64,000 nucleotides of DNA. Origin: Chelatococcus asaccharovorans. GTDB lineage: Bacteria; Pseudomonadota; Alphaproteobacteria; Rhizobiales; Beijerinckiaceae. Position numbers and translations under genes: made by a program. The notes under the pieces were generated by a model. That model had not been told where the DNA came from, searched no databases, and worked only from the letters and a program-made list of their open reading frames with translations. The stretch covers positions 1 through 64,000 of the forward strand of contig NZ_QJJK01000022.1 in NCBI RefSeq assembly GCF_003201475.1, in the 5' to 3' direction. Of the stretch, positions 1-64,000 are shown piece after piece. The first letter of the stretch is position 1. Every line of letters starts with the position of its first letter.

Positions 1-2
1 GG

Positions 3-1634
3 CGCGATTTCTTGATCTCGGACGGGCGGATCAAACTCATCGACTACGAGCTTTGCGTGCTCAAGGCATTGCGCGAACGCATCCGGGCCAAGGAGATCTG
101 GGTGGTTGGCGCCGATCGCCATCGCAATCCGGACGACGATCTGCCCAAGGATTTCGATCGGCGGCGCGTCGAATATTACGCCGATCTCAGCCTCTCAATG
201 GATGCCCGCGCCTTCACCGGGGCGATCAAGGCGCAAATGGAAGAGGAGTTGCATCTTCTCAATGCCAATCTGCCGAACAACAACCGCGTGCGCATCCTGA
301 CGCGCGGCGCGAACCGGATTTCGATTTCGCCGACGCCGCCGCAGCCCGAGCCACCCGGGTTGGTAGCGCTGAAGACCGAAGTCGGCCGCCGCTGGCCGAT
401 GGTGGCGTTGCTCGATCTTCTCAAAGAAGCCGCGCTCGACACCGGGTTTCTGGAGGCGTTCAAGACCTCTGGCGAACGTGTGGCGCTCGATCCCGAGACG
501 CTGCAACGCCGGCTGTTGCTGTGTCTTTACGGCCTCGGCACCAATGCGGGTCTGAAACGCGTGAGCAATGGCGCCGAGGATGTGAGTTACAAAGAGCTGC
601 TTCATGTCCATCGCCGCTTCATCCACGCGGACGCCTTGCGCGAAGCCGCTTCGCGGGTCGCCAACGCGACAATGCAGATCCGGAACCCGGCCATCTGGGG
701 CGAGGTTGGCACGGCCTGTGCGTCGGACTCGAAGAAATTTGGTGCCTGGGATCGCAACCTGATGACGGAATGGCATATCCGTTATGGCGGCCGCGGCGTG
801 ATGATCTACTGGCATGTCGAAAAGCGTTCGACCTGCATCTATTCGCAACTCAAACGCTGCTCCTCCTCGGAGGTGGCGGCGATGATCGAGGGGGTGCTGC
901 GCCACTGCACCGACCTGGAGATCCGCCGCCAATATGTCGACAGTCATGGCCAGAGCGAGGTGGCATTTGCATTTTGCCATCTGCTCGGCTTCGAACTGGC
1001 GCCGCGCCTGAAGGCGATCGCCCGGCAGAAACTCACCCTGCCGCGTTCGGGCATGAAGGGCGAGCTGCCGAATCTGAGGCCCATCCTCTCTGAGGTGATC
1101 GACTGGGCCTCAATCGAGCGGCAATACGACGAGATGGTGAAGCACGCTATCGCCATGCATCGCGGCACCGCCGATGCGGAAGCGATCCTGCGCCGCTTCG
1201 CCCGGTCGGAGATCATGCATCCGACCTACAAGGCTCTCGCCGAGCTCGGCCGGGCGATCAAGACGATCTTCCTGTGCCGTTACCTGCGCCAAGAGGCGTT
1301 GCGGCAGGAAATCCACGAGAACCTGAACGTGGTCGAGAACTGGAACAGCGCTAACAGCTTTGTCTTTTTCGGCAAGGGCGGTGAGGTAGCGACAAACCGG
1401 CTGGAGGATCAGGAGATCTCGGTGCTGGCGCTGCATTTGCTGCAGAACTGCCTCGTCTATGTCAACACCCGGATGCTGCAGTCGGTGCTCGGCGATCCGG
1501 CCTGGGCGATGCGCATGACGCCGGAGGATCACCGCGGACTGACACCGCTCAATTACGCGCACGTCAATCCCTACGGGCGCTTCGAGATCGACCTGGATAG
1601 CCGCATCGATTTCGAACGGAGGGCAGCGGCATGA
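3..1634 (+). CDS. tnpA: Tn3-family transposase TnpA, C-terminal part (cut by left edge)
   Basis: DDE transposase that moves a Tn3-family transposon by replicative transposition. The reading frame is open from the left edge: RDFL precedes the TTG at position 12, so that TTG is not a real start. Only about the last 540 residues of a normally about 950-1000 residue enzyme are present. The conserved core is intact: [19 protein letters not shown] in the N-terminal part of this piece, the catalytic Asp in ASDSKKF, the second in YVDSHGQSE, and the Glu in [10 protein letters not shown]. The stop overlaps the ATG of the recombinase gene by four bases (ATGA), so the two are translationally coupled. Family assignment is firm; activity cannot be judged without the missing N-terminus. 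I could not identify the terminal inverted repeat in the window. Confidence 0.93.
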
Positions 1635-2317
1635 CATACTCTTTACAGAAGACGCATTCTGTGAAGAGTGAGCCGATGCCGATCCGGAGGATTCAGCACG
1701 CTATGCCGCACGTCAGGGCCATCGCCAACCGGCGAAATGTAAAGAGTGTCGCTTCTCTGGCTGCCGATCAACACGAACGCCGCAAGGATTTCCTCGGCGA
1801 AGCCGAAATGGCGTCCTTGCTCAAGGCAGCCCGCAAATCCCGGCACGGCATCCGCGACCACCTGCTGATCCTGATGATGTACCGCCACGGTCTGCGGGTC
1901 AGCGAAGCCATTGCACTGCGGCGGGAGCATGTAAACCTGAAGGAAGCGCGGATCTGGATTCCGCGCCTCAAGAATGGGCTGTCTGTGGAACAGCCGATCG
2001 CCGGTGACGAATTGCGGACGATCAGACGGTGGCTGGCGATGCGCCAGGACCATCTGCCATGGCTCTTCATCTCCGAGCGCAAGCAGCCGTTCACCCGTCA
2101 GGCCGTCAACTACATTGTCGCCAGCGCCGCAACGCGGGGCGGCCTCGTGAATGTCCATCCCCACACGCTTCGGCACTCTTGCGGCTTCTCGCTCGCCAAT
2201 CGCGGGCACGATCTACGCCTCATCCAGGACTATCTCGGCCATCGCGACCCGAAGCACACTGCCCATTACACTCGCGTCGCCGCCAGCCGCTTTGACGGTC
2301 TGTGGGGAGCGCACTAA
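1631..2317 (+). CDS. Tyrosine recombinase/integrase of the Tn3-type unit
   Basis: Site-specific recombinase, 228 residues, the size of FimB/FimE-like minimal tyrosine recombinases. The catalytic set is visible in order: Arg in HGLRVSEA, His-x-x-Arg in [11 protein letters not shown], His in YLGHRD and the nucleophilic Tyr in HYTRV. It overlaps the end of tnpA by four bases. It probably serves as the cointegrate resolvase of this transposon, the role TnpI-like tyrosine recombinases play in some Tn3 elements; that role is inferred from position. An internal Met (MPIRR) could be the real start, but the ATGA overlap favours the one given. Its stop (TAA) overlaps the next ATG as TAATG. Confidence 0.88.
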
Positions 2318-3756
2318 TGGCGGGGCGCAGAGGAATTACCGCCGAGAAGCTGACGGCGCTTGGGGTCGAGCGTTTGGCGGAAATTCTTGTCACGCTCGCC
2401 GAGGAAGATCGCGACATCAAGCGGCGTTTGCGACTGGAACTCGCCGAACAGGATGGCGGAGATGAACTTGCTGCCGAGATCGGCAAACGCCTGGCCTCGA
2501 TAAAGAAGGCTTCTTCGTTCATCGATTGGCAGAAACGGCGGGAATTCGAAAAGGATCTTGATCTGCAGCGCGAGATGATCACCGAGCGCATCGCCAAAAC
2601 CAGACCCGACCTGGCATTGGACCTGATGTGGCGCTTCATGGCTCTGGCGGAACCGGTCATCAATCGGGTCGACGACAGCAATGGCGTCGTTGGCCAGATC
2701 TTTCGGCAGGCTGGTCATGAGCTGGGAGAGATCGCGGCCAAGGCCAGGCCGGAACCGCTGCTGCTTGCCGAGCAGACATTCGATGCCGTCACCAGCAATC
2801 ACTTCGGCGAATATGACCGATTGATCCCCGCCATCATGCCGGCGCTGGGTACGGAGGGCATCGATCATTTGAAAGCCAGGCTTCATGATGCCCTTGATCG
2901 GCGGCCGCGACGAAATGGCGAATATGATCATGGGGCGGCCGCCATTGCGCGGACGCTGCGAGAAATAGCCGATGGCAAAGACGATGTTGACGCCTTCATC
3001 GCTCTGACCCCGCTGAAGGCACAGCAGACGCCGAGGGGCGCCGCCGGCATTGCGCGACGGCTTCTCACGGCAGGACGCGCGCAAGAGGCGATGAACGCGC
3101 TACAGAAAGGCGCGCCGAACGAAGAGGCCGTCGCCACGCATGATCTCTGGATCGACGGATACCATGGTTATTTCGGCCACTCCGAATGGGAAGATGTCTA
3201 TATTGATGTGCTCGACGCGACCGGCGAGCCTGAAAAGGCACAGCAGAAACGTTGGGACAGCTTCGAAAAGCACCTTCTGGTCGATCGCCTACGAGACTAC
3301 CTGAAAAGGCTCCCCGACTTTGACGATGTCATCGCCGAGGAAAAGGCCATGGCCCATGCGCTGACCTTCGCCAACATGATGTCGGCATTGGATTTCTTCA
3401 TCGAATGGCCGGCATATGATCACGCCGCCAAGCTTATCGTCCAACGGCACACGGAGATCGATGGCAATGGCTATTATATGCTCACTCCAGCCGCGCGGGC
3501 GCTCGAAGGGAACCACCCGCTCGCTGCCGTGCTGCTACGGCGCGCGATGATCAACGACACGCTGGACCGAGCGAAGTCGACCCGGTACCGCCATGCCGCC
3601 CGCCACCTTGCGGAGTGCCAGTCGCTCGACAGCGCAATTTCGGACTATGCAGATCTTGGCGATCATGCAGCGTTCCTCACATCGCTACAGGACAAGCATC
3701 GACGCAAGGAAGGCTTCTGGGGACGGGTCCGGGAATTCTCGGGCCGACGGAAATGA
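2317..3756 (+). CDS. DUF6880-family protein of unknown function
   Basis: A 479-residue, mostly alpha-helical protein that matches my recollection of the DUF6880 family. The N-terminal pattern is ITAEKLTALGVERLAEILV followed by KRRLRLELA, then a region with SFIDWQ and DLMWRFMALA. Repeated helical hairpins suggest a TPR-like solenoid. The ATG chosen overlaps the recombinase stop (TAATG), which favours it over a GTG 15 bases upstream. It therefore behaves as a third gene of the tnpA-recombinase transcript and is probably transposon cargo. No catalytic motif, signal peptide or membrane segment is visible. Function unknown; the family call is from memory. Confidence 0.75.
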   Translation: MAGRRGITAEKLTALGVERLAEILVTLAEEDRDIKRRLRLELAEQDGGDELAAEIGKRLASIKKASSFIDWQKRREFEKDLDLQREMITERIAKTRPDLALDLMWRFMALAEPVINRVDDSNGVVGQIFRQAGHELGEIAAKARPEPLLLAEQTFDAVTSNHFGEYDRLIPAIMPALGTEGIDHLKARLHDALDRRPRRNGEYDHGAAAIARTLREIADGKDDVDAFIALTPLKAQQTPRGAAGIARRLLTAGRAQEAMNALQKGAPNEEAVATHDLWIDGYHGYFGHSEWEDVYIDVLDATGEPEKAQQKRWDSFEKHLLVDRLRDYLKRLPDFDDVIAEEKAMAHALTFANMMSALDFFIEWPAYDHAAKLIVQRHTEIDGNGYYMLTPAARALEGNHPLAAVLLRRAMINDTLDRAKSTRYRHAARHLAECQSLDSAISDYADLGDHAAFLTSLQDKHRRKEGFWGRVREFSGRRK

Positions 3757-3812
3757 TGTTCTTAATATGTTCTGTCCGCTGTCGTTTTTGAGCAGCTATG
3801 TGGTCATTGGGC

Positions 3813-5252
3813 CTATTCGGCGATGCTGGAAACATAGCCGTCGGGACGAACCAGCACGGCGCGCAGACCGCGAAAAGCCGCGTGATCGACGGGCCTTGCC
3901 GTGACGGAACGGATCCGTTCGCATCGCAGCCAATCCGGCGCACCCGCCTGAGCGCCTGCTTCGAATGCGATGTGCAGCCAGTTGCCTTCCGCCAGCAGGC
4001 TGTAGATCGCGGACATCGTCTCATTGACTATGACATCGATATCCGGGATGCGGACACCTTCGGCCAGTCGCCCGGCTGAAAGCGCCTCCGTGGCTTCGCG
4101 TCCATACGCGACATCGAAGCCGGAAAGCTCCCCCGCGAGCCGTCGGTTCACCGCAGGTATGCGCAGCAGGTCGTTGAGCGTGGCCCGCAGCGCGAGCGTG
4201 GCCGGGTCAAAGCGCGTGACAAGGCCGATCTGGGCGAGCGTATTGGCATAGAGCGCCTCTCCCACGGGTCGCCGCTCCGCAGTATAGGTGTCCAGCAACG
4301 AGGCCGGGGCCTCGCCCTTCACCACCGCGGCCAGTTTCCAGCCAAGGTTCATGGCATCCTGCAATCCGACATTCATGCCCTGTCCACCCATCGGCGCATG
4401 GATGTGGGCTGCGTCACCAGCAAGCAGGATCCGCCCCTTGTTGTAGGTCGATGCCAGTCGCGTCTCGTCAGTGAAACGCGACATCCAGATCGGGTCACGC
4501 GGTCCGAACTGTTGCCCTGCGATGCGCGCCGCCGGCGTCGCCAACTGGTCGAGCGTTACCGGCTCGGTCCTCGGAACGTGCATCTGTTCAGGATCGACCA
4601 TCACGATCCTATGATGCTTGCCGTCGCCGAGCGGTGCCACCATGACGAGGCCGTGCTCGTTGGTGACGGAGACGACGGGCGCCGATGGTGGAGCGTCGAG
4701 CACGACGTCGCCCAGCATGAGTGTGTTGCGCGCGTCATGACCCTCATATGCGATACTGGCCTGCTCCCGGACGATGCTGCGTGCGCCGTCGGCGCCCACC
4801 ACATAATCCGCGATCAACTCCCCGATATCCGTCGCGACGTGAATCCGGTCACCTTTGTCCGCGACAGCTTGGACCGAGACACTGCGACGGAGGTCCACTC
4901 CCAGTTCGAGAGCATGTTCCTCGAGCTTCGCTTCGGTGACGGCCTGTGGCATGAACAGCGTGTAGGGAAAACGGGTGTCGAACGGCGAAAAGTCCAGCCG
5001 CGTATCGAGAACAGCGTAGTGACCGGTCGGGATCTGCCTGCCTGTCGCGAGCAGCCGATCCGCAATTCCGCGCAACGCAAAAACTTCCAGCGAGCGGCCA
5101 TGGATCGTCAAGGCACGAGATTGCGTGGTGGGTTCGCAACGCCGCTCGATGACCGCGACGTCGATCCCGGCCAGTTTCAGTTCACAGCCTATCCAAAGCC
5201 CGACGGGGCCGGCGCCGACCACAATGACATCAAGGCGATTTTTCACGTCCAC
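3813..5252 (-). CDS. FAD-dependent aromatic-type monooxygenase
   Basis: Class A flavoprotein monooxygenase of 479 residues, which would use NAD(P)H and O2 to hydroxylate an aromatic or polyketide-like substrate. Visible motifs are the N-terminal dinucleotide fold VVGAGPVGLWIGCEL, the DG motif in VVGADGARSIVREQ, and the second FAD motif in GRILLAGDAAHIHAPMGGQGMN. The closest families are the PheA/TfdB-like hydroxylases and the rifampicin or tetracycline monooxygenases, so substrate detoxification is as possible as catabolism. The GTG start is supported by GGAG about five bases upstream. It is divergent from a TetR gene, with two palindromic operators in the short gap, so it is probably derepressed by its substrate. 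Substrate unknown. Confidence 0.88.
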   Translation of the reverse strand: MDVKNRLDVIVVGAGPVGLWIGCELKLAGIDVAVIERRCEPTTQSRALTIHGRSLEVFALRGIADRLLATGRQIPTGHYAVLDTRLDFSPFDTRFPYTLFMPQAVTEAKLEEHALELGVDLRRSVSVQAVADKGDRIHVATDIGELIADYVVGADGARSIVREQASIAYEGHDARNTLMLGDVVLDAPPSAPVVSVTNEHGLVMVAPLGDGKHHRIVMVDPEQMHVPRTEPVTLDQLATPAARIAGQQFGPRDPIWMSRFTDETRLASTYNKGRILLAGDAAHIHAPMGGQGMNVGLQDAMNLGWKLAAVVKGEAPASLLDTYTAERRPVGEALYANTLAQIGLVTRFDPATLALRATLNDLLRIPAVNRRLAGELSGFDVAYGREATEALSAGRLAEGVRIPDIDVIVNETMSAIYSLLAEGNWLHIAFEAGAQAGAPDWLRCERIRSVTARPVDHAAFRGLRAVLVRPDGYVSSIAE

Positions 5253-5261
5253 ATCTCCAAC

Positions 5262-5293
5262 CTAACGTTGTTAGTTAAATCTAACGATGTTAG
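5262..5293. promoter_or_regulatory. Two palindromic TetR operators
   Basis: Two 13-base palindromes with the same arms: CTAACgttGTTAG at 5262-5274 and CTAACgatGTTAG at 5281-5293. They are spaced 19 bases start to start in the gap between the divergent monooxygenase and TetR genes. This is the layout of a TetR repressor controlling itself and its target. An apparent ATG at 5287 lies inside the second operator, so it is unlikely to be a start codon. Confidence 0.75.
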
Positions 5294-5319
5294 ACTGTCA
5301 ATGCCGCGGGAGACAGATT

Positions 5320-5979
5320 GTGAAAATTGTCAAAGAGGATGTGGTCACGAAGGCCCTGGAACTGCTGGATGAGGCCGGTCTGGAGGGCCTTACGATGCGC
5401 AAACTCGCCGATGCCCTGAAGATTCAGGCGCCGTCGCTCTATTGGCATTTCGCCAACAAGTCCGAGCTCCTGGATGGAATGGCTGACGCTCTTCTGGAGA
5501 ACGTCGGGCGCGGTGTCTCGCAAGATCAACCGTGGGAAGGCCGTCTTTGCCAGATAGCAGGTGAGCTTCGCCAGGCACTCCTGTCACGTCGCGACGCGTC
5601 CCGTGTCTTTGCCGGAACCTATCCGATCAGCGGGAACATCCTCCGCGTCGGCTCGCTCATCCATGACTGCCTTCTCAATGCGGGCATGGATGAGCGCCGG
5701 ACGAGTTGGAGCGTCTTCATCCTTTCCCACTACGTGATCGGTTTCTCAATCGAGGAACAGGCGTTGATGAATGTTCCGGAGGAGCTTCGTCAGGGCCGAG
5801 ATAACGGAGCAAATGACCTTCTCGCAAGATTTCCGTCGGCCGCCATCTCGGTACGTGGGATTGGGCCTGACAATGCGGATGAGCGCTTCGCGTTTGGCTT
5901 GCAAATCCTGATCGGTGGATGGAAGTCTCTATCGAATTCCAACAGTGATCAGATCAAGTCATCTTCTCGAATACGGTAA
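5320..5979 (+). CDS. TetR-family repressor
   Basis: 219-residue transcriptional regulator. An N-terminal HTH (LTMRKLADALKIQAPSLYWHFANKSELLDGMADALL) resembles TetR itself, and the C-terminal ligand domain looks like the TetR_C type. The GTG at 5320 is preferred because GGGAG lies just upstream and the in-frame ATG at 5287 falls inside an operator. It most likely represses the divergent monooxygenase and itself through the two CTAAC palindromes, and is released by the monooxygenase substrate. DNA-binding role is clear; ligand unknown. Confidence 0.87.
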   Translation: MKIVKEDVVTKALELLDEAGLEGLTMRKLADALKIQAPSLYWHFANKSELLDGMADALLENVGRGVSQDQPWEGRLCQIAGELRQALLSRRDASRVFAGTYPISGNILRVGSLIHDCLLNAGMDERRTSWSVFILSHYVIGFSIEEQALMNVPEELRQGRDNGANDLLARFPSAAISVRGIGPDNADERFAFGLQILIGGWKSLSNSNSDQIKSSSRIR

Positions 5980-6401
5980 AGGCTCACGCTATCTGATCTG
6001 CCCGGCTGCATGCCGCCAGGCATGGGACTGCGGCCCAATAAATTTCAGTCTTCATCCTGTGCTGATATTTCTCCTCAATCGTCTCTCTGACACCCACTGG
6101 CAGACTTACGCTATCCTCGATCATCTTCCCGCTCTGCCGAAAACTGCTGACTTCAGGTCATGCCTCGGGTATCCATACCCCGGACGATGAAACGCTGACC
6201 GATGAAGACTACGCGGGAGTTGCTGGCGCTGGCGCAACAGGCGCCGAGCGGTCTGACTTCGCCGCTTGGGGTGTAGGAGGCGACGATCGTCGTCGCTCGC
6301 GTGCTCGATCTGCCGAACCGCCAAAAGCCGTCCCATCGAAATGCAAGCGGCGGAACTATTCCAGCGGTCGCGGGTTAAGATGGGATGCGTACAACTGGAC
6401 C
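5980..6401. other. Spacer without a recognisable gene
   Basis: About 420 bases between the TetR gene and the AraC remnant. A short reading frame from 6203 (MKTTRELLALAQQAP) hits a stop after some 24 codons and continues in frame beyond it, so it may be gene debris, but I cannot identify it. A six-base-pair hairpin (CATGCC-gcca-GGCATG) near 6010 lacks a T-run. Nothing else seen. Confidence 0.5.
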
Positions 6402-6872
6402 TTAAACCCGCCCCGCTTGCCGGTGCGGCTTTTTTCTTTTGATCGGTGGTGCTAAAAACTCGCGGCGCTCGTTCACGGATGCGTTCGTCCGCGTTAGCCG
6501 TTGGCTGTTGGAGCTGGAGCATTTCCGATGAGGGGTTTTGCGTCGCCCGGTTCGCGGCCCTTCACGCACGTGGAGAACATCCGCACCAACGTCGAAATGC
6601 GCGGCTGAAACGCTTGCTTCCGAATATCCGAGCGCAGCCGATATCTCTCCCAGCAACATCTTGGTGTCTTCGAGCAACTGTCGAACAATTTCGAACCGTA
6701 CTTCGTTCGATATCGTCCTATACGAAAAGCCAGAGTTAGCGAGTTTGCGAGATAATGTTCTGCGGTGCATAGCTGAAAATTTCGAAAAGCGATCGGCGTT
6801 GCAATCATGATCTGTTAATTTGACACGAAGCATCCGACGAATTTCATCAGGAAAATTACTATCGAGGCTCAT
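6402..6872 (-). pseudogene. AraC-family regulator remnant
   Basis: The frame opens into an AraC-type DNA-binding domain: MHRRTLSRKLANSGFSYRTI, then NEVRFEIVRQLLEDTKMLLGEISAALGYSEAS. These are the first helix-turn-helix and the linker of the OruR/AraC type. After YSEAS the expected second HTH (FTRAFRRW-like) is lost and the frame runs into unrelated sequence. The N-terminal effector domain of a normal roughly 330-residue protein is absent too. It is therefore a truncated, probably frameshifted remnant. The recognisable part spans about 6600-6872. Confidence 0.7.
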
Positions 6873-7308
6873 TCTTGCGCGCGCGATTCGCTCCAGGAGA
6901 ACGGAATGGATAACCGGATCTGAACCCTCGATAGGCTTTGTGAGATCGCGTTTAGGGAGCGATATGCTCGCTGTTTCTTGATTAAATCGGGTTGGCGCTC
7001 GAAAATGGTTGTAATACGGAGTGAGATCTTTCGGAGGCCTCCCGCTAACTCTTCCGGCTTTACGTATGCACTCGCGAGAGCGAAAGGCACGCCGCGTGCT
7101 TTGAGAGCCTCCGCGACCGGGGTCACGAGTTCGTTTCCAAGTTGACGTCGAGCAGCGCCACGGCGGGCAGCTCCTCTTGGAGGAGGCGAAGCGCCGCCTT
7201 CACCGAAGCGGCCGGTCCAATGACTAGCCACCCTTCCGCCTCAAGCATAAGCTGTAAATCCCCCGCGATAAAAAAGTCATCCTCCACGATCAGCACGGAT
7301 TTTTGCAC
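6869..7308 (-). pseudogene. Frameshifted response regulator receiver domain
   Basis: A CheY-like receiver domain begins at a GTG at 7308, ten bases after the kinase stop: VQKSVLIVEDDFFIAGDLQ, then VALLDVNL with the phosphorylatable Asp. Immediately after DVNL the frame stops. The continuation GNELVTPVAEALKARGVPFALASAY is found in the next frame, so one base is missing near 7131-7140. The tail after GGLRK does not look like a receiver end, suggesting further decay. In related two-component pairs such single-domain regulators follow an HWE kinase and take its phosphate. Unless the shift is a sequencing error, this kinase has lost its partner. Confidence 0.8.
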
Positions 7309-7318
7309 GGCGCAGCCT

Positions 7319-8323
7319 TCAGGATGGGGGAGATGTATCCCCCAATGGAATAGCAATCTCGACGTTCAAACCGTTATCACCATAATGATGTTCCACGCGC
7401 CCGCCGAGACCATGGGTAATCGCAGACTTGATCAGCTGAGTCCCGTAGCCTGATTTGACGGGTGGGCTTGTCAGCGGACCGCCGCTCTCGATCCATTTGA
7501 GCCGTAGAAGGGCGTTGTCTGCGAACTCCCAACTGATCTTGACTTGGCCACCCTGCCGAGACAAGGCGCCGTACTTGAGGGCATTGGTCGCGAGCTCGTG
7601 GATCACTAGACAAAGCGTGGTGGTCATCGCGGATGGGAGGTCCACGGCGACGCCCGGCTCGATCGCAACCCTCCCGGCCTCCGCCATATAGGGGGCCAGA
7701 AGGCGTTCGATCAGAGCCAACAGGCCATTTTCCGTGTCGGTGGAGAAGGCCAACTCCTCCGCCTGCACCAGCGCGCTGAAACGGCCCAAGAAGGCGTCGC
7801 GGTACTCCTCGGCCGAGCGCCCCTCAGTCTGGGTCTGTCGCGCGAGCGATTGGGTCACGGCGAGCAGATTTTTTATACGGTGTCGAGTTTCGCTAAAAAG
7901 CATCTCCTTTGCAGCATCGCGTTTCAAGCGGTCTGTCGCATCCACGATTGTCAGCAGCAATGTACGCCCGTCATGGTCCGGGTGACGCAGCGTACGGGCC
8001 GTAAGAAGCATCGTCCTCCGGCCAAGCTCGGGAAAATCGTGCTCCACCTCGTAGTTGATAATGGCCGCGCTCTTGGGGATCACGCGGACCAACAGCTCAC
8101 GCAGCTCGGGAATATCCCACTGGCCGTCTCCCAACTCGTAGACGTACCGTCCGATCGTATCGTAACGATCAACCTTGAATGTCTCGTAGAAGGCCAGGCT
8201 GGCGGCCTGGACCCGCAGCGCCTCGTCCAGCACGAGCATAGGATCCGCCACGGTATCGACGATACCTTGAGCCTGAACGTGGCTGCTCCGCAAAAGGCGA
8301 TAGAGGTCTTCCGTGCTCATCAT
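7319..8323 (-). CDS. PAS-containing HWE-type sensor histidine kinase
   Basis: 334-residue, apparently soluble kinase with no membrane segment. A PAS domain occupies about residues 15-130. The HWE dimerisation/phosphoacceptor region follows, with ETRHRIKNLLAVTQSLARQ (phosphorylated His near residue 148). The ATPase domain carries HELATNALKYGALS, the W-x-E of LKWIESGGP, and a GYGTQLI glycine motif. HWE kinases are typical of Rhizobiales and often respond to light or general stress; the PAS ligand cannot be told. The downstream receiver gene is frameshifted, so output may be lost or may go to a regulator elsewhere. Confidence 0.92.
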   Translation of the reverse strand: MMSTEDLYRLLRSSHVQAQGIVDTVADPMLVLDEALRVQAASLAFYETFKVDRYDTIGRYVYELGDGQWDIPELRELLVRVIPKSAAIINYEVEHDFPELGRRTMLLTARTLRHPDHDGRTLLLTIVDATDRLKRDAAKEMLFSETRHRIKNLLAVTQSLARQTQTEGRSAEEYRDAFLGRFSALVQAEELAFSTDTENGLLALIERLLAPYMAEAGRVAIEPGVAVDLPSAMTTTLCLVIHELATNALKYGALSRQGGQVKISWEFADNALLRLKWIESGGPLTSPPVKSGYGTQLIKSAITHGLGGRVEHHYGDNGLNVEIAIPLGDTSPPS

Positions 8324-8641
8324 CGTCGGGCCCCCGCTAAATCGAATACGCTACAAGCGAACCCGCAGTTGCACAAGAATAGGCTTATCCGCTCTAACAG
8401 TTCCTGTTGGAGTTACAGCTGACCAGACCGCCCATGGCAAAGCTTCCGGTAAGCGACAGCCCGCTTTCGACTACTCGATTGGAAAAAAACCCTCCGATTT
8501 TCTTGATTGACAGAGCTGCCGCTGGCCATTTGTCTCGATTGCCATAGACGAGTGGGGTGGGAACTACGAAGAGTCTGATTTGCTCGGTAGCGGAGATGCT
8601 GCCGCTAACCTTCGCAGTGCCATCGGCCGCACTGACGTCGG

Positions 8642-8840
8642 ATCGATAAACTGGCGGCGAAACTCGCGAGATGTCCGGTGATAGCCGACAAGGACGCGCG
8701 CTTGACTTGCTACGATGAAGCGGCGGCATCGCCGCACTGGCTCGCCTCGGCTCCAGTTGAGGAGCCCGAAGTTGAGGAGCCCGACGAAAGCGCTTGGATT
8801 ATTCCGGAGAGCAAGTCCCGATCGACGGCCGCCCATAGGT
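8642..8840 (+). pseudogene. Remnant of a TagO/VasI-like periplasmic protein
   Basis: An unbroken stretch reads IDKLAAKLARCPVIADKDAR followed by LTCYDEAAASPHW, an acid-rich linker and SAWIIPESKS. Families of the type VI secretion accessory TagO/VasI kind start with CxxIADDxARLxCYD and a later S-P-I-D-D motif. One missing base after ESKS would restore a reading of SPIDG. The gene is cut on both sides and abuts IS3 debris. The family call is a recollection-based guess; the fragment is certainly non-functional. Confidence 0.4.
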
Positions 8841-9230
8841 CTCTGCGACGAACCGACCAGGCGATGTAATGCTATCATCCGCTCCCGTAGAGCGCGATCG
8901 TCAAGGCGTCCAGATTGGTATCGCACGGTCATGCGACAGCAGCCGATGGCTTTACGCGCCAGCCGTTCGCTCATCGCGTGATGCGCAAAAGATGCGCGAC
9001 GGCTTTCCGCTGCGGTGGGCGTCACCACTTCTTTCCCAGAAGCCCCTCCAGCGCAACATTGTCGAGCATCGCATCTGCCAGCCTCCGCTTCAGCTTGGCG
9101 TTCTCGTTCTCGAGAGTTGACGCGGGCCTCCGACACATCCATCCCGTCAAACTTCGCCTTCCACTTGTGGATGATGGCGTCGCTCACACCGTGCTTACGG
9201 CACGGAGCCATCAGCTCACGACGCCACCTC
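8840..9230 (-). pseudogene. IS3-family transposase remnant (orfA end plus orfB start)
   Basis: Fragments of both IS3 frames are visible on the minus strand: CRKHGVSDAIIHKWKAKFDG and GMDVSEAR from orfA. After a frame change come LENENAKLKRRLADAMLDN and EGLLGKKW. The orfB start then has HAMSERLARKAIGCCRMTVRY and LDDRALRERMIAL. The HTH start of orfA and the whole catalytic core of orfB are missing. The element is dead and was probably involved in breaking the neighbouring gene. Confidence 0.8.
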
Positions 9231-9397
9231 GAACGGTAGGCGTTCCCATGGGATCTACGAAGCCGACAGTAGGCCACTAAGGCCTAGCTCAGGCAGCTTT
9301 CCAGAATGAAGGTTGAAAACCCTAGGGACTCATGCAGCCCATATCGGCTAAGCGGTTCCGAGGCACATCGGTTACAAATCAAGCAATGCCGGAAGGA

Positions 9398-9413
9398 AAC
9401 CGGATTCCCGGTT
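9398..9413 (-). terminator. Possible weak terminator hairpin after the hydratase gene
   Basis: AACCGG-attc-CCGGTT forms a six-base-pair stem about 55 bases after the stop of the minus-strand hydratase gene, followed on that strand by TTTCC. The short T-run makes it a weak candidate. Confidence 0.3.
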
Positions 9414-9466
9414 AACCTTCTCGGTGTCGTGGCGTGCCTTCACAGTCTCACAAGAGGCTCAAAAAA

Positions 9467-10297
9467 TTAGGCAGGTTCGCCGTCACGGTTGCGGATTGTC
9501 TCGCGTGCGCTACGCCAATCCCAGCGCGGCAGGCGCCTCTCGAAGAAGCTTGCCATTCCCTCGGTTGCGTCGTCCCAGTCCCACATGTCCGCGACCCGAT
9601 CGACCGTGTACCCGAAATTGTCATCGTAGCCGTGCCGGTCGACGAAGCGGATCAAGTCTTTGATTACGGCGACGGCTTTCGGCGAGCATCGTAAGCTGAG
9701 GTCAATCTCCTTTTCAACGGCGTCATCAAGCGCTTCATGATCGACGGCCATGCTTAGCATCCCGAACCTCACGGCTTCCTCGCCCTTGAAACTTTTTGCG
9801 TTCAGGAACAGCCGCCTCGCGTTCGCTTCGCCGATCCGCTTGACAACGTAAGGCGAAATCATACCCGGAACCATACCGATCCTTGCCTCGGTGACCGCGA
9901 AGCTCGAAGTCTTGGTGCCGATGGAGATATCGCAGGCGCAGACAAGGCCGATTCCGCCAGCGTAGGCGTCGCCGTTGATCCTGCCGATCAAGGGCTTATT
10001 CAAAGTGTCGAGTTCTCGAAGCCACAGAGCCAGCTTTTTTGCCTCAAAGATGCGTTCTTCCCGGGGCTTGCCGTTTTGGCTCTGCTGGTACTTGAAATCG
10101 CCGCCCGCGCAGAATACGTCGCCTTCGCCCGAGAGGACGACCAAGCGGACGTTATTGTCTTCAGAATACCGCTTCAGCACAGACCGAGCTTCGTCGTACA
10201 TCGTGCCGTTCATAGCGTTTTTCACCTTGGGGCGCGCGAGCGTAAGGTACCCGACGCCTCTCTCGTCCACATGCGCATTAATTGTCTCGTAGCTCAT
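9467..10297 (-). CDS. Enoyl-CoA hydratase/isomerase family enzyme
   Basis: Crotonase-fold protein of 276 residues that would hydrate (or isomerise) an enoyl-CoA thioester. The oxyanion-hole region reads VVLSGEGDVFCAGGDFKY, and the second conserved region is GRINGDAYAGGIGLVCACDISIGT, followed by FAVTEARIGMVPGMISPYV. The catalytic Glu region resembles methylglutaconyl-CoA hydratases, which fits the leucine/isovalerate-type enzymes encoded around it, but substrate is not proven. The ATG of MSYETINAH is preferred over a TTG 39 bases upstream because the crotonase fold starts there. It is divergent from the carboxyltransferase operon, with an operator-like palindrome between. Confidence 0.88.
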   Translation of the reverse strand: MSYETINAHVDERGVGYLTLARPKVKNAMNGTMYDEARSVLKRYSEDNNVRLVVLSGEGDVFCAGGDFKYQQSQNGKPREERIFEAKKLALWLRELDTLNKPLIGRINGDAYAGGIGLVCACDISIGTKTSSFAVTEARIGMVPGMISPYVVKRIGEANARRLFLNAKSFKGEEAVRFGMLSMAVDHEALDDAVEKEIDLSLRCSPKAVAVIKDLIRFVDRHGYDDNFGYTVDRVADMWDWDDATEGMASFFERRLPRWDWRSARETIRNRDGEPA

Positions 10298-10411
10298 CGA
10301 GATCGGCACCCTTTCAAATCCAAAACCATTCGTCAAACAAGGAGATAGGCGTCCAACTTGAGCCCGCCCGTGCCGTTCTCATTGATGACAGCGTAGACAA
10401 TCAAATTTACA

Positions 10412-10425
10412 AACGGGCGACCGTT
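10412..10425. promoter_or_regulatory. Operator-like palindrome, site 1 of 4 (AACGG-GCGA-CCGTT)
   Basis: A perfect 5-4-5 inverted repeat in the gap between the divergent hydratase and carboxyltransferase genes, followed by AGTTTATAG. The same pattern (AACnn, a central CG, nnGTT, then T/A-rich ending in ATAA or ATAG) recurs at 24851, 30012 and 39014, each time upstream of genes of the same catabolic set. Confidence 0.55.
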
Positions 10426-10473
10426 AGTTTATAGGAGTTCTCCTGAAGGTTCAACGAGATTGGGTGGAGACGC

Positions 10474-12015
10474 ATGACCCACGAGGAAGGTCTGGCCAAG
10501 CTAGAGGCAAAACGCCAGTCAGCGCTGGCCGGCGGTCAGGGCAAGGTGCGCGACAAACATATTGAGGCCGGGAAGCTGTTGGTTCGCCAACGGTTGGAAA
10601 TCCTCTTCGACGACGGTTTCGATTTCGAGGACGGGCTGCTCGCCGGCAGTGAACGTGATCTACCCGGCGACGGCATCGTTACGGTGATCGGCAAGGTCAA
10701 CGGCAGAGACGTGGCCGTTGTCGCGAACGACATGACGGTCAAGGCGGGCACGTGGGGACCGCAGGCGCTGCTGAAATTCAACCGAATGCAGGAACTCGCG
10801 CTTGAGACCGGCATTCCGCTTCTTTATCTGGTCGACTCTGCCGGGGCGCGTATCGACCAGCAGAAGGAATTATTCCTTGGGCGCAACGGCTGGGGGAACA
10901 TCTGGTACAATCAGGTCCAGATCTCGGGGCGCGTTCCCCAGGTTTGTGTGTTGTTCGGGCCATCTCCGGCTGGCGCCGCTTACGTCCCCGGACTCTGCGA
11001 TCTCGTCATCATGGTCGACAAACAGGCGTCAGCTTACCTGGGCTCGCCGCGCATGGCGAAGATGACCATCTTCGAAGACGTAACCGAAGAACAGATGGGA
11101 GGAGCACGCCTCCACTGCATGTTCAGCGGTCTGGGCGACGTGCTTGTCAAGAACGACGCAGAGGGCATTGAAAAGGCGAAACAGTTTCTTTCTTATCTCC
11201 CGTTGAACTGGACGGAAAACGCACCTTCCGCCCAAGCTACGGAGCCGAACGCCGAAGCCGTCGGAAAGATCGATACGGTCGTACCCATCAATCAGAACGT
11301 CCCTTATGATGTCCACCAGCTGATCGATGGCCTTATCGACGAAGGAAGTTTCTTCGAAGTCAAGGAACTCTACGCGAAGGAGATGACGGTCGGTATGGCC
11401 CGACTTGGAGGGCAGCCTGTCGGCATCGTCGCGAACAATTCCAAGCACAAGGGCGGGGTCATCTTTAGCGACACGTCGGACAAGGCGGCGCGTTTCATTT
11501 GGTTGTGCAATGCCTACAACGTTCCGTTGCTGTTTCTGCAGGATGTCAGCGGCTACATGATCGGCAGCTCCGTTGAGAAGTCTGGCATCATCCGGCATGG
11601 AGCGAAACTGCTCTCGGCTGTCTGCGAATCCTCGGTTCCACGCATCTGCGTTCTCGTTCGCAAGGCCTATGGGGGAGGATATCTGGCGATGTCAGGCGCC
11701 CCCACGCATCCCGACGCAATGCTGGCTTTGCCGACCGCTCTGCCAGCGCTTGTCGGCCCGGAGGCCGCGGTCAACGCGATCCACTACAACAGGATCATGG
11801 AGCTTCCTGAGGAGGAGAGAGCGGACTTCGTCAAGCAAAAGCGTGACGAGTTCGCTAAGGACATCGATGTGTACCGGGCTGCAGCTGATTCGTTTGCGGC
11901 GGAGGACGTCCTTCCTGCCAGCCGGTTGCGTGACGACCTAATCAAGAGGTTCCGAATTTATAGCCGCCGCGATGCCAAAGTCATCAACCGCCGTTCCGCC
12001 GTACACCCAGTTTGA
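10474..12015 (+). CDS. Acyl-CoA carboxylase, carboxyltransferase subunit
   Basis: 513-residue carboxyltransferase of the PccB/MccB/YngE type, which moves the carboxyl group from biotin to an acyl-CoA. Both crotonase-like halves are present. The N-terminal half has LLYLVDSAGARIDQQ and GPSPAGAAYVPGLCD. The C-terminal half has VGIVANNSKHKGGVI, FLQDVSGYMIGSSVEK and KAYGGGYLAMSGA. It is the usual length of the family. A Shine-Dalgarno (GGTGGAG) precedes the ATG. It is followed within 12 bases by the biotin carrier gene and then the acyl-CoA ligase. Together with the biotin carboxylase at 27.4-28.8 kb it would complete the enzyme. Propionyl-CoA, methylcrotonyl-CoA or a related branched substrate are all possible; the neighbouring HMG-CoA lyase favours methylcrotonyl-CoA. 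Confidence 0.92.
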   Translation: MTHEEGLAKLEAKRQSALAGGQGKVRDKHIEAGKLLVRQRLEILFDDGFDFEDGLLAGSERDLPGDGIVTVIGKVNGRDVAVVANDMTVKAGTWGPQALLKFNRMQELALETGIPLLYLVDSAGARIDQQKELFLGRNGWGNIWYNQVQISGRVPQVCVLFGPSPAGAAYVPGLCDLVIMVDKQASAYLGSPRMAKMTIFEDVTEEQMGGARLHCMFSGLGDVLVKNDAEGIEKAKQFLSYLPLNWTENAPSAQATEPNAEAVGKIDTVVPINQNVPYDVHQLIDGLIDEGSFFEVKELYAKEMTVGMARLGGQPVGIVANNSKHKGGVIFSDTSDKAARFIWLCNAYNVPLLFLQDVSGYMIGSSVEKSGIIRHGAKLLSAVCESSVPRICVLVRKAYGGGYLAMSGAPTHPDAMLALPTALPALVGPEAAVNAIHYNRIMELPEEERADFVKQKRDEFAKDIDVYRAAADSFAAEDVLPASRLRDDLIKRFRIYSRRDAKVINRRSAVHPV

Positions 12016-12026
12016 GGAAAAATCAG

Positions 12027-12242
12027 ATGGCCAAGTTCATTAGCTCCACCATGGCAGGGACGATCTGGAAACTCGAGCTGAAGGAGGGGGACACCTTCGA
12101 TCTCGGCGACAAGGTCGCGATCCTTGAATCGATGAAAATGGAAATCCCTGTCGAGGCAGACGATTCCGGCACAGTGCTCAAGGTTCTGGTCCAGGAAGGG
12201 GACGTCGTCGACGAGGGTACACATCTCATCAGCTTCTCGTAA
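12027..12242 (+). CDS. Stand-alone biotin carboxyl carrier protein
   Basis: A single biotinyl domain of 71 residues with the biotinylation motif ESMKMEIPVEAD (the central Lys carries biotin). There is no Pro/Ala-rich linker or N-terminal domain such as AccB has. Its size matches the 73-residue YngHB carrier of Bacillus, which sits in a similar gene set. A TTG 15 bases upstream is possible, but GAGG lies at the right distance from the ATG at 12027. It would shuttle carboxybiotin between the separately encoded biotin carboxylase (27.4 kb) and the carboxyltransferase encoded just upstream. Confidence 0.9.
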   Translation: MAKFISSTMAGTIWKLELKEGDTFDLGDKVAILESMKMEIPVEADDSGTVLKVLVQEGDVVDEGTHLISFS

Positions 12243-12260
12243 CGCAGGGGAGGGCGGTCC

Positions 12261-13787
12261 ATGATGCAGATGGATGCTAGTTCTCATGTAACGCACAACG
12301 CGTCGCGCTTTCCCGCGAAGATTGCCCTTATTCAGGGGGAGCGGAAACTCACCTACCGGGATTTGGACGCGATGAGCAATCGCGTTGCGAATGCGCTTGT
12401 GTCGTGGGGCACAAACCCGGGGGACCGTGTCGCGATGGTCGTCTCGTCGAGTATTGAGTGGGTTGTCGCGTATATCGGCGTCCTGAAGGCCGGATGCACC
12501 GCTGTCCCTCTCAATTATCGCCTTACGGCCAAGGAAATTGGCATGATGCTGGAGGATTCAGGTAGCCGGCTTGTGTTTGTCAACTCCGAACTCATCCCGA
12601 TTGTGCCCGAGCTTCCGACGCTTGAACGGAAGGTGGTGATAGACACTCAATCCTTCGACGAGTTCGTTGGCCCCAGTTCCGAAAACCATCCGGGCATCCG
12701 TATCGACCGCGATGAGACCCAATGCATCCTTTACACAGGAGGTACGACCGGTCGTTCGAAGGGAGTGATGCTCACGCATGAGAACATCTTCTGGAACACG
12801 ATCCACGAGATCGTCGACACGCGCATGCATGAGGATGACAACACGCTGCTCATGACGCCACTGCATCACGCTGCTGCCTTGAATTGCTGGCTCCTGCCCC
12901 ACCTCTATCTCGGAGCCACGGCGACGATCATGCCGAAGTACTCTCCGGAAGAGGCGATCAGAACGATCGAGAAACACCGTGTTACCAACGCTTTCACGCC
13001 GCCTTCGGTAGCCCGCGACATCTTCAACCATGAGCTCGCGATGGCGTCCGACCTCAGCTCTTTTAGACGTTGGTACGTGGGAGGGGCGAACCTCTCCAGA
13101 AACGACCGCGACAAGATGCATGCCCTCATTCCCGGGGTGCAAATCTTTTTCCAGTACGGGCTCACGGAAGCGGGGGTCATCGTCACAGTCTTGAAGGAAA
13201 AGGACTATGAGCAGGCTCCTCCCGGCTCGATCGGGCGTGCTTTTCTCAACTTCGAAGTTAAGATCCTGACGGAGGAGCTCATGGATGCGCCTCTCAACGA
13301 AGTCGGCGAGATCGCGGTCCGGGGACCGAGCGTGATGAAGGGGTATTTCAACAATCCGGAAGCGACGGCCGCGACCTTCCACGAGGGTTGGCTCAGGACG
13401 GGCGATATGGGAGCCATGGACGAGAATGGCTTCGTTCGCTTCCACGACAGGCTTAAGGACATGGTGAAGACGGGCGGGCTCAACGTCTACTCGCAAGAAG
13501 TCGAGCAAGTGCTGCTGCGACACCCCAGCGTGCGTGAAGCCGCTATCCTCGGTTTCCCAAGCGAAAAGTGGGGCGAGGAGGTGACAGCCGTCATCGTCTG
13601 TCAGGACGACGCTGAACACGACGAGCAATCTATTATTGCGCATGCCAAGGGAGAACTCGCAGGGTACAAAGTACCGAAGCGAATCATCTTTATCGATTAT
13701 GCGGATATGCCCATCAACTACAGCGGCAAGATCGCCAAGCGTGAACTGAGAGACAAAATCTTGCCGAAGCAAGAGGTGAGCGCCTGA
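12261..13787 (+). CDS. AMP-forming acyl-CoA synthetase
   Basis: Adenylating ligase of 508 residues that activates a carboxylic acid to its CoA thioester, the entry step of the pathway. Adenylation motifs are in order: YTGGTTGRSKGVMLTHEN (P-loop), QYGLTEAGVIVT, GWLRTGDMG and the hinge region DRLKDMVKTGGLNVYSQEVE, ending in the catalytic Lys of INYSGKIAKREL. GGAGGG lies upstream of the ATG. The stop overlaps the next ATG (TGATG). Closest functional parallels are medium-chain or branched fatty-acid ligases; the exact acid is unknown. Confidence 0.92.
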   Translation: MMQMDASSHVTHNASRFPAKIALIQGERKLTYRDLDAMSNRVANALVSWGTNPGDRVAMVVSSSIEWVVAYIGVLKAGCTAVPLNYRLTAKEIGMMLEDSGSRLVFVNSELIPIVPELPTLERKVVIDTQSFDEFVGPSSENHPGIRIDRDETQCILYTGGTTGRSKGVMLTHENIFWNTIHEIVDTRMHEDDNTLLMTPLHHAAALNCWLLPHLYLGATATIMPKYSPEEAIRTIEKHRVTNAFTPPSVARDIFNHELAMASDLSSFRRWYVGGANLSRNDRDKMHALIPGVQIFFQYGLTEAGVIVTVLKEKDYEQAPPGSIGRAFLNFEVKILTEELMDAPLNEVGEIAVRGPSVMKGYFNNPEATAATFHEGWLRTGDMGAMDENGFVRFHDRLKDMVKTGGLNVYSQEVEQVLLRHPSVREAAILGFPSEKWGEEVTAVIVCQDDAEHDEQSIIAHAKGELAGYKVPKRIIFIDYADMPINYSGKIAKRELRDKILPKQEVSA

Positions 13788-14551
13788 TGGACAAATTATC
13801 ATCAATCAGCGCACTCCTGCGCGGACAACGCGTGCTCGTCACAGGCGCAGCCCAAGGCAACGGGCGCGGCATCGCAGATGGCATGGCGGCGGCGGGAGCT
13901 AGTGTGATCTTTGCCGATCTGAACGGAGAAGGCGCGGTTGCGGCAGCGAGGGCATGTGGAAGCGGAGCATCGTCCCTGACCCTCAACATTGCCGACCGCG
14001 ATGAATGCCAGCGTGCTGCTGAAGAGGTGGAAGCCACCTATGGTCCGATCGACTGTTTAGTCAACAATGCCGGCATTCTTGCCCGCGGCCCAATTGATTC
14101 CGAAAACGCGGACGCGCATTGGGACAGGACGCTGGCGGTAAACGTGACCGGGACCTACAATGTCGTCCGCGCGTTTCTCAGCCAATTGAAGGCGAGGAAG
14201 GGCAACATCATCAATATCGGTTCAATCCAGTCGTTCGTGGCAACGCCTAATTCGGCAGCATACACGGCTTCCAAGGGGGCCATCCTGATGTTCACGAAAG
14301 CCCTGGCCGCGGAACTGGCCACATCTGATGTACGAGTCAACGGTATCGCCCCCGGCTTTATCCGCACACCGATGACGGAAGCCACCTTCGAGAACGAGCG
14401 CGCATTGAAGGGACTGCTGCATCACATACCGCTGAAGCGCGTGGGCGAGCCAGAAGATCTCGCGGGTGCGGCTATATTTTTGGCATCGCCACTGGCAAGC
14501 TATGTCACGGGCGTGATGCTTCCGGTCGACGGTGGATACCTAACGGTGTAG
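13787..14551 (+). CDS. SDR-family oxidoreductase
   Basis: Short-chain dehydrogenase of 254 residues. The cofactor motif is VTGAAQGNGRGIADGMAAAG, with an Asp at the end of the second strand (FADLNG) favouring NAD(H). NNAG follows, then a Ser-Tyr-Lys triad in IGSIQSF and YTASKGAILMF, and a C-terminal VTGVMLPVDGGY. Translationally coupled to the ligase gene (TGATG). It probably oxidises a hydroxyacyl-CoA or alcohol intermediate of the same pathway; substrate not determinable. Confidence 0.9.
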   Translation: MDKLSSISALLRGQRVLVTGAAQGNGRGIADGMAAAGASVIFADLNGEGAVAAARACGSGASSLTLNIADRDECQRAAEEVEATYGPIDCLVNNAGILARGPIDSENADAHWDRTLAVNVTGTYNVVRAFLSQLKARKGNIINIGSIQSFVATPNSAAYTASKGAILMFTKALAAELATSDVRVNGIAPGFIRTPMTEATFENERALKGLLHHIPLKRVGEPEDLAGAAIFLASPLASYVTGVMLPVDGGYLTV

Positions 14552-14581
14552 ACAGGGCGCCTTGTTGGAAGGAAAGATGCA

Positions 14582-15250
14582 TTGAGGACCTTGGGTTCTA
14601 AAGGCGAGGAAACCGAGAAGCTGCTGCGTGAGGCGGGCGTCAAATTGATTGCCATGCACGGGTTCGAGGCGGTCAGCTTGCGGATGCTAGCCAAGGAGGT
14701 CGGCATCCAGGCGGGCTCCCTCTACAACTATATCACAAACAAGCAGGACTTCCTGTTCTCCCTCCTTTCGGAAATCATCAAGGACCTCAACGCCGAGATG
14801 GCGCAAGCCATGGACGGGATCGACGATCCGGTCGATAAACTCAGGCGTTTCATTGCCGTCCACATCGAGTTCCACACGCGCCGGAAGGACGAAGTGTTCA
14901 TCGGCAACATGGAACTTCGGAGCCTAAACCGTACGCATCGCGCTACGATCGTGAAGATGCGAAACGCATATGAGGATCAGCTCAAGGACATCCTGAGTGC
15001 CGGGATCAAGAGCGGGGATTTCCAGATCCGGGATTCTAAGGTGGTCAGACTTGGCCTTTTCGCGATGATCACCGCTGTCAGTCACTGGTATCGCCCTGAC
15101 GGCCCGAACACGATCGAAGAGCTTATCGAAGAGTATACCGCGTTGGCATTCGATCTGCTGCGTGTGCCAGCCGAAGGCGAAGTCGCGGTTTTAGCAAAGA
15201 AGGGACGCAAGGCCGCAACGGCGCAGGTCGCTTCCTCATGTTCGTCGTGA
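14582..15250 (+). CDS. TetR-family regulator of the acyl-CoA catabolic genes (inferred)
   Basis: 222-residue TetR-type regulator with HTH SLRMLAKEVGIQAGSLYNYITNKQDFLFSLL. The C-terminal half resembles the family seen next to fatty-acid and acyl-CoA genes. A TTG start at 14582 with AAGGAAAG about nine bases upstream is the best start; there is no in-frame ATG before the HTH. It follows the SDR by 30 bases and is probably co-transcribed. It is the only TetR gene embedded in the acyl-CoA cluster, so I infer that it may read the palindromes at 10412, 24851, 30012 and 39014, with an acyl-CoA as ligand. That link is not demonstrated by the sequence. Confidence 0.85.
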   Translation: MRTLGSKGEETEKLLREAGVKLIAMHGFEAVSLRMLAKEVGIQAGSLYNYITNKQDFLFSLLSEIIKDLNAEMAQAMDGIDDPVDKLRRFIAVHIEFHTRRKDEVFIGNMELRSLNRTHRATIVKMRNAYEDQLKDILSAGIKSGDFQIRDSKVVRLGLFAMITAVSHWYRPDGPNTIEELIEEYTALAFDLLRVPAEGEVAVLAKKGRKAATAQVASSCSS

Positions 15251-15464
15251 AACGCCCGCGATGCTGAATGGCTCAAGGCGACCGCATTCTGAGGCCGATA
15301 CTGAAGTTTCGGTAAATCCGTATTTTGTGAGGTTGATCGACGCGCGGTGGTGAGCCATCGGGCGCCGATCAAGGATTTTCTAAGTCAACGCGAATTTCTT
15401 GTCACCTTTTGGAGGAGAGTGCTATGGCGAGGCCGTTACCGAGTAGCTTCATATCGAGGTGAAG

Positions 15465-16110
15465 GCAAAGTTCTTGCAGAATGTGCGGCTCAGATAGGCT
15501 TGGCGCCATTGCGAGGGCACGGGGATGAACACGCCCGTCGTGACCGCACCGACACCGACGCAGCCCCTGCCGGGTAGCATCGCTACCGCCTCGACGCTGG
15601 CCTTCGCGCTCGTTCATCGATACGTCGATGGCACACCGCTCTATCGTTTGGCGCAGACATTCGAGCGTGCCGGCGTTCCGATCAGCCGCGGCGCTCTCGC
15701 TCACTGGGTCATCGGTAGCGATAAGCATCTGCTCCGCATCTATGGTGCCTGAAACTGCGGTTGCGATCGCAGCCCTTCATTCATGGTGATGAGACAACGG
15801 TTCAGGTGCTGAAGGAAAAGAACAAAGAAGCTACCAGCACATCGTATATGCGGGCCTATCGCAGCGGCGGCGATGGGTGACCGGCTGATCGTGCTACTCG
15901 ATTATCAGCCGGCCCGTGGGCCAGATGCACCCGCCGGGCTTGGTGACTACCACGGCATCCTGGTGACTAATGGCTATACGGCGTGGCGCACATTTGGATG
16001 GCGCGACCCATCTCGGATGCATGGCCCATTCCAGGCGACGCTTCGTCGAAGCCCTCTAAACGAGAAACCAAGCCGGATATTGCTACGCCAACCAAAGCGA
16101 TCCATCGGTA
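15465..16110 (+). pseudogene. IS66-family transposase remnant
   Basis: Pieces of an IS66 TnpC lie in several frames. A zinc-ribbon-like LRHCEGT precedes TPTPTQPLPGSIATASTLA and HRYVDGTPLYRLAQTFERAG. Later come FIHGDETTVQVLKEKNKEAT, SYMRAYRSGGDG, DRLIVLLDYQPARG and a trace of the AHSRRRFVEAL region. Frameshifts and stops interrupt it at least three times, and the N- and C-termini are missing. Nothing else is recognisable between 15,251 and 16,150. Confidence 0.8.
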
Positions 16111-16150
16111 TCGCTGACGTCAATGTGCAGGGGAAATCGCGCTTACTTTT

Positions 16151-17191
16151 CTACCGCTCGATCTCACGATTCCATCGGGCATTCCAATCCGCACGGTTTT
16201 GATTGATTGCCGTCCAATCCAACCGAATTGCGTTGGCCGCGGCCTTACGAGTTTGGTCCAGAATAGGTGTTGTCGTCGCGTCTCCTGTAACGCCAGGGTT
16301 CGACGGGACAAGATTCGCGTGTTTCAGCGCGAGCGTCTGGGCAGGAACCGAAAGCATGTAGCGAGCCAACTTTTGCGCGAGTTCAGGCTCGCTGTTACCT
16401 GCGACTGGGCAGACGGCGGAGAAAAGGAGCGGCGTACCTTCCTTGGGCGCTGAAAACGCCACGGGAATGTTCTGCCTCTGGAATGCGGCCACTTGGCTCA
16501 AGGCAAAAGGAAAAATCGCCAGTTCGTCCGTCTGGACCATTTCCGAAAGTTTGGCCGAATTCGAAAAGTACTCCAGCACATTTTTGCCAATTGCCTTTGG
16601 CCATTCCTTAAAGCCTGGCTCCACGTTGGAATCTGTGCCGCCCTGGATGCGGTTGAACATCAGAAACGCATGGAGGCCATAGCTCGAGCTCGGCATGGAG
16701 GGTACCACGACAAGGTCTCGAAACTTTGGATCGGCCAGATCCATCCATGACGTGGGCGGAGCCCAGCCCTTCTTCTCGAAAACCCGTGTATTGTACGCAA
16801 GGCCGCTCATGGACATGCTAACGCCCGCAGCCATGTCATCCGGATATCGTGAGAGCTTTGGCAACTGATCCAGTTCAGCGGAGTATTCGAGTTTCGTGCA
16901 TAAGCCGAGCCCGATCGCCCGCGCCATGACCAAATCATCCATCATAATGACATGAGTCTGGGGCTTCGCCTTGGACGCTTCCGTCTTGGCCAGGATGTCA
17001 GTCGAGGTCCCTGGCACGATGACGATTTTCACGCCATTCTCGGCTTCGAATGGCGGGAATACGCCTTGCGTGAAACCTTTTTCGATGGTTCCCCCATTCA
17101 TCCCGACATAGAGAGTCTTGGTCTGCGCGATCGCCGCTGGCATTGTCGCCAGGCAGGAAATCGCGGCGCCAAGGAATAGCAGTGCACGCAT
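16151..17191 (-). CDS. ABC transporter periplasmic solute-binding protein (PotD-like class)
   Basis: 346-residue extracellular binding protein with a signal peptide (MRALLFLGAAISCLATMPAA, then IAQ before the mature TKTLYVGMNGG). The pattern LYVGMNGGTIEKGF, followed by FEAENGVKIVIVPGTSTDIL, is that of the spermidine/putrescine or iron-type cluster of binding proteins. It is the last gene of a seven-gene minus-strand operon with its ATPase, two permeases and an HcnABC-like dehydrogenase. The imported compound is therefore probably the substrate of that dehydrogenase, an amine such as an opine, hydroxyproline betaine or D-amino acid. The ligand is an inference. Confidence 0.87.
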   Translation of the reverse strand: MRALLFLGAAISCLATMPAAIAQTKTLYVGMNGGTIEKGFTQGVFPPFEAENGVKIVIVPGTSTDILAKTEASKAKPQTHVIMMDDLVMARAIGLGLCTKLEYSAELDQLPKLSRYPDDMAAGVSMSMSGLAYNTRVFEKKGWAPPTSWMDLADPKFRDLVVVPSMPSSSYGLHAFLMFNRIQGGTDSNVEPGFKEWPKAIGKNVLEYFSNSAKLSEMVQTDELAIFPFALSQVAAFQRQNIPVAFSAPKEGTPLLFSAVCPVAGNSEPELAQKLARYMLSVPAQTLALKHANLVPSNPGVTGDATTTPILDQTRKAAANAIRLDWTAINQNRADWNARWNREIER

Positions 17192-17216
17192 GTTCCGCTC
17201 CTTGTTGTGATTGCCG

Positions 17217-18578
17217 CTAATTCTGTTCGGTTGAAACGGAGATAGGTTTCACCGGTGGTTGGCTGCGGAGCCGGCCGACCTCCTCGACCGGACAGTGGAT
17301 CCTTCCGGCTAGGATCTCCGCTCCTGCAAGGCCGCACAGGCGTCCTTGGCAGCGCCCCATCCCAGATCGCACGAAAGCCTTCGCCCGGTTTACCTCTCGA
17401 ACGCTTAATTCATCGACTGATCGGCGGAGTTCTCCGGCTTCGATCCGCTCGCAGCGGCAGACAATGGTGTCGTCCTTTACCCACTCAGCTACCGTGTCAG
17501 GGTAGGGGTAAGCTTTATCCAGAGCCTGCCGGAAGCGCCAAGACCGACGCAGAACACGGTCTATTAATCGCGCCCGATCCTCAAAATCCCGATGACCGAG
17601 GTCTTGCAGTACGGAGATCGCCGCGCGTTCCCCTGTCAGCTCGGCTACATCGGCTCCGCCAATACGGCTACCGTCCCCCGCAAGATACACATCGGGCCGC
17701 GACGAACGGCCGTGATCGTCGATCGTTGGCAACCATTGTCGCGCATCGTGGTCGAAATGAAATTCGCACCCTGCTAGGTCGGCCAGTTGGGTTTCGGCCT
17801 TAAGTCCGAAACCCATGGCCACAGCATCGCACTCCACAGACAGAGCTTCTCCCCCATTTAGATAGCGGAAATTACTGACCCGCGTTTCGCCGACGATCTC
17901 CGTTGGCGTGATACCAGTCAGGATCCGAGTGCCGGCTCTCAGAAGCCGTCCGATGTAACCTATGCCTCGCGCGGTAGTGGATAGGCCTGCCAACAACCCA
18001 AGGATCTTTCCAGCCACATGGCGCAGCGGCGTTGTGTCCAGCACCGCTGACACCTCAATGCCGGCATCCTGGTATTGGCTCGCCACCAGATAAAGGAGCG
18101 GTCCCGTGCCGACGAAGGCGACCTTCGTTCCAACCGCCACACCTTGCGACTTCAGGGCGATCTGGGCGCCGCCCAAGGTAAATACACCTGGAGTCGTCCA
18201 TCCCGGAATAGGCGCGATACGGTCCATTGCGCCCGTGCAAAGGATAAGCTTGTCGAAGTGCAGGTGTCCTCGACGGCTCGCTGTGGACATGTCGATACGG
18301 TTGTTGAAGATGTTCCACGCAAGCGTCTCGGTCTGGAGATCGACCTGTGAACGGGCCCGGTCGAATTCCGAGAAGAGGCTGAGGGCCTTTTTCGCTTCGC
18401 TGCCGTACAGCTGATCCGGTGGACGTTTAAAATTCGTCGGGAGTTTCCTGTAGATCTGTCCACCAATATCGGCCGCCTCGGTTATGACCACAGGGCGATA
18501 GCCCGCCTTCGCGAGCGTGCAGGCGGCCCGGATCCCGGCAGGTCCGGCACCAATTACGGCGAGGATGGGGTTAGTCAT
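17217..18578 (-). CDS. HcnB-like FAD/NAD(P) oxidoreductase with [2Fe-2S] C-terminal domain
   Basis: 453-residue subunit of a heteromeric dehydrogenase. The N-terminal Rossmann motif is AVIGAGPAGIRAACTLAKAG, the second nucleotide motif KVAFVGTGPLLYLVA, and the FAD-binding end DVYLAGDGSRIGGADVAE. The C-terminal BFD-like domain has cysteines TIVCRCERIEAGEL and GMGRCQGRLCG for an iron-sulphur cluster. This is the layout of HcnB, octopine/nopaline oxidase OoxA and D-hydroxyproline dehydrogenase alpha. The ATG chosen overlaps the end of the HcnA-like gene by eight bases. With its two partner subunits it would oxidise an amino-acid-like compound and pass electrons to the respiratory chain. Confidence 0.9.
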   Translation of the reverse strand: MTNPILAVIGAGPAGIRAACTLAKAGYRPVVITEAADIGGQIYRKLPTNFKRPPDQLYGSEAKKALSLFSEFDRARSQVDLQTETLAWNIFNNRIDMSTASRRGHLHFDKLILCTGAMDRIAPIPGWTTPGVFTLGGAQIALKSQGVAVGTKVAFVGTGPLLYLVASQYQDAGIEVSAVLDTTPLRHVAGKILGLLAGLSTTARGIGYIGRLLRAGTRILTGITPTEIVGETRVSNFRYLNGGEALSVECDAVAMGFGLKAETQLADLAGCEFHFDHDARQWLPTIDDHGRSSRPDVYLAGDGSRIGGADVAELTGERAAISVLQDLGHRDFEDRARLIDRVLRRSWRFRQALDKAYPYPDTVAEWVKDDTIVCRCERIEAGELRRSVDELSVREVNRAKAFVRSGMGRCQGRLCGLAGAEILAGRIHCPVEEVGRLRSQPPVKPISVSTEQN

Positions 18579-18894
18579 TGCGGTTGTCCGGCACAAGAAC
18601 AGGAACGCTCGTCCGCAACCTCATTCCATCAGACGCGGGAGTGCTGCATGCGCGTAAGCGCGTTCCGTCTTCTGTCCATATCCAGCAATCCTGGCAGGCA
18701 GACATCATGCAGAAGCCAGCCCGCGGGCCATCACCCCATTCGGACAAGCGGAGACGGGAACCTGAGAGAAGGATCGCCGTCATGACGGTATCGCCGACCA
18801 TCGCAGTGACTTTAATGTCGTCAACGACCAGCGCGACGGTCTTTCTGTCGCGTTCTGCAACGCGCTGGAAGAGCGAGGGAGAAAGCGGGCGCAT
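18571..18894 (-). CDS. HcnA-like (2Fe-2S)-binding subunit
   Basis: 107-residue iron-sulphur subunit of the three-part dehydrogenase. A ferredoxin-like fold carries Cys in GFCMMSACQDCWIW and LRACSTP, the arrangement seen in HcnA and the gamma subunit of D-hydroxyproline dehydrogenase. The ATG overlaps the stop of the HcnC-like gene (TGATG), and its own end overlaps the HcnB-like start. It would transfer electrons between the two flavoprotein subunits. Confidence 0.9.
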   Translation of the reverse strand: MRPLSPSLFQRVAERDRKTVALVVDDIKVTAMVGDTVMTAILLSGSRLRLSEWGDGPRAGFCMMSACQDCWIWTEDGTRLRACSTPASDGMRLRTSVPVLVPDNRND

Positions 18895-20039
18895 CAATGT
18901 GTGGTCTCCGCGACCGCCTTGCTTTCGGCATCTGAAAAGCGCCCGATGTCGAATGCTTCAATCGGTGTCGTTGTCTCCCCCGTCGTTATGATCTCGGCGA
19001 GGATCGCGCCGACGCCGGGCCCCAGCTGGAAGCCGTGGCCGCAAAACGCGAAGGCATGGAGCAGGTTACTTGTTTTAGGGCTCACGCCAATGACGGGGAT
19101 GCTATCGGGCATGCGCCCCTCCAGTCCAGACCAGCTTCGGATGGCGAGCGCCTTTTTTGCAGCGGGTATCGTGTATCCCAATCGGGACAACGCAATTGCT
19201 ATCGTGTCCGCCTGAGGGCGCGAGCGTTCGGCGACGAGATCCCCCCAGCCGGCGCCGCCTCCGCCCATCACGATATTGCCTCGCTCTACTTGGCGGGCGG
19301 CGATGAACGCATCGCAGGAACCGAGAACGACATCCATTATCAGCGGAAGTGGCTCGGTGACGAGCAGGTTCGGAAGCCGTAGGTCGATCGGAACCGGTTC
19401 GCCGAACATTCTCGCGATCTCCCCGCCCCACGCACCTGCAACGTTGACCAGATGTTTCGAACGGACGACCAGCCTGTCGCAAACAGTTTCGAAGCTGTTT
19501 CCATCGAGGGCGGCCGACGACACGCGGCATTGTTCGATAATCCGCGCGCCGGCCTTTTTGGCCGCCCGAGCGAAGGCGGGGGCGACGAGCCGCGGATTGG
19601 CATCCCCATCATTTGGGGCAAGCGATCCGGCTACGGGTTTGGTCGAGAGCCACGGATAGCGTTGGCGGAGCGCGTTCGCACTGATCATCTCGAGTTGGAG
19701 CCCGTGAGTCGCAGCCCTTGTCTGATACGTTTCCAGTTCGCGGACATGATCGTCGTTCCACGCCAGCTTGAGATGTCCCGTCACACGGAACTCACAATCC
19801 TCGCCGATGAGCTCCGGAAGGCGCCCCCAGAGCGCTCGAGAGCGTGCTGCGATAGGTAGCTCGGCCAGAGTGCGGCCCTGTTGGCGAACTCCACCCATGT
19901 TCACGCCGCTCGCCTGGCCACCGCAGAGCCCTTTCTCAATCACCACAACTGAAAGGCCCGTGCGTGCGAGGTGCAGTGCCGTGGCGCAACCCATTATTCC
20001 ACCGCCGATAATCGCCACGTCAGTTTCGATCTTATCCAT
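18894..20039 (-). CDS. HcnC-like FAD-dependent amino-acid oxidoreductase (DAO fold)
   Basis: 381-residue flavoprotein of the glycine/D-amino-acid oxidase fold, probably the catalytic subunit. N-terminal DVAIIGGGIMGCATALHLAR binds FAD; VNVAGAWGGEIARMFG and the C-terminal HAFAFCGHGFQLGPGVG are typical DAO-fold signatures. It fits HcnC, OoxB and D-hydroxyproline dehydrogenase beta. The start overlaps the upstream permease stop (TGATG). Substrate likely a secondary or N-alkyl amino acid delivered by the co-encoded ABC transporter. Hydrogen cyanide synthesis itself is unlikely because of the transporter context. Confidence 0.9.
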   Translation of the reverse strand: MDKIETDVAIIGGGIMGCATALHLARTGLSVVVIEKGLCGGQASGVNMGGVRQQGRTLAELPIAARSRALWGRLPELIGEDCEFRVTGHLKLAWNDDHVRELETYQTRAATHGLQLEMISANALRQRYPWLSTKPVAGSLAPNDGDANPRLVAPAFARAAKKAGARIIEQCRVSSAALDGNSFETVCDRLVVRSKHLVNVAGAWGGEIARMFGEPVPIDLRLPNLLVTEPLPLIMDVVLGSCDAFIAARQVERGNIVMGGGGAGWGDLVAERSRPQADTIAIALSRLGYTIPAAKKALAIRSWSGLEGRMPDSIPVIGVSPKTSNLLHAFAFCGHGFQLGPGVGAILAEIITTGETTTPIEAFDIGRFSDAESKAVAETTH

Positions 20040-20830
20040 CAGCGTTCACCGACGAGGACGCGGTCGAGGCCGTACACGCGGTCGAGCAGAATCATTGCCA
20101 GGCCAGTGATAAGGATCATCAGGGCGGAAACAGCGGCCATCATTGGATCAAGCGTTTCGGACGCGTACATATACATTCTGACCGGCAAAGTGACCGTGGA
20201 AGGCGATGTCACAAAGATCGACATCGTCAGTTCATCGAAGCTCGTGATGAAGGCCAACAACCAGCCGCCGGTTATACCGGGAAGAATCATTGGGAAGGTG
20301 ATCCGACGGAAGACGGTCCAGCGAGATGCACCAAGCGAATAAGCCGCCTGCTCCGCCGACTCATCCATTCCGGAAATGGCGGCGAGGATGAGGCGCAGAG
20401 CATAGGGGCTAACCACCACCGTGTGGGAGAGAAGGAGCCAAAAGAAGCTGCCAGTCTCGCCAATCACCGTAAGCAATCGTAGGATTGCGACGCCTAGAAC
20501 GAGATGGGGAATCAACAGGGGAGACAGCAAAAGCCCGTTTATGGCATCCCGCCCAGGGAAAGAGCTCCTTGCGATCGCCAGCGCCGCGGGTATCGCCAGT
20601 AGAACCGATAAGGTTCCCGATGCCAACGCCAGCCAGAGGCTTGTCCAGAAAGAGGCAACGAAATCGGGATGGTGGAAGACGGCTTCGAGCCACCTCAGCG
20701 AGAAACTGTCCAATGGGATTTCTAGCGTCATCCCCGGCGTGAAGGCGACCATTATGACTACAACCAGCGGCGCCAGCAGGAACACCACGAGCAGAAGGTG
20801 GAAAGTGAGCGAGAGCGGGCCATTTCGCAT
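20039..20830 (-). CDS. ABC transporter permease (PotC-like)
   Basis: 263-residue inner-membrane permease with about six hydrophobic segments, the first being LTFHLLLVVFLLAPLVVVI. The cytoplasmic EAA loop reads EQAAYSLGASRWTVFRRITF. It is the usual length for the second permease of polyamine-type importers. Coupled by TGATG to genes on both sides. Works with the PotB-like permease, the ATPase and the distal binding protein of this operon. Confidence 0.9.
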   Translation of the reverse strand: MRNGPLSLTFHLLLVVFLLAPLVVVIMVAFTPGMTLEIPLDSFSLRWLEAVFHHPDFVASFWTSLWLALASGTLSVLLAIPAALAIARSSFPGRDAINGLLLSPLLIPHLVLGVAILRLLTVIGETGSFFWLLLSHTVVVSPYALRLILAAISGMDESAEQAAYSLGASRWTVFRRITFPMILPGITGGWLLAFITSFDELTMSIFVTSPSTVTLPVRMYMYASETLDPMMAAVSALMILITGLAMILLDRVYGLDRVLVGER

Positions 20831-21675
20831 CAGCCAATACTCCGGCGCTGTTCGCGCTCCAACATCGCGTTGTAAGCGAGCATGATCGCCAGGTTGGTCG
20901 CGAGCAGGACGAACGCGATCGCTGCGCCAAGCGGCCAGTTCAGTTGCGTCAGGTACTCGTCATAAACGACTGTAGCCACCGTCTTCACTCGCCGGCCGCC
21001 GAGAAGGCCAGGGATCGCGAATGAGCTCGCAGCAAGACCGAATACGATAAGGCTACCGGAAAGTATTCCCGGAATAATCTGCGGGAATACGATCCGTCGT
21101 AAGACGGTGGACTTGCTTGCGCCAAGCGACAGCCCAGCAGATTCCACCATAGGGTCGAGCTTCTGCAGGGAAGCCCAGACTGGAATGATCATGAATGGCA
21201 GCAGGACGTGCACGAGGGCAATGACGACTGCCGGCTCACGGTAGAGAAGGCGCAGCGTCGGAATGTCAAATGCCCTGAGAAGTTGATTGAATGGCCCACT
21301 GGGACCGAGCACCACGCTCCAGCCAAAGGTCCTAACAACCACGGAAATGAGGAGAGGAGCCAGAAGCACGATCAGGAAGATCGACTTCCATGGGCTCCGC
21401 ATACGTGAAACAATGTATGCTTCAGGAACGCCGATTAGAAGGCAAACCACGGTAGTTATAACAGATATCCGCAGCGTTCTAACGAATATTTCGATGTAAT
21501 ATTCGTCCGTGACGACCCGGAGATAGTTTGAGACGGTAAAACCTTCCCCCATTCCCGCGCTGTGACTATAAGTTTGGAAAGATAGCACCACGGTCATCGC
21601 AAGCGGGAGACACAACACCACGAGGTAAAGCGCGAGCATCGGAACTGTGAGAAGAAAGGGGCCCCTGCGTGTCAT
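20830..21675 (-). CDS. ABC transporter permease (PotB-like)
   Basis: 281-residue permease with six predicted membrane segments (for example LTVPMLALYLVVLCLPLAMT and SIFLIVLLAPLLISVVV). The EAA loop is VESAGLSLGASKSTVLRRIVF. The ATG at 21675 overlaps the ATPase stop by four bases (ATGA), which fixes the start better than a longer frame beginning 36 bases upstream. Partner of the PotC-like permease. Confidence 0.9.
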   Translation of the reverse strand: MTRRGPFLLTVPMLALYLVVLCLPLAMTVVLSFQTYSHSAGMGEGFTVSNYLRVVTDEYYIEIFVRTLRISVITTVVCLLIGVPEAYIVSRMRSPWKSIFLIVLLAPLLISVVVRTFGWSVVLGPSGPFNQLLRAFDIPTLRLLYREPAVVIALVHVLLPFMIIPVWASLQKLDPMVESAGLSLGASKSTVLRRIVFPQIIPGILSGSLIVFGLAASSFAIPGLLGGRRVKTVATVVYDEYLTQLNWPLGAAIAFVLLATNLAIMLAYNAMLEREQRRSIG

Positions 21676-22709
21676 GCGACCGACACCACACGAAGTGAGG
21701 TCGGATCCCAACTCAGCGAGACTGGCTGATCGATATCCCAGCTGGGTCCGGCGTTGTTTGCGGTCAGGACCATCAAAGGACCGAGCGGTCCGGTCACCTC
21801 ATACATCCATTGGCTTCCGAGGAAGAAGCGCTGCGTTACGGTTCCTGGAACGGCTCCTTGGCGCGGATCGTTGATCCTCACCTTTTCCGGGCGAAGGCAC
21901 ATAAGATGACGGCCCATCCTGGTACCATGAGCACTCGGTACAGCAATGCCTTTCACATGGGCGCTGCCATCGCAAGCGAGTTCGACCTCGAGCAAGTTAG
22001 CTTTCCCGACGAAGCCGGAAATAAAGGCGTTCCGAGGATGTTCGTAAAGTGAGAATGGGGTATCGGCCTGAGTTATCTTGCCGCTCTCCATGACAATTAC
22101 GCGATCGCTGATAGACAATGCTTCCGACTGGTCATGCGTCACCATGATCGTCGTCGTGCCGACTGTCTGCTGAATGCGTCTGAGTTCGAATTGCATCTCC
22201 TCACGGAGTTTTGCGTCCAGGTTCGATAGGGGTTCGTCGAGAAGCAGGACCGGCGGTGCGATGACGAGGGCGCGGGCCAGTGCAACACGCTGCTTCTGTC
22301 CGCCCGAAAGCTGGCGCGGATAGCGGTCTGCGTACTGGTTGAGCTTCACCAAACCCAAAGCATCCGACACGCGTCTATCTATTTCGGCTCGCGGAACCTT
22401 TCGCATCTCCAGGCCAAATGCGACGTTGCGGGCGACAGTCATATGCGGGAAGAGCGCATAGGCCTGAAAGACAATGCCGAGACCGCGCCGGTTCGGTGCA
22501 AGCCGAGTTACGTCGGTACCGTCAAGTTCGATTCGGCCTGCGGTAGCCTCCACGAGCCCCGCAATCATTTGTAATGTCGTTGTTTTGCCGCATCCGGACG
22601 GTCCGAGCAGCGAGACAAAGGCGCCGCGGTCGACCGACAGGTCGATCTCCGCAACCGCGGCAACATCACCGTAGCGCTTGGTCAGCCCAAACAGTTCCAA
22701 TGCCGCCAT
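21672..22709 (-). CDS. ABC transporter ATP-binding protein (PotA-like)
   Basis: 345-residue ATPase, first gene of the seven-gene operon. Walker [10 protein letters not shown], signature [15 protein letters not shown], Walker [20 protein letters not shown] and switch His in [10 protein letters not shown] are all present. A C-terminal TOBE-type domain from about residue 235 is typical of polyamine, opine and iron importers. Divergent from an IclR regulator whose operator-like palindrome lies in the gap. Confidence 0.93.
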
Positions 22710-22805
22710 TCAGTCGGCCCCTCTTTTGAATGATTGAAAGGAATCAACAACCGGGAGCGCTTGCGGTCAACAATTTGTCCTGCTATTTGAGAAAAAATGG
22801 TTATC

Positions 22806-22823
22806 TTTCCCATATAATGGAAA
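22806..22823. promoter_or_regulatory. IclR operator-like palindrome covering the iclR ribosome-binding site
   Basis: TTTCC-catataat-GGAAA is an 18-base imperfect palindrome (14 of 18 positions symmetric) in the gap between the divergent ABC operon and the IclR gene. Its right arm supplies the GGA of the Shine-Dalgarno for the GTG at 22828. The arms resemble the GGAAA/TTTCC words of known IclR-family sites. Binding here would repress iclR and could regulate the operon. Confidence 0.5.
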
Positions 22824-22827
22824 AAAT

Positions 22828-23670
22828 GTGCGCAATAATCTTGAAATATCCCAAATTCAGGCTGCCGAGAAAGGAGGCTCCCAGACCTTGGCGCGGGCGG
22901 CGGATGTATTAAAAATCGTCGCGCGAGCCGGTCCCGACGGGGTAAGGCTGACGGATCTTCTACCCCAGCTCGATCTGACGCGCTCAACGCTTCACAGGAT
23001 CATGCAGTCATTGGAAGCGATAGAGTATCTTGAACGTGTGCCTGGAACGCGACGCTACCGATTGGGGCTAGAACTATTCACCCTGGCGGTACAGGCGGCC
23101 AACCCGACCGGACTGCTCGATCTCTGCCGTCCGGGGCTTCTTCGCTTGGCTGCCGGCACGGGTGACACGGTGTTTTTGCTGGTGCCGCAAGGGTACGACG
23201 CGGTGTGCCTCGATAGGATCGACGGCCAGTTCCCAATCCGGGCTCTCACGGAAGGAATAGGCGGAAGGATTCCTCTGGGCTTAGGATCCGGACCGTTGAT
23301 CCTCCTCGCGTACATGCCAAGGGAGGTGCAGGAGGAGATCCTTTCAAATAATCTCTCGCGGTTGGTCGGTCGCACCCTCTCCGACGAAATCGAGTTGCGG
23401 GCCGCTCTTGTGAAGGCGCGCGAGGAAGGGGCTATGGTCTTTCCGCGGGGGATTATGTTTCCCGCCATCGGCAACGTCGCGGTACCACTCGTCGATCGGC
23501 AAGGCAATGCGGTCGCGGCCATCTCAATCACAGGTATCAGTGAACGCTTCAGCGAGCAGCGTATCAAGGTCATGCTCGCGCTTCTACGACGAGAGAAGGC
23601 TGAGATTGAAGAAAGGCTCAACCCGATGGATGTCAGGCTGCTCAACCAGCAGCGTTCCCGGGCTTCTTAG
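22828..23670 (+). CDS. IclR-family regulator
   Basis: 280-residue regulator. The N-terminal winged HTH (TLARAADVLKIVARAGPDGV, then RLTDLLPQLDLTRSTLHRIM) is followed by a C-terminal effector domain with GTGDTVFLLVPQGYDAVCLDR and GIMFPAIGNVAVPLVDRQGN. GTG start just after a GGAAAAA stretch. Divergent from the ABC transporter/dehydrogenase operon, so it probably controls that operon in response to the imported compound. A remaining 212 bases to the next gene hold nothing recognisable. Confidence 0.88.
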   Translation: MRNNLEISQIQAAEKGGSQTLARAADVLKIVARAGPDGVRLTDLLPQLDLTRSTLHRIMQSLEAIEYLERVPGTRRYRLGLELFTLAVQAANPTGLLDLCRPGLLRLAAGTGDTVFLLVPQGYDAVCLDRIDGQFPIRALTEGIGGRIPLGLGSGPLILLAYMPREVQEEILSNNLSRLVGRTLSDEIELRAALVKAREEGAMVFPRGIMFPAIGNVAVPLVDRQGNAVAAISITGISERFSEQRIKVMLALLRREKAEIEERLNPMDVRLLNQQRSRAS

Positions 23671-23882
23671 CGTCGCTGTCGATAGTGATTTCCATTAGCC
23701 ACTCAGTCTGCTGAATGAGACGATGCCGGCTCGGTCGGAAAGCTGGCAGGCCGTGGCACATGCGGTCCCTCAATATTCGCGTTCTGCTATCTTTGCCTTG
23801 GTAGATCTTGGCGAAGGGTCCCCGAAGCCTCCAAGCGTGATCCTCGATGCTTCCGGAAGCCGTTGAACCCGCGCCAGAAATG

Positions 23883-24833
23883 TCAGGCCGAGGTCCGGAA
23901 CCGCGCAAGACTTCCTGCGTGCATGACCTTGCCCGGCAGCGCGTGGCCAAACAACCGCTCCGCGGATCTTGCGCATTCGATCAGCGCCTCAAGGTCGATT
24001 CCCGTTTCAATACCCATTTCCTGGCACATGAAGACGATGTCTTCGCTGCAGACGTTGCCTGCCGCTCCCTTATGCTCGGCGAATGGACAACCGCCGAGAC
24101 CGGCGACCGAGCTATCAAACTGGTCTACCCCCATACGTAAGGCAGCATAGACGTTTGGCATGCCCGTTCCGCGTGTATCGTGCAAATGCAAACCTACCTT
24201 GAAGTTGGGCCAACGCTCGCGTACTGCGCCGATGCGGTACTCGATATCTCTAGGTGTCGCGAACCCTACCGTATCCGCCAGGTAGAGTCCCTTAAGGGGC
24301 TGGCCATACTCAGCAGCCAAATCAACTATGTGCTGCCCCATCTCCAATACGCGGGATGTTGGAACCTCACCTTCATAACTGCATCCAAAGGCGGTCATGA
24401 TGTATCCCCACTCTAGCCTGATCGCGTTCTCGCGGTAGGTATTGAGCCAGAGACGCTGCTCCTGAAGCGTTTCCTCGATGCTGCGGTTCGTGTTCTTTTT
24501 CGAGAAGGTTTCCGAGGCCGTTACGCGGATGGACCCGACGACGTCGAGCGGCAGTTCGAGAGCACGCTCCAACCCTTGTTGGTTAAGCCACAAGCCGGTG
24601 TATCGAACGCCCGGCTTCTTCTTGATCGCCTTAGCGACTTCCGTCGCATCGGCCATGGAAGGGACACGTTTTGGATTGACGAACGACACACAGTCGATCT
24701 GCTTCAACCCTGTCTCAGCAAGGGATTCGATGAATTTGACCTTTTCCTGAACCGTGAGCTGCTTCACTTCGATCTGGATGCCTTCGCGAGGGCCTTCCTC
24801 GTGAATATGGACAAACTTCGGAAAATCGGACAC
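23883..24833 (-). CDS. Hydroxymethylglutaryl-CoA lyase family enzyme
   Basis: 316-residue TIM-barrel lyase that would split HMG-CoA into acetoacetate and acetyl-CoA, the final step of leucine/isovalerate-type breakdown. Motifs are HIHEEGPREGIQIE (with the catalytic Arg), metal-binding GLHLHDTRGTGMPN, and SVAGLGGCPFAEHKGAAGNV, which contains the family's active-site Cys. The HIHEEGPREG start differs slightly from the usual VEVGPRDGLQ, so a relative acting on a longer 3-hydroxy-3-methyl acyl-CoA is possible. GTG start with GGGTGA upstream. It stands alone on the minus strand, divergent from a hydratase gene. Confidence 0.87.
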   Translation of the reverse strand: MSDFPKFVHIHEEGPREGIQIEVKQLTVQEKVKFIESLAETGLKQIDCVSFVNPKRVPSMADATEVAKAIKKKPGVRYTGLWLNQQGLERALELPLDVVGSIRVTASETFSKKNTNRSIEETLQEQRLWLNTYRENAIRLEWGYIMTAFGCSYEGEVPTSRVLEMGQHIVDLAAEYGQPLKGLYLADTVGFATPRDIEYRIGAVRERWPNFKVGLHLHDTRGTGMPNVYAALRMGVDQFDSSVAGLGGCPFAEHKGAAGNVCSEDIVFMCQEMGIETGIDLEALIECARSAERLFGHALPGKVMHAGSLARFRTSA

Positions 24834-24850
24834 GCTTCACCCCGCGAGTT

Positions 24851-24864
24851 AACATACGAATGTT
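24851..24864. promoter_or_regulatory. Operator-like palindrome, site 2 of 4 (AACAT-ACGA-ATGTT)
   Basis: Perfect 5-4-5 inverted repeat between the divergent HMG-CoA lyase and enoyl-CoA hydratase genes, followed by TGTTTTTATAATTTATG. TATAAT inside this tail can be a -10 box for the plus strand, so a bound repressor would block it. Same pattern as at 10412, 30012 and 39014. Confidence 0.6.
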
Positions 24865-24947
24865 TGTTTTTATAATTTATGCGGGGCGCGCGCACAATGT
24901 TGAAACCGCGACTGATACCATGCAGCGCGATGGAGGATACGCCTGCG

Positions 24948-25736
24948 ATGACGATACGAACGGAGATTCAGGACGATGTGGCTTGGGTGATCATCGACCG
25001 GCCGGAGAAGCGCAATGCGATTGACGTCCAGGCTCACGAGCAATTAAGTGAACTTTGGCCACGCTTGGAAGACAGGAGGGATGTTCGGGTCATCGTCCTG
25101 ACCGGGACTGGCGATCAGGCCTTCTGTTCCGGCGCGGACATCGGTACGTTTTTGCCATTTCTGTCATCGCGGATAGCCGACGGAGAAGATCCCGGCCATT
25201 TTTGCGGCCTGACGCATCGTAGGCTTCGAAAGCCCGTGATCGCAGCAATCAACGGTGCCGCACTTGGGGGCGGGCTCGAACTCGCACTGGCGGCCGACTT
25301 GCGAATCGCTGCCTCGACGGCGACGTTCGCGCTTCCGGAGGTGAAGATCGGTGCGATCGCGGGCGCCGGCGGAATAAGCCGCCTCGCCCGAATGATCCCG
25401 TCGGCCGTCGCGGCGCGGATGATCCTGACGGGAGATGCCATCGATGCGGCTCGAGCGCTCGAAATCGGTCTCGTTTCCGATGTCGTGCCTCCAGCCGAGT
25501 TGCAAGTTTTTGTTCAAAATGTGGCGGCTTCCATCGCCCGGTGTCCCGAAGAAGCAGTCACACTCAGCCTCGGGGTGTTTCGTAACGCAGGGGAACTCAC
25601 GCTGGAAGCTCTTTTGGTCGAGGAGCGAAAAGCGTTCCGGGCGATCGCCGGGACAGAGGCATTTGCTTCGGCGCACGCCAAGTTCTGCGCGCGGCGCGCC
25701 AGCCCCATGTCGACGGAGGATCGGGCACGTGCTTGA
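24948..25736 (+). CDS. Enoyl-CoA hydratase/isomerase family enzyme
   Basis: Second crotonase of the pathway, 262 residues. Oxyanion regions are VIVLTGTGDQAFCSGADIGT and AAINGAALGGGLELALAADLRIA, followed by FALPEVKIGAIAGAGGISRL with the catalytic Glu. The ATG at 24948 is chosen because GGAGG lies 12 bases upstream and the fold begins there; upstream Met codons are possible. It overlaps the next gene by eight bases and shares the divergent, operator-bearing gap with the lyase gene. Confidence 0.88.
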   Translation: MTIRTEIQDDVAWVIIDRPEKRNAIDVQAHEQLSELWPRLEDRRDVRVIVLTGTGDQAFCSGADIGTFLPFLSSRIADGEDPGHFCGLTHRRLRKPVIAAINGAALGGGLELALAADLRIAASTATFALPEVKIGAIAGAGGISRLARMIPSAVAARMILTGDAIDAARALEIGLVSDVVPPAELQVFVQNVAASIARCPEEAVTLSLGVFRNAGELTLEALLVEERKAFRAIAGTEAFASAHAKFCARRASPMSTEDRARA

Positions 25737-26289
25737 AGCGCCCCGCAGAAGGCCCCTTAACCACCGGCGCACGGTGACATACGAAAGCTTTGAGCGTGAG
25801 GACGGCCTGTTCGACATTGAAGCGTCTGTTTACGACACCAAAGGCCACATTTATTCAGATCGGGAGCGTGGGCAGCTCAAACCTGGCGAGCCTGTTCATG
25901 ACATCCGTGCGAGGCTCACCATAAACGACTGCTACGTGGTCATCGACTTCGCCACGGAAATGGCGGCAGTGCCGTTCGCCTATTGTCGGGGGGCTGTGGA
26001 CCCGCAGCGATTGGTGGGATGCTGCATAGTCAGGGGATGGCGGAAGGCAGTGGACCAAGCCTTCGGCCCTCGTCGCGGATGTACGCATCTGCGCGATCTC
26101 GTCCTCGGCATGGGTACGGTCGCTTTCCAGACATTGTCGGCCAACACCGATGAGAAGCGGTTCACCGCGGGTCTGACCGACTCCGACGTGGTCGAGAAGC
26201 CCAGCTTTCTTGGCGGGTGCCATTCCTGGGCTATCTCAAGTCCCGTGGTCAAATCCTTCTTTCCCCAGTTTTACGAGCCCGAGGACTGA
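25729..26289 (+). CDS. DUF2889-family protein
   Basis: 186-residue protein I recognise as DUF2889. Characteristic segments are RRTVTYESFEREDGLFDIEA, HDIRARLTINDCYVVIDFAT, and GCTHLRDLVLGMGTVAFQTL, with conserved His and Cys. GGAGGA nine bases before the GTG at 25729 sets the start, and the gene overlaps the hydratase stop by eight bases. The same frame is open upstream inside the hydratase gene, but that part is antisense-like noise. No known function; its coupling to an enoyl-CoA hydratase suggests a role in acyl-CoA or aromatic breakdown. Confidence 0.82.
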   Translation: MLEAPRRRPLNHRRTVTYESFEREDGLFDIEASVYDTKGHIYSDRERGQLKPGEPVHDIRARLTINDCYVVIDFATEMAAVPFAYCRGAVDPQRLVGCCIVRGWRKAVDQAFGPRRGCTHLRDLVLGMGTVAFQTLSANTDEKRFTAGLTDSDVVEKPSFLGGCHSWAISSPVVKSFFPQFYEPED

Positions 26290-26305
26290 AGACGGAACTG
26301 GAGCC

Positions 26306-27418
26306 TTACGACTTTAGTAGATGATTGTGCTCGCCAACCCTTGGTGCGCGAAGTTGGGCAGGGGAGGTGGCAAGGGCATCTACCACTGGCACAGTTGTGC
26401 CAATGATTGTGCGGCCGTCCCAGGTCTCGATGGTCCTTTCGAACGCGCCGGTCGTCCTGAAATGTTCGTCCGCCATAGCCTCATCAACATCCCGAACCTT
26501 CGCGCAGCAGCAGTCTGATCCCAGCAGACTGTCCCAGTGATCGGCGGTATTCCGAGCGATGATCGCAGCAACGGCGCGTCTTGTCCGCTCGGGATCCAGC
26601 TGATCGTCACGATATTCTTCGGGCAATTCCAGCAGTTCACAGAACCGCTCCCAGAAGCGGTCCTCGATCGGCGCCGCAGCTACGAAGGCGCCGTCGCCAG
26701 CCCGATAGATGGCATAGCGCGGTGAACCGCCCGTCAGAAGTGATTCCGATGGCGTCGGCGCTTTTCCCGATACCGACTTCTCCCCGACCGCCCAGTACTG
26801 CAGGGCAAACAAGTTGCGGCTCATGGCGATGTCGAGATGACCTCCTATCCCAGTCCTGTCCTTGCGTCTTAGGGCCAAAAGTATATTCATTACAGCTGGA
26901 TAACTGCCACCAGCGATATCGGCGATCGTCACCTGCGGCACGCTCGGTTCCCCGGCGGAACCTTTCGTGAGTGAGAGCAGACCGGCTTCCGCACAGTAGT
27001 TGAGATCGTGTCCGGCTTTCATGTTGTTCGGCCCCGTCTGGCCGTAACCGGTTATCGAACAGTAGATGATGCCAGGATTGATCGCACGGACTGCGTCGTA
27101 TCCGAACCCAAGTCTCTGCATCACTCCGGGGCGAAATTGTTCGACAAGCACGTCCGCTGCTCGGAGAAGCGGCTCGAGCGTCTCGAAGGCACTGGCGGCC
27201 TTCAAGTCAATGCTCACCGACTTCTTGCCGCGGTTGAGCATTGCAAACGCGATACTTTCGTCGGTAGCAAAAGGTGGAATTTGGCGCAGTTCGTCTCCGG
27301 TATGCAGCCTTTCGACCTTGATTACCTCAGCGCCGGCCTCGGCGAGGATGAGGCTCGCCATCGGTCCTGGCAGATGAAAGCTGAAGTCAAGTACCTTGAC
27401 GTCTTCAAGAGGAAGCAT
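26306..27418 (-). CDS. CoA transferase, CaiB/BaiF (class III) family
   Basis: 370-residue class III CoA transferase or acyl-CoA racemase. The N-terminal VKVLDFSFHLPGPMASLILA leads to AEVIKVERLHTGDELRQIPP and KKSVSIDLK. The nucleophilic Asp is expected in HDLNYCAEAGLL. It is the last gene of the minus-strand acyl-CoA dehydrogenase-biotin carboxylase unit, 15 bases downstream of the latter. It may activate the starting acid using a pathway CoA ester, or racemise a methyl-branched acyl-CoA. The two activities cannot be separated from sequence alone. Confidence 0.88.
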   Translation of the reverse strand: MLPLEDVKVLDFSFHLPGPMASLILAEAGAEVIKVERLHTGDELRQIPPFATDESIAFAMLNRGKKSVSIDLKAASAFETLEPLLRAADVLVEQFRPGVMQRLGFGYDAVRAINPGIIYCSITGYGQTGPNNMKAGHDLNYCAEAGLLSLTKGSAGEPSVPQVTIADIAGGSYPAVMNILLALRRKDRTGIGGHLDIAMSRNLFALQYWAVGEKSVSGKAPTPSESLLTGGSPRYAIYRAGDGAFVAAAPIEDRFWERFCELLELPEEYRDDQLDPERTRRAVAAIIARNTADHWDSLLGSDCCCAKVRDVDEAMADEHFRTTGAFERTIETWDGRTIIGTTVPVVDALATSPAQLRAPRVGEHNHLLKS

Positions 27419-27433
27419 CGTCCCATCGCTCCT

Positions 27434-28795
27434 TCAGATCAGGACCGACAGGTTGTCTTCCACGAACTTCGTGTGAAGTCTGTCAGTAACGAACTCTTGG
27501 TGACGAACAAGATTGCGCAGGAACGCCAAGTTTGTCTCGATGCCCTCAATGATCGTACCTTGCAAGGCGGCGTCCAGACGTGAAATCGCCTGTGACCGAT
27601 CGCTTCCATGGGCCACAATCTTCATCATCAGGCTGTCGTAGAATGGCGTGATGCGATCGCCCTGCTCGAAGCCCGTGTCGATGCGGATGCCTTCGCCTTC
27701 TGGGAGTACCATTCGGTCGATGTTACCTGGGCTTGGGACGAAATGCTTCGCCGGGCGCTCAGCGCACACGCGGACTTCAATAGCATGCCCGTTGTCCTGA
27801 ATAGACTCCTGCGAGATCGTGCTGGATATATCTTCGCCCAATGCAAGCAGGATCTGCATCGATACCAGGTCGGTTCCGGTGATCATTTCGGTAACAGGAT
27901 GCTCAACCTGGAGACGGGTGTTCATTTCCATGAAGAAGAAGGAACCTGTTTCGTCGTCGTAAAGATACTCGACCGTTCCCGCACCTTGATAGTTCACAGA
28001 ATTGGCTAAATTGATTGCCGATGAAAGCATGCCTTCTGCCGCCTTCGGGTCCAACCGACGCGGTCGTGCTTCTTCCAGGATTTTCTGGTAGCGCCGCTGA
28101 GCGGAACAGTCACGGTGGTGGAGATGGATGGCTCCCTTCGTCCCCAAGCCGAAGAGTTGCACTTCGATGTGGCGGGCGCGCCGGATCAGTTTCTCGATAT
28201 AAACGGAAGGATCGGAGAATGCCCTTTCCGCCTGCGACGAGGTTGACTGGACGGCTGACACCAACTTCAAGGGGTCCTCGACTGGGCGCAGGCCAATACC
28301 TCCGCCGCCTCCGGCCGCTTTCACCAAGACCGGAAATCCGATGCTCTCCCCGGCTGCCAAGATGGACGGCTCGTTTGTTGGATCGAGCTTGCCACTGCCA
28401 GTGAGCACGGGCACGCTCGCGGCGATGGCCATTTCACGTGCCCGGTGCTTGTCGCCCATCGACAGTATGGTCTCTTCAGACGGCCCGACAAAGGCGATAC
28501 CTGCCTCGCGGCATTTGCGAGCGAACGCCGCGTTCTCCGCAAGGAACCCATAGCCGGGATGAATAGCGTCCGCGCCGGCGGCCCGGGCAGCTGCAACCAC
28601 CTTGTCGGCATCGAGATAGCTTTCGCTTGCCCGTGCTTGCCCGATAGCAATGCTTTCATCAGCGAGGCGGACGTGACGGGCGTGGGCGTCAGCTTCTGAG
28701 TAGACGGCGACCGCCGTAAAGCCGAGCTTCTTGACGCTCTGGATGATACGGCAAGCGATTTCGCCGCGATTGGCGACAAGAATTTTTTTTGGCAT
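27434..28795 (-). CDS. Biotin carboxylase subunit of an acyl-CoA carboxylase
   Basis: 453-residue ATP-grasp enzyme that carboxylates the biotin carrier using bicarbonate. N-terminal KKILVANRGEIACRIIQSVK, the Gly-rich ATP loop KAAGGGGGIGLRP, HIEVQLFG, and MEMNTRLQVEHPVTEMITGTDLV are present. Its length equals AccC and YngH, and there is no fused biotin domain, consistent with the separate 71-residue carrier at 12.0 kb. One unusual point: the canonical RRHQK reads RRYQK here, replacing a conserved active-site His with Tyr. Follows the acyl-CoA dehydrogenase gene by eight bases. Confidence 0.92.
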   Translation of the reverse strand: MPKKILVANRGEIACRIIQSVKKLGFTAVAVYSEADAHARHVRLADESIAIGQARASESYLDADKVVAAARAAGADAIHPGYGFLAENAAFARKCREAGIAFVGPSEETILSMGDKHRAREMAIAASVPVLTGSGKLDPTNEPSILAAGESIGFPVLVKAAGGGGGIGLRPVEDPLKLVSAVQSTSSQAERAFSDPSVYIEKLIRRARHIEVQLFGLGTKGAIHLHHRDCSAQRRYQKILEEARPRRLDPKAAEGMLSSAINLANSVNYQGAGTVEYLYDDETGSFFFMEMNTRLQVEHPVTEMITGTDLVSMQILLALGEDISSTISQESIQDNGHAIEVRVCAERPAKHFVPSPGNIDRMVLPEGEGIRIDTGFEQGDRITPFYDSLMMKIVAHGSDRSQAISRLDAALQGTIIEGIETNLAFLRNLVRHQEFVTDRLHTKFVEDNLSVLI

Positions 28796-28803
28796 CGGAG
28801 TTC

Positions 28804-29964
28804 TCAGAAAGAGCGGGGGAAACCAAACCAGCGCTCGGCAATCATGTTGAGCGCCATGTTCTGATTGAGCGGAGCGAAGGAATACAGGCGTGCATCACGA
28901 TAATACCGCTGGATGGGCAGATCGGTGTCGAAACCCGCGCCCGCGAAGATTTCCATTCCGGTGTCCGTGCATTGCACCGCCGCACGCGCTGATGCCCATT
29001 TCGCCATTGAACTCAGCACATCGGTCGCTTCACCCGCTTCGTCGCGGCGTGCGGCTTCAAGCGTCGCGAGCCATGCCGTCTCGACAGCAATACCCGCAAT
29101 GGAAAGTTGGTGTTGCACAGCCTGAAACTGACCGATTGGCCTGCCAAAGGCCGCACGTTCAAGCGCGTATTCCTGCGTAACCTCGAGAGCGCCTCGGCCG
29201 ATGCCGACCGCGACAGCGGCAGCGTTCATGCGTTCGCCGTTGAGCGTGGCGATGACCTGGGGAAAGCCATCGTCCAAAACGCCCATCAATGCGTCTTCGG
29301 GAATGCGTACGTCGTCGAAGGCTACGGCGTTTGTGTCGTAGCCGTTGATAGCCATCGTCGAAACCTCGCTGGCGGTGATACCCCGTGCCTTCGTCGGAAC
29401 GAGGAACATCGATAGACCGCGACTGCGATGCTCGGAGGTCCGCGCCAGGACAACCATGAGATCACTGGTGCTGGCGCCGCTGATCCACATTTTATTGCCG
29501 TTGATAATCCATCCGTCCGCTTCGCGAATGGCCTTGGTCTTCATGGCTGCCAGAATATCGGTGCCACCGCCCGCCTCCGTCAGGCAGAAGGATGCCTTGA
29601 TCTCGCCCTTCATCAGAGGCGTCAGATAGTCGCGCTTTTGCGCCTCGCTACCGTTCTCTTTGAGCAGGCGCGTAATCATGAAGTGCACGACCATGAACAC
29701 GGCCATCGAGGTCGCTTTCCTGCCGAGTGCTTCGAGAATCACGACCTGTTCGATGGCACCGCCGCCACCGCCGCCCAATTCTTCTGAAACGCCGACGCCT
29801 AAGATACCCAATTCGCTCAGTGCGGCATGCAGTTCGTTATCGAACTGCTTGGAGTTGTCCAGCTTCTGTGCACGCGAGACTGGCGAAACCCGGTCGATGG
29901 TCCCTTCGAGCGCCTGCCTGAGCATTTCCTGCTCTTCGGTCAGCTTGGCCAGCTGTGGCAGCAT
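28804..29964 (-). CDS. Acyl-CoA dehydrogenase
   Basis: 386-residue flavoenzyme that would introduce the 2,3 double bond into an acyl-CoA. Motifs are KASFCLTEAGGGTDILAAMK (flavin and substrate contact), NGNKMWISGASTSD, and a C-terminal region with IQRYYRDARLYSFAPLNQNM. The ATG at 29964 has GGAGG seven bases upstream; a longer frame exists but lacks a ribosome-binding site and runs through the divergent promoter. First gene of a three-gene minus-strand unit with biotin carboxylase and CoA transferase. In this setting it corresponds to the isovaleryl-CoA dehydrogenase or YngJ position. Confidence 0.92.
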   Translation of the reverse strand: MLPQLAKLTEEQEMLRQALEGTIDRVSPVSRAQKLDNSKQFDNELHAALSELGILGVGVSEELGGGGGGAIEQVVILEALGRKATSMAVFMVVHFMITRLLKENGSEAQKRDYLTPLMKGEIKASFCLTEAGGGTDILAAMKTKAIREADGWIINGNKMWISGASTSDLMVVLARTSEHRSRGLSMFLVPTKARGITASEVSTMAINGYDTNAVAFDDVRIPEDALMGVLDDGFPQVIATLNGERMNAAAVAVGIGRGALEVTQEYALERAAFGRPIGQFQAVQHQLSIAGIAVETAWLATLEAARRDEAGEATDVLSSMAKWASARAAVQCTDTGMEIFAGAGFDTDLPIQRYYRDARLYSFAPLNQNMALNMIAERWFGFPRSF

Positions 29965-30011
29965 GTGTCGTCCTCCAAAGATGCCTACCGCGTTAACGCG
30001 ATTGACAAAAT

Positions 30012-30025
30012 AACAGTCGTTTGTT
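30012..30025. promoter_or_regulatory. Operator-like palindrome, site 3 of 4 (AACAG-TCGT-TTGTT)
   Basis: Near-palindrome with four of five arm bases matched, between the divergent acyl-CoA dehydrogenase and EthD genes. It is followed by TTTATAG and preceded by TTGACA at 30003-30008. The spacing to a -10-like TATAGT is about 17 bases, so this may be the plus-strand promoter with the operator between its boxes. Confidence 0.55.
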
Positions 30026-30046
30026 TTTATAGTTTGCGAGGAAACG

Positions 30047-30415
30047 ATGATCAAGATCACCTACAGCATATTTGCTCGGCCTGATGTGCCGGAGGGCCAG
30101 ATTCGCACACTGTGGATGGACGAGCACCGCGCTCTTCTTCAACGCCGCGCCCGGGCGCGGGGTATCGTCCGCTACGTGCAGACCCTTCGCAGTCCTAGCC
30201 CGATCGAGCTGAAAATAGCGCGTGCCCGAGGTGTCGCCTTCGAAGCACCATCCGGAATGGCCGAGCTCTACTGGGAATCTATTGAAGCGCTCGAGACCTC
30301 GTTCGAGCGTCCAGAGGCTATCGCAGCCTACCGCGAGCTTCTCGAAGACGAAAAAGGGTTCACGGCACGATCGGTGGCCTCGCCATGGATCGGCACGCAG
30401 CGGCAAGTGATTTGA
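30047..30415 (+). CDS. EthD-domain-like small protein
   Basis: 122-residue protein with a single dimeric alpha/beta-barrel (EthD or stress-responsive A/B barrel) look: IKITYSIFARPDVPEGQIRT followed by WMDEHRALLQRRARARGIVRYVQ, then FERPEAIAAYRELLEDE. GAGG precedes the ATG. Such proteins act as small oxygenases, lactonases or helper proteins in aromatic and terpene breakdown. First gene of the plus-strand unit to 34.3 kb, divergent from the acyl-CoA dehydrogenase. Exact role unknown. Confidence 0.72.
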   Translation: MIKITYSIFARPDVPEGQIRTLWMDEHRALLQRRARARGIVRYVQTLRSPSPIELKIARARGVAFEAPSGMAELYWESIEALETSFERPEAIAAYRELLEDEKGFTARSVASPWIGTQRQVI

Positions 30416-30431
30416 AGCGGGAGCTCTGCTG

Positions 30432-31544
30432 ATGGGGCTGTTCAAAGAATTCGTTGTTGGTGGGAAGACACTATCGAATCGCATTGTCATGGCCCCTATG
30501 ACGCGGAGCCGCGCAGATTTCCAAGGCAACGTAAGTTCCTTGGCGCTGGAATACTACTCGCAGCGCGCGACTGCGGGGCTCCTAATCACCGAAGCAATTG
30601 GCATCAGTCCTCAGGCGCACGGATATCCCTTCACTCCCGGGATTTGGACGAAGACGCAGGTCGACGGATGGCGCGCGGTGACAGATGCGGTTCACGCGCG
30701 AGGAGGTCTCATCTGTGCGCAACTCTGGCATGTCGGTCGGGTATTCGCGTCGGCTAACAATCCTTTGGGGCTGGCGCCGGTTGGACCGGCTGCGGTAGCC
30801 GCCGAGGGACAGATATTCACCAAAGGTGGTCCTGTGCCCCTTCCCGTTCCTCGAGCGCTGTCCACCCAGGAAGTCAGATCGACTGCTGCGGACTACGGTA
30901 CAGCCGCCTCTCGGGCTTTCGACGCGGGATTCGACTTCGTGGAGTTGCATGGGGCGAATGGCTATCTCATTGAACAGTTCCTCTCGGACGAGGCAAACAT
31001 CAGGGCCGATGAATTCGGAGGCTCGGCAAACAATCGCCTGAACTTCCTGCGCGCCGTGCTCGATGAAGTCGAGAGTGCCGCCGGGGGATTATCCCAAGTC
31101 GGCGTGAGGCTGTCGCCTTACGGAGATTTCAATGGCATCAATCATAGCAATCACGCCGACCTTTTCGACCGAGTTCTGGGCCTCCTGGCGGCTCGGAAGC
31201 CGGGTTATCTCCACCTCATCGAGCCGTCGGTCTCCGGAGACGGCAGTCGCCGGACGGCAAAAGGCGACCAAGCCCCGGATGTGTTAAAGATCGCTCACGC
31301 CGCGTTTTCAGGCCCGATCATTGCCTGCGCTGACTACGATCGTGCGAGAGCTGATGCGACGTTGAAGAACGGCTGTGCCGATCTCATCGCTTTTGGACGC
31401 CCCTTCATCTCAAATCCCGATCTCGTCGAGCGGATGCGCGACGGCATACCCGCCGCTCCCTGGGATCGATCGACTTTCTACACGCGCGGAGAAAAAGGCT
31501 ACACGGATTATCCGACTCTGGCCTCCGCACCTCACCATGTCTGA
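30432..31544 (+). CDS. Old yellow enzyme family ene-reductase
   Basis: 370-residue FMN TIM-barrel oxidoreductase of the NemA/OYE type, reducing activated C=C bonds of enals, enones or nitro-olefins with NAD(P)H. Visible features are NRIVMAPMTRSRA near the N-terminus, AQLWHVGRVF, the paired active-site residues in ELHGANGYLIEQFL, GVRLSPYGDF, and the FMN phosphate site DLIAFGRPFISNPDLV. Second gene of the EthD-OYE-cupin-BioY-FAH-SDR unit. Suggests that an unsaturated carbonyl compound feeds the pathway. Confidence 0.92.
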   Translation: MGLFKEFVVGGKTLSNRIVMAPMTRSRADFQGNVSSLALEYYSQRATAGLLITEAIGISPQAHGYPFTPGIWTKTQVDGWRAVTDAVHARGGLICAQLWHVGRVFASANNPLGLAPVGPAAVAAEGQIFTKGGPVPLPVPRALSTQEVRSTAADYGTAASRAFDAGFDFVELHGANGYLIEQFLSDEANIRADEFGGSANNRLNFLRAVLDEVESAAGGLSQVGVRLSPYGDFNGINHSNHADLFDRVLGLLAARKPGYLHLIEPSVSGDGSRRTAKGDQAPDVLKIAHAAFSGPIIACADYDRARADATLKNGCADLIAFGRPFISNPDLVERMRDGIPAAPWDRSTFYTRGEKGYTDYPTLASAPHHV

Positions 31545-31560
31545 AGCAGGAGATCGAGAA

Positions 31561-31983
31561 ATGACCGAAGTGAAGCCAGTGGTCACGCGCGCTGGCGCCG
31601 AAGATAACGATACTGCGCAATCCGGGGATTGTGTGCGTGTTTCCGGCGTAAGCCCGCAGCACACTCCCGCGACGAAGATTTGGTTTGGTCGCGTCAGCAA
31701 CGAACCTGGTCACCGGTCGCCTCCACACCATCACGGCGAAGCGGAGACCGGGGGTTATGTGCTCAAGGGCAATGGCCGAATTTACTTCGGAAAGGACTAC
31801 AAGGAGTTCGTTGATCTTGGGGAAGGGGACTTCGTCTTTGTGCCGCCCTTTATGCCGCACGTCGAGGTTAACATGTCTACGACGGAAGAACTCGTGTGGC
31901 TTACTGCAAGAACACCCGAAAACCTAGTTGTTAATCTTGAAGATGTCGATGACGCTTCGCTCGAAGGCTACCGCCGGGCGTAG
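31561..31983 (+). CDS. Cupin-domain protein
   Basis: 140-residue single cupin. Motif 1 is visible as SPPHHHGEAETGGYVLKGNG (His, His, Glu metal ligands), and motif 2 as GDFVFVPPFMPHVEVN with the last His. The ATG at 31561 is preferred over an upstream in-frame start because the cupin begins soon after it and it follows the OYE stop. Could be a small dioxygenase, isomerase or sensor of the pathway; not decidable. Confidence 0.85.
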   Translation: MTEVKPVVTRAGAEDNDTAQSGDCVRVSGVSPQHTPATKIWFGRVSNEPGHRSPPHHHGEAETGGYVLKGNGRIYFGKDYKEFVDLGEGDFVFVPPFMPHVEVNMSTTEELVWLTARTPENLVVNLEDVDDASLEGYRRA

Positions 31984-31996
31984 GGAGTAACGGGGT

Positions 31997-32572
31997 ATGA
32001 CCTATCGGATCGCTCACGCGGGATCCTCGGTTTCGACGCGCTTGGCGACCATCATTCTCGGCTCGCTCCTGATGACCGCGGCTGCCAAAATTCAGGTGCC
32101 GTTTTACCCCGTGCCGATGTCGATGCAGAGCGCCGTCGCGGTTGGGCTCGGTCTAACGTTGGGAAGCCGGTTAGGCGCCGCGGCGGTGTTTACTTACCTT
32201 CTACAGGGCGTGGCCGGCTTTCCAGTTTTTGCTAGTCCACATGCTGCCGGCATTTCGTACCTCATGGGACCCACGGGTGGCTATATCCTTGGTTTCGTCT
32301 GCGCGGCGGCAGTAGCTGGCGCCCTGCGAGATTGGTCCAGAGGCAAGCTGCCCAGGATCGTCATCGCCACCACCGCCGCATCGCTGTCCGTCTACGGCCC
32401 CGGGTTATTCTGGCTCGGAGCGTATACGGGCTACGGCGAGGGGCTTCTCGCGGCTGGCGTCGTGCCGTTCCTGCTGGGTGATGCACTTAAGATCGTCCTC
32501 GTCGCTTGCGCGACGCAGACCTCGACGAAGCTCCTTCGAAAGCCAGGAGGAAACTCATCATCATGCGCGTGA
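31997..32572 (+). CDS. bioY: BioY-family biotin transporter
   Basis: 191-residue membrane protein, substrate-binding S-component of a biotin ECF transporter. Signature segments are KIQVPFYPVPMSMQSAVAVG, FTYLLQGVAGFPVFA, and GPTGGYILGFVCAA, with about six hydrophobic helices. No ATPase or T-component is adjacent; BioY proteins can work alone or with a shared module. Placed inside an operon linked by a common operator to a biotin-dependent carboxylase, it probably raises biotin supply when that enzyme is induced. Overlaps the FAH gene by ten bases. Confidence 0.9.
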   Translation: MTYRIAHAGSSVSTRLATIILGSLLMTAAAKIQVPFYPVPMSMQSAVAVGLGLTLGSRLGAAAVFTYLLQGVAGFPVFASPHAAGISYLMGPTGGYILGFVCAAAVAGALRDWSRGKLPRIVIATTAASLSVYGPGLFWLGAYTGYGEGLLAAGVVPFLLGDALKIVLVACATQTSTKLLRKPGGNSSSCA

Positions 32573-33444
32573 TCAGCTTTTCCGACCTGAGCGGACGCCA
32601 GACCTATGGCTTGGTCGATGGCGACACGGTCCTCGATATGGCCGGGCTTGACGGACTGCCGAATGATGTCCGTGGCTTAGTCGCGACCGATGGCTGGGCC
32701 CGAACGCTGGCAGCGGCCGTGGCCTCGGCCCCGCGGCTGAACCTCAAGGACGTGACTTTCCTCCCGGTCGTGACCAATCCGTCAAAGATTCTCTGCGTGG
32801 GTATCAACTACGCTTCGCATGTCATCGAGACGGGACGCGAAATGCCCGCCAAGCCGATGATCTTCACGCGCTTCGCGTCCTCGCAGATCGGGCATGCGCA
32901 GCCGCTACTCAAGCCGGCCGTCTCTTCGAGGTTCGATTTCGAAGGAGAGCTTGCGGTGATCGTCGGCAAGGGTGGCCGCTACCTCTCCAAGACGGAAAGC
33001 CTTGAGGCGGTTGCCGGGTACAGCATCTACAATGATGGTTCGGTCCGGGATTGGCAGAGGCACACTCTGCAATGGACACCCGGGAAGAATTTCCCGGCTA
33101 CAGGAGCCTTCGGCCCCTGGCTTGTTACCCCCGACGAAATGGGGCCAATCGGTACCCAACGAATCGTTACGCGGGTCAATGGTAAGGTCATGCAAGACGG
33201 CAGGTTGGACGATCTCATCTTCGATGTGAGATGTTTGGTCTCCTATTGCTCGCACTTCACCCCACTGGAGCCCGGCGACGTAATTATCACAGGCACGACC
33301 GGTGGAGTGGGGGCATTCCGTGAGCCTCCCGTCTGGTTGGAGGCTGGCGACGTCGTGGATGTGGAGATCGATGGGATCGGCGTCCTGTCGAACGCCGTTG
33401 CCGATGATACGCTCAGACCGCGGGAACGCGGCGAATGGCTATGA
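32563..33444 (+). CDS. Fumarylacetoacetate hydrolase family protein
   Basis: 293-residue FAH-fold enzyme. Features are GINYASHVIETGRE, the metal-binding Glu-x-Glu in FDFEGELAVIVGKGG, GYSIYNDGSVRDWQRH with the metal Asp, TPGKNFPATGAFGPWL, and ITGTTGGVGAFREPPVWL. Members cleave C-C bonds of diketo acids, decarboxylate, or hydrate dienoates (HpaG and MhpD-like). The ATG overlaps bioY. A decayed second copy lies at 39.6 kb. Substrate unknown. Confidence 0.9.
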   Translation: MRVISFSDLSGRQTYGLVDGDTVLDMAGLDGLPNDVRGLVATDGWARTLAAAVASAPRLNLKDVTFLPVVTNPSKILCVGINYASHVIETGREMPAKPMIFTRFASSQIGHAQPLLKPAVSSRFDFEGELAVIVGKGGRYLSKTESLEAVAGYSIYNDGSVRDWQRHTLQWTPGKNFPATGAFGPWLVTPDEMGPIGTQRIVTRVNGKVMQDGRLDDLIFDVRCLVSYCSHFTPLEPGDVIITGTTGGVGAFREPPVWLEAGDVVDVEIDGIGVLSNAVADDTLRPRERGEWL

Positions 33445-33488
33445 TCAGCGCGTATGGCCTGATCAGGAGGCTAACGGCGTGAGAGGAG

Positions 33489-34262
33489 ATGGCGATGAAG
33501 GACATATTCGGGGTTGAGGGAAAAGTTCTTCTCGTCACAGGGGGCGCCTCGGGAATAGGTGCCGCGGCGGTCAAGATCGCCGCGGCATCAGGAGCCAAGG
33601 TGTGTGTCGCCGATGTCGACCTCCAGGCGGCCGAAGAACTTGCCCGACAGGTCGATCCAGAGGGCCGGAACATCTTGTCCTGTCAGGTGGACGTTTCCGA
33701 TGATCGAAGCGTGACGGCTATGATGGCGGCCTTGGTCGAAAGGTTCGGCCGTCTTGACGGTGCCTTCAACAATGCGGGCATCGGTCTGGGCGCGGTAGAG
33801 TCAGCCGGCCGCAAGGCCGCAGAGGTGCGGGAGGAGGCTTGGCGGCGGATGCTCGATGTCAATCTGACGGGTGTCTGGCTCTGCATGAAGGCCGAACTGC
33901 GGACAATGAGGTCGGGTGCCGCCATCGTCAACGCTTCGTCCATCGCAGGGCTCTCCGCCATGCCTATGTCTGCCCCTTACGTGGCAGCCAAACATGGTGT
34001 CGTCGGTCTGACCAAGGCCGCGGCTATCGACTATGGTCCAGCCGGAATCCGAATCAACGCGATCTGCCCCGGATATACGGATACACCGCTGATCGGGCAC
34101 GTCGGCAAAGAGCGGCGCAGCGATCTCGCCGCGAGGAAACCGTTGGGACGCTTTGGCCAACCCGACGAAATTGCCCGGCAGGCTATATGGCTGCTGTCCG
34201 ATAACAGCTCGTACGTGACCGGGGCCGCATTCACGGTGGACGGCGGATATTCTGCCACATGA
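33489..34262 (+). CDS. SDR-family oxidoreductase
   Basis: 257-residue short-chain dehydrogenase with VTGGASGIGAAAVKIAAASG, CVADVDL (Asp favouring NAD), NNAGIG, VNASSIAG and YVAAKHGVVGLTK for the Ser-Tyr-Lys triad, and VTGAAFTVDGGY. AGGAG lies directly before the ATG at 33489, so translation may really begin at the second ATG (33495). Last gene of the plus-strand unit, convergent with the Liv-type transporter. The 211 bases that follow hold no recognisable gene. Confidence 0.9.
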   Translation: MAMKDIFGVEGKVLLVTGGASGIGAAAVKIAAASGAKVCVADVDLQAAEELARQVDPEGRNILSCQVDVSDDRSVTAMMAALVERFGRLDGAFNNAGIGLGAVESAGRKAAEVREEAWRRMLDVNLTGVWLCMKAELRTMRSGAAIVNASSIAGLSAMPMSAPYVAAKHGVVGLTKAAAIDYGPAGIRINAICPGYTDTPLIGHVGKERRSDLAARKPLGRFGQPDEIARQAIWLLSDNSSYVTGAAFTVDGGYSAT

Positions 34263-34473
34263 CAGCGGGAAGTGGTGGGAGTTAATCATCGCTTCCAATA
34301 GGCCCCTTACCGCGGCTTATGGGCATCCAAGCTTTTGTGAGAATTCGGTTCCCGCTATCCTATCATTCTGACAGAGCCTGTTGAGATCAGCCAGGCGTGA
34401 TGAGGAGCAACGATCTCGCCGCCTCTGCCGAACGCAATGTTTTCGAGTGAGACCGCCGATGGCGGCCTGCCCG

Positions 34474-35187
34474 TTAATGTCCAAAGATCAGGCTTTGAGC
34501 GCTGCGGTCGCGGCGCACGACTTCCGCAGGTCCTGCAAAACGCGTCCGTCCGGCGGAAATGATGAGCGCATGGTCCGCGACATCCAGCGCGAGCTTTGCG
34601 TTCTGTTCGACCAGCAGGATCGTGATCCCGGTCTCCTTCAGCCTCCGGATTTCCTTGTAGATTTCTTTGATGATGACGGGGGCCAATCCCATTGATGGCT
34701 CGTCCAGCATCAGCACTTTCGGCCTCCCCATCAGGGCGCGGCCAATTGCCAGCATCTGCTGTTCACCTCCCGAAAGCGAGATCGCCATCTGGGAACGTCT
34801 TTCGCGCAGTCGCGGAAAAAGGTTGAAAACCGTCTCAAGATCGGAACCGAGATCCTGGTCTCTTCTGGCATAGCCACCGACCCGAAGATTTTCCTCGACT
34901 GACATCATCGCGAAAACCTGGCGTCCTTCAGGAACGTGTATCAGGCCTTTGGAGACGAGCTGCTGAGCGCTGGCCCGGTTGGTCGGTTGACCCAAGAATG
35001 TCACGGTGCCTGACACGGTCGTCAACGTCCGAGAAATAGCTTTGAGAAGACTCGTTTTTCCAGCGCCGTTGGGGCCGATCACGCACATCAACTCACCGGG
35101 ACGGATTGCCAGATCAACCTCGTCCACCGCTTTGAGGTTCCCGTAGAAGGCCGAAACCTTATCGAGCTTCAAAAGCGCCTCATTCAT
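34474..35187 (-). CDS. livF: Branched-chain-type ABC transporter ATPase LivF
   Basis: 237-residue ATPase. Walker A GPNGAGKTSLL, signature SLSGGEQQMLAIGRAL, Walker B VLMLDEPSMGLAPVIIKEIY; short, without a C-terminal extension, as usual for LivF. The ATG in MNEALLKLDK overlaps livG by eight bases; a longer upstream frame reads through livG and is not used. Works with LivG, LivH, LivM and the binding protein of this operon, probably importing an organic acid or amino-acid-like substrate for the surrounding catabolic genes. Confidence 0.92.
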   Translation of the reverse strand: MNEALLKLDKVSAFYGNLKAVDEVDLAIRPGELMCVIGPNGAGKTSLLKAISRTLTTVSGTVTFLGQPTNRASAQQLVSKGLIHVPEGRQVFAMMSVEENLRVGGYARRDQDLGSDLETVFNLFPRLRERRSQMAISLSGGEQQMLAIGRALMGRPKVLMLDEPSMGLAPVIIKEIYKEIRRLKETGITILLVEQNAKLALDVADHALIISAGRTRFAGPAEVVRRDRSAQSLIFGH

Positions 35188-35944
35188 CCGAATCCGCCCC
35201 AATATATGCTGCAATAACTTTGGGATCCTCGCGGATCTGCGCCGGTCCGCCCCGCGCGATGACGCTACCTGCATCCATGACGTAGACCTCATCGGAAATT
35301 TCCAAGACGAGATCAAGATCGTGCTCGATGAGCACGAGCGACACGCCGGTCGACGAAATCTTCTTCAGCAGCTTACCGAGCGCCGCGGTCTCGGCTGTGT
35401 TCAAACCCGCAGCCGGCTCGTCCAGGAGGAGCCATTTAGGCGAAGTTGCGAGCGCTCGCGAGATTTCCAGCTTGCGTTGGAGGCCATAAGGCAAGTCTCC
35501 CGCCCTCCGCTCTCGCCACGCCTGCTCGAACGCGACGAAGTCCAGCAGTTCGTGCGCGCGTTCTTCAGAGCGGCGCATTTCGGCGCGGCTGGAGGGTAGC
35601 CCGAGGAGATCGCTGATCCGGCTTGCCGACTGCAAGCGGAAGCAACCGCTTGCTGCGACCTCCCACGCCGGCATGTGCGAGAACATTTGCAGGTTCTGGA
35701 ATGTTCGGGCGATGCCAAGTCCGCACATCTCGTGAGGGGGCAACCCTAGGAGAGTGCGTGCATCAAGGAGAACGTCACCCGCGGTGGGCTTGGTAAACCC
35801 GGAGATAACGTTCATCAGGCTGCTTTTTCCAGCGCCGTTTGGTCCTATGACGGAGGTCAATTTGCCCGGGATGAGTTCCATGTCCACCGAACGCAACGCG
35901 TGCACGCCGCCGAAGGACTTCTTGACGTTTATGATCTGGAGCAT
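35180..35944 (-). CDS. livG: Branched-chain-type ABC transporter ATPase LivG
   Basis: 254-residue ATPase with Walker A GPNGAGKSSLMNVISGF, the Q-loop region GIARTFQNLQMFSHM, signature LPYGLQRKLEISRAL, Walker B WLLLDEPAAGLNTAE, and a LivG-type C-terminus (RGGPAQIREDPKVIAAYIG). The YGLQ signature in place of SGGQ is common in LivG. Three bases separate it from livM. Confidence 0.92.
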   Translation of the reverse strand: MLQIINVKKSFGGVHALRSVDMELIPGKLTSVIGPNGAGKSSLMNVISGFTKPTAGDVLLDARTLLGLPPHEMCGLGIARTFQNLQMFSHMPAWEVAASGCFRLQSASRISDLLGLPSSRAEMRRSEERAHELLDFVAFEQAWRERRAGDLPYGLQRKLEISRALATSPKWLLLDEPAAGLNTAETAALGKLLKKISSTGVSLVLIEHDLDLVLEISDEVYVMDAGSVIARGGPAQIREDPKVIAAYIGADSDE

Positions 35945-35947
35945 CGA

Positions 35948-36916
35948 TCAGCTGACCTTCTGAGCTGACGGAGGCCTTCGAAACAGCCGGACAGCCAATT
36001 TCACTGCGGTATCGATCAGACCCTCCGGAGCAAACCGAATAATCACGATTATCAGGATGCCAAAGAACAGAGTCTTGCCGTGTTCGAAGTTGTCGAGCAC
36101 CATAGGCAATAGCGTGATAATCAAGGCGCCGAGGATCGCGCCAGAGACCCGGCTGAGCGATCCGATGATTACCATCATGAGCAGATCAATCGAGTAGTTG
36201 AAGTTAAACGACGCGGCGTTGAAAGATCGCGAGACGTTTGCGAAAAGCCCTCCAGACAGCCCAGCGAAGAAAGCCCCCATCGCGAATACGAACGCTTTTT
36301 CCTTAACGACGGCAATACCTACGCTTGCTGCTGCCGCTTCTGACATCTTGAGTGCGCGAAGCGCACGTCCGGTCTTGGAACTGGCCAGATTTGACGCGAT
36401 GAAAGCAGACAGCACCAGCGCACCCCAGCAGACCCAGAAGAAGTCATTGGACCTAGGGAGGCGGTAGCCGAATATTGAGAAGCGAGAAATGGTGATTCCA
36501 GGATCGAGCCCTCCCGTGATCACGCTCACATTAGCGAAAACGATGTAGGTAACTATCCCGAACGCGAGTGTCGCCATAGCAAGATAGAGCTCGCTCAAAC
36601 GGGAAAGTGGGCGGCTCAGCAACCAACCGACCGTCATCGCCAAAAGGCCACCGAGAAGAATAGAAAAGGTGTGGTCCAGATGTAACCGGTCTGTCGCCAA
36701 CGCGGCTGTGTACGCCCCGATGCCGACAAACGCCGCCTGAGCCAATGAGATTTGGCCTCCGAGTCCAAATACAAGGCATAGCCCGATAGCTGCTATCGCA
36801 TTGATGGAACCGTAGATCAGTAGGGATTCGTAGAATGAATTTCCTGTCGACAGGAATGCGATCGGAAAGAGAGCAACAAGAACGGCCGTTGCGGAACCTT
36901 CACTGAAAATTCGCAC
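35948..36916 (-). CDS. livM: Branched-chain-type ABC transporter permease LivM
   Basis: 322-residue permease with about eight to ten hydrophobic segments. The conserved LCLVFGLGGQISLAQAAFVGIGAYTAAL, seen here as consecutive hydrophobic and Gly-rich motifs at residues 46-74, and the loop ALRALKMSEAAAASVGI identify LivM. GTG start two bases after livH. Forms the membrane channel with LivH. Confidence 0.91.
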   Translation of the reverse strand: MRIFSEGSATAVLVALFPIAFLSTGNSFYESLLIYGSINAIAAIGLCLVFGLGGQISLAQAAFVGIGAYTAALATDRLHLDHTFSILLGGLLAMTVGWLLSRPLSRLSELYLAMATLAFGIVTYIVFANVSVITGGLDPGITISRFSIFGYRLPRSNDFFWVCWGALVLSAFIASNLASSKTGRALRALKMSEAAAASVGIAVVKEKAFVFAMGAFFAGLSGGLFANVSRSFNAASFNFNYSIDLLMMVIIGSLSRVSGAILGALIITLLPMVLDNFEHGKTLFFGILIIVIIRFAPEGLIDTAVKLAVRLFRRPPSAQKVS

Positions 36917-36918
36917 GA

Positions 36919-37785
36919 TTAAAGCTTTCTGATTGCTTTGCCGCCGAAAATCCCCTGCGGAAAGAACATGAGGACAACGAAGAGCATCGATAGAGTGATC
37001 GCGTCTTTGTAGGCGGAACTGATGTAGCCTGCGGAGAACGCCTCGCAGAGGCCAAGCAATAGCCCGCCAATGACAGCACCGAGCGGACTGCCCATCCCGC
37101 CGAGTATGGCCGCGGCGAAGCCCTTCAAGCCCAAGAAAAGACCATTATCATAAGCAGTCGATGCGATCGGTGTCAGCAATGCTCCCGCTAACGCTCCCAG
37201 TATGCCCGCCAGAACGAATGATGCGGCTCCGACCACGCGGGGGCTCATGCCCATCAGGATCGAGGCATAGTTGTTTTCTGCCACAGCGCGCATCGAGATT
37301 CCAAGCCACGTCCAGCGAAGAAGCGCAGCGAGGCCGAGGGATGCGACAACAAGAGCTAACAAGAGCCAAACCGCTTGGGGATTAATAAACAGGTTCCCGA
37401 CGTTCCAGGTAGCGGCCGATGAAAGAGCCGGGAGAAACATCGGAGACTTCCCAGCCGTCAATTCGACCGCACCCTTGATTGCGATCGCAAGGCCGAGCGT
37501 GATCATGACCTGCGAGAGCGTATCTTCGGTCTTAATGTCCACAATGATCAGATAAATTGCCGCGGCCGCCACTCCGACGGCCAGCACGGCGAGCACCATC
37601 GCAAGGGTAAGCGGCAACCCGGCCTGATAGAACACCACTGCCAGGATGCCGCCTAACATGACAAACTCGCCATGGGCAAAGTTCACGAGCCGCTTGGTCG
37701 CGAACACGATCGTGAAACCAACCGCGATCAGGGCATAGACCGCCCCGAGCGCGACGGCCGAAATGAGAATCTGATTAAACATCAC
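36919..37785 (-). CDS. livH: Branched-chain-type ABC transporter permease LivH
   Basis: 288-residue permease with about eight membrane segments. N-terminal ALGAVYALIAVGFTIVFATK, followed by RLVNFAHGEFVMLGG, is the LivH hallmark; GFAAAILGGMGSPLGAVIGG is near the C-terminus. Begins ATGATG, 45 bases after the binding-protein gene. Confidence 0.92.
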   Translation of the reverse strand: MMFNQILISAVALGAVYALIAVGFTIVFATKRLVNFAHGEFVMLGGILAVVFYQAGLPLTLAMVLAVLAVGVAAAAIYLIIVDIKTEDTLSQVMITLGLAIAIKGAVELTAGKSPMFLPALSSAATWNVGNLFINPQAVWLLLALVVASLGLAALLRWTWLGISMRAVAENNYASILMGMSPRVVGAASFVLAGILGALAGALLTPIASTAYDNGLFLGLKGFAAAILGGMGSPLGAVIGGLLLGLCEAFSAGYISSAYKDAITLSMLFVVLMFFPQGIFGGKAIRKL

Positions 37786-37830
37786 GCCTTCCTGAGCGGC
37801 CGTTCCTAGCGTCCTAAGCCGTCCCGCCCG

Positions 37831-39000
37831 TCATTCAGCCAAGACCCATTTTCCGTCTTTCGCGACCAGCAAGACCATGGAAAGGGAATTCTTGTTCAGA
37901 CCGCCGTGATTTTCCGGAGAGAAGCTGTAAATACCGTTTCCTCCCTTCACGGAGACCTTCTCGATGGCATCGCGCAGCGACTTGCGGGTGATCTCGCCGT
38001 CTATCGACTCTATGGCCGCCTTCGTAATTAGCATCGCGTCGTAGCTATGAGCGGCGTATGTGGCGGGCGCATCGCCCCAACGAGCCTTGTAGTCATCGTA
38101 GAGCTTCTGGACAACAGGACGAACCGGGTCGTCCTCCTTGAGCGTCTGCGGTGCGAGAAGGCGCATGGACGTAACGAATGACCCTTCCGCAGCAGGCCCG
38201 GCTTGGGTCAGCAACTCTCCTGTCGCCGCCGCATAGCTGTTGTAGATCGGCTTATCGAATCCGATCGCCCTTGCATTCTTGAGGATGATCGATGGTCCAG
38301 GAAGCGCACCCCAAATGATCAATGCTTCCGCCTTGCCGCCCTTGATCCGCAGCAACTGCGGAGTCATGTCGGTATCCTGACGGTTAAACTCCTCATGGCT
38401 GACGACAGCCACGCCCTCACTCGCGGCCAGTTCCTTCACGACGTTGGCTCCGGACTGACCGAAACCATCTGCGGATGAAAAAACGGCGACATTGTTGATA
38501 CCCTTGGCCTTTAACTTGGCCAATAGGTCAGTCGCAACGATTCGATCCGAAGGCGGTGTGTTGAACGCCCAAGGCGTCGGAGGCGTGAAGACCTTCTCGG
38601 TGCCCGCATGCATTATAATCGGCACCTCTTCCTCGTTGGCGATCGGCAGGACCAGGAGGCTTTCGCCCGAACTGGACGGCCCGAAGACGATGTCCACCTT
38701 GTCGGAGCCCACAAGGCGGCGGAATTGCTGGGCCGCCTTGGTGCCATTCCCTTCGGTATCGTAGACCGTGAGCTCGATCTTGCGGCCCTTGATACCGCCG
38801 GCCGCGTTGAGTTGCTCCACGAGTAGGCGGAGACCTCTCTCCTCCGGAATACCGAGAAAATTCGCCGACCCGCTGGTGGCGTAAATCGCGCCGATTTTCA
38901 AAGGCGCAGGGTCCTTGGCCTCTACCGGCCCGACCAAGCCCGTCACCATCGCAGCAAGCGAAAGCGCAGTGAATACACGGCGGTTCAAAATAGCACGCAC
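37831..39000 (-). CDS. Periplasmic binding protein of the Liv-type transporter (Peripla_BP_6)
   Basis: 389-residue binding protein with signal peptide (about 28 residues ending GPVEAKDP). Typical segments are LKIGAIYATSGSANFLGIPE, QLNAAGGIKGRKIELTVYDT and a C-terminal YSFSPENHGGLNKNSLSMVL. First gene of the operon. An operator-like site (39014) and an A/T-rich promoter lie just upstream, the same pattern as at the acyl-CoA genes, so the importer probably brings in the carbon source those genes degrade. Ligand unknown; many members bind aromatic or branched acids rather than amino acids. Confidence 0.9.
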   Translation of the reverse strand: MRAILNRRVFTALSLAAMVTGLVGPVEAKDPAPLKIGAIYATSGSANFLGIPEERGLRLLVEQLNAAGGIKGRKIELTVYDTEGNGTKAAQQFRRLVGSDKVDIVFGPSSSGESLLVLPIANEEEVPIIMHAGTEKVFTPPTPWAFNTPPSDRIVATDLLAKLKAKGINNVAVFSSADGFGQSGANVVKELAASEGVAVVSHEEFNRQDTDMTPQLLRIKGGKAEALIIWGALPGPSIILKNARAIGFDKPIYNSYAAATGELLTQAGPAAEGSFVTSMRLLAPQTLKEDDPVRPVVQKLYDDYKARWGDAPATYAAHSYDAMLITKAAIESIDGEITRKSLRDAIEKVSVKGGNGIYSFSPENHGGLNKNSLSMVLLVAKDGKWVLAE

Positions 39001-39013
39001 CGAGACCTCCCTA

Positions 39014-39027
39014 AAAAAACGTTTGTT
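39014..39027. promoter_or_regulatory. Operator-like site 4 of 4 upstream of the Liv-type operon
   Basis: AAAAA-ACGT-TTGTT followed by TGTTTTTATAACTC. The right half and tail match the sites at 24851 and 30012 closely; the left arm is degenerate. It lies 14 bases before the GTG/ATG of the binding-protein gene, so on the transcribed strand it sits around the promoter. Confidence 0.45.
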
Positions 39028-39043
39028 TGTTTTTATAACTCAG

Positions 39044-39600
39044 ACACGTTCGGAGTCAACTCGTTCGGGTCGGCTGACGGGATGAGGTCCCCTTTGCTGC
39101 CCCTTGTAGCAGCGATCCGATCGTGGACCCCGCAGCAATATTTCATCCAGGACCAATACAAGTAGATAGAGCAATATTGCTTCGCCTTATGCGAGTATCC
39201 GGACCAGGGCCAGCGCTCTGATCCGTCTCCTATTGGGGAACCGTATCGCCCAATCGAACTGGTGCCCGTAGCTCTGCATCCCCTACAACAGTTATAAACG
39301 TCCATGCACTGCTGGGCGAGAAGCTAAAAGTGAGGATTGACGGTGACGAAGAGAACACCCTGTCTGATCTATCCCGCATCGAAAGCGCCAGCTTGATCGG
39401 AGAATTTTATCCTTGCTTTTCAGCCGGTCCATAGTGACCATGCTCACTGGCCGAGTGTGAAGAGTTCGAGCTTGGACCTGACGTGAGGTCAAGTGGAAAT
39501 GTCTAATGATCGGGGGCGGACGGCAGCTCGCCATGTATAAGTCCTGGACGGTTGCCATACGAAGTCTCGCTCCTACTGCCGCCGCTCCATTCGTTCACGG
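39044..39600. other. Spacer with no recognisable gene
   Basis: About 550 bases between the Liv operon promoter and the FAH remnant. Short frames exist on both strands but none has a convincing start, ribosome-binding site or recognisable motif. Probably decayed sequence. Confidence 0.5.
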
Positions 39601-39611
39601 AAAATTGATTT

Positions 39612-39805
39612 CTGGCGAATGACGGCAGCTTTCGCGACTGGCAGCGACATACGCCGCAGTTCGCACCAGGCAAGAATTTCAAGGGGCGGGCGCGTTCGAG
39701 CCCTGGCTCCGCGAACCGCCAGTGTGGATGAAAGCGAGCGATGTGGTAGAGGTTGGAAGTCTGCTCAATTGGAACGTTTCTTAACACCATAGCCGACGAA
39801 GGCTG
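39612..39805 (+). pseudogene. Fumarylacetoacetate hydrolase family remnant
   Basis: Fragments NDGSFRDWQRHTPQFAPGKN, then in another frame GAFEPWL joined directly to REPPVWMKASDVVEV, then IGTFLNTIADE in a third. These match, in order, NDGSVRDWQRH, GAFGPWL, FREPPVWLEAGDVVDV and IGVLSNAVADD of the intact gene at 32.6 kb. The middle of the gene is deleted and there are at least two frameshifts. A broken paralogue. Confidence 0.78.
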
Positions 39806-39886
39806 ATCTCAGGCAGGAGGCTCGGCAGGTTGGTCTTGGCAGGCCGGATCGTAGCCGACACAGGATTGCCAAGCCAGGAGGAGAGA

Positions 39887-40621
39887 ATGAGCCGATTAAA
39901 TTCGATCGCGGAAACCGACGACCGTCAGCTGACAATGGCAAGAATGGATGTCGCCAAAGTGGAAGCGTTGCTGCGGAGCCGTTTCAGCTGTCGCTCGTTT
40001 CTCTCCTCGCCAGTACCGAAGGAGGTTATCCGCGACATTCTGCGCACTGCTTCCCGAACTGCATCCTGGTGCAATTGCCAGCCATGGGACGTGATCGTCA
40101 CGCGCGGTGACGCAACGGAGGCATTTCGCAACGCGCTTTACGCTCATGCGGCGACTGCTGCCGAGACTACCCCGGATATCCCCTTTCCCTCGCGATATGT
40201 CGGCCGCTATGACGAACGGCGCCGTGTCGTCGGCGCCAAACTTTACGACAGTATGGCGATAGCACGGGAAGACAAAGAGGCGCGTAATAGGCAGAGACTG
40301 GAAAATTTCCGGTTCTTCGGTGCCCCGCACGTGTGTATCATCAGCACAGATAAGGCTTTGGGCCCCTATGGGGCCATCGATTGCGGCGGGTTCGTCGCCA
40401 TGTTCCTGCTCGCGGCTGAAGCCGCAGGCGTGGCCGCCATCCCGCAAGCTGCGATCGCCTCCTATTCGGGCTTCGTCAGGGACTATTTTCAGATTTCTGC
40501 TGATCGCGACATACTATGCGGCATATCGTTCGGCTACGCGAACCGTACGAGCCCGATTAACGAATTTCGGTCGGATCGGGCGGGTGTAGATGACTTTACC
40601 ACCTGGTACGGAGATGCCTGA
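39887..40621 (+). CDS. Nitroreductase-family flavoprotein
   Basis: 244-residue FMN reductase. The N-terminal LLRSRFSCRSFLSSPVPKEV with an FMN phosphate-binding Arg-Ser pair is followed by TASWCNCQPWDVIVTRGD, and GPYGAIDCGGFVAMFLLAAE, typical of the family. The ATG at 39887 has GGAGAG upstream and is preferred to an in-frame start 57 bases earlier. Could reduce nitro or quinone compounds or act as a flavin-dependent desaturase. It stands alone between decayed regions. Confidence 0.88.
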   Translation: MSRLNSIAETDDRQLTMARMDVAKVEALLRSRFSCRSFLSSPVPKEVIRDILRTASRTASWCNCQPWDVIVTRGDATEAFRNALYAHAATAAETTPDIPFPSRYVGRYDERRRVVGAKLYDSMAIAREDKEARNRQRLENFRFFGAPHVCIISTDKALGPYGAIDCGGFVAMFLLAAEAAGVAAIPQAAIASYSGFVRDYFQISADRDILCGISFGYANRTSPINEFRSDRAGVDDFTTWYGDA

Positions 40622-40676
40622 CGGTGATCCGAGACCGTTTGCTGGATCGCCGGAGCTTGGAGTTTCCGGCCTTCGA

Positions 40677-40900
40677 TCACGGCGGTGGGCTGGGCGCTCC
40701 GCCAGGATTTTGCAGCAGGATCGGGGGCTTGTTCCCGATCGCACTATGCGGTCGTAGCTCGTTGTACTCTCGACGCCAAGCCTCCACTTTCTCCCGGGCA
40801 TCGGGCAGGCTCATGAACCAGTGGGCATTGAGGCATTCGGTCCGGAACTTGCCGTTGAACGACTCGATGAAGGCATTATCCGGCATGATGTCGTCGGTGC
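40677..40900 (-). pseudogene. IS3-family transposase C-terminal fragment
   Basis: Minus-strand frame reads PDNAFIESFNGKFRTECLNA, then HWFMSLPDAREKVEAWRREYNELRPH with the catalytic Glu region of an IS3 OrfB, ending in SAIGNKPP. The preceding part of OrfB is not here but reappears at 41.7-41.9 kb, so this is the downstream half of a split element. Confidence 0.85.
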
Positions 40901-41122
40901 CGCTGTTCCTGTGATCGGTCGAAGCCGCTGGCTTCGGTCGATCCGGGCCTCGGGGCACCGGGAGCACACAACTGCGGGCAGGCCGTAGCACTGACATGAA
41001 CCGCGAGTTCGAGGTCGTTATCTGGCCGCCCCTGCGACTAGCCCGGATGCGCTGCGAGCGCGGATCCGTAATTGTCGTGTCGCCCGCAAGCTCCCCGTCT
41101 TTGACCGAACAGGGAGAGGAGC

Positions 41123-41640
41123 ATGCGGATCATCGGCTTGGACGTCCACCGCGTGGCAGCGGAGGCTGCCGAACTCCACGATGGGGCTTTCCGAAAGCTC
41201 GGGCGGATTCCGATGCTGCGGGACGCGCTCGAGGATTTTGCTAGGAAGAACCTGACCACGACGATCACGTGGTCATCGAGGCAACAGGCAATGCGGCTTC
41301 TGTGGCTGAGTTGCTTGCCCCTCACGTCGACCGTGTCGTGATCACCAATCCCAAGCAGGTGCGGATGATCGCACATGCCAAGATCAAGACCGATGCGATC
41401 GATGCCGCGGTGCTGGCGAAGCTGTATGCGAGCGGCTTCCTGCCGGAGGTCTGGATGCCTGATGAGTGACCTTGGCCATGCGGCGACAAGTTGCCCGCAG
41501 GACGCAGCTCGTGCGGCAGCGCGTATGGTTCAAGAACTTGATCCAGTCGATCCTGCAGAGGGACGTCAGCGGGTCGAAGCGGCTGAGGTGGCCTAAGCGG
41601 ACTTCACCGGGCACTGGCGAAAGCGGCTCAAGCCTAAGCC
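41123..41640 (+). pseudogene. IS110-family transposase remnant
   Basis: Starts well (ATG with GGAGAGGAG upstream): MRIIGLDVHRVAAEAAELHD, then after a frameshift HVVIEATGNAASVAELLAPH, VITNPKQVRMIAHAKIKTDA, and LYASGFLPEVWMPDE, then a stop. Traces of RTQLVRQRVWFKNLIQSIL follow in other frames. The C-terminal half is missing. It lies between the two halves of an IS3 remnant. Confidence 0.85.
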
Positions 41641-41673
41641 TGTAGAAAATCCCACCTGATCTGCACGCAGGGG

Positions 41674-41940
41674 CTATTCGATAACATCCGTATCCGTCGG
41701 CGTGCCCGGGCGCGAGAAGGGCGACGCCGCGCTGATAGGCCCACAGGTCGAGGTCGCGGCTGAAGAACTCGGTACCTTGGTCGACCCGGATGCTGGCCGG
41801 AAGCCATGGGCCGCACCGACCTGTTCTAGCACCTCGACGACGTCGGCGCCGCGGAAGTTGAGCGCGGATCGACAGCCGGCGAGAAGCGCGAGAAGGTATC
41901 TAATCACCGTCAGAACCCGGATCTTGCGGCCCGCTATTAT
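41674..41940 (-). pseudogene. IS3-family OrfB internal fragment
   Basis: Minus strand: FRGADVVEVLEQVGAA followed, after a frame change, by QGTEFFSRDLDLWAYQRG, and finally RPGTPTD. In an intact OrfB the next residues would be NAFIESFNGKF, which begin the fragment at 40.9 kb. So the two are halves of one element separated by the IS110 remnant. Confidence 0.8.
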
Positions 41941-42034
41941 TCCATAATATCCCTTATCGGATTCTCTCCCGCAGCTGAATGAGATTAGAGGATGAAGTGC
42001 GGCTTGACCTACGCAATGTCGCGGGTGGAACCAT

Positions 42035-42244
42035 GAGCGCTAAGACGATCTGCCTCGGCCCCTGCAATCCGGCGCCCGTGGTGCAGGTCTATCCCCGCAG
42101 GAACGTTATTACGGTGTCTATGAACAGACGCTTGATCGCATCATCAACGCGCACTTGATCCAAGGTCACGCGGTCGCTGATCCGGCATACAAGCCTTCTC
42201 CGAAGAAACAAACGCTGCACGGCCAACGGCCGAGTTCCGGATAG
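42035..42244 (+). pseudogene. (2Fe-2S) ferredoxin-like remnant
   Basis: KTICLGPCNPAPVVQVYP reads in one frame, then after a one-base shift YYGVYEQTLDRIINAHLIQG and HAVADPA in another. This is the C-terminal half of thioredoxin-fold [2Fe-2S] ferredoxins (usual pattern GPCxxxPVVQVYPxGxxY). The N-terminal half with the first cysteines is missing. Dead fragment, typical of the scrambled stretch 39-42 kb. The 220 bases that follow contain nothing I recognise. Confidence 0.6.
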
Positions 42245-42467
42245 CCGCTATAGCCTAGTTTACATTCCAGCATCCGCGGCAAGATCGTCGGAATTTCGTC
42301 ACAACACCGGACTGTCTTTGAGTTACCGCACATATGCGTCACCCCACCAGCGGAGTTCGCGCTGATCACGACTATGAATCGATGCGCGGTCTTTGATTCC
42401 GGATTTGAATTGGACGATGGAGATCTGCGGTGGGAGATTGGGACCGTCTTCAGCCGTGGATTTTGCC

Positions 42468-42734
42468 ATGCCGGAACCGTCTATCCAATATCTTGTCCTG
42501 GAGAGGACGGACGCGGCGCACAACATCGCCCGTTACTATGTCCTGTCTCTTGAGCCGACGCTCTTCGCCGAGATGGCCCTTGTGCGCCGATGGGGCCGGA
42601 TCGGGCGAGCGGGCGGACATCGCGTGGAATTTCACGAAACGCAAGCCGGCGCGACAGAGGCCTTGCAGACATGGCTCAAGCGGAAGCTGCGGCGTTCTTA
42701 TAGGCTAACCGGAGCCTCGAAGAGGCCAGCTTGA
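42468..42734 (+). CDS. WGR-domain protein
   Basis: 88-residue protein consisting of one WGR domain: IQYLVLERTDAAHNIARYYV, SLEPTLFAEMALVRRWGRIG, and HETQAGATEALQTWLKRKLRR. WGR domains bind nucleic acid ends in PARPs; single-domain versions are common on rhizobial plasmids with no known role. The ATG at 42468 starts right before the domain. Isolated between broken genes; complete in itself. Confidence 0.82.
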   Translation: MPEPSIQYLVLERTDAAHNIARYYVLSLEPTLFAEMALVRRWGRIGRAGGHRVEFHETQAGATEALQTWLKRKLRRSYRLTGASKRPA

Positions 42735-42857
42735 CGCTCCCGTCCCGCTAGGCCGAAGACCGGAAAGCTGCTCAAGCCCGATCTAATCATCGGGTTCGCC
42801 CGTGCAGCACCGGGTGTTGCGGCAGCGACATCCTATTCGACACCACCAGGACCTTCT

Positions 42858-43550
42858 TCAGTCCGCCGATTCCTGCGTCCTCCGTCTCGCCCTCTCCAGG
42901 CGCTGTTTGAACGCCCCGGGCTGAATCACGAAGCAATCCTCAACCCTCGCCACCTGCCGCGCATATGAGGCTTGCTTCGCGGCATATTCCCCGAGAGGCG
43001 GTGTGTTTGAGCCGGACACGACAGTCCGGCAATTGATCGAGCCTGTGCGCATCTTTCCGCGATGCTTGACCTCGATATAACGGGGCAGCACCGACGGCAA
43101 CATGGACGCCTGATCCTTCCCGACCAACCAGAAGGACGAAATGAACAGGCGTGTGCCGTGGACCTTTCGTTTCTCGGGAAAAGGGGTGGCAAAGTCGATG
43201 AAGGCTGCCACCTTCGGCAGGCGCGAGGCTGGAACTGGATCGTTACCAAAGAGCCTGGTGCAGACCTCGCGGTAGAACGCGCTGAATGCTCTCATGCGTG
43301 AACGCGCAATCGGTTTGGTCCAGCAGATATCTTCGAATGACATAATCACGCACAAGAGTTCCTTCTCATCTTCCGCTTGCGCAGGGCTCTCCAAAAGCCT
43401 CAGCAGATTGTCGATGCCGCATCGGAGCAACAGATGCGCATCTGGATCGGCTTGGCCTGTGCTACGACGACGACCTCCAAGAGTTGCACGGGACGGAGGA
43501 GCGGCCGACCGCCGCACCACTGGAACCCCGCCGACGAACTCAACTGTCAT
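42858..43550 (-). CDS. Divergent Rep-like paralogue 1 (HUH motif lost)
   Basis: 230-residue protein of unknown function, one of four minus-strand relatives in this region. It shares with the others a hydrophobic strand (LLCVIMSF, motif I position), a helix with FYREVCTRLFG, then LPKVAAFIDF, and about 15 residues later TRLFISSFWLV. That last segment takes the place where paralogue 4 (47.0 kb) has the HUH histidines. No His pair and no clear YxxK is present, so nuclease activity is unlikely. AAGG lies about ten bases before the ATG used. The relationship is my own alignment by eye. Confidence 0.55.
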   Translation of the reverse strand: MTVEFVGGVPVVRRSAAPPSRATLGGRRRSTGQADPDAHLLLRCGIDNLLRLLESPAQAEDEKELLCVIMSFEDICWTKPIARSRMRAFSAFYREVCTRLFGNDPVPASRLPKVAAFIDFATPFPEKRKVHGTRLFISSFWLVGKDQASMLPSVLPRYIEVKHRGKMRTGSINCRTVVSGSNTPPLGEYAAKQASYARQVARVEDCFVIQPGAFKQRLERARRRTQESAD

Positions 43551-43579
43551 ATTGCAATGTCCTTCTCCTGTTCTCTGAT

Positions 43580-43801
43580 CTAGTGGTTCTTCCCATGCGA
43601 GTCTCTCTTCTGCAGGAAGCGAGCGTTCTGACCCGCCCACTCTTCGCGTTCCTCGGCTGTAAAGATTCGGACGACACCATGATCACTGCTATCAAGGCTG
43701 GTGACCCCCACCCATTTGTTAGCGGAAACCCCGAGTTTCTTGATCCACGTTTTCTTCATGTATCTGTGTTGTTCTGGTCTTGCGTGTTTATGAACGATCA
43801 T
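43580..43801 (-). CDS. Small hypothetical protein
   Basis: 73 residues, rich in Lys and Arg (HRYMKKTWIKKLGVSANKWV, TAEEREEWAGQNARFLQKRD). AAGGA five bases before the ATG supports translation. It ends 29 bases before paralogue 1 and may be co-transcribed. No family recognised. Confidence 0.45.
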   Translation of the reverse strand: MIVHKHARPEQHRYMKKTWIKKLGVSANKWVGVTSLDSSDHGVVRIFTAEEREEWAGQNARFLQKRDSHGKNH

Positions 43802-44135
43802 ACGTCTTCCTTTGCTGATGATCTACAAATTTATTTACTGCTACTTTCGTCGTTAGACTAGAACATATCGATATTATTTTTATTATCATCACTTACTCTC
43901 TCTTTTTGCCGCGGGATGGACATAACGACCATCTCGCACTGCAAATACCAAAGGTATATTGCCTTCTTCCCACTCAGGCATTTTTTAGGGGCCCGATCGC
44001 TACCGACTTTATAGTCCCGCCATATCCGGCCCCCTCCCCCAAGGGCGAGCGGGGCTCGTCTGTAGCAAAGGCTAGCGTCTTTTGAGAAGGTGTGCCGGCA
44101 GAAACGGCTGCTGCACAGGGACGATACATCGCGGC
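43802..44135. other. AT-rich spacer
   Basis: About 330 bases between a small gene and paralogue 2. A minus-strand frame continues through it (ending CLSGKKAIYLWYLQCEMVVM, then IPRQKERV) but lacks a credible start, so I do not call a gene. No repeat shared with the hairpins at 49.7 and 54.6 kb. Confidence 0.4.
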
Positions 44136-44753
44136 TCAGGACAGCCGGTCTCCCATAAGATCGCCTTCCAGCGACCGGTAGAGCTGCGACCAGGCGCATT
44201 CTCCAGACATTCTGGCGGCGGCACCGGTTATATCCGCGACCTCCCGATCAACATCATCAAGGTCCAGGATGAAGGCAAACTCCGCAAGCGGGTTCTCGGA
44301 CCAAAGAACGTGCCATGCCGATGTCCTACCCCACTCGTCGTCGATCGCATCCCAATGGGAGGGTAGCCAAAAGATACCTTCCATCCTGATGCCCCACCCT
44401 TCATCCGTCCTGTCCACGATAAAAACGTCCATGACAGGTCGTGCAGCCCCAGGGGTTGCTCCTGAAGCCATGAGCCATCGCTTCACAAGCTCCAAATGAA
44501 ACCACAATGCGACATTGTCGAGCAAAGCTGGACCCTCAGCCCTGACGATCGCGGCCCTTTCTCCCGGTGAATTGCAGGGACCGATAAAATAGCGCAGCTC
44601 CTGCGCACCAACTCCAAAGATCATCTGTTTGGTGATCGACTCCGGGTACTCTGCAGCCAGGCTGTGATATTTGCAAATCAGCCTCTCCTGCAGAGTTTCT
44701 ACGGATGAATGTGAGGTGTTAAAACTAATTTTCTTATTTACATCTAGCTTCAT
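44136..44753 (-). CDS. Divergent Rep-like paralogue 2 (HUH motif lost)
   Basis: 205-residue protein of unknown function. By the shared core (DNVALWFHLELVKRWL, then ARPVMDVFIVDR, then GIRMEGIFWLP) it aligns with the three other minus-strand paralogues, but it keeps none of the His residues of motif II. It carries a longer acidic C-terminus (DLDDVDREVADITG). GGAGA six bases before the ATG at 44753 fixes the start; four earlier codons are possible. Weakest member of the family; the assignment rests on pattern, not identity. Confidence 0.45.
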   Translation of the reverse strand: MKLDVNKKISFNTSHSSVETLQERLICKYHSLAAEYPESITKQMIFGVGAQELRYFIGPCNSPGERAAIVRAEGPALLDNVALWFHLELVKRWLMASGATPGAARPVMDVFIVDRTDEGWGIRMEGIFWLPSHWDAIDDEWGRTSAWHVLWSENPLAEFAFILDLDDVDREVADITGAAARMSGECAWSQLYRSLEGDLMGDRLS

Positions 44754-45327
44754 TTTTTTCTCCAATGATTAAATCTAAAATTTGTGAATCGAATTATTCA
44801 TTCATATACATTTGTTTTACAAATGCATCGACGCAAATCGAGAATGGATAATTCGGGATAGTGCTGTCGCAGTATGGGCTGCGTCCCTGAACGGCTATGT
44901 CATGTTACCCTCTCCCTACCCTATACATCTACGCGCGGTGATATGCCTCGCACTACATTACCAAGGACAAGCTCAATGGTCGGAAAATCGCGTATGAGCA
45001 AAAACACATACTTTATTTCCGGCAATTTCCTGGGTATTTCCGCCAACCAGATTTTATTTCTTTGGTCCGGATGGACAGATTGGCTCAAATCCAGTGATCT
45101 CCGGGCAATCTTCCACGACAATCCGCCGCACGTCTCCAAAAATAATTTTCGCTTCTCATAAGGCGGAGGATTTTCCTTGGAAATAAACCCGATTTTCCGG
45201 AAATACAGCTGCTTCTTCCGGTGCGTCACGGATTTTGACGCTGGCACGGTCCCCGATGATCGTTCTGGCAATCAAAACACGACGAGCAATTTCGCCGCGC
45301 TGAGATTTTGCCGTTAGAAACTGCCAT
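44754..45327. other. Long AT-rich spacer without a recognisable gene
   Basis: About 570 bases. Minus-strand frames exist (one of 116 codons ending near 44,921) but have no ribosome-binding site or recognised motif. Several copies of words such as AAATCGG/CCGATTT occur here and into the next gene. May hold regulatory or replication signals; not decidable. Confidence 0.4.
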
Positions 45328-45633
45328 TCAAGGAGTTATCTGCACCAAAATCGGGCCGATTTTCAGACCCCGATTCCGACGGAAAAACGACGTGTTGCAC
45401 ATCGTCGTCCATATCGACATTTCCAGGCGCCGCAGGAGGACAAGCCCTCCAGCACGGCGAACCTGCACACTCAATGCCTGGATCTCGCCCGAGCGGTTGC
45501 ATTCTTCAGTCAGGCGATGGTAGTAGCCTTGCAGCTTCAATGAGAAGCGACGCTGGGCCTCTTGAGCCGAAGGCGGATCGGATGGGGTGCCTCGATCCGT
45601 AGAATTTGAATTTTTAACGATTTCTGTAGCCAT
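45328..45633 (-). CDS. Small hypothetical protein
   Basis: 101 residues: MATEIVKNSNSTDRGTP, then a helix (SAQEAQRRFSLKLQGYYHRL), then RRAGGLVLLRRLEMSIW. AGAGGA with good spacing precedes the ATG. A short gene lies ten bases upstream. No family recognised. The 3' end contains a perfect palindrome (45347-45363). Confidence 0.45.
   Translation of the reverse strand: MATEIVKNSNSTDRGTPSDPPSAQEAQRRFSLKLQGYYHRLTEECNRSGEIQALSVQVRRAGGLVLLRRLEMSIWTTMCNTSFFRRNRGLKIGPILVQITP
45347..45363. repeat. Perfect palindrome AAAATCGG-G-CCGATTTT
   Basis: Eight-base arms around one base, at the 3' end of the 45.3 kb small gene. Could be a terminator stem on either strand or a protein-binding site. Confidence 0.45.
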
Positions 45634-45643
45634 GTTTATCCTC

Positions 45644-45847
45644 TTACTGCTGGCCATTGTAATAATTAAGGTATTTTCGGCGCGTGAACGCCTGTTGTTC
45701 GACCGCTTCCCACGACAAGGAGGCAGGCTCAAGCAGATGCTTGGGATAATAATCGATCGATTTCTTGCGTTCTTTGTGTATTTTTCGACGTTTCTCTATT
45801 ACTTTTTTCATAAAAAACTCTCTCAGCATTTTTGATATTTCAATCAT
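45644..45847 (-). CDS. Small basic hypothetical protein
   Basis: 67 residues, very rich in Lys and Arg in the first half (MKKVIEKRRKIHKERKKSID). GGAGA precedes the ATG at 45847; an alternative ATG lies 12 bases upstream. Ends ten bases before the next gene. Its composition suggests nucleic-acid binding, nothing more. Confidence 0.4.
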   Translation of the reverse strand: MIEISKMLREFFMKKVIEKRRKIHKERKKSIDYYPKHLLEPASLSWEAVEQQAFTRRKYLNYYNGQQ

Positions 45848-46063
45848 CAGATTCTCCATCGGTTTGGTTTCGGCGTGATCGCTTGGCGGTGGATTGCCAG
45901 CCCACCTCCGTCAAAAACATGTGGTGATATCTCGTCAGCTCATCTGATCCTCCTGTTTCCTTGTTCTCATCGCAGAGCCGCCCGCGACCTAAGATGGGTG
46001 AGGCCACGTCGGCAGAGCCCCAAACGGAGGCTCATCGACGATGATAATCAAGCAACGCGCCAT

Positions 46064-46702
46064 TTACGGCGTGTTCGCAGCCTGCATCTGATAGGTGACG
46101 GAGCGGCCCAGCTTCCTCTTGCTCTTCCTTTTGCCTTGAGACTTGGGCCGGGGGTAGATTACGCAGGTTCGTGCGAAGTCGCATGTCGTGCGCGTGTGGT
46201 ACAGGTCTTCCAGGATTGACTGAGCCACGTCTGCAATGGCGTTGTCGGCGATGGGAAACACCTCGACTTGGCGAATTCCCCGTTTCCTACAGCCCACAGA
46301 TCCGGCTAATTTATTCACGATGCGGGAAAATCGATCGACATACCCCGCACTCACGACCCACAACGAGCGGATGTGGACATGCTGGGCACCAACATCTCTT
46401 CTGGCGAGCCAATCGGACCTGCCAGCGTCGATCACAAAGCATGCCCGAGGCCTCATATGATCAAGGGCGACAGACGACTTTCGGCCCAGAATCGCCCTGC
46501 ATACGCGATCGAAAAATGCCCCTCCGGCATCCATACGAGCGACGGACGCATCCCCGGAGCGTGGCCCTCCTTCAAAGAAGATCCTGACCTCAACGAATCG
46601 GCTGTCTTTATGGGATCCGGCATCGAAATGCGGGCCGGCGAAGAACTCTATAATATCATCTTGCGACTGATACTTATCAGAAAATTTTGTTACTGTATCC
46701 AT
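46064..46702 (-). CDS. Rep-like paralogue 3 with partial HUH motif
   Basis: 212-residue protein. The motif I strand reads FVEVRIFFE (about residues 36-44), followed by a helix FFDRVCRAILG, then RPRACFVIDAG, then HVHIRSLWVVS. When aligned to paralogue 4 by RSLWVV/HSVWAV, only the first of the two HUH histidines is kept (His110) and the second is Arg112. However, an HVH pair occurs two residues earlier. No clear YxxK. Basic C-terminus (KSQGKRKSKRKLGR) fits DNA binding. A strong promoter (TTGACA-18-TATAAT) and GAGG precede it. Confidence 0.6.
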   Translation of the reverse strand: MDTVTKFSDKYQSQDDIIEFFAGPHFDAGSHKDSRFVEVRIFFEGGPRSGDASVARMDAGGAFFDRVCRAILGRKSSVALDHMRPRACFVIDAGRSDWLARRDVGAQHVHIRSLWVVSAGYVDRFSRIVNKLAGSVGCRKRGIRQVEVFPIADNAIADVAQSILEDLYHTRTTCDFARTCVIYPRPKSQGKRKSKRKLGRSVTYQMQAANTP

Positions 46703-46721
46703 TAATAACCTCTAATATGCA

Positions 46722-46751
46722 ATTATACATCGCGCCTTCCAATATTGTCAA
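46722..46751 (-). promoter_or_regulatory. Consensus sigma-70 promoter for paralogue 3
   Basis: On the minus strand TTGACA (46751-46746), an 18-base spacer and TATAAT (46727-46722), 20 bases before the ATG at 46702. A perfect match at both boxes is rare in this genome type. The rest of the spacer to 47,030 shows nothing further. Confidence 0.75.
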
Positions 46752-47030
46752 GCCCAATTGAACTGAAATACAAATAATCGGAATTCTTTCTGAAATATGC
46801 CTCCAACAACACTCTATGGCCGATCCGCCCGAGCCCCTAGCTGATTGGCCTATACTAACTCACGAACAACCTTATTATGCTTCTTGATTCGGCATTCGGC
46901 AAATTGTAAATTGATATATTATTGTTGTTTTCTATCACTAACCTAGTCGATCGAGGAAGAATGACATCTATCGGAAGTAAATGCCCGTTCTATACCTACG
47001 AATTGCCTTCTACCATCCGATGCAACCGCC

Positions 47031-47762
47031 TTAATCAGGGTGTCTGTTCTCGGCAGATGCTACGGTCCAGATTGTATGATGGCGACGCCTCCCCCTCGGA
47101 TAGACCTCCAAGTCCTGCTCATAGCCAGGCGATTCGTTGTTATAGAAGCCAAGCTTCCTCGCGTAGGCTATGACCTTATAGAGTTCTTTTCTTTCAACAG
47201 ACCGGATGTCGATGGTCTCAACACCTCTTTCAAGGCAGTATCTGCATCTCGCAGCCTCGGGTATGTGCTTCTCAATGAGCGCCCGTTGGTCATCCCTCAC
47301 TGCCCATACAGAGTGAATGTGAATGTTCACGGGAGATACCAGACGATCGGCATATCTTGATCCCTCAGCATCAATCAAGGCCACAACCCTGGGAATAGCT
47401 TCAGATTGGCGATGGTGGTTCTTGCCTAAAGCCAATCGGCAAGTTTGGTTGTAGAGAACGCCAAATGTGTTCAGACGGTTGCGCGACAGATCTTTTACAA
47501 GGTTACGGACTGAGAACGTCACTGTCACAAAAAGGAAGCATGCGGCTGTCTCGTCTCCGTATGAAGCTGTGAGAAGATCCACAAAATGCGCGGTGAGAGC
47601 CTCATGACAGGCAGTTGATGGGTGGCGCTGTCGGAGATGTGTGATCCGTGATTTTTGTTTGCTAGGCTTGGAAAAGGATTGAAAGACGACGCCAGGGACG
47701 GCCTTAGTTCCAACGTTAGCTTGTGTTAGTGATTCACATGAATCTATAATTGATTTGTCCAT
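47031..47762 (-). CDS. HUH-type replication initiator-like protein (paralogue 4, motifs intact)
   Basis: 243-residue protein with the three hallmark motifs of rolling-circle Rep and related HUH endonucleases. Motif I is FVTVTFS (residues 78-84), motif II HIHSVW (His148 and His150), and motif III YARK (Tyr200 and Lys203, YxxK). Between I and II lie FGVLYNQTCRLALG and IPRVVALIDAEG, shared with the three degenerate relatives. Such enzymes nick one DNA strand through the Tyr, starting replication or transposition. GGAGAG seven bases before the ATG at 47762 sets the start. No helicase domain is fused. This is a motif-based call; I do not recognise a named family. Confidence 0.65.
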   Translation of the reverse strand: MDKSIIDSCESLTQANVGTKAVPGVVFQSFSKPSKQKSRITHLRQRHPSTACHEALTAHFVDLLTASYGDETAACFLFVTVTFSVRNLVKDLSRNRLNTFGVLYNQTCRLALGKNHHRQSEAIPRVVALIDAEGSRYADRLVSPVNIHIHSVWAVRDDQRALIEKHIPEAARCRYCLERGVETIDIRSVERKELYKVIAYARKLGFYNNESPGYEQDLEVYPRGRRRHHTIWTVASAENRHPD

Positions 47763-48009
47763 AAATAAACTCTCCATCTTCAAATATTTTTCGTTGTCAA
47801 AATGACATAGGTATAAATTCGCCCGCCCGACGTTACGCCGAACATGCGTGAATAAGGATGAGGTTCAAGGATCCAAATCGGAGGCTCGCCGTCGCGATGG
47901 GTACCAACAACTGGTTATTTAGGCCGGCGATCATGTCCCATGGCGCTCAGCGGCAATTTTTTTGATATTATTTTCGGGATAACGTTTAATCCCCGAACAT
48001 GAACAGTGA

Positions 48010-48438
48010 TCATCCGCGAATGATGATCTCAATCGCATCCTCGGTCACACCGAACGAAACAGCCAGCAGCTCCTTGGCTCGTCCAATCGTCAGGCAGCCT
48101 GGCCCCGGGACAATCGTGACAGCCCCCGTCGGCGATTGCTCTGGCTTCACCGAGCCGCCCCCCTCCTGACCAGTCCTCGCCAGCCCGCCCACCTTGCTCA
48201 GATCACCATGCCCGATGAACCGAGAATGGTGGCCACGGCGGCCCAGCATAAGGCGCCCATATCCCAGCTGGTCGAGAATCCGGAAGCATCTGAAGACTTC
48301 GGTTTGGGTCAGGCCCGCTCCCGCTATCGCCTGGTCGACTGAGATTTCGCGTTCCTTTTTCCCAAGGCCAGCCAACCAATCGATCATACTGCGAAACGCC
48401 AGATCGTTGTCATAATGGGCCTGGATCTCCCCGTTCAT
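48010..48438 (-). CDS. Winged-helix-like hypothetical protein
   Basis: 142 residues. Residues about 30-75 look like a winged helix: REISVDQAIAGAGLTQTEVF, RCFRILDQLGYGRLMLGRRG, HHSRFIG. A flexible Gly/Pro stretch and a small C-terminal segment (TIGRAKELLAVSFGVTEDAI) follow. GGAG before the ATG at 48438, and a promoter-like TTGACA lies 75 bases upstream. Possibly the regulator of the neighbouring genes; no family recognised. Confidence 0.55.
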   Translation of the reverse strand: MNGEIQAHYDNDLAFRSMIDWLAGLGKKEREISVDQAIAGAGLTQTEVFRCFRILDQLGYGRLMLGRRGHHSRFIGHGDLSKVGGLARTGQEGGGSVKPEQSPTGAVTIVPGPGCLTIGRAKELLAVSFGVTEDAIEIIIRG

Positions 48439-48487
48439 TGTTGGCTCCGCTGATGCACCCTGCATACCCCTCCCCTCGCATGCAGCA

Positions 48488-48516
48488 CACATAGGTTAGT
48501 AAGTTTTAATTGTCAA
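48488..48516 (-). promoter_or_regulatory. Promoter-like site for the winged-helix gene
   Basis: Minus strand TTGACA (48516-48511), 17-base spacer, TATGTG (48493-48488). Good -35, mediocre -10. Confidence 0.45.
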
Positions 48517-48736
48517 TAGCACTAGCGACTACTAGGGGGTCTTTTTCCGAAATGTCTTAGGCGATTAAGGCGCCCTTGTAGCTAACGGCGATCAGGTAGC
48601 GGATAACGGTATGTCGTCGATCTCACCTCAGCCAATTCTGATGACCAGGTTACCGCTTGGTGATACAAGAGCTCGGCGCCCCACTCGCAAGCCGTCGAAT
48701 GGCGAGCGGCAGGCCAACCACATTTTTGTGTAGCCC

Positions 48737-49315
48737 TTACAAGGCGCGATCGCGCACCCGCATGAGGGTTTGCCGGCTCACCCCATATTTCCGCGCAGCC
48801 ATCGCAATGCTCATGCCTGCGTTCAGATCGGAACGAGCCGCTTCTCTCTGTTGCAAGGTCAGAAGCGATGGCCGGCCGAGGGTCTTACCCTGCGATCTCG
48901 CGCGCTTGAGACCGGATTGGGTCCGCTCAATCAGAAGGTCGCGTTCGAATTGCGCCACGGCATTGAGAACATTCATGGTCATGGTGCCCGCGGAGCTCGT
49001 CAGATCGACACCGCCTAGCGCCAGGCAATGGACTTTCACCCCCATGGTGCTCAACTTCGATACCGTGGAACTGACGTCAATGGCATCGCGTCCCAGCCGA
49101 TCCAGTTTCGTGACGATCAACACGTCCCCCTTCTCCATGCGATCAAGGAGCCGGCTGAAGCCATCCCGTCTTGCGATAGCGACACTTCCTGAAACGGTCT
49201 CGGCAACGACCCGGTGGGCTTCTATTCGGAAACCCGCCGCTTCGATCTCAAGGATCTGGTTCTCCGTCGTCTGTCCTGTCGTTGAAACGCGTGCGTAGGC
49301 AAAAATCCGTGTCAT
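48737..49315 (-). CDS. Serine resolvase/invertase
   Basis: 192-residue small serine recombinase of the Tn3 resolvase/Hin class. N-terminal FAYARVSTTGQT with the nucleophilic Ser near residue 11, then DVLIVTKLDRLGRDAIDVSS and MTMNVLNAVAQFERDLLIER. The C-terminal HTH reads MSIAMAARKYGVSRQTLMRV. Complete. No Tn3 transposase is adjacent, so it probably serves to resolve dimers or cointegrates of the surrounding element. A res-like region lies directly upstream. Confidence 0.9.
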   Translation of the reverse strand: MTRIFAYARVSTTGQTTENQILEIEAAGFRIEAHRVVAETVSGSVAIARRDGFSRLLDRMEKGDVLIVTKLDRLGRDAIDVSSTVSKLSTMGVKVHCLALGGVDLTSSAGTMTMNVLNAVAQFERDLLIERTQSGLKRARSQGKTLGRPSLLTLQQREAARSDLNAGMSIAMAARKYGVSRQTLMRVRDRAL

Positions 49316-49440
49316 GAATGTCCTTATAGGCCGTCCGAAATATCGCGCCTGTTCAATATTGAGTCAATCTATTTTACGGACATTCACAAACGCGCCGTCC
49401 AAAAACCTTCCTTTTCGGACGGGGCTATTCTCATGCAATT
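49316..49440. promoter_or_regulatory. Probable res site of the serine resolvase
   Basis: The 125 bases before the resolvase start contain several copies of the word GTCCG in both orientations. GAATGTCC (49316-49323) faces GGACATTC (49378-49385), and CCGTCC lies near 49397 facing CGGACGGGG near 49415. Arrays of this kind upstream of a resolvase gene are the usual recombination/operator site. Confidence 0.55.
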
Positions 49441-49472
49441 GGTAACAGTTGAAGTTTTGTAAATGAGGATGG

Positions 49473-49500
49473 ATTGAACCGCTGATTGAAGCGGTTCAAT
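49473..49500. repeat. Perfect 11-base-pair hairpin
   Basis: ATTGAACCGCT-gattga-AGCGGTTCAAT, in the 490-base gap between resolvase and ATPase. No T-run, so not an obvious terminator. Confidence 0.7.
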
Positions 49501-49534
49501 GCCTGCGGCAATTAAAATTATCCGAGAATGAGTC

Positions 49535-49549
49535 GTCACCTCAGGTGAC
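49535..49549. repeat. Perfect palindrome GTCACCT-c-AGGTGAC
   Basis: Seven-base arms around one base, 35 bases after the hairpin at 49473. Looks like a dimeric protein-binding site; no neighbour with the same arms was found. Confidence 0.6.
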
Positions 49550-49659
49550 ATGAAAAAATTTGGGTTTGGACGATGAATTTTCTCGATAATTTGGATTGGC
49601 GTTGGTACCTTAATCCATGTAACATAAAGAATATTACCAGATAAATCCTTATTATCCTT

Positions 49660-49709
49660 CTCCCGTACAATATATTGCCACAGACACCCATACCGATATT
49701 CTGCGGGAG
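49660..49709 (+). repeat. 50-base hairpin repeat, copy 1
   Basis: Begins CTCCCGTACAATAT and ends ATATTCTGCGGGAG, forming a stem of 12 matched pairs out of 14 around a 22-base loop. The first 34 bases recur with one change at 54611-54644 in the same orientation. It lies 100 bases beyond the stop of the minus-strand ATPase gene, so with copy 2 it encloses the ATPase and polymerase genes. Candidate recombination (att), replication-origin or HUH-nuclease recognition site. Confidence 0.85.
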
Positions 49710-49809
49710 ATTACTCCGACCTAACGATAACGATAAAAATTACCTCTTGTAGCATTTGCCCGTCCAGCATTGAAGCTGACAAATCAATGGGATATCTGAT
49801 CGTCACCCG

Positions 49810-51030
49810 TCAGTCCCATAAACTCGATAGCGGTGTCGCGATAAGCTTCTCCCCAAAGGAAATCACGTCTGTGCCGTCGTAGAGCAAGGCTCCGACCGCG
49901 AAGCGGTCACCGCATGCGTTGGCCAGTGCGCGCAACCCCCCGAAATCGCCCGGTTTCACAGTTGCGCTCGCCTTGACCTCAATGCCCACGATCATCCCGT
50001 CGTCTTTCTCCAGCACGATGTCCACCTCTCGCCCTTCCCTGTCGCGGAAATGATAGGGCGCCAGCCTCAGGTCACTCGAGGTCATCAGCTTCAGAATCTC
50101 TGAGAAAACGAAGGTCTCTAACAGCGCTCCGAAAAGCGTCCGATCCGCCCTCACCCGATCAAAGGTCAATCCGCGGGTACTCGCCAGCAGGCCGGAATCC
50201 AGGAAGTGCACCTTGGGTGTCTTCACGATTCGCTTCAGCGCATTCGTGTACCAGGGTTGCAACATCGCAACCAGGAACACCTGTTCGAGCAGGCCAACAT
50301 ACCGTTGTCCCGTCTTGTGGCTGACATTGATGCAGCCACCTAGCTGTGAGTAATTGACCAACTGGCCGGAATGCTCCGCCAGCAACCGGACGAACCGTGG
50401 CAGTTCGGTCATTTTTCCCACATTGGCGATGTCTCGCAGATCGCGCGTCAGGATCGAGGTCAGATAGGATCGTAACCAGTCTTGCCGACGACGCTCACTC
50501 GCACGACTGATAACTTCGGGAAAGCCACCAAGCAGGACGATTTGCACCAGGTCCTCGCCCACGACGGTGTCGGATGGCCTTTGCGACCGGCCCGCAAAAA
50601 GCCGATCGAGAAACTCTGGCTTCCGACCTAAGATCTCCGCTCTGGCCAGCGGCAACATCTGGATTGTTTCCACTCGCCCCGCCAAGCTGTCGGCCACCCT
50701 TGGCAGGGTCAATACGTTTGCCGAGCCGGTGAGAAGGAACCGTCCTGGTCGGTAGTCCTCGTCGACCGACCTCTTGATCGCCAGCAGCAGATCGGGGGCA
50801 CGCTGAACTTCGTCGATGATCGCCTGATCCAATCCCCTGATGAATCCCACAGGGTCAGATTGGGCGGCTTCAAGTGCAGTTTGATCATCGAGGGTGATAT
50901 ATGTTCGATTGGCATCACCCATCTCTCTTACCAGGGTGGTTTTGCCGGCCCGGCGCGGCCCCACAATTAAGACAACTGGTGTATCCGCCAGAGCCTCCTC
51001 GGTCCGACGTTTTACAACTCGCTCAAACAT
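49810..51030 (-). CDS. AAA ATPase with DUF4143 domain
   Basis: 406-residue protein of the AAA_14/DUF4143 class. Walker A GPRRAGKTTLV, Walker B AIIDEVQRAPDLL, arginine-containing GRFLLTGSANVL. The C-terminal DUF4143 region has YSQLGGCINVSHKTGQRYVG, HFLDSGLLASTRG, and a PD-(D/E)xK-like VDIVLEKDDGMIVGIEVKAS. The family is widespread and poorly understood, often on mobile DNA. AGGGA seven bases before the ATG at 51030 sets the start. Its promoter is covered by three 22-base-spaced repeats, so it is probably tightly or self-regulated. Divergent from the polymerase gene inside the hairpin-flanked unit. Confidence 0.88.
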   Translation of the reverse strand: MFERVVKRRTEEALADTPVVLIVGPRRAGKTTLVREMGDANRTYITLDDQTALEAAQSDPVGFIRGLDQAIIDEVQRAPDLLLAIKRSVDEDYRPGRFLLTGSANVLTLPRVADSLAGRVETIQMLPLARAEILGRKPEFLDRLFAGRSQRPSDTVVGEDLVQIVLLGGFPEVISRASERRRQDWLRSYLTSILTRDLRDIANVGKMTELPRFVRLLAEHSGQLVNYSQLGGCINVSHKTGQRYVGLLEQVFLVAMLQPWYTNALKRIVKTPKVHFLDSGLLASTRGLTFDRVRADRTLFGALLETFVFSEILKLMTSSDLRLAPYHFRDREGREVDIVLEKDDGMIVGIEVKASATVKPGDFGGLRALANACGDRFAVGALLYDGTDVISFGEKLIATPLSSLWD

Positions 51031-51048
51031 GCCATTCCCTGACAATCC

Positions 51049-51106
51049 TCGGCAGATTGGAATTATCATGTCCGCCAATTGGAAGTCAATGATCCGCCTA
51101 TTGGAA
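51049..51106 (-). promoter_or_regulatory. Three direct repeats spaced 22 bases over the ATPase promoter
   Basis: On the plus strand TCGGCAGATTGGAA (51049), TCCGCCAATTGGAA (51071) and TCCGCCTATTGGAA (51093), each exactly 22 bases apart, two helical turns. On the minus strand a promoter TTGACT (51089-51084), 17 bases, ATAATT (51066-51061) is interleaved: the middle repeat fills the spacer between the boxes. Ideal geometry for cooperative repression. Confidence 0.75.
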
Positions 51107-51336
51107 CATCAAATCCCGCCGGATCGCAGGATCAAGGATGACATGGGTCAGCAAAGCCGAGAACAATGACGCCGCTGGCTCCTGCGCAAGCACATATCCT
51201 ACTCAAATCCAGCGCAAGCGCGAAGGCTTGGCCTCTAAGCATCTCAATTCCAATGTGGTCGCTTAAACCAGGATCCCGCCGCTCGAGGGCTCAGTAGAAT
51301 GAAGCCTAAGATGCCTCGTTGAGACGATGCCTACCG

Positions 51337-51600
51337 CTACGGAGTCTTGGAACGACGGTCTTGTCTGCGAGAAAAGTGAGCCAGCATCGCGCACAACCGG
51401 CGCAGGTCCATTTGGCGGATATTATGTCGGACTTTAGCCTGCGCAAGAAGTTGCCGTGCGTGTATTGCCGCCTCTCCGCTTCTCTCGAGACTCTCAATAA
51501 AGGCCTCGTGGAGCAAAAGGCGCCTCTCACCCTTTTGCACCTGCCTCTGAGCCTCGCAGAGATGGCATTCAAGGGCACGAATTATGAGAATCTGTAACAT
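51337..51600 (-). CDS. Small coiled-coil-like protein
   Basis: 87 residues: ALECHLCEAQRQVQKGERRL, LLHEAFIESLERSGEAAIHA, RQLLAQ. This matches a short helical protein often seen in Rhizobiales that starts with a L-x-x-A-E-x-x-V-x-x-GE-R-x-I pattern; a broken relative lies at 59.16 kb. GGAGG stands unusually close to the ATG at 51600. Function unknown. Confidence 0.5.
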   Translation of the reverse strand: MLQILIIRALECHLCEAQRQVQKGERRLLLHEAFIESLERSGEAAIHARQLLAQAKVRHNIRQMDLRRLCAMLAHFSRRQDRRSKTP

Positions 51601-51775
51601 CCTCCGTTACCTCTCATCGAAAGATGGCATAGTTTGGGTAACCGGTTCAGGCTTGCCTGTGGCTTACCACAGCTGCACGATCGAGCGGCTTCCCTGCGTC
51701 TGATGGCAATGGCACTTGCCGACAAGGAACCCAAGCTCCATCTTGGCCATATGAAGGCTTTGGGGGCCGGAGCAG

Positions 51776-54463
51776 ATGGGCAACGGGCTGGAAACGAATA
51801 CGACGGTCACGTTCAGGATCACACCTGAAGGTGCCAGACATTCCGTGGTAGTCGCGACAGAGCGGATCACAGAGCGTGAGCAAGGGACAAGGCCGAAGCG
51901 CGGGCTTCCTCCCCCGCCCAAACAATATCTTCTGATTGGATTCGATGCCGAATACGTCCCGCCCGCACCGCCACACTCTGGCGACGACATGGGGCCAAGC
52001 GAACCACTAAACAATGACATCCTTTCGTACCAGTTTTCCGTAAGAAAGGCCGTCGAGGGGGAAGAGCCGGGCTCTCCTATCGCGGGGATCGTCCTTCCCG
52101 ACGACGGCGGGCGCGTTGCTCTCGCTCCGTTTCTTGCCTTTGCGATCGGAACCTGGCTCGAGAGGTTTCCCGGTGAGACCGCGCCTTCGACCATCTACCT
52201 CGTGGGGCATTTCACGAGGGAGAGCATTTCGGCCTTTGCGGATTTTAGGGATTTTCAGAGATGCCTCAGCATCATCCACAATACGTTTGTGACGGTGAAC
52301 CGGACTCTTGCTATCAAGCTCACCCCAATAGATGCGCGGCAGGTCTCCTTGACCATCAACCTCCGGGATGTCCGCCTTCTGGCACCGGAAGATCATTCAT
52401 CTCTTGATCAGATCGCCAATATCCTTGGCTTGCCAAGGCCGGAGACGACATACAGACGGCCCCTGTCATCGCATCCCAACCTGAAGGACCTGATCGCTCA
52501 GGATTGGCCTCGCTATCGAGCCTGGGCTACGCAGAATGCCGACATCTGTGTGGCTTATTCCGAAAGACTGCTAAGTCGGAATAGCACGCTGGCGGGTAAG
52601 TTCACCCTGCCCGTCACCCTGACTTCCATCGGTCAGCAAATGGTTCTTGATCGTTGGAAGACGGCGGGTTTCCAACCGCTTGAACCGCTTGGCAAGGAGG
52701 AAATCCAGGAGACCAGGTTCGACAGGAGATCGGCAAGGTTCGTCACCAAAAAGACGAACGTGTACATTGACCGGGTTCATTGGGAGGTCGACTTCGTCAC
52801 TGATTCCTATCATGGGGGGCGCAACGAACAGTTCATGTTTGGACCAGCGCCTGAAGGCGAATGGCGGGATTTCGATTTGGCCTCTGCCTACACCACTGCC
52901 ATGTCATTGATCTGCCTTCCCCAGTGGCAGGATCTCCAGCCGCTCTCCAATCTTGAAGACGTCGAGCCAACAGATCTCGCCTTTGCCTGCGTCGCGTTCG
53001 AATTTCCCGAGACTGTGCGGTTTCCAACCCTGCCGGTGAGAACCGGAAACGGGCTTATCTTCCCGCGCAAGGGGCGCTCCGTCTGCTCCGCCCCCGAAAT
53101 TGCCCTTGCGCGAGAGCTTCAGGCGGAGCTCACCCTGATCAAGGGGGTAACGGTCCCAGTGGATATGGAAAAGCCCCTGTTCAAGGGCTTCATCACCGAC
53201 TGCCTCGAACACCGAAATGCCTTTGAAAAGGGGTCGCTGGACAACCTCTTCTGGAAAGAGCTCGGCAACAGCACCTATGGCAAACTTGCACAGGGGCTGA
53301 GGGAGAAGCGCGTATACGATTCCCGTTCAAACAAGATGGAGTTCATCCCCGAGGCGAAGATCACGCAACCTTTTTATGCCTCCTTCATTACCTCCTACAC
53401 CCGGGCCGTGATCGGAGAGATTCTCAACCGCCTGCCCCAAGAGGTAACCGTCTTCAGCGTGACGACCGATGGGTTTCTATGCACAGCCTCCCTCGAGGAT
53501 ATGTCCATGGCGCTCTCAGGTCCCTTGGCCGGATCATTCACGCAAGCCAGGCGAGATCTGGTTGGGAATGATGATGCCCTTGAAGTCAAACATATTATCC
53601 GGCAGCCAATCGGATGGAGAACGCGGGGCTCAGCCACCTTGAAACCCGGACACGAGCCAGAAGATATTGTACTCCAGAAGGGTGGCATCAAAGTGCCTGA
53701 GCGGTATGGCAAGCTCGAGCAGAACCTTTACATGGTCGATCTGTTTCTGAACAGGACAGCAGATCAAACGATAACGCAAAGCACGAACATTACCATCCGT
53801 CAGATGATCGCCGAAAACGTTGATTTTGGCAGGGAGGACAGTGAGAGACGTCTCGCCATGGAGTTCGACTGGAAACGCGTTCCCACCAACCATCGTGACG
53901 AGACTATCGAGTTCGAAGGGACACCTTTCAATCATCTTGCATTTGATTCCATACCACTTCAATCCAAGGACCAGTTTGAAGAACTTAGGTCTCTCTGGGC
54001 AGCATATACCAAGAATGATCCCAAAATACTGAAGACGGAAGCCGATTACTCCCGGTTTATGGACTACGTGGATGCGAAGCGTAACAACGGCCGCTATGCC
54101 TTCACAGAGGATGGGGATCTCAAAAGAATCAAGCTCGAACTATGCGCGGCCTTTGTCCGGCGGGACGGCAGTTTCGCGGAAATCAGAACGAGATCCACAT
54201 ATACGCACAAGGAATTTGCCAGAATCCTCACTAATTTTGGAATTCCCTGCAAAGATAGCGATGTTGAAAATGCAGCCAGGAACAAGAAGAAAGGAAGGCT
54301 GATGGCTTATGGTCAATCCGGAGATTCAGAACGTGTCAAAGAGGTATTGATCAAGCTGAAAAACGAATGTTTTCCGGATCTGGATATTGCTTTATTTCTC
54401 AAGGGGGATATTGGCAATATTTCTCACAACGAAAATACGGTTTCTGATAATGGGATGGTCTGA
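51776..54463 (+). CDS. Family-B DNA polymerase of the plasmid/organellar type
   Basis: 895-residue polymerase. An N-terminal 3'-5' exonuclease-like domain has Exo I as FDAEY (Asp57, Glu59). The positions expected for Exo II (VGHFTRESISAF, about 143-154) and Exo III (WATQNADI, about 250-257) look altered. The YxGG hinge is SYHGGRNE (345-348). The polymerase motifs are A DFDLASAY (Asp367), B KELGNSTYG (Lys494, Asn498, Tyr501), and C VTTDGF (Asp565, with the usual first Asp replaced by Thr). A roughly 300-residue C-terminal extension follows. The type is that of protein-primed or primer-independent polymerases of linear plasmids, pipolins and mitochondria rather than PolII. GGAG precedes the ATG. 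It probably copies the mobile element that carries it. Confidence 0.88.
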   Translation: MGNGLETNTTVTFRITPEGARHSVVVATERITEREQGTRPKRGLPPPPKQYLLIGFDAEYVPPAPPHSGDDMGPSEPLNNDILSYQFSVRKAVEGEEPGSPIAGIVLPDDGGRVALAPFLAFAIGTWLERFPGETAPSTIYLVGHFTRESISAFADFRDFQRCLSIIHNTFVTVNRTLAIKLTPIDARQVSLTINLRDVRLLAPEDHSSLDQIANILGLPRPETTYRRPLSSHPNLKDLIAQDWPRYRAWATQNADICVAYSERLLSRNSTLAGKFTLPVTLTSIGQQMVLDRWKTAGFQPLEPLGKEEIQETRFDRRSARFVTKKTNVYIDRVHWEVDFVTDSYHGGRNEQFMFGPAPEGEWRDFDLASAYTTAMSLICLPQWQDLQPLSNLEDVEPTDLAFACVAFEFPETVRFPTLPVRTGNGLIFPRKGRSVCSAPEIALARELQAELTLIKGVTVPVDMEKPLFKGFITDCLEHRNAFEKGSLDNLFWKELGNSTYGKLAQGLREKRVYDSRSNKMEFIPEAKITQPFYASFITSYTRAVIGEILNRLPQEVTVFSVTTDGFLCTASLEDMSMALSGPLAGSFTQARRDLVGNDDALEVKHIIRQPIGWRTRGSATLKPGHEPEDIVLQKGGIKVPERYGKLEQNLYMVDLFLNRTADQTITQSTNITIRQMIAENVDFGREDSERRLAMEFDWKRVPTNHRDETIEFEGTPFNHLAFDSIPLQSKDQFEELRSLWAAYTKNDPKILKTEADYSRFMDYVDAKRNNGRYAFTEDGDLKRIKLELCAAFVRRDGSFAEIRTRSTYTHKEFARILTNFGIPCKDSDVENAARNKKKGRLMAYGQSGDSERVKEVLIKLKNECFPDLDIALFLKGDIGNISHNENTVSDNGMV

Positions 54464-54610
54464 TAGAGTCTGGTATCTTTTTTGCACCCCCATCATAATC
54501 GATAATTGACCTTGCAATGCACATCAGAAAGGGGAGCGATCAGAACGAAGAAAAAAGTATCTAGTAAGACTAGTTAGGATCACATGTATAGCATAACAAT
54601 ATACGCCCCC

Positions 54611-54661
54611 CTCCCGTACAATATATTGCCAAAGACACCCATACGGCTATTGTACGGGTAG
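54611..54661 (+). repeat. 50-base hairpin repeat, copy 2
   Basis: Starts with the same 34 bases as copy 1 (one mismatch) and carries a perfect ten-base-pair stem, CCCGTACAAT (54613-54622) with ATTGTACGGG (54649-54658). It lies about 150 bases beyond the polymerase stop and is in direct orientation to copy 1, 4951 bases away. The remaining sequence between 54,464 and 54,863 shows no gene. Confidence 0.85.
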
Positions 54662-54863
54662 TGTGTCTATGAATACGTTCTTCACCTCGTCAGCCTCAAC
54701 CTTATGCCCAACTGGCAGGGGTGCCCACTCTCTCGCAGACTTTTAGCACAAGGGGTTTCGCCACTCCCAAGCTGAAGATCCGGCGGCTCTCTGAGCCACT
54801 TTTATGGAATGGCCCGCCCCTCACCGTCCTGCCTTATCCTGGGGAGGCAAACGAGGGAGAGCG

Positions 54864-55916
54864 ATGATGACGAAGCCTACCGTTGCGGTTCTGGGTATCG
54901 ATCTGGGCAAGAACAGTTGCAGTGTCGCCGGTCTCGATGACACGGGTCGTGTCGTTCTGCGACGTCGTCTGAGCCGGGAAGGCGTTGTTCGGCTCACGGC
55001 CAGCATGCCGACCTGCGTCATGGCGATGGAAGCGTGCTGCGGCGCTCATCATCTTGGGCGCGTGTTGCGCGAGCAGGGGCACGAGATCAGGTTGATGTCG
55101 CCGGAATATATCCAGCCCTACGTCAAGGCACAGAAGAACGACGAGCGGGATGCCGAAGCGATCGCCGAAGCCGCAACCCGTCCGACGATGCGTTTTGTAG
55201 AGCTGAAGAGCGAGGCCCAGCTCGAGATGCAGATCCTGCATCGGGCACGGACACGTCTGGTGACGGAGAGGACGGCGTTGATCAATCAATTACGCGCGTT
55301 GTTGCTGGAGCGCGGCATCATCGTCGCCAAGGGGCGCTCTCGCCTGGAGCAGCATCTTGCCTCAATGCTGGACGAGGGGGCGCCGGCGCCGATGGCCCTG
55401 AGTCCGCGCACCCTGCTGCTGATCGAGGACATGCGCCTGGAATGGCGCGACCTCGATCGTCGCATTGCCGCGCTCTCGGCAGAGTTCCAGGTGCGGGCAC
55501 GTGAAGATCAGCTGGCAAGCCGACTTGCGACGATTCCCGGCTTCGGAGCGCTCAACGCCACGGCCCTCGTCGCGGCGATCGGCTCTGCCGAGACGTTCCA
55601 TCGCGGCAGAGACCTCGCGGCCTGGCTCGGTCTCGTGCCGCGACAGGTGACGACTGGCGGCAAGCCCCGCCTTCTCGGCATCACCAAGCGGGGGAATGTC
55701 TATCTTCGTACCTTGCTGATCCACGGCGCGCGAGCTGCCTTGCCGTCGCTTGTAGATAGCCCCACCACGATGGGAGAGTGGCTACGCGGGCTGTCAGCAC
55801 GGGCGCATAAAAACAAGGTCATCGTCGCCCTGGCCGGCAAGCTGGCACGGATCGCCTGGGCGGTTCTGCGGTCGGGGCAAGGCTACCGGAAGGGCGACAT
55901 GCCCGTAATAGCCTAA
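54864..55916 (+). CDS. IS110-family (IS1111-like) transposase, intact
   Basis: 350-residue transposase. The N-terminal DEDD domain (VLGIDLGKNSCSVAGLDDTG, MAMEACCGAHHLGRVLREQG, KNDERDAEAIAEAATRPTMR) and the C-terminal Transposase_20 domain (LATIPGFGALNATALVAAIG, AAWLGLVPRQVTTGGKPRLL, KRGNVYLRTLLIHGARA) are complete. The ATG at 54864 follows GAGGGAGAG. It lies 200 bases right of hairpin copy 2. IS110 elements integrate without inverted terminal repeats, and IS1111 members often choose hairpin or att-like targets, so the position next to the hairpin may not be random. Element ends not determined. Confidence 0.92.
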   Translation: MMTKPTVAVLGIDLGKNSCSVAGLDDTGRVVLRRRLSREGVVRLTASMPTCVMAMEACCGAHHLGRVLREQGHEIRLMSPEYIQPYVKAQKNDERDAEAIAEAATRPTMRFVELKSEAQLEMQILHRARTRLVTERTALINQLRALLLERGIIVAKGRSRLEQHLASMLDEGAPAPMALSPRTLLLIEDMRLEWRDLDRRIAALSAEFQVRAREDQLASRLATIPGFGALNATALVAAIGSAETFHRGRDLAAWLGLVPRQVTTGGKPRLLGITKRGNVYLRTLLIHGARAALPSLVDSPTTMGEWLRGLSARAHKNKVIVALAGKLARIAWAVLRSGQGYRKGDMPVIA

Positions 55917-56452
55917 TGTGATCGACCGGCCGCGCAACGCCCCCGCGCCCCGGTCAAGCATGTCTGCTGGTGGTGGATGCGAGATGGCCTGACGGTTGAT
56001 CCGGCGCTTTGAAATCCTGGTTCAAAAAATGGCGCATCAACGCCGGGACTTTTATGAGGACCAGAGCGCGCGGAACTCCATCTTGGCCGAGGCCCGACCT
56101 CGAGACCGGATACGTTGGCGCAGACCGGTCAGATTGCCTAGCAAAAACCGCTTGCCGACGGGGCGGGCCATACGTTTTTGAACGATGCGAGGACATGAAA
56201 AACCACACAATTGAGGCCACGGATTGGTAATGCTATCAAGCGGGAGGGCCTACCGGAACTCGTTAGGTTTTTTGACGTTAAAAAGGGCTTGCTGGCTCTG
56301 GCTGCAAAACATTTGAAGAATAACAAGCGCGATGATTCGAAAGTTGGCTAACACGGGCAATGCGAAGCACGGGAACGGGTAAGCTCAAGGCGGCCTTGGC
56401 CGCGGTAGTTCCCCAAATCGTAGCGCAATAGGCAGCGACCTGAGCGAGACGA
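55917..56452. other. Spacer, probably the 3' end of the IS110 element plus unassigned sequence
   Basis: About 530 bases. The first part is probably the non-coding right end of the IS. A minus-strand frame near 56,278-56,514 overlaps the end of the GIY-YIG gene in another frame and has no clear family; I do not call it. Confidence 0.4.
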
Positions 56453-57055
56453 TCATGCATCGGACGAAGCGTCTGCGCACCACAAAGGTCGCAAGGCTCG
56501 CTCCAGGTGAGCATTAACTACGATTTGATCAGCTTCTTCCACCCGACCGCACCTGATAGCATCCACGCACAGGATCCCATGAACGCCCTGTGCCCAGGTA
56601 TCGAGATGCAGAGCTTCCCTCTGCGCATGTGAATGGGTCAGATGCTCGAACAACCGCTCCTCAAGGTTGGCTGTGTGGCCAACATACAAGGTGCTTCCTT
56701 CGACAGGCAATGGCGCGAGCTGCGGATAGCGATAGCCAGGATGGCGATGGCTCACATAATGATCGAGGATGTGGGCCAGCGACGCGCGCCTGACCGAAAT
56801 CCAGAATACGCCCGGTCCGGCCCCAAAGATACGAGAGAGTCGATCCTTGATCTGCCAATCTGCAACACCGACCGTGGCGAAGCCAATGGACCAGGCCCGA
56901 TGGTCAAGGTTCCTCCATGCCCCAAGGATCGGCAGGATGGTTGAATCAACGGTTCCTGTGTTCAAATTCGTTCCTGATTGTCCTTCGATGATGACTTCTT
57001 GCTGATCACGAATTGCCCAGCCGGGTCGCCAGGTCAAAGGCCGTAATGGGCACAC
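56453..57055 (-). CDS. GIY-YIG nuclease-domain protein
   Basis: 200-residue protein whose C-terminal half has a GIY-YIG-like core: STLYVGHTANLEERLFEHLT (Tyr and the catalytic Arg region), preceded by YPQLAPLPVEG. The N-terminal half (ILGAWRNLDHRAWSIGFATV) is of unknown type. Related single-domain proteins are common near mobile DNA. The start overlaps the preceding gene by 22 bases and is not certain. Last gene of a four-gene minus-strand set starting at 58.4 kb. Confidence 0.68.
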   Translation of the reverse strand: MCPLRPLTWRPGWAIRDQQEVIIEGQSGTNLNTGTVDSTILPILGAWRNLDHRAWSIGFATVGVADWQIKDRLSRIFGAGPGVFWISVRRASLAHILDHYVSHRHPGYRYPQLAPLPVEGSTLYVGHTANLEERLFEHLTHSHAQREALHLDTWAQGVHGILCVDAIRCGRVEEADQIVVNAHLERALRPLWCADASSDA

Positions 57056-57366
57056 AGACGTTCGACCTCAGCCTGCCTGCCCTGCCGTACCATGGCACGC
57101 GTCCAATCGAGCGTTGCCAGGCGGTCCGTGGTTCCTGTGACAGTGTAGGGGGAAAACCCGAGTTCCGTCCGGCGAGCATCGACGCGTGCGATAGAGTCGG
57201 CGCTCATCGGATTGATGCCTCGTCTCCGCAGTGCAGCATCCACAGTGTCGTCGTAAATCTCGTCATACTCTTCAGGAAACAGCCGGGCATGGAAGGCCCG
57301 AACTTGCCTCTCCAGAGTTTCGTCTGCGCATCCTCTCGCTGACTGGGCGACAGCCCCGCCCGCCAT
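57034..57366 (-). CDS. Hypothetical protein
   Basis: 110 residues with a helical, acidic middle: ETLERQVRAFHARLFPEEYD, then EIYDDTVDAALRRRGINPMS, and DWTRAMVRQGRQAEVERLCA. The ATG at 57366 is chosen because it follows the previous gene by 32 bases; an earlier start would overlap that gene. Not recognised. Confidence 0.5.
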   Translation of the reverse strand: MAGGAVAQSARGCADETLERQVRAFHARLFPEEYDEIYDDTVDAALRRRGINPMSADSIARVDARRTELGFSPYTVTGTTDRLATLDWTRAMVRQGRQAEVERLCAHYGL

Positions 57367-57398
57367 TCCCCGACCTGCGTGACGCTGCCTTGACACCT

Positions 57399-58010
57399 TT
57401 ACCGCCGACACCGGACCCAATCCTGACCGCCTTTGACGGATCTGTAGCAAAGCCCGCGCTTCTTGAGCTCATCAGCCGCCTTCGCGCGGCGACCGCAAGC
57501 CTTGTCGGTCGCAGGGTCATCGCCAGAGCCTCCTCGGCACGCATCGTTCTGATCCGCCCAATAGTCGATCAGGGCCTTGTTTGCCATTCCCCGCAAGGGC
57601 GGCGCCGCGGGCGCCTTCTGCATAGTGGTCGCAAGGGGGATACACCACTGATAGTCCTCGCCCTCGAGGCTGAACCGCTCCCGCGTCGGGACATCGAGGA
57701 TGAAGGACTGCGTGAAGGTCTCATCAATCTCCCGGCACGTGGTCTCGACGTGATAGCGATGCGGGGGCCGGACCATTTTTATCATGGCGACCACACAGGC
57801 AGTCTCTGGTCCTTGAAACTGTTTTCCACCCTTGTCGACTTCATAGGGCGCAAAGTCGAGCTCGCCCCGTCTGAATTCCGCGCATCGTTGTGGTGTCTCA
57901 GTGTAGACCCCATCGCGCAGCGGTACCCGGTAATCGGCAATGACGGGATGGACAAACACCGTGAAAACGATCAAGGGCAGCGCAGCCCCGGCAACCCATC
58001 GGATCCCCAT
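57399..58010 (-). CDS. Secreted protein of unknown function
   Basis: 203 residues with a signal peptide (WVAGAALPLIVFTVFVHPVI, then AD). Conserved cysteines occur (QRCAEFRRGE, ETACVVAM, TTCREID). The C-terminal segment IDYWADQNDACRGGSGDD, then KACGRRAKAADELKKRGLCY, is a small Cys-containing module I have seen in many rhizobial periplasmic proteins. The ATG at 58010 starts just before the signal peptide, ten bases after the zinc-ribbon gene. Confidence 0.68.
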   Translation of the reverse strand: MGIRWVAGAALPLIVFTVFVHPVIADYRVPLRDGVYTETPQRCAEFRRGELDFAPYEVDKGGKQFQGPETACVVAMIKMVRPPHRYHVETTCREIDETFTQSFILDVPTRERFSLEGEDYQWCIPLATTMQKAPAAPPLRGMANKALIDYWADQNDACRGGSGDDPATDKACGRRAKAADELKKRGLCYRSVKGGQDWVRCRR

Positions 58011-58020
58011 GGCGGCGGTC

Positions 58021-58368
58021 TCAAAAATAGTAGCGTTTGTTACGGAACACATACAGCAGGAGATAGACCGGCAGCCATAACCCACCGGTCAAGATCGACA
58101 GGATGATGTGCAACCAGTGCGGGAACCGCTTGATGGGACCGGCGTAACCGGCGACGGCTGAGGCCGCCGCCGAGGCCCCGCCTCCCCCCGCATTCATGAA
58201 GACCTGCGAGGTGCCCTGCTGCTGCCTCTTCAACATCTCGAGTTCGCGCATCTGGGGGTCAAGAATCTCCCCGCAGTGCCTGCACTTTTTAGATTTCGCA
58301 TTGATCGTTTCCGCGCAGTACGGACAAGCGATCATTGCGGCTGGTGTTTCGTCCAAATGGTCCCCCAT
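58021..58368 (-). CDS. Zinc-ribbon membrane protein
   Basis: 115 residues. An N-terminal zinc ribbon has CPYCAETINAKSKKCRHCGE (two CxxC pairs), then a Gly/Ala-rich linker, then one or two membrane helices near the C-terminus (WLHIILSILTGGLWLPVYLL). This layout occurs in small phage- and plasmid-encoded membrane proteins. First gene of the minus-strand set, divergent from the XRE regulator. Confidence 0.75.
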   Translation of the reverse strand: MGDHLDETPAAMIACPYCAETINAKSKKCRHCGEILDPQMRELEMLKRQQQGTSQVFMNAGGGGASAAASAVAGYAGPIKRFPHWLHIILSILTGGLWLPVYLLLYVFRNKRYYF

Positions 58369-58511
58369 AGTCGGCGAGGGCTTAGCGGCTATCCGCAAAC
58401 CCGTCCCATTATCTAGCTTTTTGCAATTTATGATATAATCAGACGACTTTCAACCAAAAACTCGTACCAAAAGATATTAACGCCGAGACATTCTCATCTC
58501 ATTGGAGGAGA

Positions 58512-58868
58512 ATGACGCCGCATCAGAAAGCGCTCAAATCGGCTTTGGAGTTTCGGGTTCGGTTGAAGGCCGCTCGAAAGAATGTGGGTCTCACGCAAGA
58601 AGAGCTCGTGGCCATAGCCGAATGCTCAGCAGTCACCTTGAGCAAGCTTGAAACGGGCGTTAACAGGCCGACCTACGAGATCCTCGTATCCTTAGCTTAT
58701 GCTCTTGACGTCTCGCCAAACGCATTGATCGGGTGGGACAGTGACCCGCCATCCCAGACTGAAGCAGCAAAAAAAGAACAGCTGACTCGTCTTATGTTGC
58801 TAGCCGAGCACCTGTCCGATGAGTGGATCGAGCAGCTTGTCTCCATTGCCGAGAAGGCCTCTCGCTAG
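58512..58868 (+). CDS. XRE-family transcriptional regulator
   Basis: 118 residues. A Cro/CI-type HTH sits at about residues 15-70: VRLKAARKNVGLTQEELVAI, AECSAVTLSKLETGVNRPTY, EILVSLAYALDVSPNALIGW. A short C-terminal helix pair (LTRLMLLAEHLSDEWIEQLV) is for dimerisation or ligand binding. GGAGGA precedes the ATG. Likely controls the divergent four-gene set. Confidence 0.87.
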   Translation: MTPHQKALKSALEFRVRLKAARKNVGLTQEELVAIAECSAVTLSKLETGVNRPTYEILVSLAYALDVSPNALIGWDSDPPSQTEAAKKEQLTRLMLLAEHLSDEWIEQLVSIAEKASR

Positions 58869-59159
58869 TTCGCTCTTACGCTGCAATACCGAGCTTCAAA
58901 GTGTAGTTCGTCCCAAACCTTGAACTCGGCGCTTCGTTTGCGGGCCTTAAAAAATTATGCTTGGTTCTATGGGTTCACGCTCCCCCGTGAGCAGCCTCCC
59001 GATTTGCCGCTTCCCCGGCCGCCGCAAGGCAAAAATCGGGAGGCATTTTTCGAGCCTGCACATCAGGTCGGGTTTCCGTCAGCGAGACAGCGAACTTGGA
59101 CACTCGGAACTTCTTCGGTATGACGCCGCTACGGAAAGCGCTTGCGGCGGGGAGATTGC

Positions 59160-59409
59160 ATGGACCGGACAACCATTCGCGAACAACTCGCATTGGCTGA
59201 GCGCCATATCCGCGACGGCGAACACCGTCTGGCACGGTTGCATGAGTCAGTCTGCGCTTCGCAGCTCGCGCAGCACAGATGCTAACAGCCTTCGGGCACA
59301 GCTCGACCATGAAGAGCGCCAACAAGGCATGCGGACGATGGATCGCGGTCGGCTGATCGCCATGCTGGCTTGGTTCGAGAAGTCGGCGCTTGAACGGAAA
59401 GCACGATAA
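59160..59409 (+). pseudogene. Small helical protein gene with a frameshift
   Basis: ATG with GGGGAG upstream: MDRTTIREQLALAERHIRDG, then EHRLARLHESVCA, then the frame stops. The next frame carries on with STDANSLRAQLDHEERQQGM and RTMDRGRLIAML. One base lost near 59,260 would restore an about 83-residue protein related to the small protein at 51.3 kb. Confidence 0.6.
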
Positions 59410-59579
59410 TGGCACCAGAAACCAGGACGTAGTCCGGCCCGATTTTGAAGAAAGTCGCACTCACCCGGTCGCGGCAGATCAATACCCGGTGATTCGAGGC
59501 AGGATTTCCATTGGCCGATTTCTGTATGTCTCGTTCTGCGACTAATGTGACGGTTTTTATCTTGCACTGTGATATATAC

Positions 59580-59598
59580 GTTATCCAAGAAGGATAAC
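59580..59598. promoter_or_regulatory. Inverted repeat masking the ribosome-binding site of the PARG-like gene
   Basis: GTTATCC-aagaa-GGATAAC, perfect seven-base arms, ends two bases before the ATG at 59601 and contains the AAGGA Shine-Dalgarno. It could act as an RNA hairpin that hides the site or as an operator. A -10-like TATATA lies just upstream. Confidence 0.6.
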
Positions 59599-59600
59599 AT

Positions 59601-60614
59601 ATGGACTGGTTCAAATCTCTGACGGGCTTTTCCGAACTCGGCTATCACGAAACCCGCACACTGCTTGAACTCAACAACTCTCGACTTCGATCGAAGATCA
59701 ATGGTCGTGCCTCCGAGGTTGGCGCCTTCTCAATGACCTCGCTCAACGATCTGAGGGAACAGGTTGCAGCAGGTTGGAGCATCCCATCCAGAGTCCGCCT
59801 CAGCCTGGTACAGGGCGATGTGCGTGAGATGCATCAGGCGGCAGAATATGCTGGGGCCCTGTTTCAGGTTGCATCGCAATTCAACGCCCTGGAAATGATT
59901 CACCCTGACGTCACACCAGAACATGGTGTTGCGGGATACGCCTACGACCCCACGCAAGGACCGGCCTGCGCCATCGCTGCCGGTGCTGCTACGATCTATC
60001 GCAATTATTTCGTGCCTGTTGGCGACCAGGTCGGCCAAACGGCCTTCCGCCAACTTGATGGTCTCGCCGGCGTTGGGGAGGAGCTAAGTCGCCTCCTCTG
60101 TTGCGCTGTCGATGACCTCTGGGACATGCGCAATGGCTATGCACTGCCAAGCCAAGTCTCCCTGAAGAGGATCACCCAACTCCTTGAGGAAATGGCTCCT
60201 GACGCTGTGGAGGCGCTCGCAGGCAGGCTCCGCATTGGCCTCCATAGGGATGTTGAGGTAACAGACACTGACCAGCAGCCAGGACCGATCGTCAGCCAGG
60301 CATTTTGCTCCGCGCTTCCTGTTTCTTACGGAGCAGTTCCGCAGTCCTCCTGGGCCTCCTTTGCACAGCTTGTGCTGGATGCTGCCTACGAGGCAACCCT
60401 TTTGGCAGGGGTCCTCAACGCACGTCGGGGCATGTCGAACATCGTTCTCTTAACGCGGCTCGGCGGCGGCGCATTTGGCAACAATGACACGTGGATCCAT
60501 AACGCCATTCGACGGGCTGTGACCAAAGTCGCCGACTTCGATCTGGACGTGCGGCTCGTGAGCCATGGCCTTCCGTCGGAACAGACGCGAGCGTTGGTCA
60601 ACGATTTCGCATAG
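59601..60614 (+). CDS. PARG/macro-like protein of unknown function
   Basis: 337-residue protein of a conserved but uncharacterised family. Recognisable blocks are LSLVQGDVREMHQAAEYAGA, LFQVASQFNALEMIHPDVTP, QGPACAIAAGAATIYRNYFV, LWDMRNGYALPSQVSL, and near the end IVLLTRLGGGAFGNNDTWI, followed by LDVRLVSHG. The Gly-rich loops and order resemble macro-domain/PARG folds that bind ADP-ribose, which I infer rather than see directly. If so it may reverse ADP-ribosylation or act in NAD-based defence. Its start is embedded in an inverted repeat. Not part of an obvious operon. Confidence 0.65.
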   Translation: MDWFKSLTGFSELGYHETRTLLELNNSRLRSKINGRASEVGAFSMTSLNDLREQVAAGWSIPSRVRLSLVQGDVREMHQAAEYAGALFQVASQFNALEMIHPDVTPEHGVAGYAYDPTQGPACAIAAGAATIYRNYFVPVGDQVGQTAFRQLDGLAGVGEELSRLLCCAVDDLWDMRNGYALPSQVSLKRITQLLEEMAPDAVEALAGRLRIGLHRDVEVTDTDQQPGPIVSQAFCSALPVSYGAVPQSSWASFAQLVLDAAYEATLLAGVLNARRGMSNIVLLTRLGGGAFGNNDTWIHNAIRRAVTKVADFDLDVRLVSHGLPSEQTRALVNDFA

Positions 60615-61080
60615 CCGGCACCGGTGGGCCTGACGGGCCCCTAGGGGAGATGGCGGAGAGAGCTTTATCGCCAAGCTTAGAGCTGGGCCCGACAATGCCT
60701 CGTCCTCGCTCGATCCCATATCAAGCAAGGGGTGCCCACAACGTCGATGAGCTTCGGCGAGCGAGATCATAAGGGCCGTAGCGGGCGGGGGGCATAGGCG
60801 AAACGTCGTTTCGAGGCTTCACTGAACATATTCGACTCTCGCTTGATCACCCCCGACAGATCCCCAACTCACTCAATCCAAGCTCTTGGAGTACGGCACC
60901 GAGAGGTGCCTGATAAGGCTCGGGCGATTCCCGCTATCTCGTGTTCCCTTCACGATCGTTGTTGAGACGTCATGTCCTTTTCAGATTCCGTCTATCGTTC
61001 CTTCGAGACGCTCGTTCAGCCCCGCATAATTTGCTGGCGATCGCCCTACTGGCCTGGGACTGGAGAGCCCGGCAAGCGAA
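60615..61080. other. Spacer without a recognisable gene
   Basis: About 465 bases between the PARG-like gene and an integrase remnant. GGGCC-tgacg-GGCCC follows the stop at about 60,626-60,640 and may be part of a terminator, but there is no T-run. Open frames here show no family features. Confidence 0.4.
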
Positions 61081-61350
61081 CCCTTTCGGGCTGTCCTGCC
61101 GTGCTGCTGTAGAGTCAGATTGCCTGAGGGCTCTGTCAGCAGCAGTGCGTCCTCCACGTCGACACCAACATATCCGACCGTGTTTTCAATCTGGAGTGAC
61201 CGAGCAAGATCTGGATGACGTGGATGTTGCCCGTCGCCTTGTAGATCATGGACGCCTTCGTGCAACCGAGCGAGTGAGTGCAATACCCCTCTTGGCGCAG
61301 GCCGCGCGGTCACCCACTCGTCGACTATAGATCGGACCTGGTCCGCTGAG
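61081..61350 (-). pseudogene. Tyrosine integrase C-terminal remnant
   Basis: The minus strand shows VDEWVTA, then HSLARLHEGVHDLQGDGQHP in a shifted frame where an intact protein would read HSLRRTKASMIYKATGNL. Then LQIENTVGYVGVDVEDALLL follows, the end of a phage-type integrase with the catalytic Tyr in TVGYVGVDVEDA. Frameshifted and without its N-terminal part. It marks an old integration event beside the defence-like genes. Confidence 0.75.
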
Positions 61351-61366
61351 CACAAGCCTCAACATT

Positions 61367-62884
61367 CTAGCCCAAGTCGCTACGTATCTCGTGCGCTGTC
61401 TGAACCTTCAGCAGGATCTCGTCGGCGAGGCTGCAGGCTGCCTCGTCTTCGCCGCCGGCTGGCCATGTTCGGTAGAGAGTCTCGTTCAATAGCGGATAAT
61501 TATCTTCCAACGAGAAGCCGATATCCTTGATCGGCAGGATACGCCCCTTGCGATTGATGTTCATGGCGATCGCGGAGTTCAGCTCCTTGTTAGTCCAGCC
61601 TTTCCTCGCGAAACTGTCGGAGAGGAAGGGGACGAAGAAGCTCGACTTCAGCAAGCCATGGTTGATCTTTTCAACGATCGAGTCGCCCCATCCGATGCTG
61701 CTTTCGTCGAAAAAGACGGTGACGCCTAAGTCCACCAAACGATCGTTGAGTTTCCTCACTCGCTCCTTGTCCTCGCTGGCATGCGACAAAAACACGTCGA
61801 ACTCGCGAACCATGTCCGCTCCCTTCTCAATCCATTCAATACCCTTGAGGCCGGCAAAAACCGCGAGCTTGCACAACTTGGCAACGACGGGATCATCGCG
61901 GCCCCTTACCTGAGCAAAAAAGGACAGCCATCCCGCGACGAAACGCCAGAAGCGATCGGCATTCGCGTCTTTGCCGACCCATACGGTCGCCGCCTGGGCG
62001 GCACCGTGCTTTCGTGCAGAATGCAGGATCATCCGCATCCGCGAGATATCCTTGCGCCAGACGTTCGCTTTTTGGTTCACCACCACACCGGTGACTTCCT
62101 GCCGCTCATACTGGAAGGACAATCGAGTCTTGGCGTCGTTAATTTGAAAACCGGCGGTCTGGAAGGCAGCGGACAGAACGCCGCCAAGGTCCAACTGCCG
62201 CTCGCCGAACGGCGGGCTCCATGACTTGACGACATCAGCCGGTACTTCCTTCCTGCTTGAGGAAAGTGTGACGTCATCTGCGTACCTGGTATAGGTAAGC
62301 CGATGCCGCGTCGCGAGCTCTATGAGCTTCCTATCGAGCGTATAGGCGATCATGTTTGCGATGACCGGCGAGGTCCTAGCACCCTGCGGCAGCCCGTTGC
62401 TAGTGGTCGTAATCCTTGCAAGGATCGTCGCAACACGGTCGTTAAATCCGAAAGCGGAAGACATGAACAGACCGCGGACGCGAGGAAAGGTGATGCTTGG
62501 GTAGAAGTCCTTGATGTCGAGGTTTAGCACCCATCTTTGCCGCTGATGCAGTTTGGCGTTCGTCAGAAACGACTGGCCCTTTACGTATCCGTGGACGAAG
62601 GGCTTAGGCTTGTAGGCTTTCAACAGAACTGCAGCCAGCCGCGCCTGCGCCAGCCGGAGCCCCTTCTTGGGTGCCGAGATGTGGCGGACCCCACCCTTCT
62701 TTTTGGCGATCGAAAAGCTTTTGTAGTAAGTGCCGTCTTGGGCGTGCTGGACGACGTAGAAAAACCTCGCCGGGTCTAGATGCAACGCGTGAGCGACATC
62801 TACGACCGAATGGGCAGTCAGCAGGCGAAACATGGGATCGGCGGTCAGATCGATCAGATCGACCTTCGCTTGAGGGTCGGACAA
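61367..62884 (-). CDS. Retron reverse transcriptase fused to a TIR domain
   Basis: 505-residue fusion. Residues about 20-340 are a retron-type RT. They hold SIAKKKGGVRHISAPKKGLR, the retron-specific NAxxH motif as NAKLH (109-113), LDIKDFYPSI, LPQGARTSPVIAN, catalytic YADD (201-204) and the VTG motif (264-266). Residues about 361-500 are a TIR domain: EFDVFLSHASEDKERVRKLN, VTVFFDESSIGWGD, SDSFARKGWTNKELNSAIA with the probable catalytic Glu434. RT-TIR retrons are known anti-phage systems in which the DNA/RNA hybrid holds the TIR effector in check. The TTG start has GAGGG seven bases upstream. Both overlap the a2 repeat of the retron RNA. Confidence 0.93.
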   Translation of the reverse strand: MSDPQAKVDLIDLTADPMFRLLTAHSVVDVAHALHLDPARFFYVVQHAQDGTYYKSFSIAKKKGGVRHISAPKKGLRLAQARLAAVLLKAYKPKPFVHGYVKGQSFLTNAKLHQRQRWVLNLDIKDFYPSITFPRVRGLFMSSAFGFNDRVATILARITTTSNGLPQGARTSPVIANMIAYTLDRKLIELATRHRLTYTRYADDVTLSSSRKEVPADVVKSWSPPFGERQLDLGGVLSAAFQTAGFQINDAKTRLSFQYERQEVTGVVVNQKANVWRKDISRMRMILHSARKHGAAQAATVWVGKDANADRFWRFVAGWLSFFAQVRGRDDPVVAKLCKLAVFAGLKGIEWIEKGADMVREFDVFLSHASEDKERVRKLNDRLVDLGVTVFFDESSIGWGDSIVEKINHGLLKSSFFVPFLSDSFARKGWTNKELNSAIAMNINRKGRILPIKDIGFSLEDNYPLLNETLYRTWPAGGEDEAACSLADEILLKVQTAHEIRSDLG

Positions 62885-63010
62885 GACTTGGCCCTCGCTC
62901 CTTACCTGATGCAGGTAGTACGCGTCGACGGACCGCCGCGCACGCCTTATGGACTAACTTTTCGTCGAGCAGCCGTGGATACACCGGCTCCAACTAGAGG
63001 GCCAAGTCTT
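62883..63010 (-). ncRNA. Retron msr-msd non-coding RNA
   Basis: Perfect 14-base inverted repeats AAGACTTGGCCCTC (a1, 63010-62997) and GAGGGCCAAGTCTT (a2, 62896-62883) enclose 100 bases. Inside, read on the minus strand, are a stem AGCCG/CGGCT close to a1, a long stem TCGACG/CGTCGA, and a TACCTG-cat-CAGGTA hairpin before a2. TAG right after a1 could hold the branching guanosine. Position just upstream of the RT, the a1/a2 repeats and a promoter ending at a1 fit a retron RNA of about 128 bases. Exact msr/msd borders are not assigned. Confidence 0.8.
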
Positions 63011-63016
63011 ATCAGC

Positions 63017-63044
63017 ACTATTGGTCATGCCGCCGCATTGTCAA
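63017..63044 (-). promoter_or_regulatory. Promoter of the retron transcript
   Basis: Minus strand TTGACA (63044-63039), 16-base spacer, AATAGT (63022-63017). Transcription would begin about seven bases further on, at the first base of a1. Confidence 0.55.
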
Positions 63045-63080
63045 TTCAAACGCCGGCAGTTGAGGGAAGGTTATCAACAG

Positions 63081-64000
63081 TCACATGAAAAGGCGATAAG
63101 GATAGGCTTTGCCGGGGAGGCCCGGAACGTTGGCAATGGTCCGCGCCAAACGCTGAGAATAACGGATAGTCACGGGCACGGGATCATAAAGGGCGTCGTT
63201 GTTCCAATCCATCTTGGTCAAGGCTAACACCTCATGTGCGGTTAGGTCCAGAGAGCCACGACCGGCATGTCGCACGATTTGCAGCGGCCTTGGAATGCTC
63301 TTTCCGCCTTGGAAATAGTCCGATTTGTTCGACACTTGCGGAGCGTTTCCGGCCACCCATAATAAAGCCGAATTTCCCGACCTGATGACTACTGTTCCCC
63401 GCGGTACAGGATAGGCTGAAGGTTTGGCCGGAGGCTTTTGCCGGCCGGACTCGATCAGCCAAACACCACGCCACCCTGACGCGCTGCCGACCTCGACGCA
63501 TTCCACTTCCGGGATGCCGGCAAGAGCGTCGAAGGCACCTTCGATCTCATCCGGTTTGAAGGCCGTGGTCTTGTGGATAACCAGCCGCCGAGGCAAAATC
63601 CCACCGTTCCTAGCCTGATAGAGTTGCAAGCTGCGGGCAAGTACCGTGCGCATGTCGTCCCGGCTTAGGAACGGATTCCTTTGCGCTTCGGCGACGTCAG
63701 CTACCGGATCGCGCGCCTCGAAAGCGACGAATTGCATTCCACCACCATCGATGTCGAAAACCTGCGAGCAACAGGTTACGTAATGCGCGTCACGTCGGTC
63801 TCCTCGTAACGCATAGGCCAACCCGATGTATGCGGTGTCCTCTGGCGCGCCCTTTAAGGGCGCCAGCTTCCATGGGGTGCCTGCAGCCTTCACGTAGAGG
63901 GCTGTCGAGAGGCGCCACGCCAAGGACGCTTTGTGAGCAAACGAAAAGGCTCTGTCGTTCAGTACCTGCGTCGGAATGTTCAGGCCCGCGCCCATGGCTT
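63081..64000 (-). CDS. Prokaryotic Argonaute, PIWI end (cut by right edge), probably catalytically inactive
   Basis: C-terminal about 305 residues of a pAgo; the frame is open through the right edge, so the Met at 63995 is internal. SLAWRLSTALYVKAAGTPWK, then LAP, marks the MID-PIWI border. PIWI features are AYIGLAYALRG, CCSQVFDIDGGGMQF, LARSLQLYQARNGGILPRRL, VIHKTTAFKPDEIEG, LTAHEVLALTKMDWNND, and the terminal YPYRLFM. Where active Argonautes have an Asp (GIDx), this one has GLAY, so slicing is unlikely, as in long-B pAgos that act through partner effectors. Encoded just upstream of, and in the same direction as, the RT-TIR retron. Confidence 0.87.
   Translation of the reverse strand, partial: AMGAGLNIPTQVLNDRAFSFAHKASLAWRLSTALYVKAAGTPWKLAPLKGAPEDTAYIGLAYALRGDRRDAHYVTCCSQVFDIDGGGMQFVAFEARDPVADVAEAQRNPFLSRDDMRTVLARSLQLYQARNGGILPRRLVIHKTTAFKPDEIEGAFDALAGIPEVECVEVGSASGWRGVWLIESGRQKPPAKPSAYPVPRGTVVIRSGNSALLWVAGNAPQVSNKSDYFQGGKSIPRPLQIVRHAGRGSLDLTAHEVLALTKMDWNNDALYDPVPVTIRYSQRLARTIANVPGLPGKAYPYRLFM

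Follow-up and report, generated by a model that had tools for sequence, protein, structure and literature searches.

The window analysed here, 64,000 nucleotides of Chelatococcus asaccharovorans DNA, belongs to a contig of 75,025 bases that carries repA, repB and repC and is therefore a RepABC plasmid. Two direct hairpins (49660-54661) enclose a DUF4143/AAA_14 ATPase gene, an 87-aa ORF and a gene for a family B DNA polymerase (Table 1). The earlier note on this DNA had listed the same contents, and smaller overlapping ORFs are the only addition to them.

Table 1. Coordinates of the features at the polymerase locus and in its surroundings.
Feature	Position	Strand	Remarks
HUH paralogue, degenerate motif (FIS)	42858-43640	-	sequence motif
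HUH paralogue, degenerate motif (HIR)	46064-46702	-	sequence motif
HUH-type protein, candidate nickase	47031-47783	-	HIH and YARK; homologues in pipolin loci L036, L037, L047, L099
160-aa ORF	48010-48492	-	last 40 aa match an ORF of a Devosia piPolB locus (L038)
Small serine recombinase, resolvase/invertase type	48737-49315	-	Pfam
Resolvase-site-like inverted repeats	49320-49440		by eye; end of the near-identical block of two G015 replicons
Left hairpin, second direct copy	49659-49710	+	intact loop; 2 mismatches in the stem; 2.05 kb upstream of polymerase frame
DUF4143/AAA_14 ATPase	49810-51078	-	Pfam; cargo-like
87-aa ORF	51337-51600	-	G015 protein identical; no family match
piPolB, primer-independent-type family B DNA polymerase	51776-54463	+	895 aa; motif C TTDG, RTRG motif
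Right hairpin, piPolB-associated stem-loop	54610-54661	+	CCCATA loop; 147 nt past polymerase stop
Zinc-ribbon-like protein	58021-58398	-	under Pfam cut-off; 57-64% to pipolin loci L099, L047, L042
HTH regulator	58512-58868	+	44% to pipolin loci L036, L037

The polymerase gives a Pfam match under the cut-off (DNA_pol_B_2, E 0.007) and is related by tblastn to plasmid polymerases, including that of S. epidermidis pSE-12228-03. The K/R-TRG motif is a feature of piPolBs; its broader form K/R-T/S-R-G is found in 8 of 8 aligned sequences and reads RTRG in the window protein. Motif C has a single Asp (SVTTDG) that is invariant in the same alignment size, 8 of 8, and a passage of PMC7544198 describes motif C of piPolB without its first Asp. 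Scanning a species-genome collection with the polymerase alignment yielded 64 loci. The polymerase tree has 67 rows, 9 of the 76 loci with a polymerase match having been left out (L019, a duplicate of L039; L100; and loci with an open frame below 550 aa). The window polymerase and the E. coli-type polymerase fall in one grouping of 57 rows with support 100. The annotated E. coli copy has integrases and a tRNA-Leu nearby, the setting that passages of PMC7385651 describe for E. coli pipolins. By its motifs, and because it groups with the E. coli-type pipolin polymerase, the window protein is identified from sequence as a piPolB, so that the nearest idea of the earlier note, pipolins, was well chosen. 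Compared with its counterpart in the congener G015 the gene is, on the codon measure (dN/dS 0.15, no stops), under purifying selection. The AlphaFold model of the protein is poor (pLDDT 58).

Over 48 nt (49660-49707 and 54611-54658) the two hairpins have the same orientation, 90% identity and a spacing of 4951 nt, and 33 of the first 34 bases agree (97%), as had been noticed on first inspection. Only these ~48 nt are shared, the flanks being unrelated. Both copies can indeed form stems: that of the right hairpin is a perfect 11 bp, that of the left one, read by eye, has 14 positions with 2 mismatches (1 mismatch in the G015 equivalent). The 18-base hairpin core, allowing up to 3 mismatches, occurs at two places only in the window (0.01 expected) and at two places only in the whole 7.25-Mb genome, both being the window hairpins. 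A repeat scattered through intergenic regions, which the earlier note had named as the finding that would undo its proposal, is thereby ruled out. Two exact 18-mer matches in IMG/VR lie in unrelated phages that have nothing else in common with the element and were set aside. A further pairing (AGACAC/GTGTCT) is possible downstream of the right hairpin, at ~54664.

The DUF4143 gene has a dN/dS of 0.16 and no stops against G015. It matches 93 plasmid records, mostly from Rhizobium and Agrobacterium (~69-75% identity among the 30 listed), genera in which the polymerase query has no plasmid match. A part as core partner of the polymerase was rejected, as there is no homologue at E<=1e-4 in L035-L100 and the gene is common on rhizobial plasmids; from this distribution the ATPase looks like cargo.

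A 157.6-kb plasmid contig of G015 (C3) is colinear with window positions 42175-54708 at 95.9% identity, and the colinearity runs through both hairpins, which are thus not terminal in the element. The one other copy in the genus lies on G015 contig C5. Its left part is 99.9% identical to the C3 block and ends just past the resolvase gene; there follow the C-terminal 117 residues of a polymerase that has diverged (72% identity) and, after it, one hairpin. By this layout the C5 copy is a deletion remnant and no empty site. The block of 99.9% identity on C3 and C5 corresponds to 42175-49426 (7.3 kb, from a WGR gene to the resolvase) and ends in the resolvase-site-like repeats, a pattern that would fit transfer or exchange of the block by the resolvase. 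The C5 deletion junction is at the edge of another perfect hairpin (49472-49500), unrelated to the pair. Just past the right hairpin, 24 nt (54685-54708) have two matches in G015 that flank ~676 nt absent from the window, a difference that probably arose by deletion between short repeats in the window.

Outside the 5-kb unit several genes are common to other pipolin loci: those of the HUH-type protein (L036, L037, L047, L099), the end of the 160-aa ORF (L038) and the genes at 58021-58398 (L042, L047, L099) and 58512-58868 (L036, L037). Because they recur, the element extends beyond the hairpin-bounded unit, which is, on gene content, the inner part of a pipolin-derived region of roughly 42-60 kb on the RepABC plasmid. 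An IS110-type transposase gene, absent from G015, interrupts the region. A resolvase is present, the host plasmid is of RepABC type, and no relaxase was found among the ORFs tested. Close to the region, 61370-62884 (minus strand) codes for a reverse transcriptase fused to a TIR domain, resembling retron-TIR or Abi-type defence proteins. L036 and L047 have a large serine recombinase near piPolB. L036 and L041 have a truncated ChlI/comM-like gene near the pipolin locus, separated from piPolB in L036 by the large serine recombinase; this gene is a possible pipolin integration site in Rhizobiales.

The earlier note took the interval for a site-specifically integrated circular replicon with the hairpins as its attachment sites. 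The limits of the shared sequence, ~48 nt between unrelated flanks, agree with such sites, and passages of PMC7385651 report att-like direct repeats for E. coli pipolins. Against it, however, two plasmids are colinear through both hairpins, no empty site joining both flanks was found in the 4 genomes of the genus, and no integrase is found among the 17 ORFs of 42-60 kb put to Pfam. In L036 and L041 the apparent attachment site is the truncated ChlI/comM-like gene and not the hairpin. The majority of relatives carry one hairpin only, and the direct pairs of L099 and L047 have spacings of no more than 104 and 219 nt, so that the hairpins do not generally mark element ends. An integrated circle is therefore very improbable.

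The hairpin recurs beside related polymerases. A scan for inverted repeats past the polymerase stop detected, in L036, L037, L041 and L099, a long-loop hairpin whose loop has the same letters, and this hairpin was recognised by eye also in L038, L042 and L047. A covariance model of 10 copies (R1), run on 79 loci (1.38 Mb, E<=5), gave 9 independent sites beyond training sites, near-copies and reverse-strand echoes, L039 and L019 being one genome and counted once. Seven are beside piPolB (the second copy of L047, L043, L040, L044, L052, L039 and L045) and two elsewhere (L087, L089). Six of the nine lie within 300 nt of a polymerase end, a zone holding 3.4% of the bases (P 1.3e-7), and seven within 450 nt (5.2% of bases, P 3e-8), the second L047 copy being at 412 nt. 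A model of 18 copies (R2), run on 1.36 Mb at E<=5, returned 31 matches, all at known sites except two new close ones, in L044 (stem only) and L039 (an inverted copy 253 nt from the first); both models match their own training copies by construction, and the on-site matches of R2 are thus not independent.

The arms of the hairpin covary and its loop is invariant. In a structure-blind alignment of 14 copies from outside the window the stem positions pair in 81.9% of cells, versus 35-42% when slid, and 10 of 13 stem pairs have changes on both sides, counts that are biased towards the stem because hairpin shape or R1 had served to select the copies. Window-type copies were excluded here for the additional pair in their stem. 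Four of five pairing measures were reached in 0 of 500 shuffles and the fifth in 1 of 500; RNAalifold, with no structure supplied, recovered 8 of the stem pairs. The loop CCCATA is identical in all 18 rows of a wider alignment and in 5 of 7 further sites inspected (the second of L039, two of G063, and those of G024 and G226). G703 has CCCACA, and the second L044 match (2096-2144) is a stem that was not counted as a copy because it has no CCCATA loop.

The copies following the polymerase gene lie 72-412 nt past its stop or overlap it (L038, L052); those preceding it are up to ~250 nt upstream of the frame (L039, L040, L043, L044, L045), the left copies of the window and G015 being 2.05 kb upstream. 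Either strand is used. At least one copy is found within about 200 nt of the polymerase ORF in each of the 15 hairpin loci. The hairpin accompanies 15 of the 16 polymerases of one clade (SH-aLRT 99) of the 67-row tree; the sixteenth, L035, has its contig cut inside the polymerase gene. Beside the other 51 polymerases no hairpin is found within the flanking sequence present, and six Methylobacterium/Aureimonas-type pipolins have only short-loop, terminator-like hairpins and no equivalent long-loop one. A blastn search with the window hairpin detected no relatives, which the structural search did find. The window hairpins represent a conserved stem-loop that accompanies a single piPolB clade. 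As to polymerase homologues lacking the hairpin, which the earlier note held would tell against it, they exist among the more distant relatives only, the nearer ones having it.

Among 397 genomes of the family the hairpin has a match in only 6 (10 sites, window genome counted), and piPolB is found in 4 of these 6 versus 6 of the other 391. Among 385 genomes of the class, a draw that overlaps in part with the first, there is a match in 2, again with the window genome counted. Both scans together gave 11 distinct sites, at 1-3 copies per positive genome. Some genomes speak against a strict tie to piPolB. G024, G226 and G703 have the hairpin and no piPolB match even by profile; in G024 and G226 the contig ends within ~160 nt of it, and further genes of pipolin type are present on the G024 contig. 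Neither of the two hairpins of G063 adjoins the polymerase fragments found there; they adjoin a small gene resembling, by eye, the gene next to the L036 hairpin.

An intergenic element adjoining a single gene could be a transcriptional or RNA element of the polymerase gene (a terminator, an attenuator or antisense control), and T-rich runs do end the copies of L043, L044 and L045. However, a copy may follow or precede the gene, depending on the locus, and may lie on either strand, which is at odds with such a function, as are the window copies, which no T run follows, and the invariance of the loop and not of the stem alone. Rfam has no match at E<=1 in window positions 42000-60000, so a known RNA family was discarded, and a part in expression of the polymerase gene is judged quite unlikely. 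The hairpin might instead be the preferred start or template site of piPolB, acting without a nickase, its loop offering the single-stranded template for a self-made primer. It follows the piPolB clade more closely than it follows the HUH gene discussed below, and its nearness to the polymerase ORF in 15 loci also fits. Yet the hairpins of G024, G226 and G703 come with no piPolB match and the 51 other polymerases of the tree have no such hairpin; a start site of piPolB alone is rather unlikely.

The pipolin-derived region codes for an HUH-type protein and two paralogues. Relatives of the former in L036, L037, L047 and L099 have the motifs HIHS-x-W and YxxK, and a second type with L-H-x-H and YxxK is found in L039, L045 and L052 and, truncated by the end of the contig, in L044. 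The L039 and L052 proteins pass the Pfam cut-off for REP_ORF2-G2P and that of L045 just misses it. With profiles built from the hairpin loci themselves, a protein with HxH and YxxK was located in 10 of these 15 loci, at a distance of 1.6-10 kb from the hairpin; it was not found in 22.5 kb of L038 nor in 9-19 kb of L040-L043, three of these four loci beginning at a contig end close to the polymerase. Pfam has no match for the window protein, one unrelated row being under threshold. Its AlphaFold model is weak (mean pLDDT 60), and the best VIA-align match of this model is 2x3g over 112 of 116 residues, with a Z of 8.5 that is barely above background. Entry 2x3g is SIRV1 ORF119, an HUH Rep. Lower rows include AAV Rep, parvovirus NS1 and pMV158 RepB domains; Rep domains, judged by title except for 2x3g, make up 11 of the 50 rows listed, mixed with unrelated folds. 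Foldseek gave no match for the model at E<=0.001, its top rows being unrelated amidases. In G703, where no piPolB was found, the hairpin is 219 nt from an HUH-like ORF recognised by motif only (HSH, YGLK; profile E 0.5).

The two degenerate paralogues keep ~98% identity between the plasmids of the two species. A different, larger HUH-like protein is encoded near piPolB in Aureimonas (L048, 12943-14337) and Methylobacterium (L058, 14031-14987), proteins of this type giving one weak Rep_1 match under the cut-off; HUH partners may therefore be wider in pipolins.

Hairpins in direct orientation at both ends, recognised by HUH enzymes, are known from IS200/IS605 and REP/RAYT, and with HUH genes near the pair might be the ends of an HUH transposon (IS200/IS605-like or ISCR-like) mobilising the polymerase unit. 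Among relatives, however, a lone copy or a close pair is the usual arrangement, the copy number in positive genomes is 1-3, and no IS200-type transposase is found among the unit ORFs put to Pfam, which makes such a transposon extremely improbable.

The reading favoured here, with odds slightly better than even, is that the hairpins are an origin-type site of the replication or mobility module of one pipolin clade, probably nicked by an HUH protein, the nickase step being less sure than the origin-type role. It is suggested by the invariant loop, the covarying arms, the adjoining replication gene and the HUH protein in many of the same elements. HUH nick sites typically show an invariant loop between covarying arms. 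The side remark of the earlier note, that the hairpin could be an origin or an HUH target, thus gains support from clade conservation, covariation and the HUH proteins.

By cruciform extrusion, or by folding of single-stranded DNA, the arms would expose the CCCATA loop, which the pipolin-encoded HUH protein (47031-47783) would nick. The primer-independent polymerase could then copy the exposed strand, starting de novo on a single-stranded template. With two direct copies, nicking of one and termination at its partner might release a 4.95-kb circle carrying the polymerase. The hairpin, its conservation, its covarying arms, its link to one piPolB clade and the HUH-motif proteins are observed; nicking, choice of strand, initiation and circle release are inferred. 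Such a circle would be a by-product at most, because the same clade has single and closely paired copies, and piPolB need not replicate the replicon, RepABC being already there.

Several findings count against an HUH-nicked origin. Two of the three HUH paralogues of the window have lost the motif, the HUH gene is 1.6-10 kb off the hairpin and was not found in 5 of 15 loci, hairpins occur without a piPolB match (G024, G226, G703), and HUH relatives occur without hairpin or polymerase, three of five family genomes with this HUH family having a match to neither. A more complete proposal, namely that this pipolin clade is copied by a new two-enzyme system in which a small HUH nickase opens the hairpin origin, piPolB synthesises and the two direct origins found here can bud off a 4.95-kb polymerase-bearing circle, is more doubtful, a possibility put forward tentatively.

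What is new here is the hairpin as a conserved element of one piPolB clade. Passages of PMC9710591 call the biological role of piPolB unclear, and the pipolin literature, in the passages covered, names no origin. A word search found neither "hairpin" nor "HUH" in the main texts of PMC7385651 and PMC9710591; where passages of the pipolin and piPolB literature use these words they denote other things, and an earlier description may exist in print. Instead of bounding an integrated circle, the hairpin may be the point where copying of these pipolins starts. As a short DNA element with covarying arms that keeps to one polymerase clade, it is a concrete candidate site for HUH cutting and for the start of piPolB, and if the two-enzyme system holds true, pipolins gain a defined origin.

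The window element resembles pipolins in its polymerase, which shares the single-Asp motif C (TTDG) and K/R-T/S-RG with that of S. epidermidis pSE-12228-03 and the 57-row grouping (support 100) with the E. coli-type enzyme. The resolvase nearby recalls plasmidic pipolins, for which passages of PMC9710591 report one. It differs from pipolins by its location on a RepABC plasmid, by having no integrase among the 17 ORFs and no att repeats observed, and by hairpins that are not terminal. Compared with IS200/IS605 and REP/RAYT, the window-type hairpin is mostly single-copy and tied to one piPolB clade. The HUH-type proteins are like HUH rolling-circle initiators (REP_ORF2-G2P; SIRV1 ORF119, AAV Rep, pMV158 RepB) in having HxH and YxxK, two relatives from the clade score above the REP_ORF2-G2P cut-off, and the hairpin, with its loop and arms, is like HUH nick sites. 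They are unlike these initiators in that the window protein has no Pfam match, the hairpin is by the polymerase gene and not by the HUH gene, and cleavage is putative. Unlike pipolins as the main texts of PMC7385651 and PMC9710591 describe them, the window element has both a conserved hairpin and HUH-type proteins; if the HUH protein cuts and piPolB starts at this hairpin, rolling-circle initiators and self-priming polymerases would be joined in one type of replicon.
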